A stretch of 64,000 nucleotides of DNA, from the NCBI RefSeq assembly GCF_014644555.1, contig NZ_BMKX01000001.1:496001-560000 (forward strand). The letters are read 5' to 3'. The DNA comes from Glutamicibacter ardleyensis. GTDB taxonomy: Bacteria; Actinomycetota; Actinomycetes; Actinomycetales; Micrococcaceae. Below the pieces are notes generated by a model, which was given only the letters and a program-made list of their open reading frames with translations, was not told the DNA's origin and made no database searches. Positions 1 through 64,000 of the stretch are shown piece by piece (within the stretch, counting starts at the first letter, position 1; each line of letters starts with the position of its first letter). Position numbers and translations under genes: made by a program.

Positions 1-532
1 TGGCCGCCATGATGTACTCGGTGCTCATCACCTGCAAGGTTCCGCTGCGTGCCACGCGGGCGAAACCGGGGATGGAGCCAATGCCGATGGCGAGCATCGC
101 GGTCAGGGTGCTTGCCCCGAAGACCGCACCGAACATGATGGCCACCAGCAGGGCTGGAAAAGCCAGCAGAATATCGGCGCCGCGCATGGTGACTTCTTCG
201 GTGATGCCCCGGCGCATTCCGGCCAGAATTCCCAGCGGTGTGCCAATCAGCAGGGCGATGCCCACCGCTACCAGCCCCACCAGCAAGGTAATCCGTGCGC
301 CATACAGGATTCCGGAGAACACATCGCGCCCGTACCGGTCGGTGCCCATCAGGTGCGCGGCGCTGGAACCCTGCAGCCGGTCGGCGGGGAATGCCTGCAC
401 CGGGTTGTACGGAGTCCAGATGAAGGAGAGAAGCGCGGCAAGGACTACGGCGGCCACCAGGATCGCCCCGACGATGAGCGTGGGTGAGGCTTTGCGGCGG
501 TTTTTTGCCGACAGAACCTGTTCTTCAGCCAT
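1..532 (-). CDS. ABC transporter permease, DppC/OppC type (3' end outside window)
   Basis: Inner permease of a peptide/nickel/opine-type ABC importer. About 177 codons are visible and the C-terminal part lies before base 1. An N-terminal membrane segment (about residues 17-38) is followed by the DppC-typical stretch MGTDRYGRDVFSGILYGAR and several hydrophobic helices. The start of the ATPase-contacting EAA loop (EYIMAA) is cut by the window edge. The ATG at 530-532 overlaps the TAA stop of the upstream permease by one base (TAATG), so translational coupling is likely. It is the third gene of an operon with a binding protein and a DppB-type permease; the ATPase genes would follow outside. The substrate cannot be told from the permease. 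Confidence 0.9.
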   Translation of the reverse strand, partial: MAEEQVLSAKNRRKASPTLIVGAILVAAVVLAALLSFIWTPYNPVQAFPADRLQGSSAAHLMGTDRYGRDVFSGILYGARITLLVGLVAVGIALLIGTPLGILAGMRRGITEEVTMRGADILLAFPALLVAIMFGAVFGASTLTAMLAIGIGSIPGFARVARSGTLQVMSTEYIMAA

Positions 533-1479
533 TACGCACCCTTTCGAATTCGTGGATCCAGCACGGTGTAGAGCACATCCACCATCAGGTTGATGATCAA
601 CGTGATGGCCACCAAGACCATCACCACGGACTGCACGGTGAGCAGATCGCGGTTGCCTACCGCGTCCAGCAGCATCGACCCCAGCCCGGGGATCACGAAG
701 ACCCGCTCAATGACCACCGCACCGATGATCAGCGCCGCAAGCTGCACGCTGGTGACGGTCAAAACCGGGATCGAAGCGTTACGCAAACCGTGCTTGATCA
801 GCGATTCAAGTTTTCCCAGACCCTTGGACCTGGCGGTTCGCAGGTAGTCTTCGCTCATTACTTCCATCACCGCGGAACGAACATACCGGGTGAGAATTGC
901 TCCCTGCACCGAAGCCAGGGCAAGCACCGGAAGAATGACACGGGAAGCAAAATCAGCGAAGTCTTCTCCCGGCGGGGTCCACCCATTGGCTGGCAGCCAG
1001 CCCAGTCCCACGGCGAAAACCACTACCAGCAGGATTCCGGCCAGGAAGTTCGGGATGGCGACACCGATTTGGCTGATCCCGCTGACAACAATCCCACTGG
1101 GGTTCCGGTGCTTGACCGCCGCGTAGGTGCCAAAGGGAATGGCGATCGCCAGAGCAACAATCATGGCCAAGATGACCAGAATCAGGCTGACCTGAACCCT
1201 GTCGATGATGAGCGGACTGATGTCCTGCCTGGTGATGTAGGAGGTGCCGAAGTCACCGAAGGGCAGTCCCAGCGCCCAGTCGAAGTACTGCACCAGCAGC
1301 GGGCGGTCAGTTCCGAATTCGGCGCGGGTTTTTGCCAGCAGTTCCGGGGTGGCGTTCACGCCCAACGCAATCTGTGCCGGGTCGCCCGGAATAGCGCGCA
1401 TGAACAAGAACACCGCCACCGTAGCAATCACATAGGTGACAACAAATCTTACGAGGTTGATCAGTAAACGGATACCCAA
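532..1479 (-). CDS. ABC transporter permease, DppB/OppB type
   Basis: First permease of the peptide/nickel/opine-type importer, 315 residues, the normal length for DppB. It has an N-terminal membrane segment, the family stretch RAIPGDPAQIALG near residues 29-41, about six membrane helices, and a typical EAA loop (SEDYLRTARSKGLGK, about residues 210-224). It begins at a TTG codon, supported by GGGAG seven bases upstream. The gene lies 31 bp after the binding-protein gene and overlaps the next permease by one base. Its ATP-binding partners are not in the window. Confidence 0.92.
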   Translation of the reverse strand: MGIRLLINLVRFVVTYVIATVAVFLFMRAIPGDPAQIALGVNATPELLAKTRAEFGTDRPLLVQYFDWALGLPFGDFGTSYITRQDISPLIIDRVQVSLILVILAMIVALAIAIPFGTYAAVKHRNPSGIVVSGISQIGVAIPNFLAGILLVVVFAVGLGWLPANGWTPPGEDFADFASRVILPVLALASVQGAILTRYVRSAVMEVMSEDYLRTARSKGLGKLESLIKHGLRNASIPVLTVTSVQLAALIIGAVVIERVFVIPGLGSMLLDAVGNRDLLTVQSVVMVLVAITLIINLMVDVLYTVLDPRIRKGA

Positions 1480-1510
1480 AAGATTTCTCCCGGTCAGCTA
1501 GCTAGTTCGA

Positions 1511-3031
1511 CTACTTCCAACCAAGGTTTGTCAGGTCCAGCGCCTCGGTGACCGAGTTCGCCGGGATACCGGTGACATTCGCATCGGCAACAACAATGTT
1601 CGGGAAGATGAACAGCGTATCGGCGGCTGCGTCGTCAACGATGGTCCGTACGACCTTCTTCATCCCCTCCACATAGCCTGCTTCATCTGCGGCGTCCGCA
1701 CTCGCGGCGAGGTCTTTGATCTTTGAATTGTCATAACCCAGGTAGTAGTCCGGGTTGTTGAACATGGAAAGCACATCGCGGCTTTCCACTGCCAGCACCA
1801 CCGACATCTGGTAATCATGCTTGGTGAAGACCTCATCAAGCCAGACGGCTGGGAATTCGGAGGATTCAATCTTTGCGTTGATTCCAACCTCTGCCAGCTG
1901 CGAAACAACAATTTCCGAGACGGCCGTGGCATAAGGGCGGGTCGGCACGGTGAAAGTGATGTTCAGGTTTTCCGCTCCGGCATCCTTGAGCAAGGATTTC
2001 GCCTTGGCAGGATCATACGGGTACACGTCGTTGAGGTCTTCATAGTATGGGTCCGTGGTCGGCACCGGACCGCCGACCTTCGTGCCGTAGCCATTCCATG
2101 CGGTGTCGATGACCGCCTGCCGGTCAATCGCGTACATCACTGCCTGGCGTACGCGTTTGTCATCAAACGGCGCCTTCTTGTTGTTCATCGACAAGATGAT
2201 TTCACCGTTGGAGGTGCCGTCCAATACCTGGTATTTGGGATCTGATTCAAAGCTGGAGAGCAGTTCCGGGGATTGCATGTTGTACACGACGTCAACGTCG
2301 CCGGACTGCAACGCGTTGGTGGTGGCAACCGCATCGGCAAAGTAGCGCAGTGTCGCGGTCTGAATCGCAGGCTTTTCACCCCAGTAATCATCGCGGGTGG
2401 CAAATTCTATGGATTGGCCGCGGTTCCACGCATCGATGGCGTACGGACCGGTGCCGATGGCCTTGTTGGCGAGGTCATCCACACCGCTGGGATCAAAGAT
2501 CGCACCGACCAAGGTTCCCATGTCGAAGAGCCAGGCGTTGCTCGGCTTCTTCAGCGTGATGGCAACTTCGGTGTCGGAATTGACCTTGACGGAGTCGACG
2601 ACATCCATCTTCTTTTTCAGGCTTGAGATCCACGCATCGGACTTCACCCGTTCGATGCTGAACTTCACGTCATCGGCGGTGAACGCTTCGCCATTGGAGA
2701 AGGTTGCCCCCTCGCGGAGCTTGAACGTGTAGGTCTTGTTTCCGTTGCTCAGTTCCCATGATTCGGCCAGCAGCGGCTGGATTTCACCGTCTTGGTCGAT
2801 TTCCACGAGGCCCTCATAAACGTTGGACATCAGCGCCTGGGGTATGGCTGCGCCCGCGGTGGTGGTGAAATCCAGGTTGACCGGCTCTCCGGTGAGCGCG
2901 AGCGTCACTCCGGTTTTTGATGCAGTACCGTCGGCGCTTCCGCCTCCAGAACCCGCTGAACAGGCGGTGAGGGCCAGTGATCCAGCCATAACTACCGCAG
3001 CCAGGCGGACGTGATTCTTTTTCGCGCTCAT
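1511..3031 (-). CDS. ABC transporter substrate-binding lipoprotein, family 5
   Basis: Extracytoplasmic solute receptor of the adjacent importer, 506 residues, the usual size for SBP family 5 (DppA/OppA/NikA-like). A signal peptide ends in a lipobox (LALTAC, Cys about residue 24) followed by a Gly/Ser linker, so it is predicted to be lipid-anchored outside the membrane. Family hallmarks include the early LNVYEGL-like segment (SNVYEGLVEI) and TFKLREGATFSNGEAFTADDV. It is the first gene of the operon. A FadR-type operator-like palindrome lies about 80 bp upstream, and a divergent GntR regulator suggests local control. Ligand unknown: peptides, opines or similar are possible. Confidence 0.93.
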   Translation of the reverse strand: MSAKKNHVRLAAVVMAGSLALTACSAGSGGGSADGTASKTGVTLALTGEPVNLDFTTTAGAAIPQALMSNVYEGLVEIDQDGEIQPLLAESWELSNGNKTYTFKLREGATFSNGEAFTADDVKFSIERVKSDAWISSLKKKMDVVDSVKVNSDTEVAITLKKPSNAWLFDMGTLVGAIFDPSGVDDLANKAIGTGPYAIDAWNRGQSIEFATRDDYWGEKPAIQTATLRYFADAVATTNALQSGDVDVVYNMQSPELLSSFESDPKYQVLDGTSNGEIILSMNNKKAPFDDKRVRQAVMYAIDRQAVIDTAWNGYGTKVGGPVPTTDPYYEDLNDVYPYDPAKAKSLLKDAGAENLNITFTVPTRPYATAVSEIVVSQLAEVGINAKIESSEFPAVWLDEVFTKHDYQMSVVLAVESRDVLSMFNNPDYYLGYDNSKIKDLAASADAADEAGYVEGMKKVVRTIVDDAAADTLFIFPNIVVADANVTGIPANSVTEALDLTNLGWK

Positions 3032-3111
3032 GAGATCTCCATCGGGTCATCAACCATGCCAGTGATGTGATCCATACAACACCATATATGCTGATATTTC
3101 TACTAGGTTCT

Positions 3112-3124
3112 CTGGTCTTACCAG
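3112..3124. promoter_or_regulatory. Candidate FadR-subfamily operator between importer and gntR
   Basis: CTGGTCTTACCAG is a perfect palindrome containing TGGTnnnACCA, the core reported for FadR-type GntR regulators. It lies in the 178-bp divergent intergenic region, 81 bp before the binding-protein start and 86 bp before the regulator start. It probably mediates control of both genes by the divergent regulator (inference). Confidence 0.6.
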
Positions 3125-3209
3125 TGATCGTAATATTAGTGCCCAAGGCAGAGGGGGCGCGAACCGCGCTATCTTTGTCCCAACGCACCCTCGTTCAAAG
3201 GATGGCCCC

Positions 3210-3989
3210 ATGAGCAAGCTGACCTTCACCCCGGCCGTACCAACGCTGACCTATGAGCGCGTGGTGCAGCAAATCGAAGAGGCAATTCTCTCCAAGGAAA
3301 TCGAGCCCGGCCAGCATCTGCCCAGCGAGCGGGAATTGATGGTGCAGTTTTCCGTCAGCCGGTCCACGGTGCGGGAGGCATTGCGTGTTTTGCAAAGCCA
3401 AGGGCTCATTGCCTCGCGGCCAGGAAGCCGCAGCGGTCCGGTGGTCCTGCCGATTTCCTCGGATATTCTGGAGCGTTCCTTCGCCAATATGGCGCGGGTC
3501 GCTTCCCTGTCCTTAGCCGAGCTGGTGCAGTTTCGGATCGTGTTGGAAAGCTCGGCCTGCCAGCTGGCCGCGGTGATGCACAATCAGGCGCAGCTGGCCA
3601 CGATGCGTGATGCCATCGAACGGATGGAGCTCAAAACAACTAGCGGCTCGGAGGCCTTCAACCGGGCCGACCTGGATTTCCATGCAGCGGTGTGGGAAGC
3701 GAGCCACAACGGGATTCTGCGGATCTGCGGCGAAGCGGTCTCCGGGGCCATCTTGAACGTGATGGACGAGCAAATGAGCCATTCGGAGAACGAATCGCGC
3801 GAAATGAAGAAGGTTGTCGCGCTGGACCGGGCAATCTTTGACGCCATTGCCCGCGGAGATTCTGCGGCCGCTGGCAAAGCCGCTAAAACGGCCATCTCTT
3901 CCTACTTCAATGCAGCTTTGGATGCCGAGGCGCTGCGCGGCGTTCAGGCCCTGATCGGCGAGGCAAATGGCGCAGAAACGCGGTCCTAG
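3210..3989 (+). CDS. GntR-family transcriptional regulator, FadR (FCD) subfamily
   Basis: 259-residue DNA-binding regulator. An N-terminal winged helix-turn-helix (about residues 14-78, with LPSERELMVQFSVSRSTVREAL) precedes an all-helical FCD effector domain. The FCD metal or ligand residues are plausible around FNRADLDFHAAVWEASHN and later His/Asp positions. The ATG is preceded by AAAGGA. It is divergent from the ABC importer operon, so its likely job is ligand-dependent repression of that operon and of itself. The 3' end overlaps the convergent acetyltransferase by about 3 bases. Confidence 0.9.
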   Translation: MSKLTFTPAVPTLTYERVVQQIEEAILSKEIEPGQHLPSERELMVQFSVSRSTVREALRVLQSQGLIASRPGSRSGPVVLPISSDILERSFANMARVASLSLAELVQFRIVLESSACQLAAVMHNQAQLATMRDAIERMELKTTSGSEAFNRADLDFHAAVWEASHNGILRICGEAVSGAILNVMDEQMSHSENESREMKKVVALDRAIFDAIARGDSAAAGKAAKTAISSYFNAALDAEALRGVQALIGEANGAETRS

Positions 3990-4594
3990 AGATCTTTGCG
4001 CATCACCAGGCGCGGCATTCTGCTGGCTACCGCATCAGTGACGCCAATGACCTTGAATCCCACCGACTCGAACATCTTGCGCGTGCCCACAAAAGCCATG
4101 GTCAGATCCATGCGTCCTTCGGGGTCCACCGGGTAGGCTTCGACAGCCGGAGCTCCTAGCGCTTTGGCATAGCCCAAAGCTCCTTCGAGCATGTGGGTGT
4201 TTACGCCTTGCCGACGGAAACCGCTTCGCACCACCACGCAGATGATGCTCCATACCGCGACGCCATCCACCGGTCGAATCAGCTTTGAACGCTCCAGCAA
4301 CGGAATCTGAGAGCGCGGGCTGATGCTGCACCAGCCCACCGGCACTCCGTCCTTATAGGCCAGCACACCAGGCGCAATGGGCTCGGCGCTCAAGGCGCGC
4401 ATTGCGTCCACGCGGTGTCCCGCACCTAGCGTCTGGATCTCCTTGGCGCCTAAACGATGAGATAAACACCAACAGTGCTTTTCGCGTCCCGTGGGATTCA
4501 CTACCGCTGCGAAATCCTCAAATCGCTGCTCAACCACCGGCAAAACTTCCCATCGTGCATCTTCCGCAACAGGCCCCTGAATGATAGATTCCAT
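3986..4594 (-). CDS. GNAT-family N-acetyltransferase
   Basis: About 202 residues with a GNAT core. After an N-terminal region containing REKHCWCLSHRL comes the acetyl-CoA binding signature VVRSGFRRQGVNTHMLEGAL (R-x-x-G/x-G pattern), followed by the C-terminal FESVGF motif common in this fold. I chose the ATG at 4594; an in-frame GTG at 4618 is also possible, because GGAGG lies rather far (about 15 bases) from the ATG. The stop overlaps the stop of the convergent gntR. Substrate unknown; this conserved group is often annotated simply as an acetyltransferase. Confidence 0.8.
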   Translation of the reverse strand: MESIIQGPVAEDARWEVLPVVEQRFEDFAAVVNPTGREKHCWCLSHRLGAKEIQTLGAGHRVDAMRALSAEPIAPGVLAYKDGVPVGWCSISPRSQIPLLERSKLIRPVDGVAVWSIICVVVRSGFRRQGVNTHMLEGALGYAKALGAPAVEAYPVDPEGRMDLTMAFVGTRKMFESVGFKVIGVTDAVASRMPRLVMRKDL

Positions 4595-4716
4595 GGCACT
4601 ATCTTGCGCTTCCTCCACCGGCAGCGATAGTCCCGACAGAATCTTCGGGTTTTCCCTACCTTTCTTCTCCGGCTCACTTGGTGTTGCCGGAAGACGGCTC
4701 AGAATACTGTTGAACT

Positions 4717-5991
4717 ATGACTTCGACACCAAAGCTTGCCCCGGACGAAAAATCCGTCCGGCCACCGTTGCGGATCGTCCCGACGATTCTTCACTTAGCA
4801 GTACTGGGTACCATCGGCACCGCGATCAGCTGGTTCCTGCTCGGATGGCTCGCTGCCGGTGCCGCCCTGATTTTCCTCCTGGGTTTCGGCCTCCTTTTGC
4901 TCATCGGTTTGCTCTACGCAATGTTTGGGCTCTCCTGGTTTGAGATCCAGCGTGTTTCAAGCCTCTACGATTTGAACGTTGCTGCCCTTTCGTGGCGTCC
5001 ACGGCGCCGCGGAGGATTCGGCGAATACATGCGGTCGCTGGCGCGGAATCTGGCCAGCGGACGCATGTGGGCGGCCTTGGGAAGCTTTGTGCTCTCCTGC
5101 ATCTTCGGTTCGCTGATGCTCGGCGCACTGCAGTGGACCGTACATACCGCGATCGTCGGTTTCGCTCCGCTGAGCGAAACCGAAACGGTGATTGGCCCCT
5201 TCAATCTGATCGTGCCATCCACCCAGGCCCCGTGGTTGTTCCTCTTCTCCATCGCTGGAGTTGCTGCAGTTATTGGCTTGGCCTTCCTGCACCGGGCTGT
5301 CACCTGCGCCATCATCGGTGCGATTGCCCGCGAATCCGAAATGACCGAACGGGTACGCAGCAGTTCGGTGCAGCGTGAAGGTGCGGTGCGTGCCGCCGAG
5401 GTGGAACGTACCCGCATCGAACGCGACCTTCACGACGGGGTCCAGCCTCGCTTGGTTTCGGTGGGCATGACTCTGGGTCTGGCACACCAGCAAATCGATA
5501 CAGATCCGGCGCAGGCCAAAGAGCTGATCGCTGAGGCCCATGCCTCGACCAAATCGGCCATTACCGAACTGCGCCAGCTCACCCGCGGCATCTACGCCTC
5601 GGTGCTCGATGACCGCGGCCTGGATGCGGCGCTGTCCGCGGTGGCAGGCCGCAGCCACATCCCGGTGCAGCTTGATGTGCAATTGACCGGGCGCTACCCC
5701 CGGGACACCGAATCTGCGGTGTACTTCACCATCGCGGAAGCGTTGACTAACGCAACCAAGCATTCACGTGCCGCGACCTGCCGGGTGACCGTGCGCGAGC
5801 GAGAAGATGCCGGCAAGCGCTGGCTCTGGGCACGTATTGAAGACAATGGCGTGGGCGGGGCACGGGTTCTGCCCGGCGGCGGGCTGGACGGAATCACCAA
5901 CCGGGTGCTGGCTGCCGGCGGCACGCTGCGCCTGGATAGCCCGCAAGGCGGTCCAACCGCGGTGGAGGTGAATGTGCCATGCGCGTCCTGA
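4717..5991 (+). CDS. Sensor histidine kinase, NarL/LiaS-like, with membrane sensor domain
   Basis: 424-residue kinase of a two-component system. The first about 210 residues hold four hydrophobic segments in the layout of the actinobacterial membrane sensor domain. Then follow a HisKA_3 dimerisation helix with the phosphorylated His in RIERDLHDGVQPRL and an HATPase_c domain with N box (AEALTNATKHS), G1 (EDNGVGG) and G2 (GGGLDGI). The next gene, its response regulator, overlaps by 13 bases, so the pair is co-translated. With the downstream toast-rack protein and the convergent pspA, the context points to envelope-stress sensing. Confidence 0.92.
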   Translation: MTSTPKLAPDEKSVRPPLRIVPTILHLAVLGTIGTAISWFLLGWLAAGAALIFLLGFGLLLLIGLLYAMFGLSWFEIQRVSSLYDLNVAALSWRPRRRGGFGEYMRSLARNLASGRMWAALGSFVLSCIFGSLMLGALQWTVHTAIVGFAPLSETETVIGPFNLIVPSTQAPWLFLFSIAGVAAVIGLAFLHRAVTCAIIGAIARESEMTERVRSSSVQREGAVRAAEVERTRIERDLHDGVQPRLVSVGMTLGLAHQQIDTDPAQAKELIAEAHASTKSAITELRQLTRGIYASVLDDRGLDAALSAVAGRSHIPVQLDVQLTGRYPRDTESAVYFTIAEALTNATKHSRAATCRVTVREREDAGKRWLWARIEDNGVGGARVLPGGGLDGITNRVLAAGGTLRLDSPQGGPTAVEVNVPCAS

Positions 5992-6668
5992 TCTGTGAAG
6001 ATTCGGTGCTCCTGCGTGAAGGATTGGTCAGGTTGCTCGCCCACTCGGGACATGAAGTGGTTGCAGACCTGCCGGACACCAGCGGGTTGATGGACTTCTT
6101 GGCCCAGGCCGATGAGGATGCCTTCCCGCAGATCGCAATCCTCGATGTGCGGCTCCCGCCGACCTACACCGACGAGGGAATCCGTGCCGCGCTGGAGGTC
6201 CGCAGGAACTATCCGCAGCTGCCGCTGCTGGTGCTCTCCCAGTATGTGGAGGAGCGCTACGCCTCGGAACTGATCTCCATGCAATCGGGCAGCTTGGGCT
6301 ATTTGCTCAAGGACCGCGTTGCAGACGTCACCGAATTCATTGCCTCGCTGGAGCAGATAGCCAGCGGCGGCACGGTACTTGACCAAGAGGTGGTGGCACA
6401 GCTGTTGACCAGACGCAACCATGATGACCGCATGCAGCGGCTAACCGACAGAGAACGCAATGTGCTCACGGCACTGGCCGAAGGCAAATCCAACCAGGCC
6501 ATTGCGGCCCTGCTCTTCCTCTCCGAGGCCAGCGTTGAAAAGTACATTACCTCTATCTTCCAGAAGCTTGGACTAGAGGCAGATGGGACAGGAAACCGGC
6601 GTGTGCTCGCCGCCCTGGCCCATATCGAAACTCTGGGCACGCCTCGCACCGACAGGACAAAACAATGA
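5979..6668 (+). CDS. Response regulator, NarL/LuxR family
   Basis: 229 residues. A receiver domain has the acidic pair ED near the N terminus, the phospho-acceptor Asp in AILDVRLPP (about residue 51), and the conserved Lys in GYLLKDR. A C-terminal LuxR-type helix-turn-helix begins LTDRERNVLTALAEGKSN. It overlaps the sensor kinase by 13 bases and the downstream membrane protein by 4 (ATGA), giving a tight three-gene operon. It probably activates its own operon and envelope-stress targets such as the nearby pspA (inference). Confidence 0.93.
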   Translation: MRVLICEDSVLLREGLVRLLAHSGHEVVADLPDTSGLMDFLAQADEDAFPQIAILDVRLPPTYTDEGIRAALEVRRNYPQLPLLVLSQYVEERYASELISMQSGSLGYLLKDRVADVTEFIASLEQIASGGTVLDQEVVAQLLTRRNHDDRMQRLTDRERNVLTALAEGKSNQAIAALLFLSEASVEKYITSIFQKLGLEADGTGNRRVLAALAHIETLGTPRTDRTKQ

Positions 6669-7519
6669 ACACCCCGACCATGAATGCGCCGGTAGCGCCA
6701 CAGACTCCGCAACCTGCCGGTTCAAAGAAATCCATGACCATCGTGATAGCAATCCTCGGAGGGCTGATCATCCTCGGCGTCATCGCAACCTCCGCATGGC
6801 GGGCCTCAAACAGCCTGTCCACCAGCAATACCTCGCAAGCCCTGAGCACCGAGGGCATCAACGAGCTAGACGTTGAGGTGGATGCGGGAAAGTTCAATAT
6901 TCTCTTCGCCGATGTCCCCACCGCTACGTTGGATGTGCAAAGCGCGCGGGGCGGAGAGTGGAAGCTTCGCCGCGACGGGAATGCGCTGGTGGTCCGATCC
7001 CCTAATAACTGGGGCGACTGGTGCTTTACCGGTTGCGATTGGGAAGAAAACGAGGTCATCTTGACCCTGCCGAAATCCCTGGGTAACGGTGAGCTGGATG
7101 CCAATTTGCAGATGTCCGCCGGAGAGTTTTCCGTCGACGGCAACTTCAATGACCTTGTCATGGAGATGAGCGGCGGCACATTGGAGGCCGCAGGTTCGGC
7201 CAAGGCCCTGTTGGTGGAATTGGGAGCCGGCAAGACAGTGATCAACATGGACAACGTACAAAGCGCAGTCTTTGATGTCTCCGCCGGACGAATCGATACT
7301 GCGCTGACGGGTACGGCACCGAAGAATATCCAGGCTAATGTCAGCGCCGGAATGCTGCAGCTTACCTTGCCCAAGGCCAGCTACAACGTCACCGAGGATA
7401 TTTCCGCTGGCACCCTGAATAACGGATTGCTTGTCGACTCGTCCTCGCCGCATAAGATCCAAGTTGAGGTCTCCGCGGGTAACGTGAACCTGCGTCCAAG
7501 CGCCGAGTCAAGCAAGTAA
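6665..7519 (+). CDS. Toast-rack (DUF4097-like) membrane-anchored beta-repeat protein
   Basis: 284 residues. A Pro-rich cytoplasmic N terminus of about 22 residues and one membrane helix (about 24-44) are followed by an extracytoplasmic domain of repeated short beta strands. Recurring SAG/GAG turns (MSAGEF, LGAGKT, VSAGRI, VSAGML, ISAGTL, VSAGNV) are typical of the DUF4097/DUF2807 toast-rack fold. The ATG overlaps the stop of the response regulator. Such domains are found next to LiaRS/PspA systems, where they are thought to modulate envelope-stress signalling. The exact role is not known. Confidence 0.82.
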   Translation: MNTPTMNAPVAPQTPQPAGSKKSMTIVIAILGGLIILGVIATSAWRASNSLSTSNTSQALSTEGINELDVEVDAGKFNILFADVPTATLDVQSARGGEWKLRRDGNALVVRSPNNWGDWCFTGCDWEENEVILTLPKSLGNGELDANLQMSAGEFSVDGNFNDLVMEMSGGTLEAAGSAKALLVELGAGKTVINMDNVQSAVFDVSAGRIDTALTGTAPKNIQANVSAGMLQLTLPKASYNVTEDISAGTLNNGLLVDSSSPHKIQVEVSAGNVNLRPSAESSK

Positions 7520-7541
7520 TATACTCGTTCTGTCGCAAACC

Positions 7542-7589
7542 CGGCCTCGGTCTGAAGTGGATTTCCGCTTCAGACCGAGGCCGGTTTTT
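7542..7589. terminator. Strong bidirectional rho-independent terminator
   Basis: A stem of about 18 bp (arm CGGCCTCGGTCTGAAG and its complement) with a 10-base loop is followed on the + strand by GGTTTTTG. It separates the sensor kinase operon from the convergent pspA and can serve both. Confidence 0.9.
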
Positions 7590-7599
7590 GCTTGATGAC

Positions 7600-8418
7600 T
7601 TAAGCTTGGTTCTTCTTCATCGCGGCCAGCCGGGCCTCGATTTCGGAGACCTGCGGAGCTTCGGCTTCAATTGCCGACGCAGCGGGGGCTTCATCCAGAA
7701 CGTTCTGGCTGCCCTTCATCGCTGCCAGTCGCGCTTCAATCTCGGTTTCTTCACCCAGATCCTCCAGGGCGGCGAACTGCGAGTCGAGCGAGGAAGCGGC
7801 AAGCTCGGAAGCGCCACGAACCTTAGCCTCATCCTGGCGGATCTTGTCTTCGAAACGACTGATCTCGCTGGTTGGATCATTCATATCCAAGGCCTTGAGA
7901 GTTTCCATCATCTGGCCCTGAGTCTTGGCATTGCGCGCACGGGCAACAAGCTCATCACGCTTGGCCACCAATTCAATGCGCTTCTTACCCATGGTGTTCA
8001 GGCCATCTTTAAGCTTTGCGACAACTTCGCGTTGCGAGGTTATGCTCGGAGCCAGGTTCTTAACCTTGGTCTCCGCCGCCATCTGACGCTGGATTGCCAC
8101 GGTCGCCAGCTGGTTGAACTTCTGCGCGTTGGCAGCATCCCCGGCAGCCGAGAATTCTTCGGCTTTGTTCGAAGCGGCAAGGGCTTTAGCGCCCCACGAC
8201 TTCACTTCATCCAGAGCTTTCGCCTGGTCGTCTTCTGCCATACGCAGGTTACCGATGGTCTGCGCTACCGCCGACTCAGCCTGGGCAATGTTGTTGGTGT
8301 AATCGCGAACCTGCTGGTCCAGCATCTTCTGTGGATCTTCGAGTGCATCCAGCGCCGCGTTGGCGTTGGCTTTGCCGATCCCGAAAATACGGGCCCAAAT
8401 TGAGCGTTTCTTGGCCAT
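7600..8418 (-). CDS. pspA: PspA/IM30-family envelope-stress protein
   Basis: 272-residue peripheral membrane protein of the PspA/Vipp1 (ESCRT-III-like) family. The N-terminal amphipathic segment (KKRSIWARIFGIGKANANAA) is followed by a long coiled coil to about residue 225. The C-terminal tail carries a duplicated EIEARLAAMK motif separated by a Pro/Ala-rich linker. The ATG at 8416-8418 has AAGGGA six bases upstream. It faces the kinase/regulator/toast-rack operon across a shared terminator, which supports a joint envelope-stress role. Confidence 0.93.
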   Translation of the reverse strand: MAKKRSIWARIFGIGKANANAALDALEDPQKMLDQQVRDYTNNIAQAESAVAQTIGNLRMAEDDQAKALDEVKSWGAKALAASNKAEEFSAAGDAANAQKFNQLATVAIQRQMAAETKVKNLAPSITSQREVVAKLKDGLNTMGKKRIELVAKRDELVARARNAKTQGQMMETLKALDMNDPTSEISRFEDKIRQDEAKVRGASELAASSLDSQFAALEDLGEETEIEARLAAMKGSQNVLDEAPAASAIEAEAPQVSEIEARLAAMKKNQA

Positions 8419-8546
8419 GGTGCGTCCCTTCGTTAACCGCAACTTTAACTCTATGCGACACAGTACTGAGCGTTAAACTGGGTTTCTTCGTTCGCAACGC
8501 ATTAGCTACGTTGTCTTGTCACATGGCCAGCCATTAATATCGACTG

Positions 8547-9197
8547 CTACTCGTGGGTTTCCCACTTATATAACCGTCCGTTCTCTGGCAGTCGCGGAAC
8601 ATTTTCTGAAGACTTGTATAAGACTTTCACTGACAGGTCGGTGTCGATGTTTTCAGCTAGCGATAGCAGCCGTTCCTTGTCGAACTTTTTTCTCTTCGGA
8701 TGATTGTCTAGAACACAAAGATAAGCGAATGGTTGTTTAGATTCGCCATATTCTTCACGGCGCGCGTGAAGCAACATACGCAATTTATCGATGTCGCGTT
8801 TAACTTCAGGAAAGTCGAGTCCGTTCGTTTGCGATGCGGCAACTTTAAGTTCAGAAATTACATCCAGATGGTTCAGGAGCCCGAGACCCGTACCATCTAC
8901 CGCTTTAGCTAATCTATTAGCGTAGTGCGGCATCATAATTCCAGGCTCACGCGTTACTACCGCGTCCAAACGTATCTCTGATTTGCCACCGAATGTCATC
9001 GTATGTTCGTTTTCAGGGAGATTTCGAATATGTACTACTGGTTCACGAGCTACTCGGTCAATTCCAAATTGTGAGATCAAATAATGGGCAAACCACGCTT
9101 GATAAGAAGCCTCAGGAGCCAAGTAGGAACCGCAGGTCATGGCGAAAACCTCCCACGCCGCCTCAAATTTCTGTTGCACGAGCTCTTTAGACATACG
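8547..9197 (-). CDS. Hypothetical protein with PD-(D/E)XK-like nuclease pattern
   Basis: About 216 residues from ATG 9197; the frame is open upstream to a TTG at 9281 and no clear ribosome site decides the start. I do not recognise the family. The middle reads SEIRLDAVV, then about 35 residues later VISELKVAAS and DIDKLRMLL, which matches the D...ExK active-site spacing of PD-(D/E)XK nucleases. The C-terminal part (YLCVLDNHPKRKKFDKER) looks like the strand and helix that follow. Base composition is clearly AT-richer than the neighbours, and it stands alone beside gene debris, which suggests acquired DNA. Nuclease function is an inference. Confidence 0.55.
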   Translation of the reverse strand, partial: RMSKELVQQKFEAAWEVFAMTCGSYLAPEASYQAWFAHYLISQFGIDRVAREPVVHIRNLPENEHTMTFGGKSEIRLDAVVTREPGIMMPHYANRLAKAVDGTGLGLLNHLDVISELKVAASQTNGLDFPEVKRDIDKLRMLLHARREEYGESKQPFAYLCVLDNHPKRKKFDKERLLSLAENIDTDLSVKVLYKSSENVPRLPENGRLYKWETHE

Positions 9198-9310
9198 TGC
9201 ATCATATTGGTCGATGCTGAATGCGTACAGGTTTTCATCCCGTGGTAGGAGCTCACACGTATTCGCAGCAGCCGCAGACAATACTTGGCAGGAAGAAGGA
9301 ATTACGAGTT

Positions 9311-9343
9311 GAGCTCCAGAGACTTTTACTACCTCTGGAGCTC
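9311..9343. terminator. Inverted repeat, possible terminator
   Basis: GAGCTCCAGAG and its exact complement flank an 11-base loop, immediately after the 3' end of the truncated hydrolase. No U-run follows on either strand, so this is a hairpin that may end transcription. Confidence 0.5.
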
Positions 9344-9353
9344 ATAACCTCTA

Positions 9354-9863
9354 CTACTCGGAAAGGAACTTGCCAGCGGTCTCGAAGACGCGGGCAAATT
9401 CGTCAATCCATGCGAAGTTCACCACAAAGCCGTGGTTCGCTCCGTCAAAACGTTCAAGCTGAGCGTCTACGCCGGCCTTCGCCAGGCGCTCCGCATATAG
9501 CTCCCCTTCGTCACGCAACGGATCATGTTCTGCGGTGATCACCAGAGTCTTTGGAAGTCCGGAGAAATCCTCACGTTTGATAGGTGAGACCCGAGGATCT
9601 GCTGGATCTGCACCGTTCTCAAGGTAGAAGGAGTTATGCGGCTTGAACATCCACGTCTCCAAACCATAACCGGTGGCGTTCTCACGCAGCGAGGCATAGC
9701 GCGACTCGTCAAAGTCGAGATCCAAAGAAGGGTAGAAGAGCAGCTGGTGACTGATCTTGTCGAAACCTTCATCCTTGGCCATGGCGCAAATTGCCGCGGT
9801 GAAGGTGCCGCCGGAGCTGTCACCGGCCACCGCGAGGTTCTTTCCATCCCACTGCAGTGTTAA
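9354..9863 (-). pseudogene. 5'-truncated alpha/beta hydrolase (HSL/fold-3 family)
   Basis: The readable part is the C-terminal half of a hormone-sensitive-lipase-type esterase. It has the nucleophile elbow AGDSSGG, the acid region TAEHDPLRDEG, and the catalytic His in DGANHGF, followed by a normal C terminus. The N-terminal half, including the HGGG oxyanion motif, is missing. The frame upstream of about 9863 encodes an unrelated basic stretch that is antisense to the neighbouring remnant. I read this as a deletion that joined two divergent genes, and not as a short functional enzyme. Confidence 0.75.
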
Positions 9864-10183
9864 AACTGCGTGATGAGGTTGCGCCCGCCCGGCTCTTCCT
9901 CTGACACCGCTACCGCAATAGCGAAGGAATTCCCTACGAAGTAGAACTGGATGCCCTTCTGGCACAACAGGTGCTGAACGAAAGCCTTGAAATTGAATCA
10001 CGCATCTCGCAGGCTTTTGATGATCGTCCAGCTACTACCGCGCAGCTCGAGGACTCCCCTTACGCACCGTTCGACACCGTCGCCCACGCAATGGACTATC
10101 AGGGCGACCCGACGCTGGAACCGTCCCCGTTCTTCACATCAATGGAAGCTTATCGACGGCGCGCTCACGCTGCGAAGGCCTGA
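9864..10183 (+). pseudogene. 3' remnant of an unrecognised gene
   Basis: On the + strand a coherent protein-like reading begins abruptly at the junction near 9864. It is interrupted by a TGA at 9902-9904 and continues to a TGA at about 10183 (segments such as IPYEVELDALLAQQVL and SPFFTSMEAYRRRAHAAKA). I do not recognise the family. Together with the hydrolase remnant on the other strand it looks like the surviving 3' half of a divergent neighbour whose 5' half was deleted. A GTG at 9971 could still start a 70-residue product. Confidence 0.5.
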
Positions 10184-10208
10184 CTCAAAACACTTCTGGC
10201 CAAGGTTC

Positions 10209-10943
10209 CTAGTTCACTAAGTGGCGCAGGAACCTGCCCGGAGCGTCCAGGAACAACCGCCAGTTACGGACCATTTCCAAATCGTCATAGGTCGAAGAAC
10301 GCAGTCCCCACTCCCCGACCTCATAAATGTCAGCTCCCGGCAGCGAAGCCAGGATCGGCGAGTGCGTGGAGAGCACTACTTGGGACCCCGTAGCCAGCAA
10401 GTCTGAGATATGCGAGAGCAGCGTGAGACTGCCTTCAAAAGACAGCGCCGATTCGGCTTCGTCAAAGACCCAGAGTCCGTTAACCGCAGAACGCGAGGTG
10501 AAGAATTCAATGAATGATTCACCGTGGCTCTGCAGATTGTGCAGTCCGCGTTTCTTGTGGTCCTCGCGATCCAGATCTTCCAAGTATGCGAAGTGCCCAT
10601 GCATCGTTTCGGCGCGCAGGAACACACCGGCGCCTGATGCTCCAGCGCCACGCACTAGTTGCAGGTGCTCCCCCAGCGCGGAATCATTGGCATATCTTTG
10701 GTGGCGGGAATTTTGTGTGCCACCTTCCACATTGAGCCCGAAGGCTTCGGCAATTGCCTCGACCAGCGTTGATTTTCCTGCACCATTTTGACCGACCAAG
10801 ATTGTCAGCTGCGAGAGGTCTAGTCCGTCATCGAGGATCTGGCGTACCGCCGGGATCGTAGCGGGCCACAAGTTTCGATCCGCCGGTGATTCAAGATCCT
10901 CTTGTACCCTGCGCACCGGAAGCATTTGGAAGGGCTGGTTCAT
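10209..10943 (-). CDS. AAA/ABC-type ATPase of the predicted-nuclease-associated group
   Basis: 244-residue soluble P-loop ATPase of the SMC/RecF/ABC type. It has Walker A GQNGAGKS (about residues 52-59), signature-like region NLQSHGES, Walker B WVFDEAESAL, and an H-loop in STHSP. It lacks membrane segments and any permease partner. I chose ATG 10943; a TTG at 10976 is the upstream alternative. Similar stand-alone ATPases are widespread and of unknown function. Its position beside decayed genes leaves open whether it is native or a leftover of a mobile module. Confidence 0.75.
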   Translation of the reverse strand: MNQPFQMLPVRRVQEDLESPADRNLWPATIPAVRQILDDGLDLSQLTILVGQNGAGKSTLVEAIAEAFGLNVEGGTQNSRHQRYANDSALGEHLQLVRGAGASGAGVFLRAETMHGHFAYLEDLDREDHKKRGLHNLQSHGESFIEFFTSRSAVNGLWVFDEAESALSFEGSLTLLSHISDLLATGSQVVLSTHSPILASLPGADIYEVGEWGLRSSTYDDLEMVRNWRLFLDAPGRFLRHLVN

Positions 10944-10975
10944 AGCTTCGAGGCTACCAAGGGCTAGGTACAACA

Positions 10976-11021
10976 AAGCCTCCGAGGCCAGCTGCGAAAT
11001 TACGCTTGGCCTCGGCGGCTT
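10976..11021 (-). terminator. Stem-loop downstream of the monooxygenase gene
   Basis: AAGCCTCCGAGGCCA pairs with TGGCCTCGGCGGCTT across a 16-base loop with a small internal mismatch. It lies 11 bp past the stop of the flavin monooxygenase. There is no clear U-run. Confidence 0.55.
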
Positions 11022-11031
11022 CGATTCGGTC

Positions 11032-12936
11032 TTACTTACCGGCTTCCAGCGCAGTCATATTCCCGGCAAAAAAGTCTGCGATTTCTTGATGTGCGGACAA
11101 CGGGAAGATCCCTGCAACGTACTGATCCGGACGGACCACCACGATAGCGCCGTCCTTGCTGATCTCACGTTCACGGAAGATGTCGCGACCATGCCCGGCA
11201 GCAAAGACCTGGTTGATGTCATGCAGGCCGAAAGGCACCTTCACCGGCTGGAAAACCTTGGGAACATCGTGCAGCTCAACCTCGGTGTAGTCCTGCTGGT
11301 AGATGGCCTTCAGATCAAAGACCGCATCCTCATCCACTCCGCCGGGCGTATAAAGATTGCGCGGTGAGGCAGCATCTTGGCTCCACCAAGCAGCGAACTG
11401 TGCCATCGCAGTGCCTTCCAATGCTGGTGCCGCTTCATCGGCGAAAGCGTAGACGCGCCAGCGGCCATCTGCTTCATGGAAATGACCTAGGTGACGCCAA
11501 CGGTTATCTGCACGGCGAATCACCTCAGCAGATTTGAAGCGCTTACCCACCGGGAAGCCCGGGGCCAAGTCCTGGTGTTCCAGCCCTGTAGTGATCGCCG
11601 ATTCGGTGTACTGAGTCATGAATCCGGCAGGGAATTCCATGGTGCTCACGTAGTAGCGTTCCAACTCGTCTGGGTCTTCCCATTCCTCGACAGACTTGGC
11701 CATCAGCGAGGACCATTCCTTATCAAAGTTGATCAGGTTCTGCGCGATCACCTTGCGCTCCTCGGCGTAGGTGTTCAGCAGTGCTTCCGGGGCGCGTCCT
11801 TCAAGCACGGCAGCAAGTTTCCAGCCGAGGTTAAAACCGTCCTGGATGGACACGTTCATGCCCTGACCGGCCTTCGCGGAGTGGGTATGGCAGGCATCGC
11901 CCATGATGAATGCGTGCGGTGTCCGGGTGCCACGCTCTTCATCGGACACGTCGTCGAAGCCGTCGGTGATGCGGTGGGCAACCTCGTAAACGGAGAACCA
12001 GGCTACGGACTTCACGTCAAAGCTGTAAGGGTGCACAATCCGGTTCGCGGTGGCAATGATGTCTTCTACCGGAGTATTGCGAATCGCTCCGGCGTCCTCA
12101 GCGGTCAGCTCGCCAAGGTCCACGTACACGCGCACCAGGTAACCACCCTCGCGTGGAATCAACAGGATGTTGCCTGCATCGTGGGATTGGATTGAGCACT
12201 TCACCTGAATATCAGGGAAGTCGGTGTTCAGCATGATGTCCATGACGCCCCACGCGTGCAGGGAGGCATCGCCGTGTAGCTTGTGACCCAATGAGCGTCG
12301 TACCGCGCTGCGGGCGCCATCACCACCGACAAGATACTTTGCTTTGACCTTGCGTTCTTGCCCGGAAAGTTCACCGGCCACATATTTGATGCGCGCGGTG
12401 ACCGGGAATTCGGCTGTCGGATCGATTTCACAGTCCAAGTACTCCACACCGTAGTCCGGGGTGATCTTGCCCGGTGCACGTTCGGCGTCGCGTAAGAAGT
12501 AGTCCAGGATTCGGGCCTGGTTTACGTAGATGTGCGGGAATTCGCTCATGCCGGTGGAGTCATCAGCAGCCCGTGAGTGGCGGATGATGTTTGCGGGGTT
12601 CTGCGGATCTGGGGTCCAGAAGCACATCTCGACGTTGCGGTAGGACTCTTCGATAACTTCGTTGGCGAAGCCGAAGGCCTGGAACGTTTCTACCGAGCGG
12701 GCTTGGATTCCGTCGGCCTGGCCTACCTGCAACCGGCCCGGGCGCATCTCAATGGCGCGGGCATTAACACTGGGAAAGCGGGAGAGTTGGGCTGCGACTA
12801 CCGCGGCAGCTGGGCCGGTTCCAACGATCAGCACATCCATCTCATCAGGGATTTCTTCCGAGCGGTCGATGCCGTACCCGGCAGCTGGTTTCACGCGTGG
12901 ATCGCCGGAAACATAACCTTTGTGATGGATCTGCAT
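11032..12936 (-). CDS. FAD-dependent aromatic monooxygenase (3-hydroxybenzoate 4-/phenol 2-monooxygenase type)
   Basis: 634 residues, the length of MobA and phenol hydroxylase. The N-terminal FAD-binding motif is IVGTGPAAAVVAAQLSR, the DG motif is GGDGARSAVRR, and the GD motif is GDACHTHSAKAGQGMN. The C-terminal thioredoxin-like domain of this family ends the protein. It hydroxylates a phenolic ring ortho to an OH using NAD(P)H and O2. 3-hydroxybenzoate to protocatechuate is the likeliest reaction but is not proved by sequence reading. The ATG has a strong AAGGAG. A divergent IclR regulator and a long palindrome upstream suggest substrate induction. No ring-cleavage gene is nearby. Confidence 0.85.
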   Translation of the reverse strand: MQIHHKGYVSGDPRVKPAAGYGIDRSEEIPDEMDVLIVGTGPAAAVVAAQLSRFPSVNARAIEMRPGRLQVGQADGIQARSVETFQAFGFANEVIEESYRNVEMCFWTPDPQNPANIIRHSRAADDSTGMSEFPHIYVNQARILDYFLRDAERAPGKITPDYGVEYLDCEIDPTAEFPVTARIKYVAGELSGQERKVKAKYLVGGDGARSAVRRSLGHKLHGDASLHAWGVMDIMLNTDFPDIQVKCSIQSHDAGNILLIPREGGYLVRVYVDLGELTAEDAGAIRNTPVEDIIATANRIVHPYSFDVKSVAWFSVYEVAHRITDGFDDVSDEERGTRTPHAFIMGDACHTHSAKAGQGMNVSIQDGFNLGWKLAAVLEGRAPEALLNTYAEERKVIAQNLINFDKEWSSLMAKSVEEWEDPDELERYYVSTMEFPAGFMTQYTESAITTGLEHQDLAPGFPVGKRFKSAEVIRRADNRWRHLGHFHEADGRWRVYAFADEAAPALEGTAMAQFAAWWSQDAASPRNLYTPGGVDEDAVFDLKAIYQQDYTEVELHDVPKVFQPVKVPFGLHDINQVFAAGHGRDIFREREISKDGAIVVVRPDQYVAGIFPLSAHQEIADFFAGNMTALEAGK

Positions 12937-12965
12937 TTTTACTCCTTAGGAATGCCACAGACTTC

Positions 12966-13008
12966 ATTGTCTCTATAGTTGCGACATTGATGTAACTATA
13001 GATACAAT
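12966..13008. promoter_or_regulatory. Long palindrome in the monooxygenase/iclR divergent region
   Basis: The arms ATTGTCTCTATAGTT and AACTATAGATACAAT (one mismatched triplet between inner and outer blocks) flank a 13-base centre. It lies 30 bp upstream of the monooxygenase start and about 88 bp before the iclR start, the expected place for the operator of the divergent IclR protein. Confidence 0.65.
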
Positions 13009-13095
13009 CGTAGCTATCCTTGACTGCAGGAGCAAGACGCAAGTCACATTATGGCGGCCACAACGAGTTTCCGTGCACGGCGAAAAGACTAAAAA

Positions 13096-13761
13096 ATGAC
13101 TAAGACTACCGAAGGCGGATCCCAGACTCTGGGCCGCGGACTCAAAGCGCTCACGCTTATTGGCGAATCCTCCAGCCCACTGACCGTGGCCGAATTGGCC
13201 GAAAAATTAGGCATTCACCGCTCCATGGCTTACCGGCTGGTGAAGACCTTTGAACAATATGGCTTTGTGGAGCGTACGCCCTCCGGAGATCTAGAATTAG
13301 GAGCACGGCTCGGTGCCTTGGCGCGCAATGCTTCCAAGTCTTTACAGGCAGCGGCCACCCCGCATCTGGCCACGCTCTCGGACGAACTGCAGATGACCGC
13401 GCTCTTAGTAGTCTTTGACGGAGAAGCTGCAGTCACGTTGAGCACCGCCGAACCACGTCATGCAGATGCCACCGTGGCACAACGCCCGGGAACAAGGCAC
13501 CCCATCGATAATGGCGCCCCGGGACGCGTGATCCGTTCTCAGCTCAACCCGGATCAGTACCCAGCACAGGATTATGAGTTCAGTTATGACGAAGTCATCC
13601 CCGGGCTCACCTCAATCGCGGTGCCGGTCAAACTACCGCAAAACAAGCCGGGGGCAATTGCGGTAATCTACCTGTCCCAGGAGTTGGATCAGACTCAGGT
13701 GGCACTGAAACTTACCGCCGCTTCCGCGCGAATTTCCGCTAGCCTGGGCGTGCGAGCCTAA
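13096..13761 (+). CDS. IclR-family transcriptional regulator
   Basis: 221 residues. An N-terminal winged helix-turn-helix (LTVAELAEKLGIHRSMAYRLVKTFEQYGFVER, about residues 32-66 with flanks) is followed by a somewhat short IclR effector-binding domain. The usual start of that domain (ATPHLATLSDEL) is visible. It is divergent from the aromatic monooxygenase, which is the probable target. Effector unknown, plausibly the hydroxybenzoate substrate. Confidence 0.88.
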   Translation: MTKTTEGGSQTLGRGLKALTLIGESSSPLTVAELAEKLGIHRSMAYRLVKTFEQYGFVERTPSGDLELGARLGALARNASKSLQAAATPHLATLSDELQMTALLVVFDGEAAVTLSTAEPRHADATVAQRPGTRHPIDNGAPGRVIRSQLNPDQYPAQDYEFSYDEVIPGLTSIAVPVKLPQNKPGAIAVIYLSQELDQTQVALKLTAASARISASLGVRA

Positions 13762-13785
13762 GGGCAACTGCCTACAACTAACTGC

Positions 13786-13950
13786 CTATGCGGTGCACGC
13801 TTCGTTTGAACATCCGGAGTCGCGGGGCAGGTATGTTTCGGTTCCATCTACTTTTTCCCACACCACGTGGCGGTGCTGACCGCAACGTGCACAAGACGGT
13901 GCCAAATATGTGGCCCGCTCTTCCATGGTGTATGCCCGAAAATCTCCCAT
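13786..13950 (-). CDS. Small zinc-ribbon-like protein (54 residues)
   Basis: Short gene starting at ATG 13948-13950 with a near-perfect ribosome site (GGGAGG, five bases upstream) and ending in TAG at 13786-13788. The product has a CxxC pair (SCARCGQHRHVVWE) and a second Cys pair near the C terminus (GCSNEACTA), which together could bind one zinc. The frame is open about 19 codons further upstream but without another good start. I do not recognise the family. It follows the orphan sensor kinase on the same strand after about 140 bp and is convergent with iclR. Confidence 0.6.
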   Translation of the reverse strand: MGDFRAYTMEERATYLAPSCARCGQHRHVVWEKVDGTETYLPRDSGCSNEACTA

Positions 13951-14093
13951 TTCGACCTCCCAGTGTGTGCGGGCCTCGACGTGCTCGCCGTGGCTCCGCC
14001 AAATCGTGCTTTCACTCTACGCCGGGATTGCCCACCGGGCTAGAGGCAGTCCGAATCAAGCCTCACTAGTGCGATTGAGCGTCCAGCGGGATA

Positions 14094-15278
14094 CTAAGAA
14101 TCTCGTCTCGGGTTTTCTTCAACGTCTTTTCGGACGGTCGCAGAAAGCAGGAAGTTTGTTGCCAGCCGTCCCCATTCCATGGTTCCGCCTTCGGCCTCGG
14201 TCATGGCGCGTAAGCGTGCCAGGCCCTGCCCATTGGGAGTCTGTGAATGCACCGGGCGGACACCGTTATTACGGACCGAAACTACCCAGTACGGCGGTTG
14301 GCTTTCGTCGGTTTCTTCCTTGATCCAGATCACCATTTGGGTGGGATCAGCATGCTTCACCGCGTTTGTGGCTGCTTCGCGAATTATTCGCATGGCCAAC
14401 TGCGGGAAGTTCTCTGTCTGGCCCAGGCCCGAGCTGTGGATATTAACTTCAATGCCAGTATCCCGCAACGAAGTAGCAATCCGTTCAATGTCTTCGATGG
14501 TTGCAGTAAGTTCTTCGGGCGCTTCTAGCTGGCCCATCGTATCGAATGTTCTGCGTAATGCGGTCATTGCTCCGGTCACCGCCTGCCGAACGTGGATCAA
14601 GCTCAACGCCGTGCGGGTATCGGTGGACGAAGCATCCAACGCGGCGTTGGTATGCAGGGAAGCTACCGCTAGGTTGTGTGCCAACTCGTCATGCAGCTGA
14701 TAGGACACCTTCGAACGGTGCAATATCCGTCCTTGTTCTTTTTCGGCCTCTGAGGTCCGCTCGGCAAACTCTCGAACACGTCGTTGATGTTCTAGTGTCA
14801 CCTCTCGGGTGGTGCGCAACTGGGCATAAAGAATAACCAGCGCAGCCAACGAGGCGTAGGCCAACATTTCAAAGTCAAAGAGGTCTTGGAAGGATGCCCC
14901 CTGCACTAAGCGCACCGCGCTCATCACGATGAAAACCGCTAACGCTCCAAGATAAGAGCGCATGCGGTGTCCAGCCAAGGTGATCAGGGCGAGGAAGAAC
15001 AGCAAAGGTGGAAGTATGGCAATACGGGGCATGGCCAACAGCAACCAAACGCAGATACCCAGTCCGGCTACCAGCCAGGTGGCGCGCGCAAATCGATGTC
15101 GCAAAACGCTGAGGACGCCGAAACCAACGGCGAATGCCCCAGCGGTCACCAGATACGCAGCGGTCATTTCTTGTTGACCGCTAGCTGGTTTACTCACCAG
15201 CGACAGGAGCATCACGGCCAGAAATATGGCCGCTGCCCAGAGAATGCTTTGAATGCGCAGGCTGCCTTTTTCTTCCAC
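14094..15278 (-). CDS. Orphan sensor histidine kinase, NarL type
   Basis: 394 residues from a GTG start. About five membrane helices fill the first 165 residues, then a coiled linker, a HisKA_3 helix with the phospho-accepting His in SYQLHDELAHNLAVA, and an HATPase_c domain. The N box is intact (REAATNAVKHA), but the G1 position reads VRNNGV instead of the usual DxGxG, so the adenine-contacting Asp is replaced. No response regulator lies next to it on either side. It may act with a regulator elsewhere, or the changed ATP site may alter activity. Confidence 0.85.
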   Translation of the reverse strand: MEEKGSLRIQSILWAAAIFLAVMLLSLVSKPASGQQEMTAAYLVTAGAFAVGFGVLSVLRHRFARATWLVAGLGICVWLLLAMPRIAILPPLLFFLALITLAGHRMRSYLGALAVFIVMSAVRLVQGASFQDLFDFEMLAYASLAALVILYAQLRTTREVTLEHQRRVREFAERTSEAEKEQGRILHRSKVSYQLHDELAHNLAVASLHTNAALDASSTDTRTALSLIHVRQAVTGAMTALRRTFDTMGQLEAPEELTATIEDIERIATSLRDTGIEVNIHSSGLGQTENFPQLAMRIIREAATNAVKHADPTQMVIWIKEETDESQPPYWVVSVRNNGVRPVHSQTPNGQGLARLRAMTEAEGGTMEWGRLATNFLLSATVRKDVEENPRRDS

Positions 15279-15364
15279 GCTTTCAGTCTATGTCTCCTCC
15301 GGCTTGTTCTTCGAGACGCTAGTAGTCCAAAGCGTTCAGCGCGACTTATTAGCCCTTAAAGAAC

Positions 15365-16609
15365 TCACGCATCAACCCGAGTTGGTACCCCGTGGTCCTC
15401 CACAAAGCGTGGCCTGCCAGCCATAATCCCGGTAAAGGTTTGAAAGAGAATCAACCCTGCAATGAGTAATATCGGCAGAGTCCAGGAATCGGTGGTCTCA
15501 TGCAATGCACCGACAAGGAATGGTCCGGGGATGGCAATCAGGTATCCAATGGATTGTCCGAAGGTAGAAAGCTTACTCACTCCGGCGGCCGTGTGCGCTT
15601 TCAAACCGATCATCGTCAGGGCTAAGGGAAAGCTCGAACCGCAGATACCAAGAAGTACCGCCCAGATAAACGCACCTTGAACCGGAGCGATTAACAATCC
15701 GGCAATGGCTACTATCCCGGCAATTCCATTGACGATCACCAGCGGCCCCTGATGGGAAAACTTCGCCGCCAGGGCAGGCATGATGAAAGATAGTGGGACG
15801 CCCACCCCAAGAATCACGCCAAGCAGTGCTCCGGCATAGGCTGGGTCCACTCCGAAGTCGGTAAATATCTTCGGCGCCCAACCCATCAAAATGTAGGCGA
15901 CGGTAGACTGCGCACCGAAGAACAGCGCAATCCACCAGGCCGTTGAGTTTCGGCTCATTGGCCCCATTACGGGGGCTATGAGCTGAGTCTTGGGCGCCGG
16001 CATTTGAAGCTGGGTGATCTGATTACGTAAACCGAAATACACCACTACCCAAATAAGCGTCGCAATCAATGCTGGAATGGCCCATAGCGCCAGGCCGCCT
16101 CGCCACGCGCCACCAAGGGCGTCATTAACCGGAACCGCAATCGCCGCAACGACGGAGGCGCCAAGTGCTACAGCGGTGGTATACGAGCCGGTGACCAAAC
16201 CAATTTTTGTGGGGAACCACCGTTTGACGAGCACCGGCATCAGAATATTTCCCACGGCAATCCCGGCAAGTGCAAGTGCGGTGAAGATGAAAAATACCCA
16301 CATATTTGGGGCGAGCGAGCGCAGGACCAATCCGCAGAGGATTGCGAGCATTGCCCCCACCACCACTAGCTCGGGTCCACGTTTGCCGGCAAGGCGCGGG
16401 GCTAGTGGGCCAAGTATGGCAAAGCATAGTGGCGGTACGCCGGTGATGATCCCTGCGATAAACCCATTCATTGACAAGTCTTCAATGACCGGATCCAGCA
16501 ATGCGCCCAGCGAGGTGACTGCTGGGCGCAAATTTACTGCCGCAAGAATCATGGCAATGAGCAGTAACGCGCTAAAGCCCCTAGGCAGTGCCGGGTGTTT
16601 GGGATCCAT
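15365..16609 (-). CDS. MFS transporter, CynX/NimT family
   Basis: 414-residue, 12-helix secondary transporter. The N terminus (ILAAVNLRPAVTSLGALL) is the hallmark of the CynX/NimT (cyanate/2-nitroimidazole) group, in which the RPA in helix 1 is conserved. It stands as a single gene between the orphan kinase and the isochorismatase/LLM pair on the same strand. The substrate of this widely annotated group is generally unknown; export of small toxic compounds is one possibility. Confidence 0.85.
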   Translation of the reverse strand: MDPKHPALPRGFSALLLIAMILAAVNLRPAVTSLGALLDPVIEDLSMNGFIAGIITGVPPLCFAILGPLAPRLAGKRGPELVVVGAMLAILCGLVLRSLAPNMWVFFIFTALALAGIAVGNILMPVLVKRWFPTKIGLVTGSYTTAVALGASVVAAIAVPVNDALGGAWRGGLALWAIPALIATLIWVVVYFGLRNQITQLQMPAPKTQLIAPVMGPMSRNSTAWWIALFFGAQSTVAYILMGWAPKIFTDFGVDPAYAGALLGVILGVGVPLSFIMPALAAKFSHQGPLVIVNGIAGIVAIAGLLIAPVQGAFIWAVLLGICGSSFPLALTMIGLKAHTAAGVSKLSTFGQSIGYLIAIPGPFLVGALHETTDSWTLPILLIAGLILFQTFTGIMAGRPRFVEDHGVPTRVDA

Positions 16610-16669
16610 AAAGTCATCCTAGCCAGCAACCTGAGCGAAGCATCCTTTGATGACCACCACCCGCAAATG

Positions 16670-17305
16670 CTACTTCTGGTGCTGTTCGTGTCCCTGCGCT
16701 GCGGAAACGATGAGGTTGCTACCTTCAAGGGCAGCGCCGGAGTCTAGTGCGCTCATCCACTGGTCCGTGGTCGATACCGCGGCCCAGTTTGAATGCAACA
16801 GTGCCATCAGAGTTTCGTGGACCTGTTGCGCACTGGCGGAACCTGCTTCGTTGGCAATATCGATGGCGCCGGTGGCGTCGGAGAGTACCTCGACACTAAA
16901 ACCTAGCGGTTCGGCAGCTGCTACCGAACCGATCACGCAGTTGTTGGTCATGAAGCCGGTGAGCGTGATCGTGTCGATATTGCTTTCACGCAACCACGCC
17001 TCCAAATTCGTTCCGGCGAAGACACTGGCGTATACCTTGGTGAAAACTTGCGTGGCCTGATCTGCGCGCTGCGCAATTTCGGGGTGCAGGTTGAAGGTGT
17101 CCGAACCATCGGCAAAGACCGGAGCTTGTGCAGGCATTTGGTGTTGCACGACGTACACCGGGATTCCGGCCTTCTGTGCCGCATCCATCGCTTCGGTGGT
17201 GCGTTCCAGCGATCGCGCACGTGGTGGGTACTGAATTTTCAGCAGGCCTTCAAAATATTCCTGCTGTACGTCGATGACGATGAGGGCGCGGCGTGGGTTG
17301 GTCAT
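16670..17305 (-). CDS. Isochorismatase-family cysteine hydrolase
   Basis: 211-residue cytoplasmic hydrolase. The catalytic triad of the family is visible: Asp in VIDVQQEYF (about residue 12), Lys in VFTKVYASVF, and Cys in TGFMTNNCVIGS after the cis-peptide region. Members hydrolyse amides, isochorismate or related N-carbamoyl compounds. The size and C-terminal part fit the nicotinamidase-like branch of unassigned function. It follows the LLM flavin oxidoreductase by 39 bp on the same strand, so the two probably form an operon. Confidence 0.88.
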   Translation of the reverse strand: MTNPRRALIVIDVQQEYFEGLLKIQYPPRARSLERTTEAMDAAQKAGIPVYVVQHQMPAQAPVFADGSDTFNLHPEIAQRADQATQVFTKVYASVFAGTNLEAWLRESNIDTITLTGFMTNNCVIGSVAAAEPLGFSVEVLSDATGAIDIANEAGSASAQQVHETLMALLHSNWAAVSTTDQWMSALDSGAALEGSNLIVSAAQGHEQHQK

Positions 17306-17344
17306 GGTGTTCTCCTGAGTTTTTTGTGGGGCTTAGTTGCTGTT

Positions 17345-18418
17345 TTACAGGTAGTGCTTGGCCAGAAGCTGCAATGTACGCACTTCTGCTTCGGGATCAT
17401 GGGTGCCGATCACCAAGGTGATTTCATCTACCCCGGTCTGCTCCTGAAGTTGTTCCAGCTGCGCGGCCACGGTAGCGGCCGTGCCACTGAAGGCTCGGTT
17501 GGTGTACATCTCGATAATTGCCTGCTCATTGAGCGTGCCATCAAAAGCGGCAACCTCGGCTGGGGAAAATAGCGTGAAGGACTCGCGCTTGAACATGCGC
17601 AGCATTCCCATGGCCATGCTCATTGCCTGACGTTTGGCTTCGAGAGGATCCTCGTTAACAATCGTGGAAACGCTGACCATCGAGTAAGGGGCGTCCAGCA
17701 CGGCCGAGGGCACAAAGTTTTCACGGTAGATGCGCATGGCGCTGTGGATGTCTGCATCACCGAATTGCAAGGCGAACGCGTAGGGTCGACCAAGTTGCGC
17801 TGCGAGTTGCGCCGAATAGGGCGAGGAACCAAGGATCCACAATTCGGGAGCCACGGTGGGTGCTTGCACTCGGTTTTCCTTGGCCTGCCATGGTCCGGGT
17901 ACCGCATGGACGGTTTCGAAGTGGTGGCCAGTTGGGAAGTCGTCGTGCAGAAATCCCATAAGCTCGGTCACCAGTTGCGGAAAGTTTTCATTCGCACTGT
18001 CGCCACGTCGCAGTGCCGCGGCGGTGACGTGGTCGGTGCCTGGGGCACGTCCCAGTCCCAAATCGATACGTCCGGGAGCAAGCGCTTCAAGAGCGCCAAA
18101 CTGTTCGGCAATCACTAGCGGGGCATGGTTTGGAAGCATTACCCCGCCGGCGCCCAAGCGGATCCGTTGGGTTTCTGCGGTCAGCCGGGCGAGCATCCGC
18201 GGAGGTGAGGATACCGCCAGCCCTGGCATCGCGTGGTGCTCTGACATCCAGAAACGGTGATAGCCCAGCTCATCTGCCTGGCGCGCGAGATTGATCAGCG
18301 AAGTCAGGCCTTGCTGGACCGTTCTGCCTACACCGACCGTACCGCCGGTATGGGCGTTGAGCGCGAAGGGAGCGGAGCCAAACTGTGGTGCGGGATGCAA
18401 TGAAACCTCTTTTATCAC
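17345..18418 (-). CDS. LLM-class flavin-dependent oxidoreductase
   Basis: 357 residues of the luciferase-like monooxygenase (TIM-barrel) family. It carries the group 1 features RFWMSEHHAMPGLAVSSP near residue 55, LGAGGVMLPNHAPLVIAEQFG, and RIDLGLGRAPGTD. Enzymes of this branch oxidise small substrates with reduced FMN and O2. It is the first gene of a two-gene operon with the isochorismatase-like hydrolase and is divergent from a CGNR regulator; the 66-bp gap holds short inverted repeats (GATATTT/AAATATC and CGTGA/TCACG), so local regulation is likely. Confidence 0.87.
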   Translation of the reverse strand: MIKEVSLHPAPQFGSAPFALNAHTGGTVGVGRTVQQGLTSLINLARQADELGYHRFWMSEHHAMPGLAVSSPPRMLARLTAETQRIRLGAGGVMLPNHAPLVIAEQFGALEALAPGRIDLGLGRAPGTDHVTAAALRRGDSANENFPQLVTELMGFLHDDFPTGHHFETVHAVPGPWQAKENRVQAPTVAPELWILGSSPYSAQLAAQLGRPYAFALQFGDADIHSAMRIYRENFVPSAVLDAPYSMVSVSTIVNEDPLEAKRQAMSMAMGMLRMFKRESFTLFSPAEVAAFDGTLNEQAIIEMYTNRAFSGTAATVAAQLEQLQEQTGVDEITLVIGTHDPEAEVRTLQLLAKHYL

Positions 18419-18484
18419 GGATATTTCTTATTTATAGCGTGATATGAAGATAACACTTTCTCACGTCAAATATCTACTGCTAAC

Positions 18485-19090
18485 ATGAGAAGCATGAATC
18501 ACGCACCACTTCCACCCGCGCCGGGGACTGAAGCCCACTTGAGTCTTGCGCTAGTAAACAGCATGATTCACCTGCCGGGCGGAAAAATTGTTGACCACCT
18601 GGATTCGCCTGAAGCAACCACCGCGTGGCTCATTGAACGAGACCTTGTTGATGGCAAGGAACAGCTCCTGTCCTACTGCCAAAGTAAACTCTGTGGTCTG
18701 CGTAGCGATCTGCAGAACATCTTCCTAATGCAGGCAACAAACCAAAATATTGACCAGCAGGTCGTGGATCGCATCAATAAGGCGCTGACCGTCGCGCCAC
18801 ATATTTCACTGCTGCATTACTCCGCGGACGCAGGGTTTTACCGGGCAGCCGAACACCCGGTCACTTTGCTCGTTGAACACGCGATGTCGGTCATTGCCGA
18901 AGATGCAGTGACGCTCCTAGCCTCCGAGGAAGCCGAGCTTTTGATCCAGTGTGAAGCAGAGCCCTGCCAAAGGTTCATGCTGAGAACCCACGGACGCCGC
19001 CAATGGTGTTCCACCCGTTGCGGAGACCGGGTACGTGCCGCACGCGCTTACGCGCGCAAACGTGAGAACGCGTTAAACAGCTCAACCTAG
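18485..19090 (+). CDS. CGNR zinc-finger (ABATE-domain) regulator
   Basis: 201 residues. An N-terminal ABATE-like domain begins LALVNSMIHLPGGKIVDHLDSP, and the C-terminal CGNR zinc finger has C-x4-C and a second Cys-containing half (QCEAEPCQRFML and QWCSTRCGDRVRAARAYAR). The family is thought to be stress-responsive transcriptional regulators. The gene is divergent from the LLM-isochorismatase operon, the likely target. ATG 18494 is an alternative start three codons in. Confidence 0.85.
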   Translation: MRSMNHAPLPPAPGTEAHLSLALVNSMIHLPGGKIVDHLDSPEATTAWLIERDLVDGKEQLLSYCQSKLCGLRSDLQNIFLMQATNQNIDQQVVDRINKALTVAPHISLLHYSADAGFYRAAEHPVTLLVEHAMSVIAEDAVTLLASEEAELLIQCEAEPCQRFMLRTHGRRQWCSTRCGDRVRAARAYARKRENALNSST

Positions 19091-19129
19091 GCACGAAGCC
19101 TAGGTTGGGAGTTGAGCGAACGTAAGTTG

Positions 19130-20404
19130 CTACAAACTACGCGGCGGGAACTTCTTGTACTTGCGGTAATGATTCACGGCATTGAGTATCAGATAGACCC
19201 GGCGACGCGGATGCTTCTCTTTCTTGAACTTCAGCGGGTTCGAGACCTTACCCTCCTTGAGCAACGCGGCGGCTTTCCGTCCGGTGTCGCTGTCTAAGAA
19301 TCGTCGCAGCAGGTGGTGTGGCAGCACGGTGAATAGTCGCTCGGCACGCAACTGAAGAATTCCAATACCGGTATCGATCACCGCATCGGTCTGTGGGTTC
19401 GAAGAGTCTAAGTCTTCGCCGAGGAATTCGGTGACATAAAAACGTGCAGGATTAATCCCTGCGGCGGTCAGATAATAATGGTTTCGCCCGAGCCTCGGGT
19501 TGATCTCAAAGAACTTCACGACGCCATCACGATGATCATATTTTGCATCGATCATCGCGATTCCTTGCCAGCCCAATTCCTCGAGCAAGCGGGCACCGTC
19601 TACGGCCATCTGGTCATTGCGTCCGGTGACTATGGCAGCGGAGTTACCCAACACCAATGGTGCATGCTCCTCGATGACTACCTCACCATACCCGGCGAAG
19701 ATCACCTTCTTTTCTTGCGTAGCAAAGTAGGTGCATAGACGCATCGCATCATCAGAACCTGGAATGTACTCCTGCAAGATGTAGCCGGAAGTGTAACCAC
19801 TGGCATCGATGCGTCCCAGCAAGTCTTCTAACTGGGTCAAGTTTTCCAGCGTGTGGATCTTTTGCTTGCCGGCGAACTTTGCGGCGATCCAATCGCCGGA
19901 GCTCGACGGCTTACCAATCAGCGGGAAGGTCAGCGACTTAGCCATCGCGGACAGGTCATCGCCCGCGCGATAAACGGCGGTACGTGGGTGCGCGATCCCC
20001 ATTCGTTCGGCGAGCGCGTAGAAGTTCTCCTTCAAGGCGGCAGCCTCAATGACTTCTAGTTCTGGATACGGGATCACGAAGTATTCGCTGAGCTGCGCAC
20101 GATGCTTGGCTATCAGCATGATGTGGAAGTCTAAAGATCCGAAGAGCATGAGTGGGCGAACCGTTTCGCCGTTGAGTTGCTCGGCAAGGGCGATAAGTTT
20201 GGTCACTACCCGCGCTACATCGGCCATGGAGCCAATGGGGTGCAACTCGATGGCTACCGAGTGTTCAATGACTCCGTTGCCGGCCGCCGGCACTACGACC
20301 GAACGCACCTGGTACGCCTCATAAAATTCGCGCGCCAGAGTGTAGGTGCCGATGTCGCCGCCAAGGATGACGGGGACAAAAGGCTGAGAGTTCTCAATAG
20401 CCAT
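19130..20404 (-). CDS. ATP-grasp carboxylate-amine ligase, resembling D-aspartate ligase
   Basis: 424-residue cytoplasmic ATP-grasp enzyme. The N terminus (FVPVILGGDIGTYTLAREF) resembles that of the enterococcal D-aspartate ligase that adds a residue to the Lys of peptidoglycan precursors. ATP-grasp features follow: GKPSSSGDW glycine-rich loop (about 150-158), YILQEYIPGSDDAM, and the metal-binding end KFFEINPRLGRNHYY. It starts 12 bp after a FemX-type transferase gene on the same strand, so both probably build the interpeptide bridge. Which amino acid it adds (Glu or Asp, D or L) cannot be read from sequence. Confidence 0.78.
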   Translation of the reverse strand: MAIENSQPFVPVILGGDIGTYTLAREFYEAYQVRSVVVPAAGNGVIEHSVAIELHPIGSMADVARVVTKLIALAEQLNGETVRPLMLFGSLDFHIMLIAKHRAQLSEYFVIPYPELEVIEAAALKENFYALAERMGIAHPRTAVYRAGDDLSAMAKSLTFPLIGKPSSSGDWIAAKFAGKQKIHTLENLTQLEDLLGRIDASGYTSGYILQEYIPGSDDAMRLCTYFATQEKKVIFAGYGEVVIEEHAPLVLGNSAAIVTGRNDQMAVDGARLLEELGWQGIAMIDAKYDHRDGVVKFFEINPRLGRNHYYLTAAGINPARFYVTEFLGEDLDSSNPQTDAVIDTGIGILQLRAERLFTVLPHHLLRRFLDSDTGRKAAALLKEGKVSNPLKFKKEKHPRRRVYLILNAVNHYRKYKKFPPRSL

Positions 20405-20416
20405 GGGGTTTAGTTC

Positions 20417-21559
20417 CTACTTCGCTCGCCAGTTCATGTACTTCTCAAAGGCCCAGGCAAGTGGCTTATTCAGTGCCAGATCCCATTCGCCGTTGGTCTG
20501 CACAATGTCGCAACCCGTATTGGTTTTGAACTTGGTCAGCCCCGACAGATGGTGGTCCCCGTCCAGGGTTGCGCTGACGCCACCCTGGTCCAGGTACTTG
20601 CAGCCGGCTTCGATGGAGTCGGAGATCATGTGATGCATGATGGCCTTGGGAGCGAAGAGTTTACGTTGCTCCGAGGACGAGGCACCGTAGAGGTACCAGG
20701 CAAGGTTGCTGGAGCGTAACACGATCGCCGAGGCTAGATCTACACCCTCATGACTTGCAACGTAGAGCGTGCAGGAGCCGGGTACCGCCGCGTTGAGTAC
20801 CGTGTGCATTTTTTCAAAGTAGCTCAGCGGGCGTCCGGTGAATTCTTGACGTTCAGCGGTGTGGTTATACAGAGCATGGAAGCGTGCCATGTCCTTGGTT
20901 TCACCAATTTCAACCAACAGTTCGCTCTTGAGCGACTTCCGCGTTTCGTTGCGGGTGGTGGAGGAATAGGAAGCCATCACCTGATCAGTATCTAGCTGGT
21001 TTCCTGCCGGATCCTGCAATGCCACCCTTGCCACGTATTCTGGCTGGCCGGCGGCAAAGTCCATACCGACGTCTTGTTTGGTGAATCCTAGATCGCTAAG
21101 TGCTTCATTAAGCTTGCGCGCGTTCTCGTTGACCGATGCGGTTTCCAGATCGGCGAGCGAGGCGAGCTCGTCTTTACCGAACGCCTTGCGCACGGTGGCC
21201 GCACCCCAGGTGCGCACCGACAGCCCTGGCCCAACACGTAGCTGGAAGGCGCCACGGTTTTTCAGGTAGCTGGCCAGCAGTGGAAGGACGGTTCGCGCGT
21301 CATAGCTGTCGAAGTCTATGACCGGACCGTCTGGAATGTAGGCGAGGGTCTTTTTAATTACCGGCGCTTGCCGGTGCAGGATCAAGGCGACACCAACGAG
21401 GGTTTCACCATCAAACCAACCGAGAGATTCTCCTCGCCAGCCTGCCTTGACCTGTGCCCATTCGGGACGCTGAAGGAAGCTGACACCTTGCGCGGTAGCA
21501 AGGAACGCGGAGTGCTCGGTGCTGGATATTGGACGCACGCGAAGTTCATTGTGGCTCAC
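20417..21559 (-). CDS. FemAB/FemX-family aminoacyl-tRNA-dependent peptidoglycan bridge transferase
   Basis: About 380 residues of the FemABX fold: two GNAT-like halves, with LQRPEWAQVKAGWRGESLGWF at the start, MASYSSTTRNETRKSL in the middle and the family-typical ASSSEQRKLFAPKAIMHHMI and YLDQGGVSATLDGDHHLSGLTKFK near the end. It transfers an amino acid from aminoacyl-tRNA to the Lys side chain of the lipid II stem peptide at the cytoplasmic membrane. I prefer the GTG at 21557-21559; the frame is open to 21697 but that extension looks non-family. It is the first gene of the bridge-synthesis pair. Confidence 0.83.
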   Translation of the reverse strand: MSHNELRVRPISSTEHSAFLATAQGVSFLQRPEWAQVKAGWRGESLGWFDGETLVGVALILHRQAPVIKKTLAYIPDGPVIDFDSYDARTVLPLLASYLKNRGAFQLRVGPGLSVRTWGAATVRKAFGKDELASLADLETASVNENARKLNEALSDLGFTKQDVGMDFAAGQPEYVARVALQDPAGNQLDTDQVMASYSSTTRNETRKSLKSELLVEIGETKDMARFHALYNHTAERQEFTGRPLSYFEKMHTVLNAAVPGSCTLYVASHEGVDLASAIVLRSSNLAWYLYGASSSEQRKLFAPKAIMHHMISDSIEAGCKYLDQGGVSATLDGDHHLSGLTKFKTNTGCDIVQTNGEWDLALNKPLAWAFEKYMNWRAK

Positions 21560-21771
21560 AGGTAAAAGCCTATCGCGGTTTGCTTGCCACCCCGGGGATG
21601 ATGCATGGCAAGCAAATGAGTCAAGGCGTTGAGCCTTCGCGGGTTCTGTCGCGGTATCTGCTCGAACCAAGATCTCAGGCTGTGAGCAAATGGACATGCT
21701 CAGCTGTGTCTTTGTCTTCCAGTCTCATGGCCCAGCGACGAATGAGCGCCGCCTGGCTCAGGCGTGCAATC

Positions 21772-21790
21772 TATACCCCAAGGGGGTATA
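21772..21790. promoter_or_regulatory. CsoR-type operator overlapping the csoR promoter
   Basis: TATACCCCAAGGGGGTATA is the GC-tract palindrome bound by CsoR/RcnR repressors. It overlaps a consensus -10 (TATAAT, 21787-21792) that lies only six bases before the ATG at 21799. This predicts tight autorepression and a nearly leaderless transcript. Confidence 0.85.
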
Positions 21791-21798
21791 ATTAGTAC

Positions 21799-22128
21799 AT
21801 GGACTCTCAGACAAAGATTGCGGAACCCGTGGCGCCTCATGGCTACACTCCAGAAAAAGATGCCTTGCGCAAACGCCTGAACCGGATCGAGGGGCAGGTT
21901 CGCGGGGTTGCTCGCATGGTGGATGAAGACAAATACTGCATCGACATCCTCACCCAGATCTCGGCAATCAACGCCGCCCTACACAAGGTCAGCCTGCAAC
22001 TGGTCGAAGACCATATCAGCCACTGCGTAGTGGGCGCCGCCGAAGAGTCGCTGAACACCGGGGACCCCAGCATTGTTCAAGACAAGATCTCCGAAGCTAC
22101 GGCTGCGATTTCCCGACTTCTGCGCTAA
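21799..22128 (+). CDS. csoR: CsoR-family copper-sensing repressor
   Basis: 109-residue all-helical repressor. The conserved start of the fold (RKRLNRIEGQVRGVARMVDEDKYCID) contains the first Cu(I) ligand Cys; the x-H-C pair follows in VEDHISHCVVGAAEE (HxxxHC region), giving the Cys-His-Cys site of CsoR. Cu(I) binding should release it from the palindrome that overlaps its own promoter. It precedes a CopZ-like chaperone by 43 bp. No copper-exporting P-type ATPase gene is found in the window. Confidence 0.92.
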   Translation: MDSQTKIAEPVAPHGYTPEKDALRKRLNRIEGQVRGVARMVDEDKYCIDILTQISAINAALHKVSLQLVEDHISHCVVGAAEESLNTGDPSIVQDKISEATAAISRLLR

Positions 22129-22171
22129 CCGACAGAACTTTTAATCCCCCAATAAGAATAGAGAGCAAAAC

Positions 22172-22489
22172 ATGAGCCACGCTTGTAATTGCGGTTGTTC
22201 CGATAATTCAAACTCCTCAAGCCAAGGCCTGCAGATTATTCCTCGCCCGGACAGCACTCCAGTCACCACCCAAATTGAACTCAAAATCTCGGGAATGACC
22301 TGCGGACACTGCGTCTCATCGGTATCCGAGGAACTGAAGGAAATCGCAAACGTGCAAAACGTTGAGATCATTCTGGACGCGAAGGGTATTTCCACTGCAC
22401 TGCTGAGCACCTCGGGCGCCATCGGCCAAGAAGTGCTTCAAGCAGCAGTTGAAGAAGCTGGCTACACTCTCGAATCGGTCAGCAACTAG
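22172..22489 (+). CDS. copZ: CopZ-like copper chaperone with an extra Cys/His-rich N terminus
   Basis: 105 residues. The C-terminal about 70 residues form a heavy-metal-associated (HMA) domain with the Cu(I)-binding motif GMTCGHC. Ahead of it is an unusual tail, MSHACNCGCSDN, with three Cys and a His in the first nine residues, then a polar linker. It probably carries Cu(I) in the cytoplasm to an exporter or to CsoR. Co-transcribed with csoR (43-bp gap) and so presumably copper-induced. Confidence 0.88.
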   Translation: MSHACNCGCSDNSNSSSQGLQIIPRPDSTPVTTQIELKISGMTCGHCVSSVSEELKEIANVQNVEIILDAKGISTALLSTSGAIGQEVLQAAVEEAGYTLESVSN

Positions 22490-22633
22490 TCCTCAGCCCA
22501 AAGGGCTAGGGGCCATCACGAATCAAACTTGTCGCAGTCTGGTCCATGATGGAGTATTAAAAAGACCGCAAGTTGCAGATCAGCGACTTCTGCTGGCCTC
22601 GCGGTCGGTACTTCCACGAAAGTAGGACAACAG

Positions 22634-22891
22634 ATGAACGAGCAACGCGTATTCAAGGCAGTCGTAGGTAAGCAGGCCGGATGGTGGAACATTTGGGTTC
22701 CCGAACTGGACCATGTCACTTCCACACGCAAGTCCCGCAAAATTGCTGGGTACACCCGAAGCTTGATCGCAGCGGTTCTCGGAATCCCAGAATCGTCTTT
22801 CCGCGTGGAACGCGAATCGGTTTCCGCCGAAGAATTTGAACGTCGCTACACGGAGGCTGTACTAGCCACCGATGCGCAGGAAAAGAAGTAA
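22634..22891 (+). CDS. Small HicB-like protein, no HicA partner
   Basis: 85 residues. The opening strand-turn-strand pattern (FKAVVGKQAGWWNIWVPELDHV) with following helix resembles the partial RNase H-like fold of HicB antitoxins. There is no HicA-type toxin gene on either side and no C-terminal DNA-binding domain, so this is an orphan or a domesticated member. AGTAGGA lies ahead of the ATG. The family call is tentative. Confidence 0.6.
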   Translation: MNEQRVFKAVVGKQAGWWNIWVPELDHVTSTRKSRKIAGYTRSLIAAVLGIPESSFRVERESVSAEEFERRYTEAVLATDAQEKK

Positions 22892-23009
22892 CTCACGCAC
22901 TTGAACACCTGGCGGGCACCCCTAGCCAATGAGCACCTGACGCACAGTCGCTAAACAGTCACGGTAATTAGAGTAGTAACTACCTTCCTCAAAGGTGCGA
23001 GTGATGTTC

Positions 23010-23046
23010 CAAGGCCCAGTTCATAATGAACTGGGCCTTGGGTTTT
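23010..23046 (+). terminator. Rho-independent terminator
   Basis: A perfect 14-bp stem (arm CAAGGCCCAGTTCA, loop TAA) is followed by GGGTTTT. It lies about 120 bp after the HicB-like gene. The stretch between them (22892-23009) has no convincing coding frame and could be a 3' UTR or a small RNA. Confidence 0.85.
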
Positions 23047-23470
23047 AATTACCAGATTTTTCGGATTTACCCGGATCTTCCATGAATCCGCTTCACACTT
23101 CGCAGTGAGGTTCTTATCCGGTTACTAGACTTAGAGACCGCCGCAACGCGCACGCTCCGCAGTGTTTTTGAAGGCCATAACTTGAATTCTAAATAATACG
23201 AAACGTTACGGGCCGCCGAAAAAATCAAGCCATCTCCCAGCTCAGGATTTTTAAACCCTGCTGTCAGCGCTACTTTCAAGCCCCAAAAGCGTTCTCCTTA
23301 TCTTTAATTGTCCTGCCAACTAGTGCTTTATATAACAACAGCGAATCGTAGATCAGCTTTCTGCAAGATCCTTCGTTCCAGTGCGATGGCAAAATTGCCC
23401 GGCATATCAACCGCAAACCCACAGTAAAGAATCCCTTCGGTTTGCTTCATAAACTAAAACATGGGCATAC
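23047..23470. other. AT-richer intergenic stretch without a supported gene
   Basis: No frame here has convincing codon use or a ribosome site. A 70-codon frame on the minus strand (23067-23279) looks random. The right end must contain the promoter of the riboswitch transcript. Confidence 0.5.
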
Positions 23471-23486
23471 TGTGACAGCTATCACA
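23471..23486. promoter_or_regulatory. CRP/GlxR-type operator
   Basis: TGTGACAGCTATCACA is a perfect 16-bp match to the CRP-family consensus TGTGAnnnnnnTCACA. It lies about 20 bp before the first stem of the glycine riboswitch, in or near the promoter of the transporter gene. It suggests cAMP-dependent (GlxR-like) control added to glycine control. Confidence 0.75.
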
Positions 23487-23500
23487 AGTTAATTGCCGTT

Positions 23501-23705
23501 GATGCGTGGCGGGAGAGATCCGCCCCAGCCAAGGGCGGGCGCCGTAGGAGCAATTCCTCCCCAGGAAACTCTCAGGCCCCCGTACCGCCACGATGAGGCA
23601 AATCTGGAAAGTAGTATGGAGTTGTCCATACTCACCGACGGAGCAAACCGTGAACCCAAAGACGGGTCAAGGTGAAAACTCTCAGGTCTTCAAACAGATT
23701 GGGGA
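23501..23705 (+). promoter_or_regulatory. Tandem glycine riboswitch
   Basis: Two consecutive glycine aptamers. The first runs from stem arm CGTGGCGG (23505-23512) to CCGCCACG (23585-23592) and contains GGGAGAG, GCCGTAGGAGCAA and AGGAAACTCTCAGGC. The second runs from AATCTG (23601-23606) to CAGATT (23695-23700) with GACGGAGCAA and GAAAACTCTCAGG. The short linker between them is typical of cooperative tandem switches. It precedes a CycA-type transporter, matching glycine sensing to glycine transport. Confidence 0.93.
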
Positions 23706-23882
23706 GGAACAAAGAACAGTGCCGCATTGTCTGCACCCGATTCGAAAGTTCCCCCAATGGTCAACCTCCTTCGCGCTCAGCTTGGGTCACAGCTCGTCGA
23801 GCTGCGCCCCGCGCATGATGACGCGAAGAATCTTGCCCTGGAGAACGAGCATTCGGGTGCAAACGTAGATCTGCCGCAACGT

Positions 23883-23905
23883 GGGTTATCCCTCGGGAAT
23901 AACCC
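23883..23905 (+). promoter_or_regulatory. Leader hairpin between riboswitch and cycA
   Basis: GGGTTAT and ATAACCC pair around a GC-rich loop 45 bases before the start codon, extendable by one pair outward. No U-run follows, so it may be a U-less terminator, an expression platform element or a ribosome-site modulator. The rest of the 245-base leader (23706-23950) has no supported gene. Confidence 0.5.
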
Positions 23906-23950
23906 ATGGCACCTCTTCGAAGCACCTCACCACTCCTGGAAGGCAGCAGA

Positions 23951-25438
23951 ATGAGCACCACCAGCTCTTCGCCCAAGCTCGAACGCGGGCTCTCAAACCG
24001 TCATATTCAGCTCATCGCAATTGGCGGTGCCATTGGTACCGGTCTATTCATGGGCTCCGGAAAGACCATTTCGGTCGCTGGCCCATCGGTCATTTTTGTT
24101 TACATGATCATCGGCTTCATGCTGTTCTTTGTCATGCGTGCCATGGGAGAACTACTGCTGTCGAACCTGAATTACAAAACCTTCGCCGACTTCGCTGGTG
24201 ATCTGCTTGGGCCATGGGCCGCGTTCTTTACCGGCTGGACCTACTGGTTCTGCTGGGTGGTTACAGGTATTGCCGACGTGGTGGCGATTGCTCACTACGT
24301 CGCCTACTGGTGGGGCAACCTTCCACTATGGATTCCAGCGCTTGCCTGTATCGCACTGTTGCTGGTGCTGAATCTGGCTACCGTGAAGGCCTTTGGCGAA
24401 ACCGAGTTCTGGTTCTCCATGATCAAGATCGTCGCCATTGGCGCGCTGATTGTGGTGGGCCTGGTTATGATCATCACCAAGTTCCAGTCCAACGGCGCTA
24501 CCGCTTCCTTTAGCAACCTCTGGGCCGATGGTGGCATGTTCCCCACCGGTTTCATGGGCTTCGTAGCTGGTTTCCAGATTGCAGTATTCGCATTTGTGGG
24601 AATTGAGCTCGTAGGTACCACCGCGGCAGAAACCAAGGATCCAGAAAAGACACTTCCTAAAGCGATCAACTCGATTCCGATTCGAATCCTGTTCTTCTAC
24701 GTAGGTGCTTTGATCATCCTCATGGCCGTTCAGCCATGGCGTCTGTTCTCAGCAGGGGAATCACCATTCGTTGGCATGTTCGTGCTCGCCGGATTGGCTG
24801 GCGCGGCAGGCATAATCAACTTTGTGGTCCTGACCTCGGCAACTTCCAGTGCTAACTCGGGGATCTACTCGACCTCTCGAATGCTCCGCGGCCTGTCCAT
24901 GGAGGGCGACGCACCGAAGGCCTTCGAAAAGCTTTCTGGTCGCAGCGTCCCACGCAATGCGCTGATGTTCTCCTGCATGTTCCTCCTCGCCGGCGTGGTG
25001 CTGCTCTACAGTGGCGACTCGGTGATGGCGGCCTTCACGCTGGTGACTACGGTCTCCGCGCTATGCTTCATGTTCGTCTGGTCGATTATCTTGATCAGCT
25101 ACCTGGTGTACCGCAAGCGTCGTCCACACCTGCACGCAGCGAGCAAATTCAAGATGCCAGGCGGAGCGTTCATGCCATACGTGGTGCTCGCATTCTTCGG
25201 CTTCATCTTGTGGGCATTGACTACCCAGTTAGATACCCTGCAAGCGCTACTGATCACTCCACTGTGGTTTGTTGGCCTAGCGATTGGTTACAGCGTCATT
25301 CGCCGCAACCCACGGCATGCGCAGCTTCGTGCACTGCACGTGGAAAAGGTCGCTGCCGAGCGTGAAGATGCCGGGGCCTTCCGCATTCACGGTCCCCGCG
25401 CGGAAGACACCATAGATTCTGAAACTCACTCGGTGTAA
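23951..25438 (+). CDS. cycA: Amino-acid permease, CycA-type (glycine/D-alanine/D-serine)
   Basis: 495-residue, 12-helix APC (AAT) family proton symporter. The N terminus (LERGLSNRHIQLIAIGGAIGTGLFMGSG, in two parts) and GELLLSNLNYKTF are typical of CycA, which imports glycine, D-alanine and D-serine. I chose ATG 23951, preceded by GGAAGG; the frame is open to 23906 but the extension falls in the leader hairpin. The upstream tandem glycine riboswitch strongly supports glycine as substrate, and a GlxR-like site suggests carbon control. A terminator follows at once. Confidence 0.9.
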   Translation: MSTTSSSPKLERGLSNRHIQLIAIGGAIGTGLFMGSGKTISVAGPSVIFVYMIIGFMLFFVMRAMGELLLSNLNYKTFADFAGDLLGPWAAFFTGWTYWFCWVVTGIADVVAIAHYVAYWWGNLPLWIPALACIALLLVLNLATVKAFGETEFWFSMIKIVAIGALIVVGLVMIITKFQSNGATASFSNLWADGGMFPTGFMGFVAGFQIAVFAFVGIELVGTTAAETKDPEKTLPKAINSIPIRILFFYVGALIILMAVQPWRLFSAGESPFVGMFVLAGLAGAAGIINFVVLTSATSSANSGIYSTSRMLRGLSMEGDAPKAFEKLSGRSVPRNALMFSCMFLLAGVVLLYSGDSVMAAFTLVTTVSALCFMFVWSIILISYLVYRKRRPHLHAASKFKMPGGAFMPYVVLAFFGFILWALTTQLDTLQALLITPLWFVGLAIGYSVIRRNPRHAQLRALHVEKVAAEREDAGAFRIHGPRAEDTIDSETHSV

Positions 25439-25451
25439 ATAGACGAGTTTG

Positions 25452-25486
25452 GCACCGCATCCCCTCGTGGGGTGCGGTGCTTTTTC
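25452..25486 (+). terminator. Rho-independent terminator of cycA
   Basis: GCACCGCA-T-CCCC pairs with GGGG-TGCGGTGC around a TCGT loop, followed by TTTTT. Confidence 0.92.
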
Positions 25487-25522
25487 ATATCCACTCAGCT
25501 TCCCGAGGCCCGAACCACTCTG

Positions 25523-26554
25523 CTAATTAAGTGCTGTGCGGCGTTTGATCAGCAAGCCAATAACAATACTTTGCAAGGCGCCAAGCGCCGCGCCCAGAAC
25601 TGTCATGGACAACCTGTCAACTAACAAACTGCCCATCGGTTCGGTGCTGCCCAGATGCACCATCAACAAGGCGGTAACAGTCATAAAGATCATGCCCACC
25701 GCGTAGTGTCGCAAGATCACCATTTCAATGCAGAACTGGCTGGCGACGGCCACCAGTAATATCAGCCAGATCGGTGGATCAAATACAACGATGACTCCGG
25801 TAAGCAACACCCCCACGCAGGTACCCACACAACGTTGAATACCACGGGAAACCCGAGCATACGTGTCCAACCCCATCGCCGCGGCGATAGCACCCAGGCT
25901 CGCCCAGTACCAGTGATTACCACCAAAGGTATAGGCCACGGCTCCGGCGATAAATACGGCGAGCGCCATCTGCGTCGATTCCGTATAAGCGCGCGGGTTT
26001 GGATTCCAGAAAAAGCCCTTGCCTAAGGTGTGTAGCAACTTGGCGCGACGCAGCGAAAGCCCCAGCATGAACAGCACGCTGAAAATTACCGTGCCCACAC
26101 CAACCACAAGCACGCCAACAAAATTATCGGCAGTGGCGGGAACGCTAATGCAGGCGCCACCGGCAAAAACCGCAAAGACCGGTCCAGGTGGCATCCAGCG
26201 GACGGCGCAGGAGACAAAATTCGCTCCGAAAGCAATAGCCGCCAACACCAGTATGCGCACCACAAACGGTGACTCGATCATGGAGAAGAAGGTACCCAGC
26301 GCCATAGCGGCAATTTGCACCAAGCCGCTGCTGAGCTGCTGCCAAAAACGGACCGCATCGGTATCGTAGCGCCCAAAGACCGAGCAGAACGCCCCAAACG
26401 CAGCGTACATGGCCCAGTCCAGTCGGCCGCTAACGGCCAACAGGGTCAGTGGCACTGCCACGCAGAAGGCGGCCTTTGTGGCTGGGACCAACGAGGGCAT
26501 CGCCGGGCCCACGGTAATGCTGTGCTTCCACACTGCTTTCAGGTGTTGCCTCAC
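25523..26554 (-). CDS. FUSC-family (aromatic acid exporter-like) membrane protein
   Basis: 343 residues with about ten membrane helices in two similar halves, as in the FUSC/ArAE efflux family. GRLDWAMYAAFGAFCSVFGRYD and the second-half HWYWASLGAIAAAMG are the repeated family motif (each half begins with a W-A-x-x-GA region). Likely exports aromatic or other weak acids. It overlaps the upstream marR by 4 bases, so the repressor and pump are one transcript. Confidence 0.83.
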   Translation of the reverse strand: MRQHLKAVWKHSITVGPAMPSLVPATKAAFCVAVPLTLLAVSGRLDWAMYAAFGAFCSVFGRYDTDAVRFWQQLSSGLVQIAAMALGTFFSMIESPFVVRILVLAAIAFGANFVSCAVRWMPPGPVFAVFAGGACISVPATADNFVGVLVVGVGTVIFSVLFMLGLSLRRAKLLHTLGKGFFWNPNPRAYTESTQMALAVFIAGAVAYTFGGNHWYWASLGAIAAAMGLDTYARVSRGIQRCVGTCVGVLLTGVIVVFDPPIWLILLVAVASQFCIEMVILRHYAVGMIFMTVTALLMVHLGSTEPMGSLLVDRLSMTVLGAALGALQSIVIGLLIKRRTALN

Positions 26555-27003
26555 TGAGCAGACTCATCTTCTTGAGCTACGACTAGCTGCAAGAGTTCAC
26601 GCAGTTGCTCGCGCTGTGCGACATTGAGGACTCCGAAGAGTTCCATTTCGCTGTCCCGCGCGGCACTCATGGCCTTGGCGGTGAATTTCTGGCCGGACTC
26701 GGTCAAGGTGATGAGGTTACGTCGCCGGTCACCGGGATCAACGCTGCGCTCAACAATGCCATGCTGCGCCAGTTCATCAAGATAGGCCACCAAGTGGCCA
26801 CGGTTCAGGTCAGTGCGTAGCGAGAGATCGTTTTGCGACATCGGTGCGAACTCTTGCAAGGCGCACACGATCATGAAGTGATTGCGGGTCAACGCTTCCG
26901 ATTCCATCATCTCGGTGAGTTTGAGCGTGCCCAAGCGACCTACACGGGAGGAGAGGTAGCTCAGTGAGCCCCATTGAAATTTTGGAATCTGTTGCTCGTT
27001 CAT
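26551..27003 (-). CDS. MarR-family transcriptional regulator
   Basis: 150 residues with the MarR winged helix: APMSQNDLSLRTDLNRGHLVAYLDELAQHGIVERSVDPGDRRRN includes the recognition helix and the DxRxR wing. It is first gene of an operon with the FUSC exporter (4-base overlap) and probably represses that operon until a phenolic ligand binds. A candidate operator lies just upstream. Confidence 0.92.
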   Translation of the reverse strand: MNEQQIPKFQWGSLSYLSSRVGRLGTLKLTEMMESEALTRNHFMIVCALQEFAPMSQNDLSLRTDLNRGHLVAYLDELAQHGIVERSVDPGDRRRNLITLTESGQKFTAKAMSAARDSEMELFGVLNVAQREQLRELLQLVVAQEDESAQ

Positions 27004-27014
27004 CCCATCAAGAT

Positions 27015-27035
27015 ATCATTTCATCGCGAAACGAT
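27015..27035. promoter_or_regulatory. Candidate MarR operator
   Basis: ATCATTTC-ATCGC-GAAACGAT is an inverted repeat with one mismatched pair, 12 bp before the marR start codon. Confidence 0.5.
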
Positions 27036-27182
27036 TTCTAAACGAGCGCATTTTCTGTCCAAGCTCACAAGGAAAAGCGGAAAATGTCGACCTTGCCGTC
27101 ATCTTCTCTCGCACACACATGGCTTCGAACTACCCGCAGGAGCACTCACCCGAAACAGAGCCGCTGCGACTGACTTATGGTC

Positions 27183-27383
27183 TTATGTCCTTGAATAACT
27201 GCGATAGTTGCCGATCGCGAGCACTAAGGAAGCGATAAGTAGCACTCCGGCGATTACCCAACCGGCTACCGTAAATTCATTAAGTTGTGGCACCCGCGGC
27301 AGATTGATCGCCGCTACCGCAAGAAAGAGGCACACCACAACGGCGCTCTTCCCGGTACTGGACACCCGATTCCGTTCGCCCAT
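27183..27383 (-). CDS. Small two-helix membrane protein, function unknown
   Basis: 66 residues. After a short polar start come two membrane helices (about residues 13-29 and 39-58) and a basic end (NYRSYSRT). I do not recognise the family. It lies alone between the marR promoter region and the EamA transporter on the same strand. Coding character is supported by the helix pattern and basic C terminus only. Confidence 0.5.
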   Translation of the reverse strand: MGERNRVSSTGKSAVVVCLFLAVAAINLPRVPQLNEFTVAGWVIAGVLLIASLVLAIGNYRSYSRT

Positions 27384-27594
27384 CAGTCCGCTCCCCTTTC
27401 GATAGCTAGCTCGTACCGCTCAAGCATCGCCTACCGGACGAACGAGCAACGTCGGTAAAGCCGGCGACGCAGATGATGCGCCTTGGATCCCCACCGTAAC
27501 AGCACAGAATGTCGCACAGCTAGAAATAATCATCATCGCCACCACGTGGGCTCCAGCCTCGGGAGTCAGTTCCATACTGAACAGCCGGATGACC

Positions 27595-28572
27595 TTAGCG
27601 TCGGATCCGCGCTGAACGAAGCTCATCGACACGCACCAGCACCACACCGAGCACAATCAATAGCCCACCAAATAATTGAATTGGTCCGGGAAGTTCGGAA
27701 AGGAGCAGCCATGCCCAGAGCACCGCAAAGAGCACCTCGGTCAGCGAAATAAATGAAGCCACCTTGGAACCAAGGGCGCGGGCAGCCATGACGCCGGTGG
27801 TGTAGGAAAATACCGTAGCGATCAGGATGAGTCCTAGTAACGCTACCCACCAGGGAACCCGCACCCCTGCGAAGGAACCACTACCAAACTCAGCATGCAT
27901 GGGAAGAATTCCAAACAGCCCAACCAGTCCCAAGGAGACCGCGCCAACCAGCATGCCTCCGGCCGAAAGAATAATTGGCGGCAACGCACCATCCACACGC
28001 GCGCTAACGAAGAAGTAGACGGTCAATCCCACCGCGGCACCAAGACCCCACAGGATACCGATGGGATCTAATGACGAGGTTCCGCTCAAGTCCAAGACAG
28101 CGACCAATCCGGCCAACGCCAGCAGCGTTCCACCAATGGTCGCCACCGAGGGGCGTTTTTTGTGGCGCATCCAAAGCACCACAACAATCAGTACCGGTGC
28201 CAGATATTCCAGCAGTAAGGCAACGCCCACATCCAGGCGTTCAACTGCCAAAAAATAGCACAACTGGCAGGCGCCCACACCGAAGAATCCAAACAGCAAA
28301 ATTGATGCCCAGTTGGTGCGCAGCAGCACCCAGCGACCGCGCATGGCCAGCAATGCCGGGATCGCGAGGATTAGTGCGGCTCCGGCCATCCGGACCGCAA
28401 CGGCTGCTGCAGGAGTCCATCCGGCTTCGAACAGTCCTTTAGCGAAGGAACCCGACAGGCCAAAAGCTGCCGAAGATGCCAGGGCAATCCAGACGCCAGC
28501 CAGTTGCCCGTGGGGCACCGATGTACTCATACGTTCGGCTACGGGCGCCACTGGCTCTGGGTGGTTCGACAT
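27595..28572 (-). CDS. EamA/RhaT-family transporter (DMT superfamily)
   Basis: 325 residues with ten membrane helices in two EamA repeats (first SSAAFGLSGSFAKGLFEAGW, second starting GIGLTVYFFVSARVDG-like region). This group exports amino acids or other metabolites; the substrate is not evident. It is divergent from a CGNR regulator, with a short palindromic stretch in the 147-bp gap. Confidence 0.87.
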   Translation of the reverse strand: MSNHPEPVAPVAERMSTSVPHGQLAGVWIALASSAAFGLSGSFAKGLFEAGWTPAAAVAVRMAGAALILAIPALLAMRGRWVLLRTNWASILLFGFFGVGACQLCYFLAVERLDVGVALLLEYLAPVLIVVVLWMRHKKRPSVATIGGTLLALAGLVAVLDLSGTSSLDPIGILWGLGAAVGLTVYFFVSARVDGALPPIILSAGGMLVGAVSLGLVGLFGILPMHAEFGSGSFAGVRVPWWVALLGLILIATVFSYTTGVMAARALGSKVASFISLTEVLFAVLWAWLLLSELPGPIQLFGGLLIVLGVVLVRVDELRSARIRR

Positions 28573-28651
28573 GTGTGGTTAAACCTTCGCTACGAATACT
28601 CCGTACACGACATGCAGCAACGAAATATGCAGGTGGTTCAGGAGCAAAGAA

Positions 28652-28668
28652 TTGTATGATCATGACAA
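28652..28668. promoter_or_regulatory. Imperfect palindrome in the EamA/CGNR divergent region
   Basis: TTGTATGATCATGACAA is a near-palindrome around TGATCA (one base offset between arms), about 50 bp before the regulator start and 80 bp before the transporter start. A possible operator or promoter element. Confidence 0.35.
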
Positions 28669-28719
28669 TACGGATACGTTTGAACTCGCGTCAATCCACG
28701 ACCTTCACGGGAACTATTT

Positions 28720-29268
28720 ATGACTTTTGCGCCAGATATCGAAGCCTCACTGCGCACTATTGTGAACTTGCTAAACACCGAAGTTTCGTTTGCTGACATG
28801 CTCTCGACGGTGCCTGATTTAGATCATTTTCTGCAGACCGAAAACTTCAACGGTCCACACGCACAGGACCAGTCGGAGTTGCGTTCCATCCGACAGCTGC
28901 GCTCACAACTCAAGGGCATCTGGACCACGAATGAAGATGACGCGGTGTATAAGGTCAATCAGATTCTGCGCAACGTCAACGCGCAGCCGCAACTGATCAA
29001 AAACGAAAAATGGGGTTACCACCTACACGCCACCACAAACCGTGCCCCACTCTATGACCGCATGGCAGTAGACGCGGCAATGGCGTTAGCTGAGGTAATC
29101 CGTTCCGGAGGCCGTGAGCGCCTGCGAATCTGTGCGTCCACCGATTGTGGAGCGGCCCTGCTTGACCTGTCACGGAACCGTTCGAAGCTCTACTGCGATA
29201 CTGGAAACTGCGCTAACCGGGAACACGTACGTGCCTACCGTGCACGAAAAGCTACTCCGAGGTCTTAG
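28720..29268 (+). CDS. CGNR zinc-finger (ABATE-domain) regulator
   Basis: 182 residues. An N-terminal ABATE-like helical part (IEASLRTIVNLLNTEVSF and LRSQLKGIW) and a C-terminal CGNR zinc finger with four Cys (LRICASTDCGAALLD and SKLYCDTGNCANREHVRAYR) identify the family. It is divergent from the EamA transporter, its probable target. It is the second CGNR regulator in the window; the first is at 18.5 kb. Confidence 0.86.
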   Translation: MTFAPDIEASLRTIVNLLNTEVSFADMLSTVPDLDHFLQTENFNGPHAQDQSELRSIRQLRSQLKGIWTTNEDDAVYKVNQILRNVNAQPQLIKNEKWGYHLHATTNRAPLYDRMAVDAAMALAEVIRSGGRERLRICASTDCGAALLDLSRNRSKLYCDTGNCANREHVRAYRARKATPRS

Positions 29269-29348
29269 CTAGTCGCATTTTGGCTCCTCCCGCCCCTATG
29301 ATGAGGTGACAACAGCAGTACTAAATGTTGAAGTCGAAAGGCCAGATC

Positions 29349-29678
29349 ATGACCGGTGAAGCACACGCATCCGATGAATATGAAGCACGCCTCGAAGCCA
29401 GTGAGGATTCACCGCTAAAGGCCGCCGGCCGGTGGACCGCAGCAATCTTCTCCGCCACTCTGGGGGACGCCGAATTTGAGGCTCGCGGCGCCGAAGTCGT
29501 GGTGCATTCGCGCACCGACGATACGGTGCTGCTCCGCATGGAGACCTCAAATCTCGAAGAAGCCGAAAGACTCATCGTGCAGATCCGCAAGGATCTAGAC
29601 GAGTTGAGCACCGTCGACTTCGTCGATGAATGGGGTCAGGGAAACACCCAGAGCGGGCGTCACACTAAAGAAAGCTGA
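29349..29678 (+). CDS. Conserved-looking hypothetical protein
   Basis: 109 residues from ATG 29349, which has AAAGG eight bases upstream; ATG 29325 is an in-frame alternative without a site. Small soluble protein of alternating strands and one long helix (LEEAERLIVQIRKDLDEL). No domain recognised. It is convergent with the rraA gene, eight bases apart. Confidence 0.65.
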   Translation: MTGEAHASDEYEARLEASEDSPLKAAGRWTAAIFSATLGDAEFEARGAEVVVHSRTDDTVLLRMETSNLEEAERLIVQIRKDLDELSTVDFVDEWGQGNTQSGRHTKES

Positions 29679-29686
29679 GCTAGCTT

Positions 29687-30163
29687 CTAACGCGCTACCA
29701 GCACGCCATCCGCGTCGGCGTACACCATGACTCCGGGGCGGATGGTCACGGCATCAATTTCGATGTCAAGGTCACTGAATCCACCACCGCGTTTCACAGT
29801 TTTACGTGGGTTACTGCCCAAGGCTTTGATGCCTAGATCCATGGTGGCCATTTCAACGCGGTCGCGTACCGCACCGTTGATGATGACTCCGGCCCACCCG
29901 TTATCCACTGCGGCTTGGGCAATCATGTCCCCCATCAGTGCAAAACGCAGCGACCCGCCACCATCAACCACTAAGACCTGTCCCTCACCGGGGGTGTTCA
30001 ACGTGGATTTGATCAACACGTTATCTTCAAAGCATTTGATGGTTTTGGCGGGGCCAAAGAAGCTTTCCCGGGCACCAAAGTTCTGAAACTGCAGTGAAAT
30101 CGACTGCAGTTTGTCTTCGAATTCATCGTATAAATCCGCGGTGCTGATCGCTTCTTGCTGCAT
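29687..30163 (-). CDS. rraA: RraA-family protein (RNase E inhibitor-like / HMG aldolase-like)
   Basis: 158 residues, the length of RraA. Family core: VDGGGSLRFALMGDMIAQ and GWAGVIINGAVRDRVEM (the GxxxR-D pair used for metal and substrate in aldolase members). In actinobacteria the protein is annotated either as regulator of RNase activity or as 4-hydroxy-4-methyl-2-oxoglutarate aldolase. Sequence alone does not decide. Single gene downstream of an amino-acid permease on the same strand. Confidence 0.88.
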   Translation of the reverse strand: MQQEAISTADLYDEFEDKLQSISLQFQNFGARESFFGPAKTIKCFEDNVLIKSTLNTPGEGQVLVVDGGGSLRFALMGDMIAQAAVDNGWAGVIINGAVRDRVEMATMDLGIKALGSNPRKTVKRGGGFSDLDIEIDAVTIRPGVMVYADADGVLVAR

Positions 30164-30225
30164 GGTTGCTCCTAGACGGTGAGTGATCCAAACTTGTTCA
30201 ACTCACAGCCTAACTTGCAGCCGAA

Positions 30226-31704
30226 TTATTTGGTCTTTAGTGTCTCGCGGTATGTTTCTTTGGCCAGCGCGCCTAACCGTGAATTTTTGCGCCCGTAGCC
30301 CAAATACACGATGAACCCAACAGCCATCCAGATGCCGAAGACGATCCAGGTATTTGAGCCGAGGTTGAACATTAAGAACAAGCAGGCGGCGATACCAAGG
30401 AGCGGGGTCAGCGGGTAGAACGGTACCTTGAAGGTACGTGGCGCATCAGGCTGGGTACGGCGCAGGAAGATCACAGCGACTCCAACTAGTGCGAAGGCGA
30501 ATAACGTACCGATGCTCGTCGCTTCAGCCAGTTCACCCAGCGGAATCAGCGAGGCAGTAATCGCTACGGCGGTACCGACAATGAGGGTACCGACTACCGG
30601 GGTGTGAGTCTTCGGGGAAACCTTAGCGAACGCTTTGGGCACCAACCCGTCACGGCCCATGGTCATCAAGATCCTTGTCTGGCCGTACAAAGTGGTCAGT
30701 ACGACCGAGACAATGGCAATCACTGAGGCTAGAGCAAATATCAGCACCACCCAAGGCTGACCGGTGACCTCGGAAACGATCATCACCAGAGCAGCTTGTG
30801 CACCTTCGAACCACTGCCAGTTACGTGCGCCTATCGCTGCCACCGCGACCAGTACATATACGGTGGTCACCAAAACCATGGAGATGATAATAGAGCGTGG
30901 CATATCGCGTTGTGGATTCTTCGCTTCTTCACCGGCCGTAGAAGCTGCGTCAAAGCCGATGAAGGAGAAGAACACCATCGAGGCTGCCGCGCTGACACCA
31001 GCTGCGCCCATGGGTAGCAATGGTGCGAAGTTACCGGCGTCAAAGGCGGTGAATGCAACGACGGAGAAGAACACGAGAATCGCGATTTTCACCATGACCA
31101 TCACGGTGTTAGCTACTGCCGATTCGCGCGCGCCACGGGCCAATAGCAAGGTAGCTGCGACGACTGTTAGAAGCGCCGGTAAGTTGATCACGCCACCATC
31201 TACCGGGCCACTGGCCAATGATGCGGGCAGATCCAATCCAAAGATTTCTAAGGTCTGATTCACATATTGGCCAGCACCTACGGCCACCGCGGCGGCGGAG
31301 ACCGCGTATTCAAGGATGAGACACCAACCGCAGATCCATGCCACGCCTTCACCCATGGTGGCGTAGGAATAAGAGTAACTAGACCCGGATACCGGGACCA
31401 TGCCAGCCATCTCCGCGTAGGAAACCGCGGAGAGCAAAGCGGTGACACCTGCTAGTACGAAGGCAATCCAGATGGCTGGTCCGGCCACCGGAACGGCGTC
31501 TCCTAAGATCACCAGGATACCGGTGCCAAGGGTGGCACCAACAGAGATCATGGTCAGCTGGAGTACACCAAAACTGCGTTTGAGCTGACCGAAACCAGCA
31601 TTATTTGCCGATTCAGCGGTCATCGACTGGATTGACTTGCGTCGAATCAATTGCTCACCCAATGAGGTGCGGGTGCTATTGGGCGTTCGGTGCGCGTTGT
31701 TCAC
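30226..31704 (-). CDS. APC-family amino-acid permease (cationic amino-acid transporter-like)
   Basis: 492 residues, 12 helices or more. LTMISVGATLGTGILVILGDA in helix 1 (the unwound GxGI region), SYAEMAGMVPVSGSSYSYSYATMGE, and FFSFIGFDAASTAGEEAKNPQRDMP are the hallmarks of the CAT-like branch. It imports or exchanges amino acids; specificity unknown. It is 62 bp upstream of rraA. Confidence 0.9.
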   Translation of the reverse strand: MNNAHRTPNSTRTSLGEQLIRRKSIQSMTAESANNAGFGQLKRSFGVLQLTMISVGATLGTGILVILGDAVPVAGPAIWIAFVLAGVTALLSAVSYAEMAGMVPVSGSSYSYSYATMGEGVAWICGWCLILEYAVSAAAVAVGAGQYVNQTLEIFGLDLPASLASGPVDGGVINLPALLTVVAATLLLARGARESAVANTVMVMVKIAILVFFSVVAFTAFDAGNFAPLLPMGAAGVSAAASMVFFSFIGFDAASTAGEEAKNPQRDMPRSIIISMVLVTTVYVLVAVAAIGARNWQWFEGAQAALVMIVSEVTGQPWVVLIFALASVIAIVSVVLTTLYGQTRILMTMGRDGLVPKAFAKVSPKTHTPVVGTLIVGTAVAITASLIPLGELAEATSIGTLFAFALVGVAVIFLRRTQPDAPRTFKVPFYPLTPLLGIAACLFLMFNLGSNTWIVFGIWMAVGFIVYLGYGRKNSRLGALAKETYRETLKTK

Positions 31705-31765
31705 GTGTCAATCCTTGAATATTGCGTATTATCCGGTGCGGTGTGCTGACATCCGGCTAACGACA

Positions 31766-31803
31766 ACGCGCTGGGTCCACCGTGATGGCGGACCCAGCGC
31801 GTG
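31766..31803 (-). terminator. Stem-loop terminator
   Basis: ACGCGCTGGGTCC and its complement GGACCCAGCGCGT form a perfect 13-bp stem with a 12-base loop, 12 bp past the stop of the small membrane protein at 31816. No strong U-run. Confidence 0.75.
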
Positions 31804-31815
31804 AGCGAAACTAAT

Positions 31816-32124
31816 TTAGTCTTTGAACTTCTTATTTGGATTTGCTGAGGAACGGTTTACACCGGTTCCCTTGCCAAGCTCGGAATCGTTTTCCTTACCG
31901 GCCATGGTGAGCACCGAAATGATCAGCAAGCTAACGACAAAGGCTACGCCGAAGCAGACTAGTCCGATGTCTAGGCGGATCGGGTTTTGCGAGCCTCCGG
32001 TAGAGGAGATCGTACCGACCACCCCAGCGACAAGACCCAGCAACAGCGAGAAGCTCAGTGGGCCCTTGATCGACTGGCTCCACGGTTGCTTCTTCTGCGA
32101 GTTGTTTCCCACCAGGAACTCCAT
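31816..32124 (-). CDS. Small membrane protein, function unknown
   Basis: 102 residues with two membrane helices (about 23-41 and 52-73) and a charged C-terminal tail ending NKKFKD. No family recognised. It follows the next upstream membrane protein by 29 bp and ends before a strong hairpin, so the two form an operon. Confidence 0.65.
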   Translation of the reverse strand: MEFLVGNNSQKKQPWSQSIKGPLSFSLLLGLVAGVVGTISSTGGSQNPIRLDIGLVCFGVAFVVSLLIISVLTMAGKENDSELGKGTGVNRSSANPNKKFKD

Positions 32125-32153
32125 TTCTACTTGTCCTGTTGACCTGTTAAGTT

Positions 32154-32732
32154 CTAGTTATTTTCGATTTCGGTCGGAGCCGCCGCTTTAGCGTCGTGGC
32201 GATGACCGAAGGCGGCGATTAATTCAAAGACCGCAAAGATGATGGTGCCTCCACCAATCAGACCGAACATTCCGTGGGCATCAAGGCCGGTGCCGAAGAG
32301 CAACGCGATGGCAAGTACCACCGACACCGCGGCGGTGATCAGCTGGTTACGGAATGGTGGGAATTGTGCGCGCAGCTTAGCGAAGACATAGAACTCCACT
32401 AAACCGGTGACGAAGAATGCGAAGGCTGCCAGGTAAGCAACCCACATGGGGGTGGTGGCGAACAAAGCCGCAATACCTGCCAGCAGCATCAGCCCGGCGC
32501 CCAGCGCGTAGGCAGCTCGGGATTTCTCCGGTGCGCTTGGTACGGTGACGTACTGCCACATAAATGCGCCGGTCACCACCAACAACGCACCTGTCGCATA
32601 GGACAGTACGCTTTGATCCGCGTGGATCCAGAAAATCGAGATGAGCGAGTAGACCAAGGCGCCGAGTCCGCGAAGAAATACGGGACGGAAGACGTCTTGA
32701 GCCTGGGCTGGGGTGGTTTTTGGTGCTGGCAC
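32154..32732 (-). CDS. HdeD/DUF308-like multi-helix membrane protein
   Basis: 192 residues with about six membrane helices arranged in pairs, in the manner of HdeD/DUF308 proteins (FFVTGLVEFYVFAKLR). Function of such proteins is unclear; acid or general stress has been suggested for HdeD. First gene of a two-gene unit with the small membrane protein. Confidence 0.65.
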   Translation of the reverse strand: MPAPKTTPAQAQDVFRPVFLRGLGALVYSLISIFWIHADQSVLSYATGALLVVTGAFMWQYVTVPSAPEKSRAAYALGAGLMLLAGIAALFATTPMWVAYLAAFAFFVTGLVEFYVFAKLRAQFPPFRNQLITAAVSVVLAIALLFGTGLDAHGMFGLIGGGTIIFAVFELIAAFGHRHDAKAAAPTEIENN

Positions 32733-32808
32733 ACCCTCATTCTACCGGCGATAGAACAAAGAGTCAGCCGAGTCAAAGCTATGTCACATTTACCAACGCA
32801 CCCGCAGG

Positions 32809-34029
32809 TTATTTACGCCGGCGAATCAATGACTCGTTGAGCTCACCAATCGACGCGGCACCCATCAGTTGCATCGCCACTTCAACCTCCTTGGCCAGCA
32901 GTTCAATAGCCCGACTGACGCCTGCTTGGCCTCCGGACATTAGCCCGTAGAGGTAGGCGCGGCCGATGAGCACAAAGTCCGCCCCGGCGCAGAGCGCTGC
33001 GACGATATCCGAACCGGACATGATGCCCGAGTCCATGATAATTTCCATGTCCTCACCGACCTCGGCGCGAACCTCGCTCAGTGCCTCGAAGGCGATTGGT
33101 GCACGGTCCAGCTGGCGTCCGCCGTGGTTGGAAACCACTAGTCCGTCTGCTCCGGCGGCTTTAGCTTTCGCGGCGTCTTCGGCGGTGAGGATGCCTTTGA
33201 CGAAAAGTTTGCCCTTCCATAGTTCACGGATCCACTTCAGATCATCAAAGTCTAGGGACGGATCAAACATGGAGTTGATGATGGTGGGAAGATCTGCCGA
33301 GGTATTGGATAGTGAGGCGAACTTTAATGAATCCGTGGTCAGGAAGTTAAACCACCATTCGGGACGGTATGAGGCGTCAAGTACCGTCTTTAATGTCAAC
33401 TCCGGCGGAATCTTCATGCCGTTGCGGGTATCGCGATGACGTTGTCCGGCAACCGGGGTATCCACTGTCACCAGTAAGGTGTCATAGCCGGCGGCGGCCG
33501 CACGGTTGACTAGCCCTGCAGATTTCTCGCGGTCCTTCCAGAGGTAGAGCTGGAACCATTTGCGTGCACCCGGGGCCGCCTGCGCGACCTCTTCAATAGA
33601 GCGAGTACCCATGGTGGAGAGGCTAAAGGGAATCCCTGCCTGTTCGGCGGCCTTCGACCCACCAATTTCACCTTCGGAGTGCATGAACCGGGTAAACCCG
33701 GTCGGAGCGATACCAAATGGCAAGGCCGATGGTGCTCCAGCGATCTGCGTGGACAGATCCGCTTGCGCGGTGCCATGCAGAATTCGTGGCAGCAGTTCCA
33801 CGTTGTCGAAAACCTGGCGAGCTCGGGTCGCGGTGATTTCGCGGCCGGCGGCGCCATCGACATAGTCGAAGGCTGCGGTCGGGGTGCGGCGCTTAGCAAT
33901 GGAGCGCAAGTCCCAGATATCTGCCGTCTTGCTCAGCCGTGCAGCGCGGCGGTCTGCGGCGGGCAGTTTGAACTTCATCAGGTTGACTAGTTCGCTAATG
34001 TCAGGAAATTGACGCTTGAGGTTGCTCAA
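32809..34029 (-). CDS. lldD: FMN-dependent alpha-hydroxy acid dehydrogenase (L-lactate dehydrogenase type)
   Basis: 406-residue FMN enzyme of the LldD/glycolate oxidase/mandelate dehydrogenase family. The active-site signature SNHGGRQLD (about residue 300) with catalytic His and Arg is intact, as are PFGIAPTGF and QLYLWKDRE. It oxidises L-lactate or another 2-hydroxy acid to the 2-oxo acid. It lies 39 bp after an MHS-type organic-acid symporter, and both face a GntR regulator, so uptake and oxidation are coupled. L-lactate is the most likely but not the only possible substrate. Confidence 0.85.
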   Translation of the reverse strand: MSNLKRQFPDISELVNLMKFKLPAADRRAARLSKTADIWDLRSIAKRRTPTAAFDYVDGAAGREITATRARQVFDNVELLPRILHGTAQADLSTQIAGAPSALPFGIAPTGFTRFMHSEGEIGGSKAAEQAGIPFSLSTMGTRSIEEVAQAAPGARKWFQLYLWKDREKSAGLVNRAAAAGYDTLLVTVDTPVAGQRHRDTRNGMKIPPELTLKTVLDASYRPEWWFNFLTTDSLKFASLSNTSADLPTIINSMFDPSLDFDDLKWIRELWKGKLFVKGILTAEDAAKAKAAGADGLVVSNHGGRQLDRAPIAFEALSEVRAEVGEDMEIIMDSGIMSGSDIVAALCAGADFVLIGRAYLYGLMSGGQAGVSRAIELLAKEVEVAMQLMGAASIGELNESLIRRRK

Positions 34030-34068
34030 AATACATCCTTTGAATCTCGGAGTGTGAGGCAGAAGTTT

Positions 34069-35382
34069 TTAGTAGCGGATACTGTTTTTTGCTCGGGTGC
34101 CAAGGTAGATGGCGACCGCGGAGCTCAGACAACTTAGGGCTAGGAAACTCGCGGGGAGATTGATAGAACCATTGCCTAGTTCCAATAGTGTTGCCGCAAT
34201 CAGCGGAGAGAGACCAGCGACAATGGCACCATTTAGTTCTCTGGCGATAGCGATCCCGCTAAAGCGCACGGTGACGGGGAATAGTTCGGTCAAAAACGCA
34301 CCTTGCGCTCCGGAGGTGCAGGGAATGACTAGGCCATAGCCCAGAGCGATGGCCAAGAATCCGTAAATAAACTGGTCCGTGGCGAGCATCAAGAAGATAG
34401 GGAAAGCGAGGAGTAAACCGGCAATGTTTCCGGCTGCCAAGATGCGGGCGGAACCAAACTTGTCCGCTAGCCAACCGCCCACAGGAGTGAGTAGAACCGA
34501 GACCAGCGAGCCTAGGGTCACCGCCAGCAACGCCTGGCTCCGGGCCATGCCAGAACCAACCATCAGGCTGATGGAGAAGACGGCAAGAATGTAGTTGGTG
34601 GCATTGTGCCCGGTGATTGCAAAGAAGCCGAGTACCACTCGACGCCAGTGGGATTCGAAGACTTCGCGCAGTGGAAGTTTCTGGGCGCCCGCACGTTGTC
34701 GCGCCTGGTTCATGGCGTGCGCGTACTCAGGGGTCTCTTCAAGCTTGTTACGGATGTACAGGGCTACCAAGAAGAGTAGTGCGGAGAGAAGGAACGGGAT
34801 TCGCCATGCCCAACCGAGCAGAGCCTCGTCACCGAGTAGAGATACGCCGAAGAAGCAGATCGTTGCCAGAGCAATGCCAAGTGGCGGAGTGGAAAGAATG
34901 AGCGAGGTGTACAGGCCACGCTTTTTCGGTTCCACGTATTCGGCTACCAGTGTCATAGCCCCGGTGAGTTCTGCCCCGGCACCAAAGCCTTGGATAAGTC
35001 GCAAGAACACCAGAAGTCCAATGGACCAGGCACCCCACGTTTGCGCGGTGGGTAGTACACCGATGCCTACGGTGGCGATACCCATCAGAATTACCGAGAG
35101 CAGCATGGCCGGGCGACGGCCAAACTTGTCTCCCAGATGGCCAATGACCGCGCCACCTACCGGACGGGCAACAAAGCCGACCGCGAAGGTCGCGAAGGCG
35201 GCAATGGATGCCGCGGAGCTGCCGGCCGAGGAGAAGAACAGAGGACCAATCACCACGCTTGCCGCGGCTCCGTAGAGCGCGTAGTCGTACCATTCGATGG
35301 CGGTTCCCACCAGGGATGCTGAGATTGCCCGACGGCGTTGCAGTCGTAGCGGGTCGCGGTCCGTCGTATTGAGTTGATTCAT
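34069..35382 (-). CDS. MFS transporter, metabolite:H+ symporter (MHS) family
   Basis: 437 residues, 12 helices. GTAIEWYDYALYGAAAS in helix 1 and RPVGGAVIGHLGDKFGRRP between helices 2 and 3 are the MHS signatures (ShiA/KgtP/ProP group), transporters of organic acids and related compounds. Its operon partner is the hydroxy-acid dehydrogenase, so it probably imports that acid. Confidence 0.9.
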   Translation of the reverse strand: MNQLNTTDRDPLRLQRRRAISASLVGTAIEWYDYALYGAAASVVIGPLFFSSAGSSAASIAAFATFAVGFVARPVGGAVIGHLGDKFGRRPAMLLSVILMGIATVGIGVLPTAQTWGAWSIGLLVFLRLIQGFGAGAELTGAMTLVAEYVEPKKRGLYTSLILSTPPLGIALATICFFGVSLLGDEALLGWAWRIPFLLSALLFLVALYIRNKLEETPEYAHAMNQARQRAGAQKLPLREVFESHWRRVVLGFFAITGHNATNYILAVFSISLMVGSGMARSQALLAVTLGSLVSVLLTPVGGWLADKFGSARILAAGNIAGLLLAFPIFLMLATDQFIYGFLAIALGYGLVIPCTSGAQGAFLTELFPVTVRFSGIAIARELNGAIVAGLSPLIAATLLELGNGSINLPASFLALSCLSSAVAIYLGTRAKNSIRY

Positions 35383-35425
35383 TGGCGTTAGCTCCTCCGC
35401 TCTGCAGCGAAATGTCGGATCTGGT

Positions 35426-35463
35426 CATTGCAACGCAATGTAAGATACCTGAAATATATTTCA
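35426..35463. promoter_or_regulatory. Two palindromes in the MHS/gntR divergent region
   Basis: CATTGCAACGCAATG (35426-35440) is a perfect 15-bp palindrome and TGAAATATATTTCA (35450-35463) a perfect 14-bp one, separated by nine bases. One is the likely GntR operator; the AT-rich one may overlap promoter elements. Confidence 0.6.
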
Positions 35464-35530
35464 CACAAGACTAGAGTGTTCTTTGATTCCAAGTGAACTC
35501 TTACGCCAAAAGTTACGCGCAGGATTTGGA

Positions 35531-36214
35531 ATGGACGCGAAGAAACGAGGAGAAATGGCTAGCTCACTTTCCGAGCGCCTCACGATGGAACTACGCGAGC
35601 GGATCACCACCGGAATACTGGCCCCGGGCACCTTAGTGATTGAACCGGCGCTGGCCGAGGAATTTCAGGTGTCAAAAACTCCTGTGCGGGAATCGCTACG
35701 GCAGCTCACCAGCGAAGGATTACTGCAGCTGTTACCCAAGAAGGGTTATCTGGTGCGAGCCATCAGCGTGGAGGATATCCATGAAGTATTGGAGTTGCGC
35801 ATTTTGCTAGAGCCACGCGCCGCACATCATGTCGCCCGATTCCATTCGGCGCAGACCTTGGCGGTATTACGCGGGCATCTGGCCGAACAAGAACAACTTG
35901 CCGAAGCCGACCCTATTGCCTCAATGCTCGCAGCCCGGCGCTTTCACGAAGATCTCTGCGCCGCTAACCGCAATACGCGGATCACCGGCACACTGACCAG
36001 ATGTTTCGCCGAGACGGCGAGAGCACATTTTGTGTTGCCTTCAATGCAGACATATATGTCCCAATCCACGGAACTCGCAGAGCATCAAGCCATCTTGGCG
36101 GCCATTACCGCAGCAGATGCTCCAGGCGCAGAACAAGCGATGCGCACTCATTTACAGTCCATTCACCGGGCCATGCTCGGCGGTCAGGAAGATCGAGATG
36201 AGCTGTGGGGTTAG
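35531..36214 (+). CDS. GntR-family regulator, FCD subfamily
   Basis: 227 residues from ATG 35531 (AGGA seven bases upstream); ATG 35555 is a second choice and the frame is open to a TTG at 35483. N-terminal winged helix with EPALAEEFQVSKTPVRESLRQLTSEGLL and an all-helical FCD domain (ELRILLEPRAAHHVAR, RRFHEDLCAANRN). It is divergent from the MHS symporter/hydroxy-acid dehydrogenase operon and probably controls it with the acid as effector. Confidence 0.88.
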   Translation: MDAKKRGEMASSLSERLTMELRERITTGILAPGTLVIEPALAEEFQVSKTPVRESLRQLTSEGLLQLLPKKGYLVRAISVEDIHEVLELRILLEPRAAHHVARFHSAQTLAVLRGHLAEQEQLAEADPIASMLAARRFHEDLCAANRNTRITGTLTRCFAETARAHFVLPSMQTYMSQSTELAEHQAILAAITAADAPGAEQAMRTHLQSIHRAMLGGQEDRDELWG

Positions 36215-36228
36215 CCGCCACAACTATC

Positions 36229-37569
36229 TCATTGGCCTAGACGCATCCACGTATTCCCGCGTGCTCGCACTCCGAGAGTGAACGCCCTAGCCAGCATGTA
36301 GCCGATAGCGAAGGACACCCAGATCCACAAAATTGCTGCCTGCGGATCTGTGGCGAAGCGCTGGACAGCCCACAGCATTGGTAGATATAGAACTAGGTTT
36401 ATCACGCCAGCAATACCAAGGTATTTCGCGTCCCCTGCGCCAATAAGCACCCCGTCAAGGACAAACACCAAACCGCACAACGGTTGCGACAGCGCCAAGA
36501 TCCACAACCCAATGGTGGTCAACTGGTGAATCTCGGTATTGGGAGTAAATAGCATCGGGAACACCCATGAGGTGGCGAACAGCAACAATCCGGTGAAGAC
36601 GCCAAAGTAGATTCCCCACCGGCTCATCAAACCGGTTAGTTGGCGGACCTTCGAAGCATCCCCCGATCCCAGTTCCTTGCCTATCAAAGCCTGCGCCGCG
36701 ATAGCTAACGCGTCTAGGGCGAATGCAAGGAAGGAGAAGATGGTGAAGACAAGCTGGTGCGCCGCCAATGTCATCTCTCCAGCATTGGTCGCTACCACCA
36801 CCGTGAGTAGTAAGGCAGCGCGCATGGTCAGGTTGCGAAGCATCAGCCATGACCCAACTTGCCCGGTGGAAATGAATCCAACCCAGCTCGGGCGTAGCTG
36901 TATCTTGGCTGCACGGATACGTGGAATCAGCATCCATAGATACACCAGCGCCATCATCCACTGCGCAATCGAGGTGCCTAGGGCGGCGCCGGCCACCGAC
37001 ATGTGTAGCCCATAAACCAGCGCGAAGTTCAGCACGATGTTCAGACCGAACCCGGCGGTGGCGACAACCAAGGGAGTCTTGGTGTCCTGCATGCCACGCA
37101 ATACGCCGGTGGCAGCGAGGACCAGTAGCATCGCGGTGAGCCCTGGCATGGAATACAAAATATAGTCAACGGCGAATTTGAGGGTTTGACCTTCACCACC
37201 CAAAAGTCCAACTAGCGGCCTCGCGAAAATGAATCCGGCCAGTGACAAAATCACGCCTAAGACCACCGCAAACCACATGCCGTCGCGGCCGGCAGCCATT
37301 GCCTTGGACTGCTGTCCGGCACCAATGGCGCGGGCCACCGCAGGGGTAGTGGCGTAAGCCAAAAAGATCATCAGACCCACGGCGGTGTGAAGCACCGTGG
37401 TTCCCAATGCGGCGCCTGCAAGTTCGGCAACACCCAAGTGTCCGACAATGGCGGAGTCGGCCATCAGGAAAAGCGGTTCGGCAATTAACGCGCCCAAGGC
37501 TGGAATAGCCAGTACAAGAATCTGCTTGGCCAACCCTGGGGATGACGTTGGGGATTTATCTGAATTCAC
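36229..37569 (-). CDS. MATE-family efflux transporter (DinF type)
   Basis: 446 residues, 12 helices in two repeats. It opens QILVLAIPALGALIAEPLFLMADSAIVGHLG, as in DinF-type MATE pumps, with the conserved P in helix 1 and D in MADSA. It exports cationic or oxidised compounds by ion antiport. Single gene, convergent with the gntR and divergent from chrA. Confidence 0.9.
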   Translation of the reverse strand: MNSDKSPTSSPGLAKQILVLAIPALGALIAEPLFLMADSAIVGHLGVAELAGAALGTTVLHTAVGLMIFLAYATTPAVARAIGAGQQSKAMAAGRDGMWFAVVLGVILSLAGFIFARPLVGLLGGEGQTLKFAVDYILYSMPGLTAMLLVLAATGVLRGMQDTKTPLVVATAGFGLNIVLNFALVYGLHMSVAGAALGTSIAQWMMALVYLWMLIPRIRAAKIQLRPSWVGFISTGQVGSWLMLRNLTMRAALLLTVVVATNAGEMTLAAHQLVFTIFSFLAFALDALAIAAQALIGKELGSGDASKVRQLTGLMSRWGIYFGVFTGLLLFATSWVFPMLFTPNTEIHQLTTIGLWILALSQPLCGLVFVLDGVLIGAGDAKYLGIAGVINLVLYLPMLWAVQRFATDPQAAILWIWVSFAIGYMLARAFTLGVRARGNTWMRLGQ

Positions 37570-37697
37570 GAGTCCTACTCTACGAACAGTTCCCTACGAA
37601 CAGCGATTTCTGTCCCAGACCAAAACTTCACCGTATGTTAACCATGTGCTCAGCATGGCTACAAAACTTTATATACCTGAGCTGAAATACTTCGGTT

Positions 37698-38921
37698 ATG
37701 ACATCTTTGCGCGCCTCAGCGCTTCGTGAACGCTCTCCAGGTTCTTCGGTACCTGAAGTATTTATGGCCTTTCTTAAACTAGGGTTCACCGCTTTTGGCG
37801 GTCCCACGGCGCATTTGGGTTTCTTCCGCGAAGAGTTTGTCGTCAAAAGGAAGTGGTTGAGCGAAAGCGCTTATGCGGATCTGGTGGCTCTCTGTCAGTT
37901 TTTACCCGGCCCGGCATCCAGCCAGGTGGGCATGGCCTTGGGGTTACAACGTGCTGGAACATTGGGTTTGGTCGCGGCCTGGGCTGCTTTTACTCTGCCG
38001 TCCGCGATACTGTTGGTGCTTTTCGCCATCGCAGCAAACAATCTGGATTCGTTGATTGGTAATGGCTGGATTATTGGCTTGAAGGCAGCCACCGTGGCGG
38101 TAGTGGCCCATGCAGTATTGGGCATGGCCAAAACACTGGCTCCCGATGCACCAAGGGCCACACTCGCTGTCGCTGCCATGGCGTTGGTGCTCCTCTTCCC
38201 ATCCCCCATCATCCAGGTTGCGGTGATCTTAGGAGCTGGACTCCTTGGTCTGCTCTGGTTACGGGGGCAAGCACCGCAGTCAGAGCAAGCTGAGTTTAGC
38301 TTCGCCCGGCACTCCCAACGCAGTGCTTTGATATACCTAGCTATTTTTCTCTTACTGCTCTTCGGACTCCCGGTGGCAGCAGCGTTTTTTGATCATGGCG
38401 CACTGAGCTTGTTTGAAATCTTTTACAGCACCGGAGCACTGGTCTTTGGCGGTGGGCACGTGGTCTTGCCGATGCTTGAAACACAGACGGTAGGCACAGG
38501 GCTCGTTGAGCATGATGCTTTTCTGGCCGGTTACGCGGCAGCGCAAGCGGTTCCCGGACCATTATTCACATTCGCCGCTTACTTAGGGATGGTCTTTCAA
38601 GCTGGCCCCTCCGGAATTCTGGGTGCAGCGATTGCGCTGGTGGCCATCTTCCTTCCTTCAGCCCTGCTCATTGCAGCCGCGCTTCCGTTCTGGCAACGAT
38701 TACGACATTCAAACGTCGCACGGCGGGCACTGATGGGAGTAAACGCAGCGGTGGTGGGGCTTTTGGCAGCCGCGCTTTACTCCCCCGTGTTTGTGCAGGG
38801 TGCCTCCACCATTCCCACCTTGGTGCTGGCCGCCCTAGGATTTGTCGCTTTGCATTCGTGGAAAGTAGCGCCATGGCTACTTGTAGTTGCCAGTGCGCTT
38901 ATCGGTTGGGTGCTCTTCTAA
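37698..38921 (+). CDS. chrA: Chromate transporter, ChrA family (long, two-domain form)
   Basis: 407 residues with two CHR domains, the usual long form. First-domain motifs FGGPTAHLGFFREEFV and FLPGPASSQVGMALG; second-domain FGGGHVVLPML and QAVPGPLFTFAAYLG. It exports chromate, a sulfate analogue, across the membrane. There is no adjacent chrB-type regulator in view. Confidence 0.92.
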   Translation: MTSLRASALRERSPGSSVPEVFMAFLKLGFTAFGGPTAHLGFFREEFVVKRKWLSESAYADLVALCQFLPGPASSQVGMALGLQRAGTLGLVAAWAAFTLPSAILLVLFAIAANNLDSLIGNGWIIGLKAATVAVVAHAVLGMAKTLAPDAPRATLAVAAMALVLLFPSPIIQVAVILGAGLLGLLWLRGQAPQSEQAEFSFARHSQRSALIYLAIFLLLLFGLPVAAAFFDHGALSLFEIFYSTGALVFGGGHVVLPMLETQTVGTGLVEHDAFLAGYAAAQAVPGPLFTFAAYLGMVFQAGPSGILGAAIALVAIFLPSALLIAAALPFWQRLRHSNVARRALMGVNAAVVGLLAAALYSPVFVQGASTIPTLVLAALGFVALHSWKVAPWLLVVASALIGWVLF

Positions 38922-38990
38922 CCCTGTGCAGGCAGGGCAGATCAAGTTAGGCTGGGACACCCCTGCGCCCTAACTTTTGGAAGTAGAAGT

Positions 38991-39815
38991 ATGGAACTGA
39001 TCGATTGGCAGTGCTCCGCCTGTGCTGTGGAATTTGAACCCTCGGCCGAAACACCAGATTTCTGTCCCATCTGTGTTGATGAACGACAGTTTGTTCCAGA
39101 CGGTCTGCAACGCTGGACTCATCGCACCGAATTGTTGGAAGCCGGTCACCGCGTTGAATTCCGTGAGCTTGAGCCCGGCCTGACCTCATTGACCGCTTCG
39201 AACATTGGAATTGGTCAAAGCGCCTTGTTAGTTCAAACCAAGGCGGGAAATCTGCTCTTTGAAGTTCCCGGAATATTGGACCAACGTGCCTTCGAGGTTA
39301 TTGGTGAAATGGGCGGCATCCAAGCGATTGTGGCGAGTCATCCACATATGTACGGAGTGCAATCTGCCTACAGTAGCGCGTTCGGCGACGCTCCCATCTA
39401 TGTCGCGGCCGCAGATCAAAACTGGGTCCAACGCAGCAGCCCTAACGTGAAGATTTGGTCAGAACCCTTTGAACCAATTGACGGAATCCGCTTTGAACAG
39501 ATTGGTGGGCACTTCCCCGGAAGTACCGTTGCGCTGTGGGAAGCTGGAGCAGACTCACAAGGGGTCCTTCTAGCCGGGGATGGGGTGTTTCCGGTAGCAG
39601 ATGGAAACGTCACTTTCTTGCGTAGCTACCCCAACCGCATTCCCTTATCGGGGCCGGTCGTGCAACGAATTGCCACGCAGTTAGCAAGCCTGCGCTTTGA
39701 GCGTCTCTACAATAATTTCGCCACAGTGCTGTCGGAGCGTGCGGGCGAGATCGTAGCGTTCTCGGCCGCACGCTATGCGGCTTGGGCCAGCGGCAGTAAC
39801 GATTCATTAACCTGA
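38991..39815 (+). CDS. Zinc-ribbon plus metallo-beta-lactamase-fold protein with altered metal site
   Basis: 274 residues. An N-terminal rubredoxin-like zinc ribbon (CSAC and CPIC, about residues 8-28) is followed by a metallo-beta-lactamase (MBL) fold. The family motif HxHxDH is replaced: the matching place reads SHPHMYGVQ, keeping two His but not the Asp-His pair. Later ligands look present (IGGHFPGS and LLAGDGVFP). So it may hold one metal or none. Function unknown; it is convergent with the YjiH gene, one base apart. Confidence 0.75.
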   Translation: MELIDWQCSACAVEFEPSAETPDFCPICVDERQFVPDGLQRWTHRTELLEAGHRVEFRELEPGLTSLTASNIGIGQSALLVQTKAGNLLFEVPGILDQRAFEVIGEMGGIQAIVASHPHMYGVQSAYSSAFGDAPIYVAAADQNWVQRSSPNVKIWSEPFEPIDGIRFEQIGGHFPGSTVALWEAGADSQGVLLAGDGVFPVADGNVTFLRSYPNRIPLSGPVVQRIATQLASLRFERLYNNFATVLSERAGEIVAFSAARYAAWASGSNDSLT

Positions 39816-39816
39816 G

Positions 39817-41139
39817 CTACATCAGCAGGCGAACCAGTGGCGTAGCGATCAGAATCGTCAAAGCGACGCGGATGAACCAAATAATGACCATGTCGCGTAG
39901 ACGCAACGGGATACTGGTAGCCAGCAGACATGGGACCAGTGCAGAGAAGAAGATAATCGCTGAGACACAGATAATGGCGACCACCATGCGCAGCTCAATT
40001 GATTCATGTCCGGCGGCCAACGTGGCTGGTAGGAACATTTCGGCAATCCCAGTGGCCGAAGCCTTACCGACCAACAATGGATCTTCCAGCCCAACTACCC
40101 AGGCAAAAGGCGCAAAGAGGTAGCCTAACCAGTCGAAGACCGGGGTGTATTTGGCCAGCAACAATCCCGCTAGACCCACCGAAAGGATGGAGGGAAGAAT
40201 GGCCATGGCCATCTTCAGCCCGTCCCAGATATTGTCGCGCATATTCTTCGCAAAACTCGGCGCACGGTGCACCGCCAGTAACGCTTCATTCCATGCGGTC
40301 GCTGCACGCCGGCCGGTGATCTTCTTTTCGGCATGGTGTTCCACGCCTAGGTAAGTTTCATCCTTGATGCGGCTCAGTGGTGGGATGCGCACGGTGATAG
40401 CCGTGACGGCAAAGGTAACTACCAGCGCCAGCCAGAAATACGTGCTCCAGTACGCCATCAAGTCCAGTGCCTTGGCGACGATCACCATGAAACTTGCGGA
40501 CACCGTGGAGAACCCGGTGGCAATAATTGCTGCTTCACGTCCGGTGTAACGGCCACCGCGATACATTCTGTCGGTGATCAGCAGGCCTAACGAATAACTG
40601 CCAACAAAGGAAGCCACCGCGTCCACTGCTGAACGTCCCGGGGTACGCCAAAGTGGGCGCATCACCGGCTGGCAAAAGATGCCCAAAAATTCCATCAGCC
40701 CATAACCGACCAAAAGCGCCAGGAATACGGCGCCAATCGGAACGATCAGACCCACGGGAATCACTAGTTTATTGAGCAGGAAGGGACCCATGCTGTCTTC
40801 GGTCAGCCATGCCGGTCCCCCACCAAAGATTAAGACCGCACCCACCACAAGTCCCACCACATTGGCGAAGGCGAAAACCATCCGAAGTTTTGACGCTTTC
40901 CACCCGCCGGTAGCAAAAGGCATGATGGTTCCGGCGAGCAACAGAATCAGGATGTAGAAAGGTACTGCAGGGCCCAAAGCTTTGCGAATGAAAGTTACAA
41001 GATGATCAAGCGGGATCGTGCTGGTACCGTTCAAGGTAATCGGGATGAAGAACATCGCTATACCGATCAGGCTGAAGACGATAAATTTGGCGACATGTGA
41101 GGCTCTCGCGGGCCGGGTCGTCAAAGACTCCGATGTCAT
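39817..41139 (-). CDS. YjiH-family transporter with nucleoside-recognition (gate) domains
   Basis: 440 residues, about ten membrane helices, from ATG 41139. The two gate-like regions include GSYSLGLLITDRMYRGGRYTGREA and GKASATGIAEMFLPATLAAG, hallmarks of YjiH proteins. Members are presumed transporters; those next to histidine or amino-acid catabolism genes are common, but the substrate is unproved. Single gene. Confidence 0.82.
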   Translation of the reverse strand: MTSESLTTRPARASHVAKFIVFSLIGIAMFFIPITLNGTSTIPLDHLVTFIRKALGPAVPFYILILLLAGTIMPFATGGWKASKLRMVFAFANVVGLVVGAVLIFGGGPAWLTEDSMGPFLLNKLVIPVGLIVPIGAVFLALLVGYGLMEFLGIFCQPVMRPLWRTPGRSAVDAVASFVGSYSLGLLITDRMYRGGRYTGREAAIIATGFSTVSASFMVIVAKALDLMAYWSTYFWLALVVTFAVTAITVRIPPLSRIKDETYLGVEHHAEKKITGRRAATAWNEALLAVHRAPSFAKNMRDNIWDGLKMAMAILPSILSVGLAGLLLAKYTPVFDWLGYLFAPFAWVVGLEDPLLVGKASATGIAEMFLPATLAAGHESIELRMVVAIICVSAIIFFSALVPCLLATSIPLRLRDMVIIWFIRVALTILIATPLVRLLM

Positions 41140-41290
41140 GGCGTACCTGCTTCTCTTTGGCGGCGGAAGCATTTCACTTCCTCGGTCAAGATCTAATAAG
41201 ACCCGAAACTCGTACCGTCATGTGATCCAGACCTCTCGAATTGTCCGAAATGTCAGACTTTGAAGAAATATCGGCATTTGAGACACGAAA

Positions 41291-41330
41291 GAGGCCTAAA
41301 ATCACCCATTTGGGTATGCCTTAGGCCTCT
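41291..41330 (-). terminator. Terminator of the APC permease gene
   Basis: GAGGCCTAA and TTAGGCCTC enclose an inner hairpin (CCCATTTGGG). It lies 17 bp past the stop codon at 41347. Confidence 0.8.
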
Positions 41331-41346
41331 GGAAACGTGAAGAGAA

Positions 41347-42792
41347 TTAGCGTTTGCGCGCTCTAACCGGCGCAATAACTTCTTCGTCGGCATCCGGCCC
41401 TGGTTTGATACCACCGGGAACCTTGACGAAGAACACCGCACCGAGTACCCACCAGGCCGCGAAAATCAGCCATGGCTCCCAGCTCAAGGAAGCAGGCATA
41501 CCCGGCATGTACAGCAAGAACAGGGCAGCAGTAAGAATGACCGAGGCATACCCGATAACTTCTCCACCGCGACCCTTCCCGGCTACACGTAGCGGACGGT
41601 CCATCGCCGGTTCCCGGCGTCGCAGAATCAGGAAAGTCCCCGAAATCATGAAGTAGGCAATGATGATGCTCGGTGCGCCAGAGTCGACCAGCCAACCAAG
41701 CATTTCCGCGCCGAAGAACGGGGCAATGACCGAAATGCCACCGATAAAGTACAACGCGTTGGCTGGGGTCTGATACTTCGGGTGCAGCTTGCCAAACCAT
41801 GCCGGGAGCATTCCGCCGCGAGCCATGGAGAACACCAGACGTGAAGCACCCAGGAGCAGGGAGTTCCACGAGGTCAAGATACCCGCCAAGCCGCCAGCAA
41901 TGAGGACCTTTGCCATAATGTCAGAACCAAACAGCGCGCCAAAAGCATCAGCCGTAGCAATATCCGCGCTAGCCAGCTGATCCGCAGGCATGGCCGAGGA
42001 GGTAGTCAAAACCACCATCACATACCAGAGCGTTGCCAACACCACGGAGATCACGACCAGCTTACCGATCTGCTTGGCCGGGATATTCACTTCTTCGGCA
42101 GACTGCGGGATCACGTCAAAGCCGATGAACAAGAATGGGACAGCCACCAACACGGCAAAGAATCCGCTCATGCCGGGAGTAAAGAACGGTTCCATATTCT
42201 GTGCGGAGCCACTTGTCACCGAACCGAAGATCATCAGTAAGCCGATAAGCATCAAGAAGAGCACGGTGAAGGTTTGCACGACGCCAGCCTGCTTCACCCC
42301 ACGGATGTTGATCCAAGTCACCAGCACACCCGCGGCGACACCAACAAGTGCCCAGGTGAGGTTCACTTCGAAACCAGCCACTGTCCAGAGCGGAATCTTG
42401 CTCATACCAGGGAAGATGTACTCCACCGTGCGCGGGAATGCCACCGCTTCGAAAGCCACGATGGTGACATAACCGCCGATAATCCCCCACGAGCCGATAA
42501 AGGAGGGACGGGCACCGAGTGCGCGAAGAATGAAATTATGTTCGCCACCTGCCTTCGGCATAGCCGCGGTCAGTTCGGCATAGGTCAAGCCCACGATGGC
42601 CATAATGGCGCCACCGGCAAGCATGGCGCAGATCGCGCCCATAGTGCCGGCGCTGTCTAGCCAGCCTCCGGTGAGCACGACCCAGCCGAAGCCGATCATG
42701 GCACCAAAGCCCAGGGCTAAGGCATCCCAGTTACCTAAAGTCTTGGCCAAGGTTGTTGGCGCTGCCGAGGAATCGGCAAGATCTTTACTCAT
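41347..42792 (-). CDS. APC-family amino-acid/polyamine permease
   Basis: 481 residues, 12 or more helices, from ATG 42792 with GGAAG seven bases upstream. LALGFGAMIGFGWVVLTGGW in helix 1 and LTYAELTAAMPKAGGEHNFILRALG are APC-family motifs. The C terminus is basic. Substrate unknown. Single gene with its own terminator. Confidence 0.88.
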   Translation of the reverse strand: MSKDLADSSAAPTTLAKTLGNWDALALGFGAMIGFGWVVLTGGWLDSAGTMGAICAMLAGGAIMAIVGLTYAELTAAMPKAGGEHNFILRALGARPSFIGSWGIIGGYVTIVAFEAVAFPRTVEYIFPGMSKIPLWTVAGFEVNLTWALVGVAAGVLVTWINIRGVKQAGVVQTFTVLFLMLIGLLMIFGSVTSGSAQNMEPFFTPGMSGFFAVLVAVPFLFIGFDVIPQSAEEVNIPAKQIGKLVVISVVLATLWYVMVVLTTSSAMPADQLASADIATADAFGALFGSDIMAKVLIAGGLAGILTSWNSLLLGASRLVFSMARGGMLPAWFGKLHPKYQTPANALYFIGGISVIAPFFGAEMLGWLVDSGAPSIIIAYFMISGTFLILRRREPAMDRPLRVAGKGRGGEVIGYASVILTAALFLLYMPGMPASLSWEPWLIFAAWWVLGAVFFVKVPGGIKPGPDADEEVIAPVRARKR

Positions 42793-42943
42793 GTTGTACT
42801 TCCGTGTTGATGGATCGAAAATAAGTCCATCAGCTATTGTCCGGCCTGTCACAGAGGTGCATTTCGCAGCTCACATCAACGGCGTAACACTTAACGGTAA
42901 GCGGTATCAAAAGTTCGACAAGCGGTAGTTTTAATGTCTTGGA

Positions 42944-44128
42944 TTACTTCTTCTGCTTCAAAAAAACGGCAAAGATAACGGCGATTATTTGAAGTAACAC
43001 GACACACAAGACCACCGTGGACCACCCAAAATGCATGAACGGTACACCAATGAGCCAGCCAAGTAGCGAAGACCCTACATAGTAGAAGAGATTGTAAAGA
43101 CTCGCGGCTTGAGCGCGAGTGGTCGGTGCAAGTAACGGAACCCAACCGCTGGCCACCGCATGAGCTGCGAAAAATCCTGCGGTGAAGATGATCATGCCTA
43201 AAATGATCATCATCAAGCTTGCCGACACGGTCAGCAATAGCCCGGCCATACTCACCACGATGCTCAGCAGCAACGTTCCTCGCCGGCCCAGTTTCGCGAC
43301 CAGCCGCCCACTAGCCACCGCGGACCAGGTGCCTGAGAGGTAGGCAATGAATACTAGGGAAGCTAAGGAGGCTGGCACCAAAAATGGTGGGGCTTCGAGA
43401 CGAAATGCGAGGTAGTTATAGACCGCGACAAATCCTCCCATCAGCAAGAACCCCTGGAGATAAAGCAACGGCATCCGCCCGCGCAGGGCACGTTTGAACT
43501 TGCCGAGATTGGGACGAAGTCCGCGTTGCTCTACCGGGGTGAATCCTTGCGCTGCCGGAGCTTTAAGCAGGAAAAATAACGTGGCGCCGGCCGCCATCAG
43601 GCTCACCGAGGCAACACCCCAACGCCACCCAGCAGGTTCACCAACCCAGCTAGCGACCAGACGCCCGGCTAACCCGCCGAGGGTAGTTCCCGAGATGTAG
43701 GTTCCACTGGCTAAGGCTACTGCGCGTGGGGTTAGCTCATCGGCAAGATAAGCCAGCGCACTACCCGGAACTCCGGCCAGTGCAATCCCTTCCAGAAAAC
43801 GCACAACGATCAACGGTTCAAAGCCAGTCATCATGGAGCTGGTTAACCCGAGCACCACCGAGGAAATGAGCGCGATAGCGATCACTCTGCGCCGGCCAAT
43901 ACGATCCGAAATAATGGCCCAAGGAGTAACGGCCAGAGCCAGTCCTAAGGTCGCGGCAGAAACCGTCAATGCGGCTTGAGATGAACTGATATTCAGGTCT
44001 TCAGCGATACTCGGCAAGAGTCCCTGAACCGAATACAGCTGGGAGAAGGTGGCCACACCACCGGCAAACAACGCCAGCAGCATGCCACGGTAAGGAACTG
44101 AGTGTGGTTCGTGTCCGGTAAAACTCAA
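42944..44128 (-). CDS. MFS transporter, YnfM/arabinose-efflux-like (DHA) group
   Basis: 394 residues, 12 helices. FAGGVATFSQLYSVQGLLPSIAEDLN in the first part and SDRIGRRRVIAIALI (motif A) identify the AraJ/YnfM-like branch, usually drug or sugar efflux. It starts two bases after the stop of the CPBP protease gene, so the two are translationally coupled. Confidence 0.88.
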   Translation of the reverse strand: MSFTGHEPHSVPYRGMLLALFAGGVATFSQLYSVQGLLPSIAEDLNISSSQAALTVSAATLGLALAVTPWAIISDRIGRRRVIAIALISSVVLGLTSSMMTGFEPLIVVRFLEGIALAGVPGSALAYLADELTPRAVALASGTYISGTTLGGLAGRLVASWVGEPAGWRWGVASVSLMAAGATLFFLLKAPAAQGFTPVEQRGLRPNLGKFKRALRGRMPLLYLQGFLLMGGFVAVYNYLAFRLEAPPFLVPASLASLVFIAYLSGTWSAVASGRLVAKLGRRGTLLLSIVVSMAGLLLTVSASLMMIILGMIIFTAGFFAAHAVASGWVPLLAPTTRAQAASLYNLFYYVGSSLLGWLIGVPFMHFGWSTVVLCVVLLQIIAVIFAVFLKQKK

Positions 44129-44130
44129 AC

Positions 44131-44904
44131 CTAGACCCCAGTGGGAAGTAGCGGATACACCAGGTAAAGCATCAATAGCGCCATGGCGTTATTGATGAAG
44201 TGCAACAGGTAGGCGTAGGCCAACGACTTACCCGAAAGAATATAAGCCAAGGACATCAAGACGCCCAGCATTAGATAGGGCAGAATCTGGGTGATCGACG
44301 CAATTCCACCACCGTTGAGGAAATGGATTGACGCGAACACGATAGTGGAGATCAGTGCACAGACCCAGATATTGAGTTTGCGTGACAGCTTGCCAATGAG
44401 CAGATGGCGGAAAAGATATTCCTCGACAAAAGGACCAAAGACCGCAGTCACTACAAACATCATCGGCAACGGAACTGCGGTGGTCATACCCTGCAGGGCT
44501 TCTTGGTTTGCACTGACCTGTGGCCCACCAAAAAGCGTGGTGACAATGGCGGAAAAGAAGATCGTTAGCAACCACCCACCAGGCAACATCAACCATTTGG
44601 CCCACGGGTAGTACTTCATGGTTTTGAAGGACTCGAAGAAGTGCGCCCCACAGTGCACCATCGCCACGATGAAGAAGGTGGTGTACAGAATCAGGTTGAT
44701 CCCGAACAAAGCCTGTTCTTGCGTATCAAAGGCACTAAAATACCCGGGAATTAACCCGATCAGTGAAGCCCCGCCCAACACGAAAAAGAGAATGTAGGCA
44801 ACTACAGTCCACCAGTCACCACGGGTCATCGCTCCAGGGTCAAAGACCCGTTGTTTGCGGCGCGGCAGAAAATACTGCTGAGAGTAAGGCGGGGGTTGCT
44901 GCAT
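44131..44904 (-). CDS. CPBP-family intramembrane metalloprotease
   Basis: 257 residues with about seven membrane helices. Glutamic-type catalytic motifs of the Abi/CPBP family: EEYLFRHLL (EExxxR), FASIHFLNGG (FxxxH) and HFINNAMAL (HxxxN). Members cleave membrane substrates or mediate bacteriocin immunity. It is followed two bases later by an MFS efflux gene. Confidence 0.88.
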   Translation of the reverse strand: MQQPPPYSQQYFLPRRKQRVFDPGAMTRGDWWTVVAYILFFVLGGASLIGLIPGYFSAFDTQEQALFGINLILYTTFFIVAMVHCGAHFFESFKTMKYYPWAKWLMLPGGWLLTIFFSAIVTTLFGGPQVSANQEALQGMTTAVPLPMMFVVTAVFGPFVEEYLFRHLLIGKLSRKLNIWVCALISTIVFASIHFLNGGGIASITQILPYLMLGVLMSLAYILSGKSLAYAYLLHFINNAMALLMLYLVYPLLPTGV

Positions 44905-45001
44905 ATTCCTACCCTATCTAGTCAGCTGGCCAATCTTGTATCCACCGGCTGTGAAAGCCATTAGTGGCTCATGACAAATCAGTCATTGGTACTGCACTTA
45001 A

Positions 45002-45044
45002 CGTTCTCTGCCCACCGCATCGTCGCGGTGGGCAGAGAACATTT
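45002..45044 (-). terminator. Terminator downstream of the aquaporin gene
   Basis: A long perfect stem (arm GTTCTCTGCCCACCGC) with a six-base loop, 15 bp past the aquaporin stop. Bidirectional in form. Confidence 0.85.
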
Positions 45045-45057
45045 AGTCAAGGATTTA

Positions 45058-45807
45058 CTACACCAGAGGAGCAGACATCGGTTTGGCGAACAGCTTCGAA
45101 TAGCTCAGACCCGCAATCGCTGCACCGAGCAACGGTGCAAGGATGAACAGCCAGACCTGGCCCAGTGCTTCGGGACCTGCAAACCACGCAACACCCAAGG
45201 AACGAGCCGGGTTCACCGACGTATTGGTCACCGGAATAGCGACCAGGTGAATCAGGGTCAGTGACAGACCGATGGACAGTCCTGCAAAGCCTATGGGAGC
45301 ACGCTCATCGGTAGATCCCAGAATCACAAACAGGAAGATTGCAGTCAGCACTACCTCAACAATCAACGCCGAGAGCAACGAGTAACCGTCAGGGGAACGA
45401 CCCCCGTAACCGTTGGACGCAAAACCTGATTCAACCGCATTAAATCCAGATTTACCTGAGGCGATGGCGAAGAGCACTAACCCGGCAACCGATGCAGCGA
45501 CGACCTGAGTGATCATGTAGGCGGGAACAGCTTTCCACTCCACACGCTTGGCAAGTGCGGCACCGAAGGTGACCGCGGGGTTGAAGTGTCCCCCGGAGAT
45601 ATGACCGACCGTGTAGACCATGACCAGCACAGTCAGACCGAAGGCGAGGGCCACACCGAGGAAACCGATACCCATGTTGACGGTATCGCCGTCGAGGACT
45701 TGCGCGGCGAAGATGGCTGAACCACAACCACCGAAGACAAGAACGAAGGTACCAAGGAACTCTGCGGCCAAACGTGAGCCCATGGAGGGTGATGGTGATT
45801 GTGACAT
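45058..45807 (-). CDS. aqpZ: Aquaporin Z-type water channel
   Basis: 249 residues with six membrane helices and both pore motifs ([10 protein letters not shown] and SVNPARSLG). [11 protein letters not shown] in helix 1 and the compact size fit AqpZ and not glycerol-facilitating GlpF. Single gene; predicted inner-membrane water channel. Confidence 0.93.
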
Positions 45808-45969
45808 GCTTTCCCTTTCCTAGAAGCAAGGACCACAAGATTAGGCACAGTCTATGCAGTTGCCCGCGAACAAAAAAGGGCAGTATTGGGCCGAGCAGAA
45901 GTATTTTTGGTGTCCGCGGAATAGATTGCAGAGGCTGTAGACGCCCACTCAGTGGGTGCCGGCCCGCAC

Positions 45970-47223
45970 TCAGGCGGGGTGCGTGTCCTTCGACCGGGCG
46001 AGCTGGCGCGCGAGCATGCCCGTCAGCGCAATGCCCAACACCGAGAAGGCCCCGGTTAGCCACCATGACCCATGCCATCCGCCGACCAGCAACGCCACCC
46101 AGGCGATAAGGAACGGCCCGAAGAAATTGCCCACGTTGAAGATCTGCTGCATCAGTCCGATGACCGCCGCCACCGAACCTCCGGGCGGGGCTAGGTCCAC
46201 CGCGATGCGCGACAGGATCGCCGGAGCCGCACCGCCGACCATGGAAAAGAGGACGGCGAACCCTAGCTGCGCGATAAGCCCAACCCCGGCACCCCAATTG
46301 ATGGCGAAAACACCGACCGAGGAGACGGCCATGACCACGAAGCAGGCTACGAGCATTGCGTTCGGACTGGAGCCGCGCTGCAAGAACACCCCTGAGCCCA
46401 GCGCGCCGATGATGTTCACTCCGCCGACCAGCGCGGTCAGTAGCCCCGCGGTCAGGGAACTGGCGCCGACGGCTTGGTAGATCGACGGAAGAAAGCCCAT
46501 CACCGCCATCCACTGGATGGTATAGCAGGCGAACACCAGCCCGGCGACCCATGGCCCGATGCTGCGGACGGTGGTCAGCACCATCCGTCCGGCCGATTTC
46601 GTGCTCTGGCCACTGGGCCGGGCTTTGTCGGCAGGTACCAGTTTGAGCAAAGGCACCAGCATGGCTACCGCAAAGACCGCCATGACCAACCACAATACGC
46701 GCCAGCTCACGGTTTCAAGCAGCAACGCAGACACCGTGAATCCGAACAGCGCCGCAGTACCTTGGAAGGCGCCCCATCCGGCCATGGCGGCATTCAGCCG
46801 CGACGGTGGGCAGCATTCGCGGATCAGCGCCGGGGCCAGCACCGTGCACAGCAGGAAGCCAATGCCTTCTACCGCACGTGATGCCATGAGCAGGGCCACC
46901 TCGGTGGCGATAGCGCCGGTGCACGACCCGGCAGCAAGCAACACCAGCCCGGCGACCAGCATTCTGCGTAGCCCGAGTCGCTCTCCAAACCAGGCGACGG
47001 CCAGACCGCCGAGCATGCTCGCCACCTGGATAATGCCCAGCAGCATGCCGGACCGAAGGAGCCCTAGCCCGAGCTCCTCATCGATACTCGATAGGGCGCT
47101 GGGCAGCTTCCAGATGTGCATGGCAGCCACGACCCCCACGCAAACGATAACCACCCAGGAAGGTTCCGGATCGGAACCCGCGCGGCGCGGCGCGGCCGTG
47201 TTCACCTCAATCGGCTGCAACAA
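45970..47223 (-). CDS. MFS transporter of the P450 island
   Basis: 417 residues, 12 helices (GERLGLRRMLVAGLVLLAAG is the loop 2-3 motif). It belongs to the CP/NimT-like or related MFS group and its substrate is not evident. It is divergent from the island's IclR regulator, and the shared 152-bp gap contains the first copy of the 17-bp operator motif, so it is probably co-regulated with the P450 genes as an uptake or efflux partner. Confidence 0.85.
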   Translation of the reverse strand: MLQPIEVNTAAPRRAGSDPEPSWVVIVCVGVVAAMHIWKLPSALSSIDEELGLGLLRSGMLLGIIQVASMLGGLAVAWFGERLGLRRMLVAGLVLLAAGSCTGAIATEVALLMASRAVEGIGFLLCTVLAPALIRECCPPSRLNAAMAGWGAFQGTAALFGFTVSALLLETVSWRVLWLVMAVFAVAMLVPLLKLVPADKARPSGQSTKSAGRMVLTTVRSIGPWVAGLVFACYTIQWMAVMGFLPSIYQAVGASSLTAGLLTALVGGVNIIGALGSGVFLQRGSSPNAMLVACFVVMAVSSVGVFAINWGAGVGLIAQLGFAVLFSMVGGAAPAILSRIAVDLAPPGGSVAAVIGLMQQIFNVGNFFGPFLIAWVALLVGGWHGSWWLTGAFSVLGIALTGMLARQLARSKDTHPA

Positions 47224-47300
47224 AGAACTCCTAGGGACCTGAAAATGCTACTGTGGGCTGGATCCCAGCCTGCCCGACCCGGATCACCGGACGGATCCGC

Positions 47301-47317
47301 TTTCCGTCTAATGGAAA
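47301..47317. promoter_or_regulatory. 17-bp palindrome, copy 1 of the putative island operator
   Basis: TTTCCGTCTAATGGAAA; on the other strand TTTCCATTAGACGGAAA. It lies between the divergent MFS and iclR genes, 78 bp and 59 bp from their starts. Confidence 0.75.
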
Positions 47318-47375
47318 GTTTCGTCGGTGCGCCAGTTATCCGATTCACCGCACCCGCATCGAGAAAGGGTCCGCC

Positions 47376-48179
47376 GTGGCCAATGCCCATCCCCGCAAGA
47401 AGCGCGAATCCGCCTCCCCGTCCCCGACTCCGGGCGCGACGGTGACCTCTCGGGCGCTGGCACTGCTCGGCTCCTTCGACTCTGCGCACCCCAGACTCTC
47501 GTTGAGCGAAATGGCACGCCGGGCAGAGATTCCGGTGGCCACCGCCCATCGTCTGTCCTCGGAGCTAGTCTTCTGGGGCGCATTAGAACGTTCCGGGCAG
47601 GACTACGTGGTGGGGCACCGCCTGTGGAAGCTGGGCCTACTGGCACCGGTGCGCAAGAACATCGGTGAGCTGGCCGCCCCTTATATGCAGGATGTCTTGT
47701 TCGTGACGCAGAACGTGGTGAACCTGTTCATCCTCGAAGATGACCACGTACTCCTTCTCGAACGACTCTCTGGCACCCGCTCGGGGGCTCCCTTCCGGCG
47801 CGTAGGAGAGCAGTTGCCACTGCACGCATCCGCGGCTGGCAAGGCGATCTTGGCCTTCGGCGCCCCCGATCTTTGGGAGACGGCACTGGAGAACATGGCC
47901 CGGGCGGGCCAAATGACCGAGCATACGATTTCCTCACCCGCCCAGCTGCGCCGCGAGGTCGCGATGGTGCGCGAACGCGGCTATGCGACCACCAGCCAGG
48001 AGGCCGGGCTGGACAACTTCGGCATCGCCGTCCCGATCATCTCCTCCGACGGAACCTGCACCGCCTCGCTGGGCGTGGTCACGCAAAACCAGCCGGTCGC
48101 CGTAGGCCCAATCGTGCCGGTCTTGCGCATCGCGGCCCGTGGCATAGGACGCCGCATCAGCCTGGGCGGAGAGTACTGA
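47376..48179 (+). CDS. IclR-family regulator of the P450 island
   Basis: 267 residues from GTG 47376, preceded by AAAGGG; the frame is open to 47253 but the extension crosses the operator. N-terminal winged helix (LSLSEMARRAEIPVATAHRLSSELVFWGALER) and full IclR effector domain (LPLHASAAGKAILAF, RERGYATTSQEAGLDNFGIAVPI). Members often respond to aromatic acids. Its position between a MFS gene and the reductase/P450 genes, with the same palindrome at each divergent or upstream promoter, suggests it controls the whole island. Confidence 0.9.
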   Translation: MANAHPRKKRESASPSPTPGATVTSRALALLGSFDSAHPRLSLSEMARRAEIPVATAHRLSSELVFWGALERSGQDYVVGHRLWKLGLLAPVRKNIGELAAPYMQDVLFVTQNVVNLFILEDDHVLLLERLSGTRSGAPFRRVGEQLPLHASAAGKAILAFGAPDLWETALENMARAGQMTEHTISSPAQLRREVAMVRERGYATTSQEAGLDNFGIAVPIISSDGTCTASLGVVTQNQPVAVGPIVPVLRIAARGIGRRISLGGEY

Positions 48180-48200
48180 CGGCGGACAATTCCGACCGGC

Positions 48201-48217
48201 ATTCCATTGGATGGAAA
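48201..48217. promoter_or_regulatory. 17-bp palindrome, copy 2
   Basis: ATTCCATTGGATGGAAA, 105 bp before the reductase start and 22 bp after the iclR stop. Same pattern as the copies at 47301 and 55137. Confidence 0.72.
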
Positions 48218-48321
48218 GGTCGCAAAATGTGTCGCAAGATACATCTAATCTGAATTCACGCCGCGGAAATCAGTTCCTTCCGCCGACTTCCAACTTTCGA
48301 GACCCTCAGGAGCGGTAGCTC

Positions 48322-49302
48322 ATGCCTGTCACTGCCCCCAGCTTCGCCCCGGCGACCATCGACACCGTGATCGAGGCCGTCGAGCATCCCGCACAATCGG
48401 TTGCCTCGCTGGTATTGCGCCGCTCCGACGGCCAGCAGTTTCCCGCTTGGGAAGCTGGTTCGCACATCGACGTGCACCTAGAGAACGGGCTGATCCGCCA
48501 GTACTCGCTGTGCTCCTCGCGTCAGAGCCTCTCCGAGCTGCGCATCGGTGTACTGCGCACCCCCGATTCGCGTGGCGGTTCCGCCCACGTGCACGACGCC
48601 CTGCGCGCCGGTGAGACGCTGAGAATTTCTGCTCCGCGCAACAACTTCCCGCTGGTCGACTCGCGCAAGTACCTGTTCTTGGCCGGCGGCATCGGCATCA
48701 CCCCGATCATTCCGATGCTCGAAGCCGTCGAGGCGGCCGGGCGCCAGTGGGTTCTCTACTACGGTGGGCGCTCACGGGACACCATGGCCTTCGCGCGAGA
48801 GCTAGAAGCCACGTACGGCACCGAGAAGGTCAAGATCATCGCAGAAGATGTTGAAGGCCGACTAAATCTCCAAGAAATCCTCGGCATGCCCCGCGCCCAC
48901 ATGCTGGTTTACGCCTGCGGTCCGGGTGGCATGCTCGGCGCCATCGAGGATTTCTGCATGGGCTGGCCGCCGGGCGTCCTACACACCGAGCGCTTCGTGG
49001 CCAACGACCTAGGCGCAGGCGGCAATACCGAACCCTTCGAGGTCGAGCTGTCGCTGACCGGAACCACCGTCACCGTCGACACCCACCAGAGCATCCTGGA
49101 GGCCGTCGAGCAGGCCGGGGCGCGCGTACTTTCCAGCTGCCGCGCGGGGTTGTGCGGCACCTGCGAAACTCGCATCGTCTCCGGCGAGGCGGAGCACCGC
49201 GACGCCGCGTTGACCGAAGCCGACAAGGATGCCGGCGAGGTCATGATGGTCTGCGTCTCCCGCGCCGCCGCAGGTTGCAGCCGCCTGGTCCTCGAACTCT
49301 GA
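48322..49302 (+). CDS. Phthalate-dioxygenase-reductase-type FMN/2Fe-2S oxidoreductase, P450 partner
   Basis: 326 residues in the domain order FMN-binding barrel, NAD(P)H domain, C-terminal plant-type ferredoxin. RQYSLCSS binds FMN, GGIGITPI and YACGPGGM belong to the nucleotide domain, and the iron-sulfur Cys lie in SSCRAGLCGTCETR plus VCVSRA (C-x4-C-x2-C-x29-C type). It passes electrons from NADH to a monooxygenase. It ends 17 bp before the P450 gene, so it is the likely redox partner, as in the fused CYP116B enzymes but here split. A VanB-like role for a Rieske enzyme is unlikely because none is present. Confidence 0.92.
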   Translation: MPVTAPSFAPATIDTVIEAVEHPAQSVASLVLRRSDGQQFPAWEAGSHIDVHLENGLIRQYSLCSSRQSLSELRIGVLRTPDSRGGSAHVHDALRAGETLRISAPRNNFPLVDSRKYLFLAGGIGITPIIPMLEAVEAAGRQWVLYYGGRSRDTMAFARELEATYGTEKVKIIAEDVEGRLNLQEILGMPRAHMLVYACGPGGMLGAIEDFCMGWPPGVLHTERFVANDLGAGGNTEPFEVELSLTGTTVTVDTHQSILEAVEQAGARVLSSCRAGLCGTCETRIVSGEAEHRDAALTEADKDAGEVMMVCVSRAAAGCSRLVLEL

Positions 49303-49319
49303 TCCCCTTAGGAGCAATC

Positions 49320-50522
49320 ATGTCTACCATCTTGCACGAACCGGCGATCTTCACCGAAGATCCATTCGACCCTGCGGTCATCGCCGACCCGTACCCGTTC
49401 TTGGCCCGCCTGCGCGAGGCCGGATCCGTCAGCTATCTGGAAGCTACCGGCAGTTACGCCGTGGCTGGCTATGAGGAGGTCTACGAGGTCCTCACCGACT
49501 TCGAGACCTACTCCTCGGCCGGCGGCCTGGGCCCACGCGACATCCGCAAGGATGAAGCCTGGCGCCCGCCGAGCATTCTGGAATCTGACCCGCCGATCCA
49601 CACCGTGATGCGTCGCGCGCTGACCGGCGTGATCAACCCGGGCACGGTCCGCGCGCTGCGCGGCCCCTTCACTCCCCCGGCCGTTGAGCTGACCACTGCC
49701 CTGGCCAAGCTCCAGGGATTCGACGCGATCACTGACCTGGCCGAGAAGTACCCGCTGCGCGTCTTCCCGGACGCAGTGGGCATTCCCGAAGAAGGCCGCG
49801 AGCATCTGCTTCCTTACGGCAACATGGTCTTCAACGCCTTCGGGCCGGAGAACTACATTTTCAAGCAGGCTTTTGCGCAAGGTGATGCCCATGCTGCGGC
49901 CGTGATGAAGAGCTGCCAACGCGAGTCCATGGACGAGGTCGGTTTCGGCGCTCAAATCTGGGCCAAGGTCGCCGAGGGGCTGATCAGCGAGCAACAGGCT
50001 ACCTTGTTGGTGCGCGCGCTGCTTTCTGCCGGGGTGGACACCACCATCTTTGGCATTGGCAACACCCTCTCCGTGCTCGCCCGCTACCCCGAAGCCTGGG
50101 CCCAGCTGCGTAAAAACCCGTCCATGGCGAAGTTCGCCGTCGACGAGGCGCTGCGCCTGGAATCACCCTTCCAGAAGTTCCACCGCACCGTGGCGGTGGA
50201 TACCGTGTTGGGCGGGGTCAAGCTGGAAGCCGGCACCAAGGTGTTGGTCTTCCTCGGAGCTGCCAACCGCGACCCGCGCAAGTGGGGCGAGGATGCCGAC
50301 AGCTTCAGCCTGGACCGCTCGTCTTCCGGCCATGTGGCCTTCGGCATGGGACTGCACCAGTGTGTGGGCCAGCCGATCGCCCGCATGGAAATGGAAATCG
50401 TCCTCCAGCAGCTGCTGGAACGTGTTCAGACCATCGAACCGGCCGGAGCGCCGGTGCCGATTATCCACAACGTGCTGCGCGGATTCGAGTCGCTTCCAGT
50501 CAGTATCACCGCGGCCCGCTAA
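49320..50522 (+). CDS. Cytochrome P450, CYP199A-like para-substituted benzoate monooxygenase
   Basis: 400-residue soluble P450. The heme-binding loop FGMGLHQCVG, the I-helix oxygen motif SAGVDTT and the K-helix ExxR (EALR) are present. Stretches such as AWRPPSILESDPPIHT, GREHLLPYGNMVFNAFGPEN and LLVRALLSAG strongly resemble the CYP199A group that O-demethylates or hydroxylates 4-methoxybenzoate and other para-substituted benzoates. ATG 49320 follows AGGAG. It is co-transcribed with the reductase. Expected reaction: p-methoxybenzoate to p-hydroxybenzoate and formaldehyde. The resemblance is from memory of the family, not a search. Confidence 0.88.
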   Translation: MSTILHEPAIFTEDPFDPAVIADPYPFLARLREAGSVSYLEATGSYAVAGYEEVYEVLTDFETYSSAGGLGPRDIRKDEAWRPPSILESDPPIHTVMRRALTGVINPGTVRALRGPFTPPAVELTTALAKLQGFDAITDLAEKYPLRVFPDAVGIPEEGREHLLPYGNMVFNAFGPENYIFKQAFAQGDAHAAAVMKSCQRESMDEVGFGAQIWAKVAEGLISEQQATLLVRALLSAGVDTTIFGIGNTLSVLARYPEAWAQLRKNPSMAKFAVDEALRLESPFQKFHRTVAVDTVLGGVKLEAGTKVLVFLGAANRDPRKWGEDADSFSLDRSSSGHVAFGMGLHQCVGQPIARMEMEIVLQQLLERVQTIEPAGAPVPIIHNVLRGFESLPVSITAAR

Positions 50523-50649
50523 GCGACCGCACCTCCCGAGCAAGTCCCCCGCTGCACAGCACTCGCTGGCACCGGGCCTTGTTTGCCAACCCTAAAAACG
50601 GCCCGTCGCCCGCAAGGCGTCCCACAATTCCACCCACAAGGGGAACCCC

Positions 50650-52011
50650 ATGGCTTACACCACCAAGGCACCGATGGTGCCGCCGGCTGAGACCAAGCAG
50701 AACCCGGCCGCCTGGACTTCGCGCAAGCGCACCGCCTACGGGTGGACCGTCACGGTTATGCTGCTCATCTTGATGATGGTCAGCTGGGCTGACAAGGCCA
50801 TCTTGGGCATCGTCGCCGTGCCGATCATGAAGGATCTGGGCATCAGCCCGGCGCAGTTCGGCCTTCTCGGCTCCGCGGTATTCATGCTCTTTGGCATCGC
50901 CCAGTTCGTCGCCGCACCCATCGCCAACAAGGTCAAGGCCAAATGGATCCTGCTGGTGCTGTGCCTGATCTGGTCCGTGGCCCAAGTACCGGTATTCCTC
51001 TTCGCGTCATTGCCCGCGCTATGGATCAGCCGCCTGCTGCTGGGCGCGGGCGAAGGCCCGCTGGCCCCAATCACCATGCACGCGGTGTACAAGTGGTTCC
51101 CGGCAAAGCGCTCGGCCACCCCGGCCGCTCTGGCCTCCGCCGGCGTGACCCTAGGCATCGTCGCCTTCGCCCCGGTCATCGCCTGGGTGGCCGCGGAATT
51201 CGGCTGGAAGTCGACCTTCGTCTTCCTCGCGGTGCTCGGCGTGGTCTGGTCGGTGCTGTGGCTGTTCATCGGCAAGGAAGGCCCCTACACCTCGGTGCAG
51301 GCCGAGCACGCCATCGAAGGGACCGCCGATCAGGGAAGTACCGCGGCCGTCGCGGCGGCGGATCGCACCATTCGCTACGTCAAGTCCTTCGCCACCCCGA
51401 CCTGGATCCTCGCGGTACTGTGCTCCTTCCTGGGGTACTGGACCTTCACCGTGGCTATGACCTGGCTGCCGGCCTACTTCGAAACCGTGGTCGGCACCTC
51501 GACCCGCGAAGCGGGGTCGATGATCGCCCTCCCAGCCATCTGGGGCGCGATCGCCACGGTCGGCCTGAGCTGGTTCACCCAGTTCCTGGGCAACCGCGGG
51601 CTGACCACCCGTGTCTCACGTGGACTGGTGCTCGGCGGCTCGACCCTGTTCGCAGGCATCATGGTACTACTGGGCACGCTAGCCAGCAGCTCCACCGCGG
51701 CTCTAGTGTTCTTCACCTTCGGCTTCGGCACCGCACCGGCGCTGTTCGCGCTGACCTACCTAGTAGTTGCGGAAACCACGAGCATCGGCCAGCGCGGCGC
51801 GTTGCTGCAGATCTCCAACGCCTGCCTGACCGCCGGCGGGCTCTTCGCCCCGATGGTCGTGGGACTACTCGTGGAGAATGCCGCCACTCCAGCCATCGGC
51901 TACGAGAACGCGTTCCTGCTGACCGGCGGCATGCTGGTGGCCATGGGAGTGTTGGCCTGTCTAGGCATCAACCAGCAGCGTGACCGCAAGCGTCTGGGCC
52001 TCGATATCTGA
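50650..52011 (+). CDS. MFS transporter, organic-anion (ACS/AAHS-like), P450 operon
   Basis: 453 residues, 12 helices. Helix 1 has MMVSWADKAILGIVAVPI and the loop 2-3 region is ANKVKAKWIL; RLLLGAGEGPLAPITMHAVYKWFP is close to the anion:cation symporter pattern. It probably imports the aromatic acid that the P450 acts on. It is third gene of the reductase-P450 unit, 127 bp after the P450. A strong terminator follows. Confidence 0.87.
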   Translation: MAYTTKAPMVPPAETKQNPAAWTSRKRTAYGWTVTVMLLILMMVSWADKAILGIVAVPIMKDLGISPAQFGLLGSAVFMLFGIAQFVAAPIANKVKAKWILLVLCLIWSVAQVPVFLFASLPALWISRLLLGAGEGPLAPITMHAVYKWFPAKRSATPAALASAGVTLGIVAFAPVIAWVAAEFGWKSTFVFLAVLGVVWSVLWLFIGKEGPYTSVQAEHAIEGTADQGSTAAVAAADRTIRYVKSFATPTWILAVLCSFLGYWTFTVAMTWLPAYFETVVGTSTREAGSMIALPAIWGAIATVGLSWFTQFLGNRGLTTRVSRGLVLGGSTLFAGIMVLLGTLASSSTAALVFFTFGFGTAPALFALTYLVVAETTSIGQRGALLQISNACLTAGGLFAPMVVGLLVENAATPAIGYENAFLLTGGMLVAMGVLACLGINQQRDRKRLGLDI

Positions 52012-52042
52012 GCCCGGAGAGCCGATAGCGCGCACTTCGCGC

Positions 52043-52079
52043 AAAAGGGTGGTCTGCCAATTGGCAGGCCACCCTTTTC
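52043..52079. terminator. Bidirectional terminator after the P450 operon
   Basis: AAAAGGGTGG and CCACCCTTTT close an extended stem with inner TGCCAATTGGCA; U-runs are available on both strands. Confidence 0.9.
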
Positions 52080-52211
52080 GCATGCCCCGTTCCGAGACCA
52101 AAACCAATGCCTACAAGTAGCAGGGAAGCTGGCACCTAGAATTGGCCGGGCCGTGGCGGGACAGTGCGTTGGAGAACAAACGATGCACCAGCCGATAGTT
52201 CGTCACCTGCG

Positions 52212-52501
52212 TTATTTCCACAAACTGGGAGTGATACGACTGACCACTTCGTAGTACATGGGAGCGATCACCGTCCGGTCCGGACTGTCGATGGTATCGC
52301 CGATCGAACTCGGCTCCACCAAGAGCCAGCTGCCGAGTATCTATTTGGCGTCAGGCATTGCACATGGCGACGGCCCCGCTGTTTTCCGAGAGTCGGAATT
52401 CGGGTTGGGCGGTGCTTCCGGCATTCTGTGCGAATGCCGGGGCTGAGCGCAGCCGCCACGACGTACCGTGCGGCCAGACCAAAGAAGATACGACGACGCA
52501 T
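52212..52501 (-). pseudogene. Degenerate gene for a small exported protein
   Basis: From ATG 52501 the reading begins MRRRIFFGLAAR with a hydrophobic core like a signal peptide, but the frame must shift near 52450 to give SAPAFAQNAGSTAQPEF, a natural cleavage site and mature start. It must shift again after an in-frame TGA near 52355 to read IDSPDRTVIAPMYYEVV and end at TAA 52212. Two frameshifts and a stop indicate decay. The rest of 52012-52722 holds only the terminator and nothing else I can support. Confidence 0.45.
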
Positions 52502-52722
52502 AGTAGGCACTTCACTGGGCAGTGATCAGATGGCACTACTTACTACCCAAATAGCCAGCCGGCCTGCCTGTCTATCCAGTGAGAAAAACCAAAACAACCA
52601 TCGTATTCCGAATGAACCATACACGTATGTCTGGGTCCGAATTCCGTAACGTGCGGACATAGCACAAGGGGAGGACACCGGCATCTGCCAGGCGTCCTCC
52701 CCTTGTGGTTATTCGTGTGCGG

Positions 52723-53655
52723 CTAGGCCACGATCTGAGATGCGGCGCGCTCCACCACGAAACGCTGTCCACTGGTGGCCACTTGGACAGGACCATCGAA
52801 GGTGGATTCCGCGCGGGTGCGCCATTCATCGGCCGTGGCCACACCGGCCAGATGCGAGAGCACCAGTTGCTTGGCGCCGCAAGCTTGGGCCACCCGGCCC
52901 GCGCCTTCGGGCGAGCTATGGGATTTGGCCTGGTGGTTTAGGAAAGATTCGTCGAACCCGCGAGAAGCGAAGAATTCTAGATTGACCGCCTCATGGACCA
53001 GAATGTCGGTGCCCCGGGCTAGGCGCACCAATGCCTCACACTCGGCAGTGTCACCGGAGAAGGTGACAGATCCGTCCGCGGTATCAAAGCGGAAGGCGAA
53101 GGCCGGGTAGACCGGAGGGTGCTCCACGAGCACAGCGCTGACGGTGACCCGCTCGTCCTGGTAGACCATAAAGGGTTCGTCGCCACCGGCTTGCGGGATA
53201 GCGATGTTCTCGACTTCCAGCAAGCCATCCATCACCGGACGGCCCTCGTCATTAACACGGATGTCCAGATCATAGGAGAAAGCCTGCAGGGTGTGCTCGA
53301 TCATGTCTCGGGTGCCGGAGAGCTGGTTGCCGCGCGGGTGGTGCGGATCGCGTCCCGGGCCCAGGAAGCGCACCGGAGAGGTGAAACCCTCCACCGGCTT
53401 GCCCCAATTCCACATCAGGTACGCGGGCAACTCGCCCACGTGGTCCGAATGCAGGTGGGTGATGAAGGCTGCGGCCATGTCCTTACCGCGCAGCCCGGCC
53501 TCATGCGCGGCGCGCACGCAGCCCAGGCCGAAGTCGACCAGGTAGTGCCGTCCGCCCACAACCACCGCGCTGGCCATTCCGTTTTCCTTGCCGCGGATGG
53601 CCGGGCCGGCCGCGGTGCCCAAGGTGATCAGTTCTGTCTGGAAATTCTGGTTCAT
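52723..53655 (-). CDS. RNase Z-like metallo-beta-lactamase-fold hydrolase
   Basis: 310 residues from ATG 53655 (GAGGACGAGAGC upstream). The intact metal motif HLHSDHVGEL (about residue 68), the later SGDTAEC Asp and a final SHLAG His are present, so it should bind two zinc ions. This branch (arylsulfatase/RNase Z/lactonase-like) hydrolyses small esters, sulfates or lactones. It starts 31 bp after the aldehyde dehydrogenase stop and is part of that operon. A role in releasing an aromatic precursor from an ester or sulfate is a guess. Confidence 0.83.
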   Translation of the reverse strand: MNQNFQTELITLGTAAGPAIRGKENGMASAVVVGGRHYLVDFGLGCVRAAHEAGLRGKDMAAAFITHLHSDHVGELPAYLMWNWGKPVEGFTSPVRFLGPGRDPHHPRGNQLSGTRDMIEHTLQAFSYDLDIRVNDEGRPVMDGLLEVENIAIPQAGGDEPFMVYQDERVTVSAVLVEHPPVYPAFAFRFDTADGSVTFSGDTAECEALVRLARGTDILVHEAVNLEFFASRGFDESFLNHQAKSHSSPEGAGRVAQACGAKQLVLSHLAGVATADEWRTRAESTFDGPVQVATSGQRFVVERAASQIVA

Positions 53656-53686
53656 GCTCTCGTCCTCTGGGAATCCCATTCTCGGC

Positions 53687-55066
53687 TCAGGCGTGGTGTC
53701 GCAGGTTGATTGTGCGCGGTTCGAGGTACTCTTCAAGCCCCCAGCGCCCGCGTTCGCGTCCGGTGCCCGAGGCCTTCCAGCCACCGAACGGCGCATCCAG
53801 TTCCACCACGGTGTGCTGGTTGATCCACACGGTGCCGGCTTCTAACTCAAACGCCACCTCACGGGCGTGGTCCAGATCCGGGGACCAGACCGAGGCGCCC
53901 AGGCCGTAGGGGCCCGAGTTGACGTGCGGAAGCAACTCGTCGAGGTGGTCGTAGGCGACGATGGGCAGGGCGCTGCCAAATTGTTCGTCGTCCACCAGGG
54001 ACATACCCGGGGTCGCGTCGGCAATGACGGTGGGCTCCATGAAATAGCCGGGCAAATCGCAGCCAATGCCGCCACCGGTGGCGATGCGCGCGCCGGCGCC
54101 GACCGCGGAGCCGACCAATTCGCGCACGATCTCGCGCTGCTTGGCGTTGTGCATCGGGCCCATGCTAGTTCCGGGCCCAACACCATGCCCGAGCACCAGC
54201 GCTTGGGCCTCGGCGGCAATGGCTTCGGTCAGTTCCGCGGCCCGGTGGCGCGGCACGTAAACGCGCTTGACGGCCATGCAGACCTGCCCCGCATTACGGA
54301 AGGCGCTACCCACGATGCCGCGTGCGGTAAATTCCAGGTCCGCGTCATCGAGCACCACGGCCGCGTCATTGCCGCCCAGCTCAAGGGTGACCCGCTTGAC
54401 TGACTGCGCGGCGGTGGCGGCCACGGAGGTTCCGACCTCGGTGGATCCGGTGAAAGAAATCTTGCGCACGTCTGCATGTCCAGCCAAGGCTACGTTCACG
54501 GTGCGACGGCTACTGGTGCGGGTTTGCACGACGCCGGCCGGCAGCACCGTGTTCATCACTTCCACCAATGCGATAGTGGACAGAGGGGTGGTGGCCGAAG
54601 GCTTGGAAATAACGGTGCAGCCGGCAGCCAGCGCGGGAGCAAGCTTAACGCACAGCAGGGAGATCGGGAAGTTCCACGGGGTGATGGTGCCGACCAGGCC
54701 CACCGGGCGGTATTGGACTTCCAGCTGCCGGCCCGCGCGTTCCGGAAGCGTCTCGCTCAAATCCCAGTCAAGGTCCGCATAATAATCGAAAAGGGATGCA
54801 GCCACCTGGAATTCACCGATGGCCTCGGTCAGCACCTTGCCCTGCTCAAGAGAGAGAATCCGGCCCAGGCGGGGCGCATCGTTGCGGATGAGCTGCGCGA
54901 CTTGGCGCATGGCGTGGCGGCGCGCCTCGCGGTCCAAGGCCCAGTTCCGGGCCGCCCCCTGAGCGACCTGGACCGCATGCTGCACGTCCGCTTCGGTGTG
55001 TTCCGGGGCATGTCCGACGACATCTAAGGTCGCCGGGTCGAGGACGTCATATGCAGACGAGGTCAT
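53687..55066 (-). CDS. NAD(P)-dependent aldehyde dehydrogenase
   Basis: 459 residues from ATG 55066 with GGAAGGAA upstream. Aldehyde dehydrogenase fold with TPWNFPISL, FTGSTEVG, catalytic Glu in TLELGGND and catalytic Cys in NAGQVCMAVKR (the F-x-N-x-G-Q-x-C motif). It oxidises an aldehyde, in this setting probably an aromatic one such as a methoxybenzaldehyde, to the acid used by the P450. It is divergent from the SDR gene, with the operator palindrome in between, and is followed by the MBL-fold gene. Confidence 0.88.
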   Translation of the reverse strand: MTSSAYDVLDPATLDVVGHAPEHTEADVQHAVQVAQGAARNWALDREARRHAMRQVAQLIRNDAPRLGRILSLEQGKVLTEAIGEFQVAASLFDYYADLDWDLSETLPERAGRQLEVQYRPVGLVGTITPWNFPISLLCVKLAPALAAGCTVISKPSATTPLSTIALVEVMNTVLPAGVVQTRTSSRRTVNVALAGHADVRKISFTGSTEVGTSVAATAAQSVKRVTLELGGNDAAVVLDDADLEFTARGIVGSAFRNAGQVCMAVKRVYVPRHRAAELTEAIAAEAQALVLGHGVGPGTSMGPMHNAKQREIVRELVGSAVGAGARIATGGGIGCDLPGYFMEPTVIADATPGMSLVDDEQFGSALPIVAYDHLDELLPHVNSGPYGLGASVWSPDLDHAREVAFELEAGTVWINQHTVVELDAPFGGWKASGTGRERGRWGLEEYLEPRTINLRHHA

Positions 55067-55136
55067 TGCGGTTCCTTCCTTCAAAGCAGTTGATATTGTC
55101 CAGCTTGGATGGAAAACTGCTAATCAACTCACTACC

Positions 55137-55153
55137 TTTCCATTGAACGGAAA
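55137..55153. promoter_or_regulatory. 17-bp palindrome, copy 3
   Basis: TTTCCATTGAACGGAAA within a longer ACTAC...GTAGT palindrome, between the divergent aldehyde dehydrogenase and SDR genes. A partial half-site (GGATGGAAA) lies at 55107-55115. Confidence 0.78.
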
Positions 55154-55246
55154 GTAGTGTCCTGCGCCACCTTCTCGTGGCGCACTATGGGAAGAGAAAC
55201 CCGGGTTACCAGCCCATCCAAGGATTTTTTGAGGAGCACAACTTTC

Positions 55247-56047
55247 ATGAGCGCATCGGCACTGCCATTGGCTATCACCGGGGTTGCCTCGGGCATTGGA
55301 GCCGCTACGGCCCAGCTTTTGTCATCCCAGGGATACGCCTTGATCGGCATCGACCGCACGACGCCGGAGGACTTCCCCGGCGAGTTCGTCCAGGCGGACC
55401 TGTCCACGAAGCAAGGGGTTAGCGAAGCCGCAGCTAAGGTCATCGCTTTGGCCCCGCAGGGTCTACGCGGGCTGGCCAATATTGCCGGAGTCCCCGGCAC
55501 TGCACCGGCCCGAGTGGTGCTCTCGGTTAATGTCTTCGCGGTCCGCGAGCTCACACGTGCGCTGGCCGAGCACTTCACCGCCGGTGCCACCGTGGTGAAC
55601 CTCGCCTCCTCGGTGGCCTTCAACTGGCGGGTCAACGCCGCCGCCTACGCTTCCTTCGCCATGGCTGCAGACCAAGAGGCCGCGCTGGACCTGGTACTCG
55701 CGGACACCGACATCGCTGAGAACTCGTACCTCTTCTCCAAGCATTGCGTGCGCGCCATGACCGAGCAGCTTTGCGCGGAGCTCTTACCGCAGCAGGTGCG
55801 GGTCAATTCGGTCAGCCCCGGACCGGTTGAAACTCCGATTCTGGCGGACTTCAAGAAAGACCACGGAACGGACAAGGTGAACTCGGCAGCGGAATTGCTC
55901 GGACGCTTCGCCAGCCCACAGGATATTGCGAGCGCAATTGCCTACCTTCTTTCGCCGCAGTCCGAATGGGTCAACGGCACTGATATCCGCGTCGACGGCG
56001 GACTGGTCGCTTACCGTGGGAGCACCGCTCTGAGCACCTCGAACTAG
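55247..56047 (+). CDS. Short-chain dehydrogenase/reductase, coniferyl-alcohol-dehydrogenase-like
   Basis: 266 residues from ATG 55247 with GAGGAG ahead. The N-terminal dinucleotide motif is TGVASGIGAATAQ, NIAG follows, and the catalytic Ser, Tyr and Lys lie in NLASSVAF and YLFSKHC (YxxxK). The large gap between Ser and Tyr and the RVNSVSPGPVETPI end resemble the 3-alpha-HSD/coniferyl alcohol dehydrogenase type. It probably oxidises an aryl alcohol to the aldehyde, feeding the divergent aldehyde dehydrogenase. Confidence 0.85.
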   Translation: MSASALPLAITGVASGIGAATAQLLSSQGYALIGIDRTTPEDFPGEFVQADLSTKQGVSEAAAKVIALAPQGLRGLANIAGVPGTAPARVVLSVNVFAVRELTRALAEHFTAGATVVNLASSVAFNWRVNAAAYASFAMAADQEAALDLVLADTDIAENSYLFSKHCVRAMTEQLCAELLPQQVRVNSVSPGPVETPILADFKKDHGTDKVNSAAELLGRFASPQDIASAIAYLLSPQSEWVNGTDIRVDGGLVAYRGSTALSTSN

Positions 56048-56154
56048 ACGCGACGGCATCGTCTGCTGGCCCGAGGAAATGCAAGAACCCAAATAACCAG
56101 GTGCCGCGCCGACTGGGCGGGCCCAAGGCTGTCGGACTTCGCGCCCGCTATCTA

Positions 56155-58344
56155 TCAGCTGGCCGCGAAGAACGGATCTTTAGCTAGCTGTTTTCCAAGT
56201 TCTGGTGCCAAGGAGCGCGCAAAGTCATGGGAGAGATGCGACTGATCATAGTAGGTGATCAGCGAGCCGAGGACCGCGAAGCAACGCTCATCGGAGCAGA
56301 TGCTGTTCGTGAGGTCTGCGTGAACGATACCTTCCGGGGCAGTTTTACTGTCCAGGGCCTTCTTCAAGTTATGCCGGATGGAGAGGCCCTTGTCGCGAGT
56401 TACGGAGCAGGCCTGTGGATCTTCGGGGTTCGTAGCCACGCAGGTGGGCACGTTCTTGTTGCCGAGCCGAGGGACCTCCTGAATGACCGCGACTTTTTTG
56501 CCTTTTTCGGTCCACGACTTCCAGAGGCTGGTGAATCCTTCGGTTTTGGGATCTGAAAATTCGTAACCGGGCGAGGAAACCCACTGGCGCTTATTGCCTT
56601 GAGCCGCCACGATCACGGCATCCAGAGTTTCATCATTGGCTAGTTGTGGGCCCAGCGCCCGAATTGAATCGGTGCACAAACGCTCGGCTTGGCCACTGAG
56701 CTGTTCGGCCTGCTTCAAGGCAGCCAGCGAAGGAGAACAACCCGAACGGATATGAGTTTCAAGCTGCCAATGACGCTTTTTGGCCAGAACCTCTAGGGCC
56801 GGAAGCCACGCGGTGGCGTGTGAGTCCCCCACGACAGCAACACGGAGCTTGGGATTCTCGGTGTCTCCCAGCAGGCAGTTCTTATCCCCCACCTCGAGAG
56901 TGTCGGTCTCGCATCCTGGGAACAAAGGTGCCCGGACCTGTTGGGATACTGCGACCGCCGAAGGATATGGGGCAAAATCCGATTCCACCGGCTGACAGTT
57001 CACCGGATCCAGCAATGTGCGGGCTCCATAACAAGGATCATCTTGGCTCATTCGGGGCAGGTTGGCGCTTTGCGCCGAGGCAGCGGTTCCTGCCCAACTA
57101 ACACCGGCAATAATGAGCATTCCAGCCAGTGCAAAAATCAATGCGTTCTTTACCGGTTTGAGCAGTGAACCAAAACGTAGCGGGTTTTCAATCAAGAGTT
57201 GCGACAGCCATGCCAGCAGGAGGGTCAGCGCGAAGATTCCTGCCTCGTGATACCACTTCGGCTCGGTGTTCAGCACAAAGGGTGCCACGATAATCAGCGG
57301 CCAGTGCCACAGGTACGCGCCGTAGCTGATGTCACCAAGCCAGCGTGCCGGAGCAAGAGAGAGCCAGGTACCGTGTGAAAACCAACGCCCAAACCCATGG
57401 CTAACGTTGGCAGCAGCGAGGACGGCTGCAGTTCCCAGTGTGGGTACCAACGCCATGGTTCCGGGGAACCTGGTCAGCGTGGGAATCATCAGCGCACCAA
57501 TGAGCAGTGTTGCCAATCCAGCCCAGCCCAGCAGCATTCCGGCCCAACCACGGACACCTCGGTTGATGCATAGAAGCGCCACCAACCCTCCGACGGCAAA
57601 CTGCCAGGCTCGCGCCGCGGTATCAAAATAAGCGCCAGCTGGGTTCGCCGCGGTGATCCATAAACCGTAAACAAAACTCAGTACCGCGATGATGCTGATG
57701 GTGATCAGCATGATGCGGTGGACCGAGTACCCGCCTCGCTGTTCGGCACCGGAAGTATGTTTCCGCGGGAAAATCTTCGGGATAAGCCAGGCGCCGGCCA
57801 ACAGCAGTAATGGCCAGCAAAGGTAGAACTGCTCTTCAACCGACAAGGACCAATAGTGCTGGACCGCGGTCGCCATCTGTCCCGCCGCCGCGTAGTCGGT
57901 AGCGTCCGAGACCAGTGCCCAGTTCTCCACATAGAGTCCGGCGGCTGCAAGATGCTTGAACATTGTTCCGTGCTCGGTGGTGGGGATCCACAGATAAACC
58001 AGCAAGGCCGTCGCGAGGAGCACGGTAAAGGCCAGCGGCAAAAGCCGGCGGATGCGTCTGGCCCAGAAGCTCAGCAAAGAGATTTTCCCGGTACCCAGTA
58101 ATTCGCGATAGAGATGCGCGGTGATCAGGTAACCGGAGATGACAAAGAAGATGTCGACGCCGATAAAACCGCCGCTGAGCGCACCGGGTCGCAGGTGATG
58201 AAATATGACCAGAAGTACCGCAATGGCGCGCAGCCCTTGAAGTTCTGGGCGGAACCCCATGGAAGATCCATTGGACTGCACCGTGGGAGCTGCTGAATTA
58301 TTGGTTTTATTCGCAGACTTCTGCGCACGGGCAAGTACATTCAC
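56155..58344 (-). CDS. OafA/YrhL-type acyltransferase with C-terminal SGNH domain
   Basis: 729 residues. An N-terminal acyltransferase-3 domain has about ten membrane helices and the catalytic HH in VIFHHLRPGA. A further helix leads into an extracytoplasmic SGNH hydrolase-like domain with the GDSH motif (VAVVGDSHATAWL) and a final DQSHLS (DxxH). Such enzymes O-acetylate cell-wall or surface polysaccharides. ATG around residue 29 (MGFRPELQG) is a possible alternative start. Single gene. Confidence 0.88.
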   Translation of the reverse strand: MNVLARAQKSANKTNNSAAPTVQSNGSSMGFRPELQGLRAIAVLLVIFHHLRPGALSGGFIGVDIFFVISGYLITAHLYRELLGTGKISLLSFWARRIRRLLPLAFTVLLATALLVYLWIPTTEHGTMFKHLAAAGLYVENWALVSDATDYAAAGQMATAVQHYWSLSVEEQFYLCWPLLLLAGAWLIPKIFPRKHTSGAEQRGGYSVHRIMLITISIIAVLSFVYGLWITAANPAGAYFDTAARAWQFAVGGLVALLCINRGVRGWAGMLLGWAGLATLLIGALMIPTLTRFPGTMALVPTLGTAAVLAAANVSHGFGRWFSHGTWLSLAPARWLGDISYGAYLWHWPLIIVAPFVLNTEPKWYHEAGIFALTLLLAWLSQLLIENPLRFGSLLKPVKNALIFALAGMLIIAGVSWAGTAASAQSANLPRMSQDDPCYGARTLLDPVNCQPVESDFAPYPSAVAVSQQVRAPLFPGCETDTLEVGDKNCLLGDTENPKLRVAVVGDSHATAWLPALEVLAKKRHWQLETHIRSGCSPSLAALKQAEQLSGQAERLCTDSIRALGPQLANDETLDAVIVAAQGNKRQWVSSPGYEFSDPKTEGFTSLWKSWTEKGKKVAVIQEVPRLGNKNVPTCVATNPEDPQACSVTRDKGLSIRHNLKKALDSKTAPEGIVHADLTNSICSDERCFAVLGSLITYYDQSHLSHDFARSLAPELGKQLAKDPFFAAS

Positions 58345-58424
58345 TCGGCTAACGTTAGTGGATAACAGGCTGGTTTCCCGTGATTGCTCATGCGGTTATG
58401 CCCGACAAAGCACAAAGAAAATGG

Positions 58425-60320
58425 CTATCTTCCGGTTTCGGGCAGGACCCCTTCCACCGCATCCACCGCGCGCACAAAGCCGAGATGACTGAAGGCCTGG
58501 GGAAAGTTCCCGGCCAAGCGTCCTCCGGCAGAATCGTATTCTTCCGCAAAAAGTCCCAGATCTGTCGCGAAGTGGGAGAGGCGGTCCAACAATTTTTTGG
58601 CTTCTGCGAGCCGGTCCGAGCGGGCGTATTGTTCTACCAGCCAGAAGGAACACATCAAGAACGAGTATTCGCCGCCGGGCAGCCCGTCTTTGCCGGCTTG
58701 GGTCCGATACCGCAACAGCAGTCCGGCATCATCTAATAGCTCCTTTTCAATACGTTTCACGGTGCCCAGCATGCGTGGATCTTGTGGGTCGATGAGACCG
58801 GTATTGGGCAGTTGCAGCAAGGAGGCATCAACTTCGGTGTTCGAATAAGCCTGTGTAAAAGAATTCAGTTCCACGTTATAACCCTGCTGGAAAATCTCTT
58901 CACGCAATTGCTCGCGCAGCTTTCTCCAGGACTCTATCGGTCCGCTCAGCCCATGCTTTTCTATTGCCTTGATCCCTTGGTCAAAGGCCGCAAACATCAT
59001 GGCCCGCCCGTGGGTGAAATAATCGGATTCGCCCCGCATTTCCCAGATTCCATGGCCCTTACGTTCCATATTCCGTTCGAGGAATGTGAGCATGTTCTGC
59101 TGCAGGGCCCACGAATAGTCATCTTCGTCGTGTCCGGCGTCCCGCAGTTTTGCCAGCGCTAGCATCACCTCTCCGACCACATCGGCTTGGTACTGCCCGT
59201 AGGCGCCGTTGCCAATACGCACAGGTTTTGAATCTGCATACCCGGCCAGGTGGTCCAGCTCAAATTCGGTCAGTACCCGTTCCCCGGCAATGCCGTACAT
59301 GATCTGTAAGTCATCGGGATCTCCGGCGACCGCGCGCAGCAGCCAGTCCCGCCAATGCAAGGCACCTTCGGTGAAGTCGTGAGTCACCAGGGTATTAATG
59401 GTCAACGAGGCATCACGCAGCCAGGTGTACCGGTAATCCCAGTTGCGCTGCCCGCCGAACTCCTCGGGCAACGAGGTGGTCGGGGCGGCGACGAGGCCAC
59501 CGGTCTCATGGTCCGTCAGAGCCCTGAGCACCATTAATGAACGCAGTGACATCTCGTCATACCGGTCACGAACCTGCACCTTGGAGGACCATTGATGCCA
59601 GTAGTTAATGGTCCTTTCCAAGGCTTCTTCTGGATCCAGCGGTGTCGGAGCCGGAAGATGGGACCGGAACCAGCTTAATGCCCAGGTCTGGGACTCTCCG
59701 GCAGTCAGCGTGAATTCTCCGGTGAGGTTGCCGGAGGCTGCACCGCTGTAGTCGTCGGGCCGGTTGGGGCCAGGATGTTCGGCCGAGGAACTCTGATCTT
59801 CATTCTCGGGCACGTCTGGGTGAAGTTGTGGCCCGGTCAGCAGCAGTGAGTCGGGTCCGGCGACGGAGAGTAGCCCGGTGGTTGTCCCGTCGCCGAGGGT
59901 AATCTTGCGGGTCCATGGCTTGGACCGGTTGTAATCGAATCGGATACGCAGGTCATGCGCGATGTTCACCTGGCCTTCGAGAACACTGACCTTGCGCAGC
60001 ACATCTGCCTGTTGTGAGCGCGGCGGAAGGAAGTCCAGTACTTGCGCGGTTCCGGTTTTGGTGCGCCAAATAGTTTCCAGCACAAAGGTCCGCGGCAGGT
60101 AGCGGCGGGACACTACCTGTCCGCCCGGCGCCCAGAGCCGCCACCTGCCGTCGTCTTCGGTGCCAATTAGCGCTGCAAAGACCGAAGGCGAATCAAACCG
60201 CGGGAAACATAGCCAATCAATGCTTCCGTCACGAGACACCAGCGGGCCGGTGCGTAAATCGGAGAGCAGCGCATAGTCTTCAAGCGGTGTGGAACGTGTA
60301 CCTGGTTCGGAGCTTTCCAT
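58425..60320 (-). CDS. Glycoside hydrolase family 15 (glucoamylase/trehalase-like)
   Basis: 631 residues from ATG 60320. An N-terminal beta-rich domain (YALLSDLRTGPLVSRDGSIDWLCFPRFDSPS in two parts) and an (alpha/alpha)6 barrel with WDYRYTWLRDASLTI, GERVLTEFELDHLAGY (catalytic acid region) and GGEYSFLMCSFWLVEQ identify the actinobacterial GH15 group, several of which are alpha,alpha-trehalases. It is divergent from the glucose-6-phosphate dehydrogenase paralogue with a 73-bp gap, so glucose release and oxidation may be linked. Confidence 0.88.
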   Translation of the reverse strand: MESSEPGTRSTPLEDYALLSDLRTGPLVSRDGSIDWLCFPRFDSPSVFAALIGTEDDGRWRLWAPGGQVVSRRYLPRTFVLETIWRTKTGTAQVLDFLPPRSQQADVLRKVSVLEGQVNIAHDLRIRFDYNRSKPWTRKITLGDGTTTGLLSVAGPDSLLLTGPQLHPDVPENEDQSSSAEHPGPNRPDDYSGAASGNLTGEFTLTAGESQTWALSWFRSHLPAPTPLDPEEALERTINYWHQWSSKVQVRDRYDEMSLRSLMVLRALTDHETGGLVAAPTTSLPEEFGGQRNWDYRYTWLRDASLTINTLVTHDFTEGALHWRDWLLRAVAGDPDDLQIMYGIAGERVLTEFELDHLAGYADSKPVRIGNGAYGQYQADVVGEVMLALAKLRDAGHDEDDYSWALQQNMLTFLERNMERKGHGIWEMRGESDYFTHGRAMMFAAFDQGIKAIEKHGLSGPIESWRKLREQLREEIFQQGYNVELNSFTQAYSNTEVDASLLQLPNTGLIDPQDPRMLGTVKRIEKELLDDAGLLLRYRTQAGKDGLPGGEYSFLMCSFWLVEQYARSDRLAEAKKLLDRLSHFATDLGLFAEEYDSAGGRLAGNFPQAFSHLGFVRAVDAVEGVLPETGR

Positions 60321-60393
60321 AGGTTCATTCAAACAGCATGCGCGGTTCAATAAAAGGGTACAGATCCGCCACGGCAAGGAGTAGGGTGCGCAT

Positions 60394-61764
60394 ATGGACA
60401 GCATCAAGAACCTTGTCATTCTCGGCGCGACCGGAGATCTCACCTCAAGACTGCTTTTACCCGGCCTGGCTACTTTGCTGACAGCCCAGCCCGAACGTCA
60501 AGTCACCGTCATCGGTGCGGACAGACAAGCCGATGAAGCATGGGAACAAACGGTAGCTGCCGCGTTCGGCACGGTTCAGGCCAGCGGCCCGGCGGTAGAT
60601 TACGCGCTGAAAACATCATCCTTCACGGTGTGTGATGCGACCAGCGCAACCGACCTGCAGAAGCTACTCGATGAGCTGGCTTCCCCGGTGTGCCTGTACT
60701 TTGCGTTGCCACCCCAAGTGACCATGAAGTCCCTGGAAGTACTCAACGAGCTGAACCTGCCCGAAGATCTCGTCCTGGCCCTTGAAAAGCCCATAGGCCA
60801 TGACCTGGAATCCGCACGGGAACTGAATCGTTTAGTCGGCCAGCTGGTGCCCGAATCCCAGACCTTCAGGGTGGATCATTTCCTGAATATGCCCTCGGTG
60901 CATTCCTTTACCGGGCTGCGCTTCGCCAATCGAATGTTAGAGCCCCTGCTGAACCGTGAGCATGTTGAATCCATTGAAATCAACTACGACGAAACTCTGG
61001 GGTTAGAGGGGCGTGCCGGATTTTATGATTCCAGCGGTGCGCTGCGCGACATGATTCAATCCCACCTGCTTCAGGTGATGGCCCTGGTGATGATGGAACC
61101 GCCCTCCCGCATCGATGCGGTGGAGCTTCCCGCGTTGACCGCGCACGTGCTGCGCTCAACCCGGTTGTGGGATGAGGATCCGGCACGCTGTGTAGTGCGC
61201 GGAAGGTACACCGCCGGAGAAATTAATGGCAAGAAGTACCCGGACTACATTTCGGAACCGGGAGTGGACCCGGAAAAAAATACCGAGACCTTCGCGCAGG
61301 TGACGCTGGAAGTAGACAGCTGGCGGTGGACCGGCGTTCCGGTAACCCTGCGTTCTGGCAAGGCGATCGGTGAACCGTGCAAGGAACTGGTGATCCATTT
61401 CCGCCGGCCAGCCCACGAATACCCGCAGTTCCCTCATGACGGCCGAGTTCCTGGGGACCGACTGCGACTGTTACTGAAGTCCGGGCAACTTGAGTTTGAG
61501 CTCAATGTTGGTGGGCCGTTTGATGCGCGAGGAATGAACCGGGTGACGGCTCAAACCGATACGGCGGATCCGATCCTCTCCTCCTACGGAAACGTATTGC
61601 GCGGCATTCTCGATGCCGATGCGACGTTCAGCGTGCGCGGAGATGCGTCCGAGGAATGCTGGCGGCTCATCGAAGAAATTCAGCGTGGTTTTGACGACGG
61701 CTCGGTGCCTTTGCAGGATTACGCGGCAGGCAGTGAAGGCCCAAGGCTTCCTACGGAATCCTGA
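60394..61764 (+). CDS. zwf: Divergent glucose-6-phosphate dehydrogenase paralogue
   Basis: 456 residues, somewhat shorter than usual. NADP motif GATGDLTSRLLLP, EKPIGHD, and the catalytic regions SGALRDMIQSHLLQVMALV and LRSGKAI are present. The RIDHYLGKE substrate motif is changed to RVDHFLNMP: the Asp-His pair remains but the G-K-E with the phosphate-binding Lys is gone. This suggests altered substrate affinity or a different sugar (phosphate). Opens the pentose phosphate route in normal members. ATG 60394 follows AAGGAG. Confidence 0.85.
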   Translation: MDSIKNLVILGATGDLTSRLLLPGLATLLTAQPERQVTVIGADRQADEAWEQTVAAAFGTVQASGPAVDYALKTSSFTVCDATSATDLQKLLDELASPVCLYFALPPQVTMKSLEVLNELNLPEDLVLALEKPIGHDLESARELNRLVGQLVPESQTFRVDHFLNMPSVHSFTGLRFANRMLEPLLNREHVESIEINYDETLGLEGRAGFYDSSGALRDMIQSHLLQVMALVMMEPPSRIDAVELPALTAHVLRSTRLWDEDPARCVVRGRYTAGEINGKKYPDYISEPGVDPEKNTETFAQVTLEVDSWRWTGVPVTLRSGKAIGEPCKELVIHFRRPAHEYPQFPHDGRVPGDRLRLLLKSGQLEFELNVGGPFDARGMNRVTAQTDTADPILSSYGNVLRGILDADATFSVRGDASEECWRLIEEIQRGFDDGSVPLQDYAAGSEGPRLPTES

Positions 61765-61779
61765 GTTTATTGCTACCGG

Positions 61780-63090
61780 CTATTTGCCGGTGTACTCAAA
61801 GTGCCACGCTTCGGCATAGGGGTTGCGGGTGCCATTGGAGCGGAATTCTTCGAGGTTCTTGCGGTGCACCCAGTGGTACTTTTTCGAATGGGCTTTCAGC
61901 CATTTGTAGTACTTGCCCTTGAACGAATAGTTGTACGACTCGGGAACGTCGATAGCTAGTCCCCAGCCATGATTCGAGGTACCAGGTTTCGCCGCGATGT
62001 ACGGGCCTAACTCGTTGAAGTAGTACTTTTGCGTATCCAACGTCCGATAGGCAAGGTCGATGTCGAGGTTCTTTCCGAACTTCTTCTTAAATGCGGAGTT
62101 CAGCCGGGTCAGGTCCTTGACCGCGGGTGCCGCAATCAGAGTCTTCTCCCGATCCCAGGGAATCGAGACCAGCATCGATGCGCGGAGCTTGCCGTTAGGT
62201 TGGTTGAGCGCCTGCTTGCGTGTGTAGCCCTTGCTGTTTTTGGTTGCCGCGGTGTTCTTGCGGGTGAGCGCCGAGGCCTTCATCCAGCCGTCCATGCCCT
62301 GGGTGCGCACGTAGTACCAACCACCGACTTGGCCTCCAGCTTTCTCCCATTTCACGTCGCGGTACACCACGGAGTTTTTCGGAATGTCGCCGATACGAAG
62401 TCTCTTGCCCGCCGCGGCATACAGGTCCGCACCGTTGGCCTTGGTGAAGTACCGATCATTAAGTCCGGCACGATTGGTGGTGTAACTTCCAGTATCTACC
62501 TGGCATCCTTTGCTGCAGGTGAGTACGTACTTATTTGAAATCCAGCCGGTTTTCTTCTGATACGTCACTTTGTACCAGCCATTGGATGCTTGCGCGGTGG
62601 CCTTTGCTGCCGCATGTTTTGGAACGCTGCGCACTACCGCGTGAGAGGTGCTTGCCCCCTTGCGCATATTCACCGTGGATTTTGTAGCCACCCACAGATT
62701 GACCTTCTTGGTCTTGTTATTTTTAGGCGACGGAGATTTGGGGGTCGAATGCTTGGCAACGACTTTGACGTACTTGTTGGATATCCAGCCAGCCTTCTTT
62801 TGATACGTCACTTTGTACCAGCCGTTGGAGGCAACCGCCGAAACCGGAACGGTTTTCCCTCGGGGGACGGTTTTCAGCACCTTATGCTTGGTGCTTGAAC
62901 CGGAGCGCATGTTCAGGTTTGCGGTGGTTTTGACCTTGGCAACATTGGTCTTTGCAATCGGCACCGCAACGCTGATATTAGCGTTGGGTGCGACGGCGTT
63001 AGCCGGTACCGTATTGCCAGAGATCAGCAATGTCGTCACCGCAACAGCGGTAAGGGTCTTGGACAAGAAGTACCGATATTTCGACGACAT
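61780..63090 (-). CDS. Secreted D,D-carboxypeptidase (VanY/M15) with three SH3-like repeats
   Basis: 436 residues. After a signal peptide (ALA-type cleavage near residue 33) come two clear SH3_3 repeats (NLNMRSGSSTKHKVLKTV and VNMRKGASTSHAVVRSV, both ending NGWYKVTYQKK-GWISNKYV), a third degenerate repeat, then an M15 peptidase domain. The zinc and catalytic residues are in SNHGWGLAIDV and EAWHFEY. It trims D-Ala from peptidoglycan or cleaves bridges; the SH3 repeats bind the wall. It is convergent with zwf, 15 bp apart. Confidence 0.9.
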   Translation of the reverse strand: MSSKYRYFLSKTLTAVAVTTLLISGNTVPANAVAPNANISVAVPIAKTNVAKVKTTANLNMRSGSSTKHKVLKTVPRGKTVPVSAVASNGWYKVTYQKKAGWISNKYVKVVAKHSTPKSPSPKNNKTKKVNLWVATKSTVNMRKGASTSHAVVRSVPKHAAAKATAQASNGWYKVTYQKKTGWISNKYVLTCSKGCQVDTGSYTTNRAGLNDRYFTKANGADLYAAAGKRLRIGDIPKNSVVYRDVKWEKAGGQVGGWYYVRTQGMDGWMKASALTRKNTAATKNSKGYTRKQALNQPNGKLRASMLVSIPWDREKTLIAAPAVKDLTRLNSAFKKKFGKNLDIDLAYRTLDTQKYYFNELGPYIAAKPGTSNHGWGLAIDVPESYNYSFKGKYYKWLKAHSKKYHWVHRKNLEEFRSNGTRNPYAEAWHFEYTGK

Positions 63091-63227
63091 TTTGCTCCAT
63101 CTTGGCGCGGGCTAGCAGTAGCTCGTTATGATGTTAATTCTAGGATCTGACAAGAGCTTTTAGCGTATGGAACCGAATTGTTTCACAACGAAGGAAGATT
63201 CAGTTCCAGGCAGTCACCGCGCAAGCC

Positions 63228-63851
63228 TCAGTGCGCTTGGACCCCACCAATGACAAGATCTACAACGCCCTCTGCCATAGCCTGAATTTTATCCTCGGAC
63301 TGATCATCCATTTCGCGATACCACATGTCCACTGCGTTCAGGCTACTGAGCAAAACTCTTGTGGCCAACACTGGGTCAACCGCACGCAGTGATCCGTCGG
63401 CGACCCCATCTTCAATAATTCCACGGAACATGAGCTCATAGTCCTTACGCAACTGATTGAGCTCCATGAGGGACTCACGTTGGCGCACCGTCATAGATTC
63501 CGAGGCCTGATCACGAACACCCTGATGAATGAGGTGGTGATACTTGGGATTAATCATCAAGTTCCGCACATGGGCAATCGACATCTGCCGAAGACATTCC
63601 AGACCGCTTCCGCCCTGATCAGCCATTGGCTCAACTGCTTGCTTGACTTTGTTCATTCCAAGTTCATAACCACCGAGGTAGATGTCGAACTTTGAGGGAA
63701 AATGATAGTAGATCAGCCCCTTGGTGGCACCAACAGACTTCGCTATGTCGTCCATGGTCGTCTTGGAGAAGCCACGGCGAGTGAAAGCAGCCGCAGCCGC
63801 ATCGAGAATTTTCTCGCGGATACTCATGTCCAGTTCAGGGCTTTTAGCCAT
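63228..63851 (-). CDS. TetR/AcrR-family transcriptional regulator
   Basis: 207 residues. An N-terminal helix-turn-helix (ILDAAAAAFTRRGFSKTTMDDIAKSVGATKGLIYYHF in two parts) and a helical ligand domain of the TetR C-terminal type follow. It is divergent from a gene that starts just after base 64000. The gap contains a duplicated palindromic operator. Confidence 0.92.
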   Translation of the reverse strand: MAKSPELDMSIREKILDAAAAAFTRRGFSKTTMDDIAKSVGATKGLIYYHFPSKFDIYLGGYELGMNKVKQAVEPMADQGGSGLECLRQMSIAHVRNLMINPKYHHLIHQGVRDQASESMTVRQRESLMELNQLRKDYELMFRGIIEDGVADGSLRAVDPVLATRVLLSSLNAVDMWYREMDDQSEDKIQAMAEGVVDLVIGGVQAH

Positions 63852-63915
63852 TAATCCTCCGTCGCCACTTTGAACATCTTCACACTCTCATCCTACGTAT
63901 TCTTCATGGCACCCC

Positions 63916-64000
63916 TTGACATCCATGTGATCCTCATTACGATAATACCGAGTAGTATGAATAATACTCAGTAGTATGAAGTCCAATCGAGGAGCATCAA
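63916..64000 (+). promoter_or_regulatory. Promoter and duplicated TetR-type operator of the gene beyond the window
   Basis: A consensus -35 TTGACA (63916-63921) precedes a -10 around 63938-63946 (ACGATAAT region). Two tandem 19-bp repeats, ATAATACCGAGTAGTATGA (63942-63960) and ATAATACTCAGTAGTATGA (63961-63979), each contain the inverted repeat ATAC..GTAT. GAGGAG at 63989-63994 is a ribosome site, so a start codon should lie at or just past 64000. Confidence 0.78.

Follow-up and report, generated by a model that had tools for sequence, protein, structure and literature searches.

A horizontally acquired eight-gene block with a remodelled CYP199-family P450 in Glutamicibacter ardleyensis: a probable single-regulon catabolic module leading into 4-hydroxybenzoate

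In the window, the whole 64,000-nucleotide stretch of Glutamicibacter ardleyensis DNA that was analysed, we find an eight-gene block that is horizontally acquired and that probably forms a single-regulon catabolic module with a P450-dependent route into 4-hydroxybenzoate. Judged from its genes, the island looks like one catabolic unit, most likely for the breakdown of an aromatic; the best reading is an upper pathway that would feed a para-substituted aromatic into 4-hydroxybenzoate, a chemistry predicted from sequence. The chances are about even that this is an undescribed aromatic pathway, in which a new CYP199 subfamily with a reshaped pocket would have some para-substituted aromatic, and not p-methoxybenzoate, as its substrate and hydrolysis by an ELAC-type MBL enzyme would be an obligatory step upstream of 4-hydroxybenzoate. 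The island and its features lie in the window as follows.

45858..56160, no strand: acquired island (blastn of the window against L243, GC contrast)
45970..47223, minus strand: MFS1 transporter (Pfam MFS_1, 121.6 bits; provisional start codon)
47300..47318, no strand: candidate operator palindrome 1, MFS1/IclR gap (score 27.5, matrix built without the window; whole-genome pattern search)
47376..48179, plus strand: IclR-family regulator, PcaR/PcaU/PobR-like (IclR_C and HTH_IclR)
48200..48218, no strand: candidate operator palindrome 2, upstream of reductase-P450-MFS2 (score 27.3; whole-genome pattern search)
48322..49302, plus strand: PDR-type reductase (NAD_binding_1 119-208, Fer2 246-315; match to 2pia)
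49314..50522, plus strand: CYP199-family P450 with remodelled pocket (PDB matches, residues, tree)
50650..52011, plus strand: MFS2 transporter, part of the conserved set (TIGR00893, 140.4 bits, below the cut-off of 395)
52043..52078, no strand: terminator-like inverted repeat 3' of MFS2 (18-nt arms, 94% complementary)
52663..52707, no strand: terminator-like inverted repeat 3' of the MBL gene (17-nt arms, 94% complementary)
52723..53655, minus strand: MBL-fold hydrolase, RNase Z/arylsulfatase-like (metal ligands; Foldseek match to 8gyg, 6.7e-23)
53687..55066, minus strand: aldehyde dehydrogenase, ALDH (Aldedh, 476.3 bits)
55136..55154, no strand: candidate operator palindrome 3, ALDH/SDR gap (score 31.1; whole-genome pattern search)
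55247..56047, plus strand: SDR of the coniferyl-alcohol dehydrogenase/3-alpha-HSD type (NF009092, 220.4 bits against a cut-off of 242; 2dkn, 1.5e-28)

The insertion is visible as an empty site in one genome of the same genus (G542), where blastn places 560 bp in the position of the island, with window 38001-45857 aligned on the left at 96.6% and 56161-63313 on the right at 80.7%. GC content is 63.9% in the island compared to 55.6 and 56.2% in its flanks, and GC3 is 0.75 to 0.86 across the eight island genes compared to 0.59 to 0.66 in the five flanking genes measured. The initial annotation had judged the block GC-richer than its surroundings and had taken this to suggest a separate origin; the GC contrast and the empty site bear out both points, and the empty-site comparison moves the ends of the block (given as 45970-56047) about 115 bp further out on each side. 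No tRNA was found within the window, and no convincing repeat flanks the island ends among the repeats listed. The open reading frames and domains of all eight genes also confirm the gene list (MFS1, IclR, PDR-type reductase, CYP199-family P450, MFS2, MBL hydrolase, ALDH, and SDR). As had been claimed, a Rieske demethylase, ring hydroxylase, or ring-cleavage gene is missing: Pfam searches of the eight proteins returned no Rieske oxygenase, flavin ring hydroxylase, or ring-cleavage enzyme.

Seven module genes lie in one stretch in 39 of the 42 Micrococcaceae genomes with a window-type P450, and in the remaining 3 the stretch is interrupted by contig ends. Across these genomes the genes occur in eight different orders; MFS1 is present at many module loci but not at all of them. 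With identity limits that were set after seeing the gaps (P450, 56% or more; MBL, 57% or more), the module-type MBL gene is found in 42/42 genomes with the P450 and in only 2/395 without it, a linkage to the module as tight as that of the P450 itself. The conserved gene set and the shared palindrome described below support the earlier proposal that the genes form one pathway.

Two relatives keep SDR-ALDH-MBL and have no P450 match at 1e-60. The three genes lie beside pobA-pcaHG at locus L165, which lacks the reductase, P450, and MFS2; at L166, a P450-less module adjoins a PEP-utiliser operon. A role in aldehyde disposal would suit an aldehyde dehydrogenase and a hydrolase encoded next to an O-dealkylating P450, and SDR, ALDH, and MBL might accordingly remove an aldehyde, such as formaldehyde, that the P450 releases. 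We consider this very improbable: because the two P450-less relatives retain the three genes, clearing P450 by-products can hardly be their sole purpose. Furthermore, none of the seven CYP199 loci with a canonical pocket that were fetched with their flanks has an MBL or SDR gene, and an ALDH gene (44%) is seen at only one of them, L126, where it lies at the end of the fetched stretch; the five of the seven that include a reductase have the layout IclR-reductase-P450.

The eight genes are apparently switched as one unit, to judge from a palindrome (TTTCC-N7-GGAAA) in the three promoter regions of the island. With one mismatch allowed, these three sites are the only ones in the 3.94 Mb searched, and a reversed control pattern occurs nowhere. 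In the window, the three sites score 27 to 31 and the next best 10.1; the maximum in 30 Markov windows was 19.2. Two sites of 16 or more are present at 19/19 close module loci, some of which are from the same genomes as the loci used to train the matrix, and no such site is present at 25 non-module CYP199 loci; the training sites were already within one mismatch of the pattern. In 13 more distant module loci the palindrome is weaker, the best site reaching 16 in 9 and the second-best in 4. From position and conservation, we infer that the IclR protein binds the palindrome. Its likely start is GTG 47376, which follows AGAAAGGG, and its match to TIGR02431 (120.4 bits) is under the cut-off of 284.75. 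A regulon shared with pobA, upstream of which scores of 14 to 22 were obtained at L143-L145, was rejected: the TTCTCATTCAATGA-type sites are a different palindrome. A palindrome similar to the TTCTCATTCAATGA type also precedes pobA in the window's own genome.

That the product of the island must enter a pathway encoded elsewhere, as had been expected, is supported by three consecutive genes on contig 11 of the same genome, which encode a PobA-type enzyme, PcaH, and PcaG. Near the module itself, pob genes are found at 5 loci only, four of them of one genus: pobR-pobA-pcaH follows the module at L143-L145 (beginning about 4.7 kb past MFS2 at L143), pobR-pobA-pcaH-pcaG stands beside it at L165, and pobA is near it at L090.

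The P450 matches 2fr7, which we take to be CYP199A2, as well as 9g9q (PbdA) and 4dnz (CYP199A4), with E values of 1.9e-112 to 6.9e-109. With CYP199A2 and CYP199A4 of Rhodopseudomonas it has the fold family, the heme-cysteine motif (FGxGxHxC, here FGMGLHQC at 343-350 and invariant in 16/16), and the acid-alcohol pair in common; those enzymes use a separate ferredoxin and reductase, whereas the island encodes a PDR-type reductase. Identity over the stretches compared is 47.3% to PbdA and 50.1% to CYP199A2 (2fr7 chain), both under the subfamily-level convention of about 55% or more. Enzymes with as little as 51% identity have nevertheless been counted as CYP199A (PMC11530827). PbdA/PbdB of Rhodococcus jostii RHA1, likewise a CYP199-family P450 with a flavin/iron-sulfur reductase, converts para-methoxybenzoates to 4-hydroxybenzoate (PMC11530827).

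Compared to PbdA (whose numbering is used), the whole P450 clade has lost a residue after Ser87 and carries S237A, V288F, T290K/M, and F292H. The carboxylate-site residues Arg84 and Ser87 are common to PbdA and the window P450, which also retains Arg236, Ala241, Asp244, Thr245, Phe291, and the FNAF phenylalanine pair (175 and 178 by our count; PMC11530827 prints 173 and 176, and the other positions agree). Ser237, also of the carboxylate site, is Ala in the window P450 and all 52 module rows, and Val288 of the hydrophobic pocket is Phe. Six pocket or near-pocket differences are fixed in the window P450 and 16 relatives, and Ser87 is additionally Gly in seven relatives with the same genes. Lysine 290 as a new carboxylate ligand was rejected: the residue is Met in 14/15 more distant module rows, and position 290 is absent from the pocket residues listed in PMC11530827. 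Since the AlphaFold model of the P450 has a mean pLDDT of 46, all statements on the pocket rest on sequence alignment only. In a tree of 80 rows, the module clade stands apart from the canonical sequences; rows were labelled "module" by their Phe288 and His292, so that this clade test uses a residue label. The 52 rows so labelled are exactly the 51 rows fetched from gene-set loci plus the window, and this match between residues and gene set is an observed one. The 80 rows contain duplicates, six of them matched by coordinates (e.g., G428 = L017), and L129 and L013 are identical. By alignment and tree, then, the P450 belongs to a separate CYP199 clade with a changed pocket, which makes it likely that its substrate is not p-methoxybenzoate, or not p-methoxybenzoate alone.

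The initial annotation had deduced O-demethylation of a p-alkoxybenzoate from CYP199A likeness. This is not established, given the identities above, the loss of Ser237 and Val288, the deletion after Ser87, the separate clade, and a normal-pocket CYP199A that at least 12/42 module genomes hold in addition. An ordinary CYP199A would demethylate p-methoxybenzoate, derived from p-methoxybenzyl alcohol or anisaldehyde, to 4-hydroxybenzoate, with near-neutral pocket changes. The retained residues, the five loci with pob genes nearby, and the window's own genome, which is not among the at least 12 and shows no CYP199 match at 1e-60 other than the island P450, are consistent with such an enzyme, and p-methoxybenzoate is a possible substrate all the same because PbdA S237A alone keeps full, wild-type turnover (PMC11530827, Table 3). 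However, the six differences are fixed, the Ser87Gly of seven relatives resembles the PbdA double variant with its 15-fold rate loss (PMC11530827), a normal-pocket CYP199A accompanies the module P450 in at least 12 genomes, and the MBL enzyme has no step; on balance we regard this explanation as doubtful.

The P450 might instead act first, on an aldehyde, alcohol, or ester rather than the acid, leaving it to SDR and ALDH to oxidise the 4-hydroxylated side chain, again with 4-hydroxybenzoate as the product. Changes of the kind seen here, where Ser237 is gone and seven relatives have lost Ser87 as well, enabled PbdA to demethylate p-methoxybenzaldehyde (PMC11530827), and SDR-ALDH-MBL next to pobA without a P450, as in genome G438, is expected if these enzymes act on 4-hydroxy compounds. 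This order is nevertheless unlikely, as Arg84 and Arg236 are kept in 52/52 module rows and the gain in PbdA is small (27 to 180 units on the aldehyde, where wild-type PbdA reaches 2700 with the acid [PMC11530827]). Quite improbable is a benzoate para-hydroxylase that would receive benzoate from benzyl esters or alcohol and hydroxylate the ring to 4-hydroxybenzoate. V288F should take up part of the pocket, making it tighter for an alkoxy group, and a title cited by PMC11530827 calls Arthrobacter CYP199A25, at least in its wording, a benzoic acid hydroxylase; the same paper, however, lists A25 among O-demethylases of p-methoxybenzoate or veratrate, and benzoate 1,2-dioxygenase BenA, over its curated cut-off in the window's own genome, gives benzoate another route.

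The reductase has an NAD-binding domain followed by a C-terminal plant-type 2Fe-2S domain, as in PDR-type enzymes, and matches phthalate dioxygenase reductase (2pia) over its full length (1.6e-55) as well as C-terminal parts of the P450 chains 6kbh and 6laa; unlike the former, it neighbours a CYP199 and not a Rieske oxygenase. The MBL enzyme has the RNase Z/ELAC-type pattern of HxHxDH plus distal His, Asp, and His, with a complete ligand set (HLHSDH, i.e., H67, H69, D71, and H72; H179; D202; H268) that is invariant in 16/16. Its model (pLDDT 78) is closest in Foldseek to an arylsulfatase (8gyg) and RNase Z-like enzymes. With RNase Z, PNGM-1, and 8gyg it shares the MBL fold and the full ligand set, but at 16 to 25% identity and within a catabolic gene set, which makes a role in RNA processing unlikely; as a modelled fold, the match does not fix the substrate. 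Relatives on plasmids (19 records) gave no indication of one either, the four contexts viewed (36 to 42% identity) being mixed. The chain from alcohol to aldehyde to acid to O-demethylation drawn in the initial annotation leaves the MBL enzyme without a step, and we found no precedent for the hydrolase step. The ALDH gene lies 31 bp before the MBL gene on the same strand, and its product reaches no NCBIfam cut-off among the 25 of 42 matches listed.

Beside the observed gene set, linkage, shared palindrome, changed pocket residues, and insertion, we set a scheme in which every reaction, and their order, is proposed. The MFS transporters would import an aromatic compound of presumed identity, the MBL enzyme may hydrolyse an ester-like bond, and SDR and ALDH would convert a side-chain alcohol via the aldehyde to the acid. 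The P450 with its PDR-type reductase would then oxidise the ring at its para position, or the ether there, to yield 4-hydroxybenzoate, and host PobA and PcaHG would complete the breakdown; IclR would control all three promoters via the one palindrome. Counting against the scheme, no family match names a substrate among the NCBIfam matches listed for the eight proteins, none of which reaches a cut-off there. Further points against it are the small number of module loci with pob genes nearby, the intact p-methoxybenzoate rate of PbdA S237A, the hydrolase step for which we found no precedent, the different neighbours of the P450-less module at L166, and the weaker palindrome of the more distant loci.

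CYP199 P450s are studied for removing methyl groups from lignin-derived aromatics, and few pocket residues set their specificity (PMC11530827). Here, a natural clade has several specificity residues changed together and is linked to a regulator gene and five more genes of the pathway. The module clade is hence a natural experiment on what CYP199 pocket residues select for, and its private palindrome offers a direct handle: a promoter reporter could reveal the inducing compound, which would point to the likely substrate.

All eight genes that the initial annotation had assigned to the island were found where it had placed them. Reductase and P450 are separated by 11 bp and MFS2 comes next on the same strand, which suggests a single operon for the three. 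On the opposite strand, 31 bp separate ALDH and MBL; SDR is divergent from ALDH, and terminator-like inverted repeats are located 3′ of MFS2 and 3′ of MBL. Likely starts and shared inverted repeats are as follows.

47300-47318, inverted repeat
47376, likely GTG start of IclR
48200-48218, inverted repeat, one mismatch
53655, likely ATG start of MBL, strand opposite to P450
55066, likely ATG start of ALDH, same strand as MBL
55136-55154, inverted repeat
55247, likely ATG start of SDR, divergent from ALDH

A search for related loci gave 16 relatives of the P450 at 71 to 85% identity, 15 with Micrococcaceae genus names and one from Halopolyspora. A match at E ≤1e-60 was present in 80 of 395 family genomes and was at least 56% identical to the island P450 in 42 of them. 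Inspection of all 42, six of them via named loci with coinciding coordinates, revealed reductase, P450, MFS2, IclR, MBL, ALDH, and SDR in one stretch in 39, the remaining three (G540, G511, and G489) being cut by contigs of 6.5 to 6.8 kb. Since the seven genes occur in eight orders in the family and in a ninth in Halopolyspora, they keep together but not in a fixed position; MFS1 is less constant. The module-type MBL (≥57% identity) was found in 44/395 family genomes, namely, all 42 with the P450 module and, in addition, G438 and G390. Across 396 genomes sampled from the order, identities above 56% were restricted to the window genome and G099; across 394 sampled from the class, the highest identity that the MBL query gave outside the window genome was 49%. 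Neither MBL nor SDR had a match at 1e-15 in 25 non-module CYP199 loci fetched with their flanks. A description of this gene set was not found in the titles and abstract openings of the literature searched, a scope that excludes subscription papers. Two clusters of small proteins, c8 and c9, which presumably resemble DUF202 membrane proteins, are each present in the same 19 module loci (e.g., L090, L091, L092, L094 to L096, and L098); in Rhodococcus sp. DMU1, too, genes annotated as DUF202 are found in the vicinity of an MBL relative.

The three inverted repeats have CTTTCC-N7-GGAAAG in common. The plain palindrome pattern with one mismatch allowed gave 4 matches versus 2.0 expected and is, alone, weak evidence. 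A weight matrix was therefore built from 44 sites (29 distinct) of the 16 relatives, with the window left out; the three sites scored highest in the window (31.1, 27.5, and 27.3; next, 10.1), and the best score among 30 Markov windows was 19.2. A 17-base pattern with one mismatch matched the three island sites and nowhere else in the 3.94-Mb genome (reversed control, 0 matches); because the pattern derives from these sites, the weight of this search lies in the absence of others. Two sites scoring ≥16 were present in 19/19 close module loci longer than 12 kb, some of which belong to training genomes. Among 13 more distant module loci, the best site reached 16 in nine and a second did so in four, and no site scored 16 in any of 25 non-module CYP199 loci (highest score, 15.2). 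We infer that IclR binds the palindrome.

The GC richness noted by eye was borne out: the island has 63.9% GC versus 55.6 and 56.2% in the flanks, and GC3 was 0.75 to 0.86 in the eight island genes versus 0.59 to 0.66 in five flanking genes. The GC contrast is absent in two loci with the same gene order, L017 (66.4% versus 64.8 and 66.3%) and L019 (62.0% versus 61.7 and 63.4%). In the same-genus genome G542, window positions 45858-56160 are replaced by 560 bp, with flanks 96.6% (left) and 80.7% (right) identical to the window. Divergence from G542 thus changes sharply across the island (borders 45857/56161), and the 560 bp contain a 110-codon open frame. When the right-hand neighbor gene was searched in 18 same-genus genomes, own genome included, it was 88% identical in G542; the other 16 gave best matches of only 35 to 38% and are therefore uninformative on the island site. 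In G. nicotianae (L019:6577-8842), MFS1 and IclR each match as two overlapping pieces, which suggests frameshifts or assembly errors. Elsewhere in the window (23500-23597), a glycine riboswitch (RF00504, 65.8 bits) was detected.

The closest solved structures to the P450 are 2fr7 (CYP199A2), 9g9q (PbdA of Rhodococcus jostii RHA1), and 4dnz (CYP199A4). According to PMC11530827, the carboxylate site of PbdA consists of Arg84, Ser87, and Ser237, its pocket is formed by Phe173, Phe176, Phe291, Ala241, Thr245, and Val288, and the binding motif is conserved across CYP199A; the CYP199A4 equivalents in PMC11854964 are Arg92, Ser95, and Ser244, with Arg243 also mentioned. In the island P450 and its 16 relatives, a residue is deleted after Ser87 (PbdA numbering), and Ser237→Ala, Asn248→Phe, Val288→Phe, Thr290→Lys, and Phe292→His are found. 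In the wider set, Ala237, Phe288, and His292 occur in 52/52 module rows, of which 38 have Lys and 14 have Met at position 290; residue 248 is variable, and seven rows (L094 to L096 and L098 to L101) additionally have Ser87→Gly. In an 80-row tree, a branch with support of 99/94 sets the 52 module rows to one side; adjoining them is an 18-row clade, X (100/100), which shares the deletion, Ala237, and Phe288 but not His292. Nine canonical rows, including PbdA and CYP199A2, are separate (89/87), and L126_41 is a long branch outside every group. CYP199A25 from Arthrobacter could be a member of the module clade. The sister-clade rows (L102 to L106, L108 to L119, and L124; n = 18) have Ser87→Gly, Ala237, and Phe288. 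Their P450 lies at ~9.4 kb in the loci (4.5 kb in L114), and a protein of cluster c10 is encoded nearby in 17/18, the exception being the shorter L114; the three c10 proteins tested all belong to the histidine-ammonia-lyase family (above the NF006871 cutoff), and the substrate of the sister-clade P450 may be an aryl-acrylate.

Judged from the sequence alignment, loss of the serines together with the shortened loop should make the head-group end of the pocket more open and Phe288 should narrow the opposite end, and the substrate is expected to be positioned unlike p-methoxybenzoate. In Table 3 of PMC11530827, PbdA S237A has an ~8-fold higher Kd for p-methoxybenzoate at an unchanged rate, S87A/S237A is ~15-fold slower, and some demethylation of p-methoxybenzaldehyde accompanies both serine changes. 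Both arginines are retained in the island P450, and an acid substrate is therefore still plausible. Of the 42 genomes with the module, at least 12 (G752, G565, G468, G555, G426, G436, G500, G514, G476, G489, G517, and G413) have a second CYP199 that is canonical at positions 84, 87, 237, 288, and 290 to 292, which argues that the two enzymes do different work there. Counting against such a division, the window's own genome has only the island P450 as a CYP199 at 1e-60, in addition to two other P450 matches.

The initial annotation had the product leave for a pathway elsewhere. Contig 11 of the same genome encodes 4-hydroxybenzoate 3-monooxygenase, PcaH, and PcaG in a row; the monooxygenase is above the cutoff of NF006091 (503 versus 351 bits) and below that of the stricter TIGR02360 (391.9 versus 538.7), and PcaH and PcaG are both above cutoff, as is the benzoate dioxygenase BenA on contig 7.

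Two genomes without a P450 match at 1e-60 retain part of the module. L165 (G438) has MFS1, IclR, SDR, ALDH, and MBL on gap-free DNA adjoining pobR-pobA-pcaH-pcaG; in its relatives L143 to L145, the interval from MFS1 to the pob genes is occupied by reductase-P450-MFS2. L166 (G390) has SDR, ALDH, MBL, and IclR, then a PEP-utilizer, an SDR, a ferredoxin-reductase-like protein, one further protein, and an ALDH, with two operator-like sites scoring 20.0 and 19.5, one in front of ALDH/SDR and the other between IclR and the PEP-utilizer operon. SDR-ALDH-MBL is thus useful without the P450, and its retention argues against mere by-product disposal. The PEP-utilizer operon (L166:11804-18400) occupies the place of reductase-P450-MFS2 in the close relatives L099 to L101. 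Beside the module in L013 (15213-19540) are another P450 and two half-proteins, the N-terminal half of a PEP synthase and a PEP-utilizer half, reminiscent by description of split phenol kinases such as HpeHI/CreHI in PMC9618137; a PEP-utilizer is also present in L014 and L016. The MBL metal ligands are complete in 16/16, and its model best matches the arylsulfatase 8gyg, followed by YhfI, PNGM-1, and RNase Z; an ester-like bond as its target is a guess. Of 15 loci fetched for MBL relatives below 52% identity, seven have flanking LysR-like and MFS-like genes (assigned by reading), a trio also found on an annotated Rhodococcus plasmid. One of the seven is the own genome's second MBL (41%; L174, G000:C1:750550-751578).

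The scheme proposed in the initial annotation is plausible in outline and hypothetical in its chemistry. In sum, the module is a real catabolic and horizontally acquired gene set that is apparently co-regulated.
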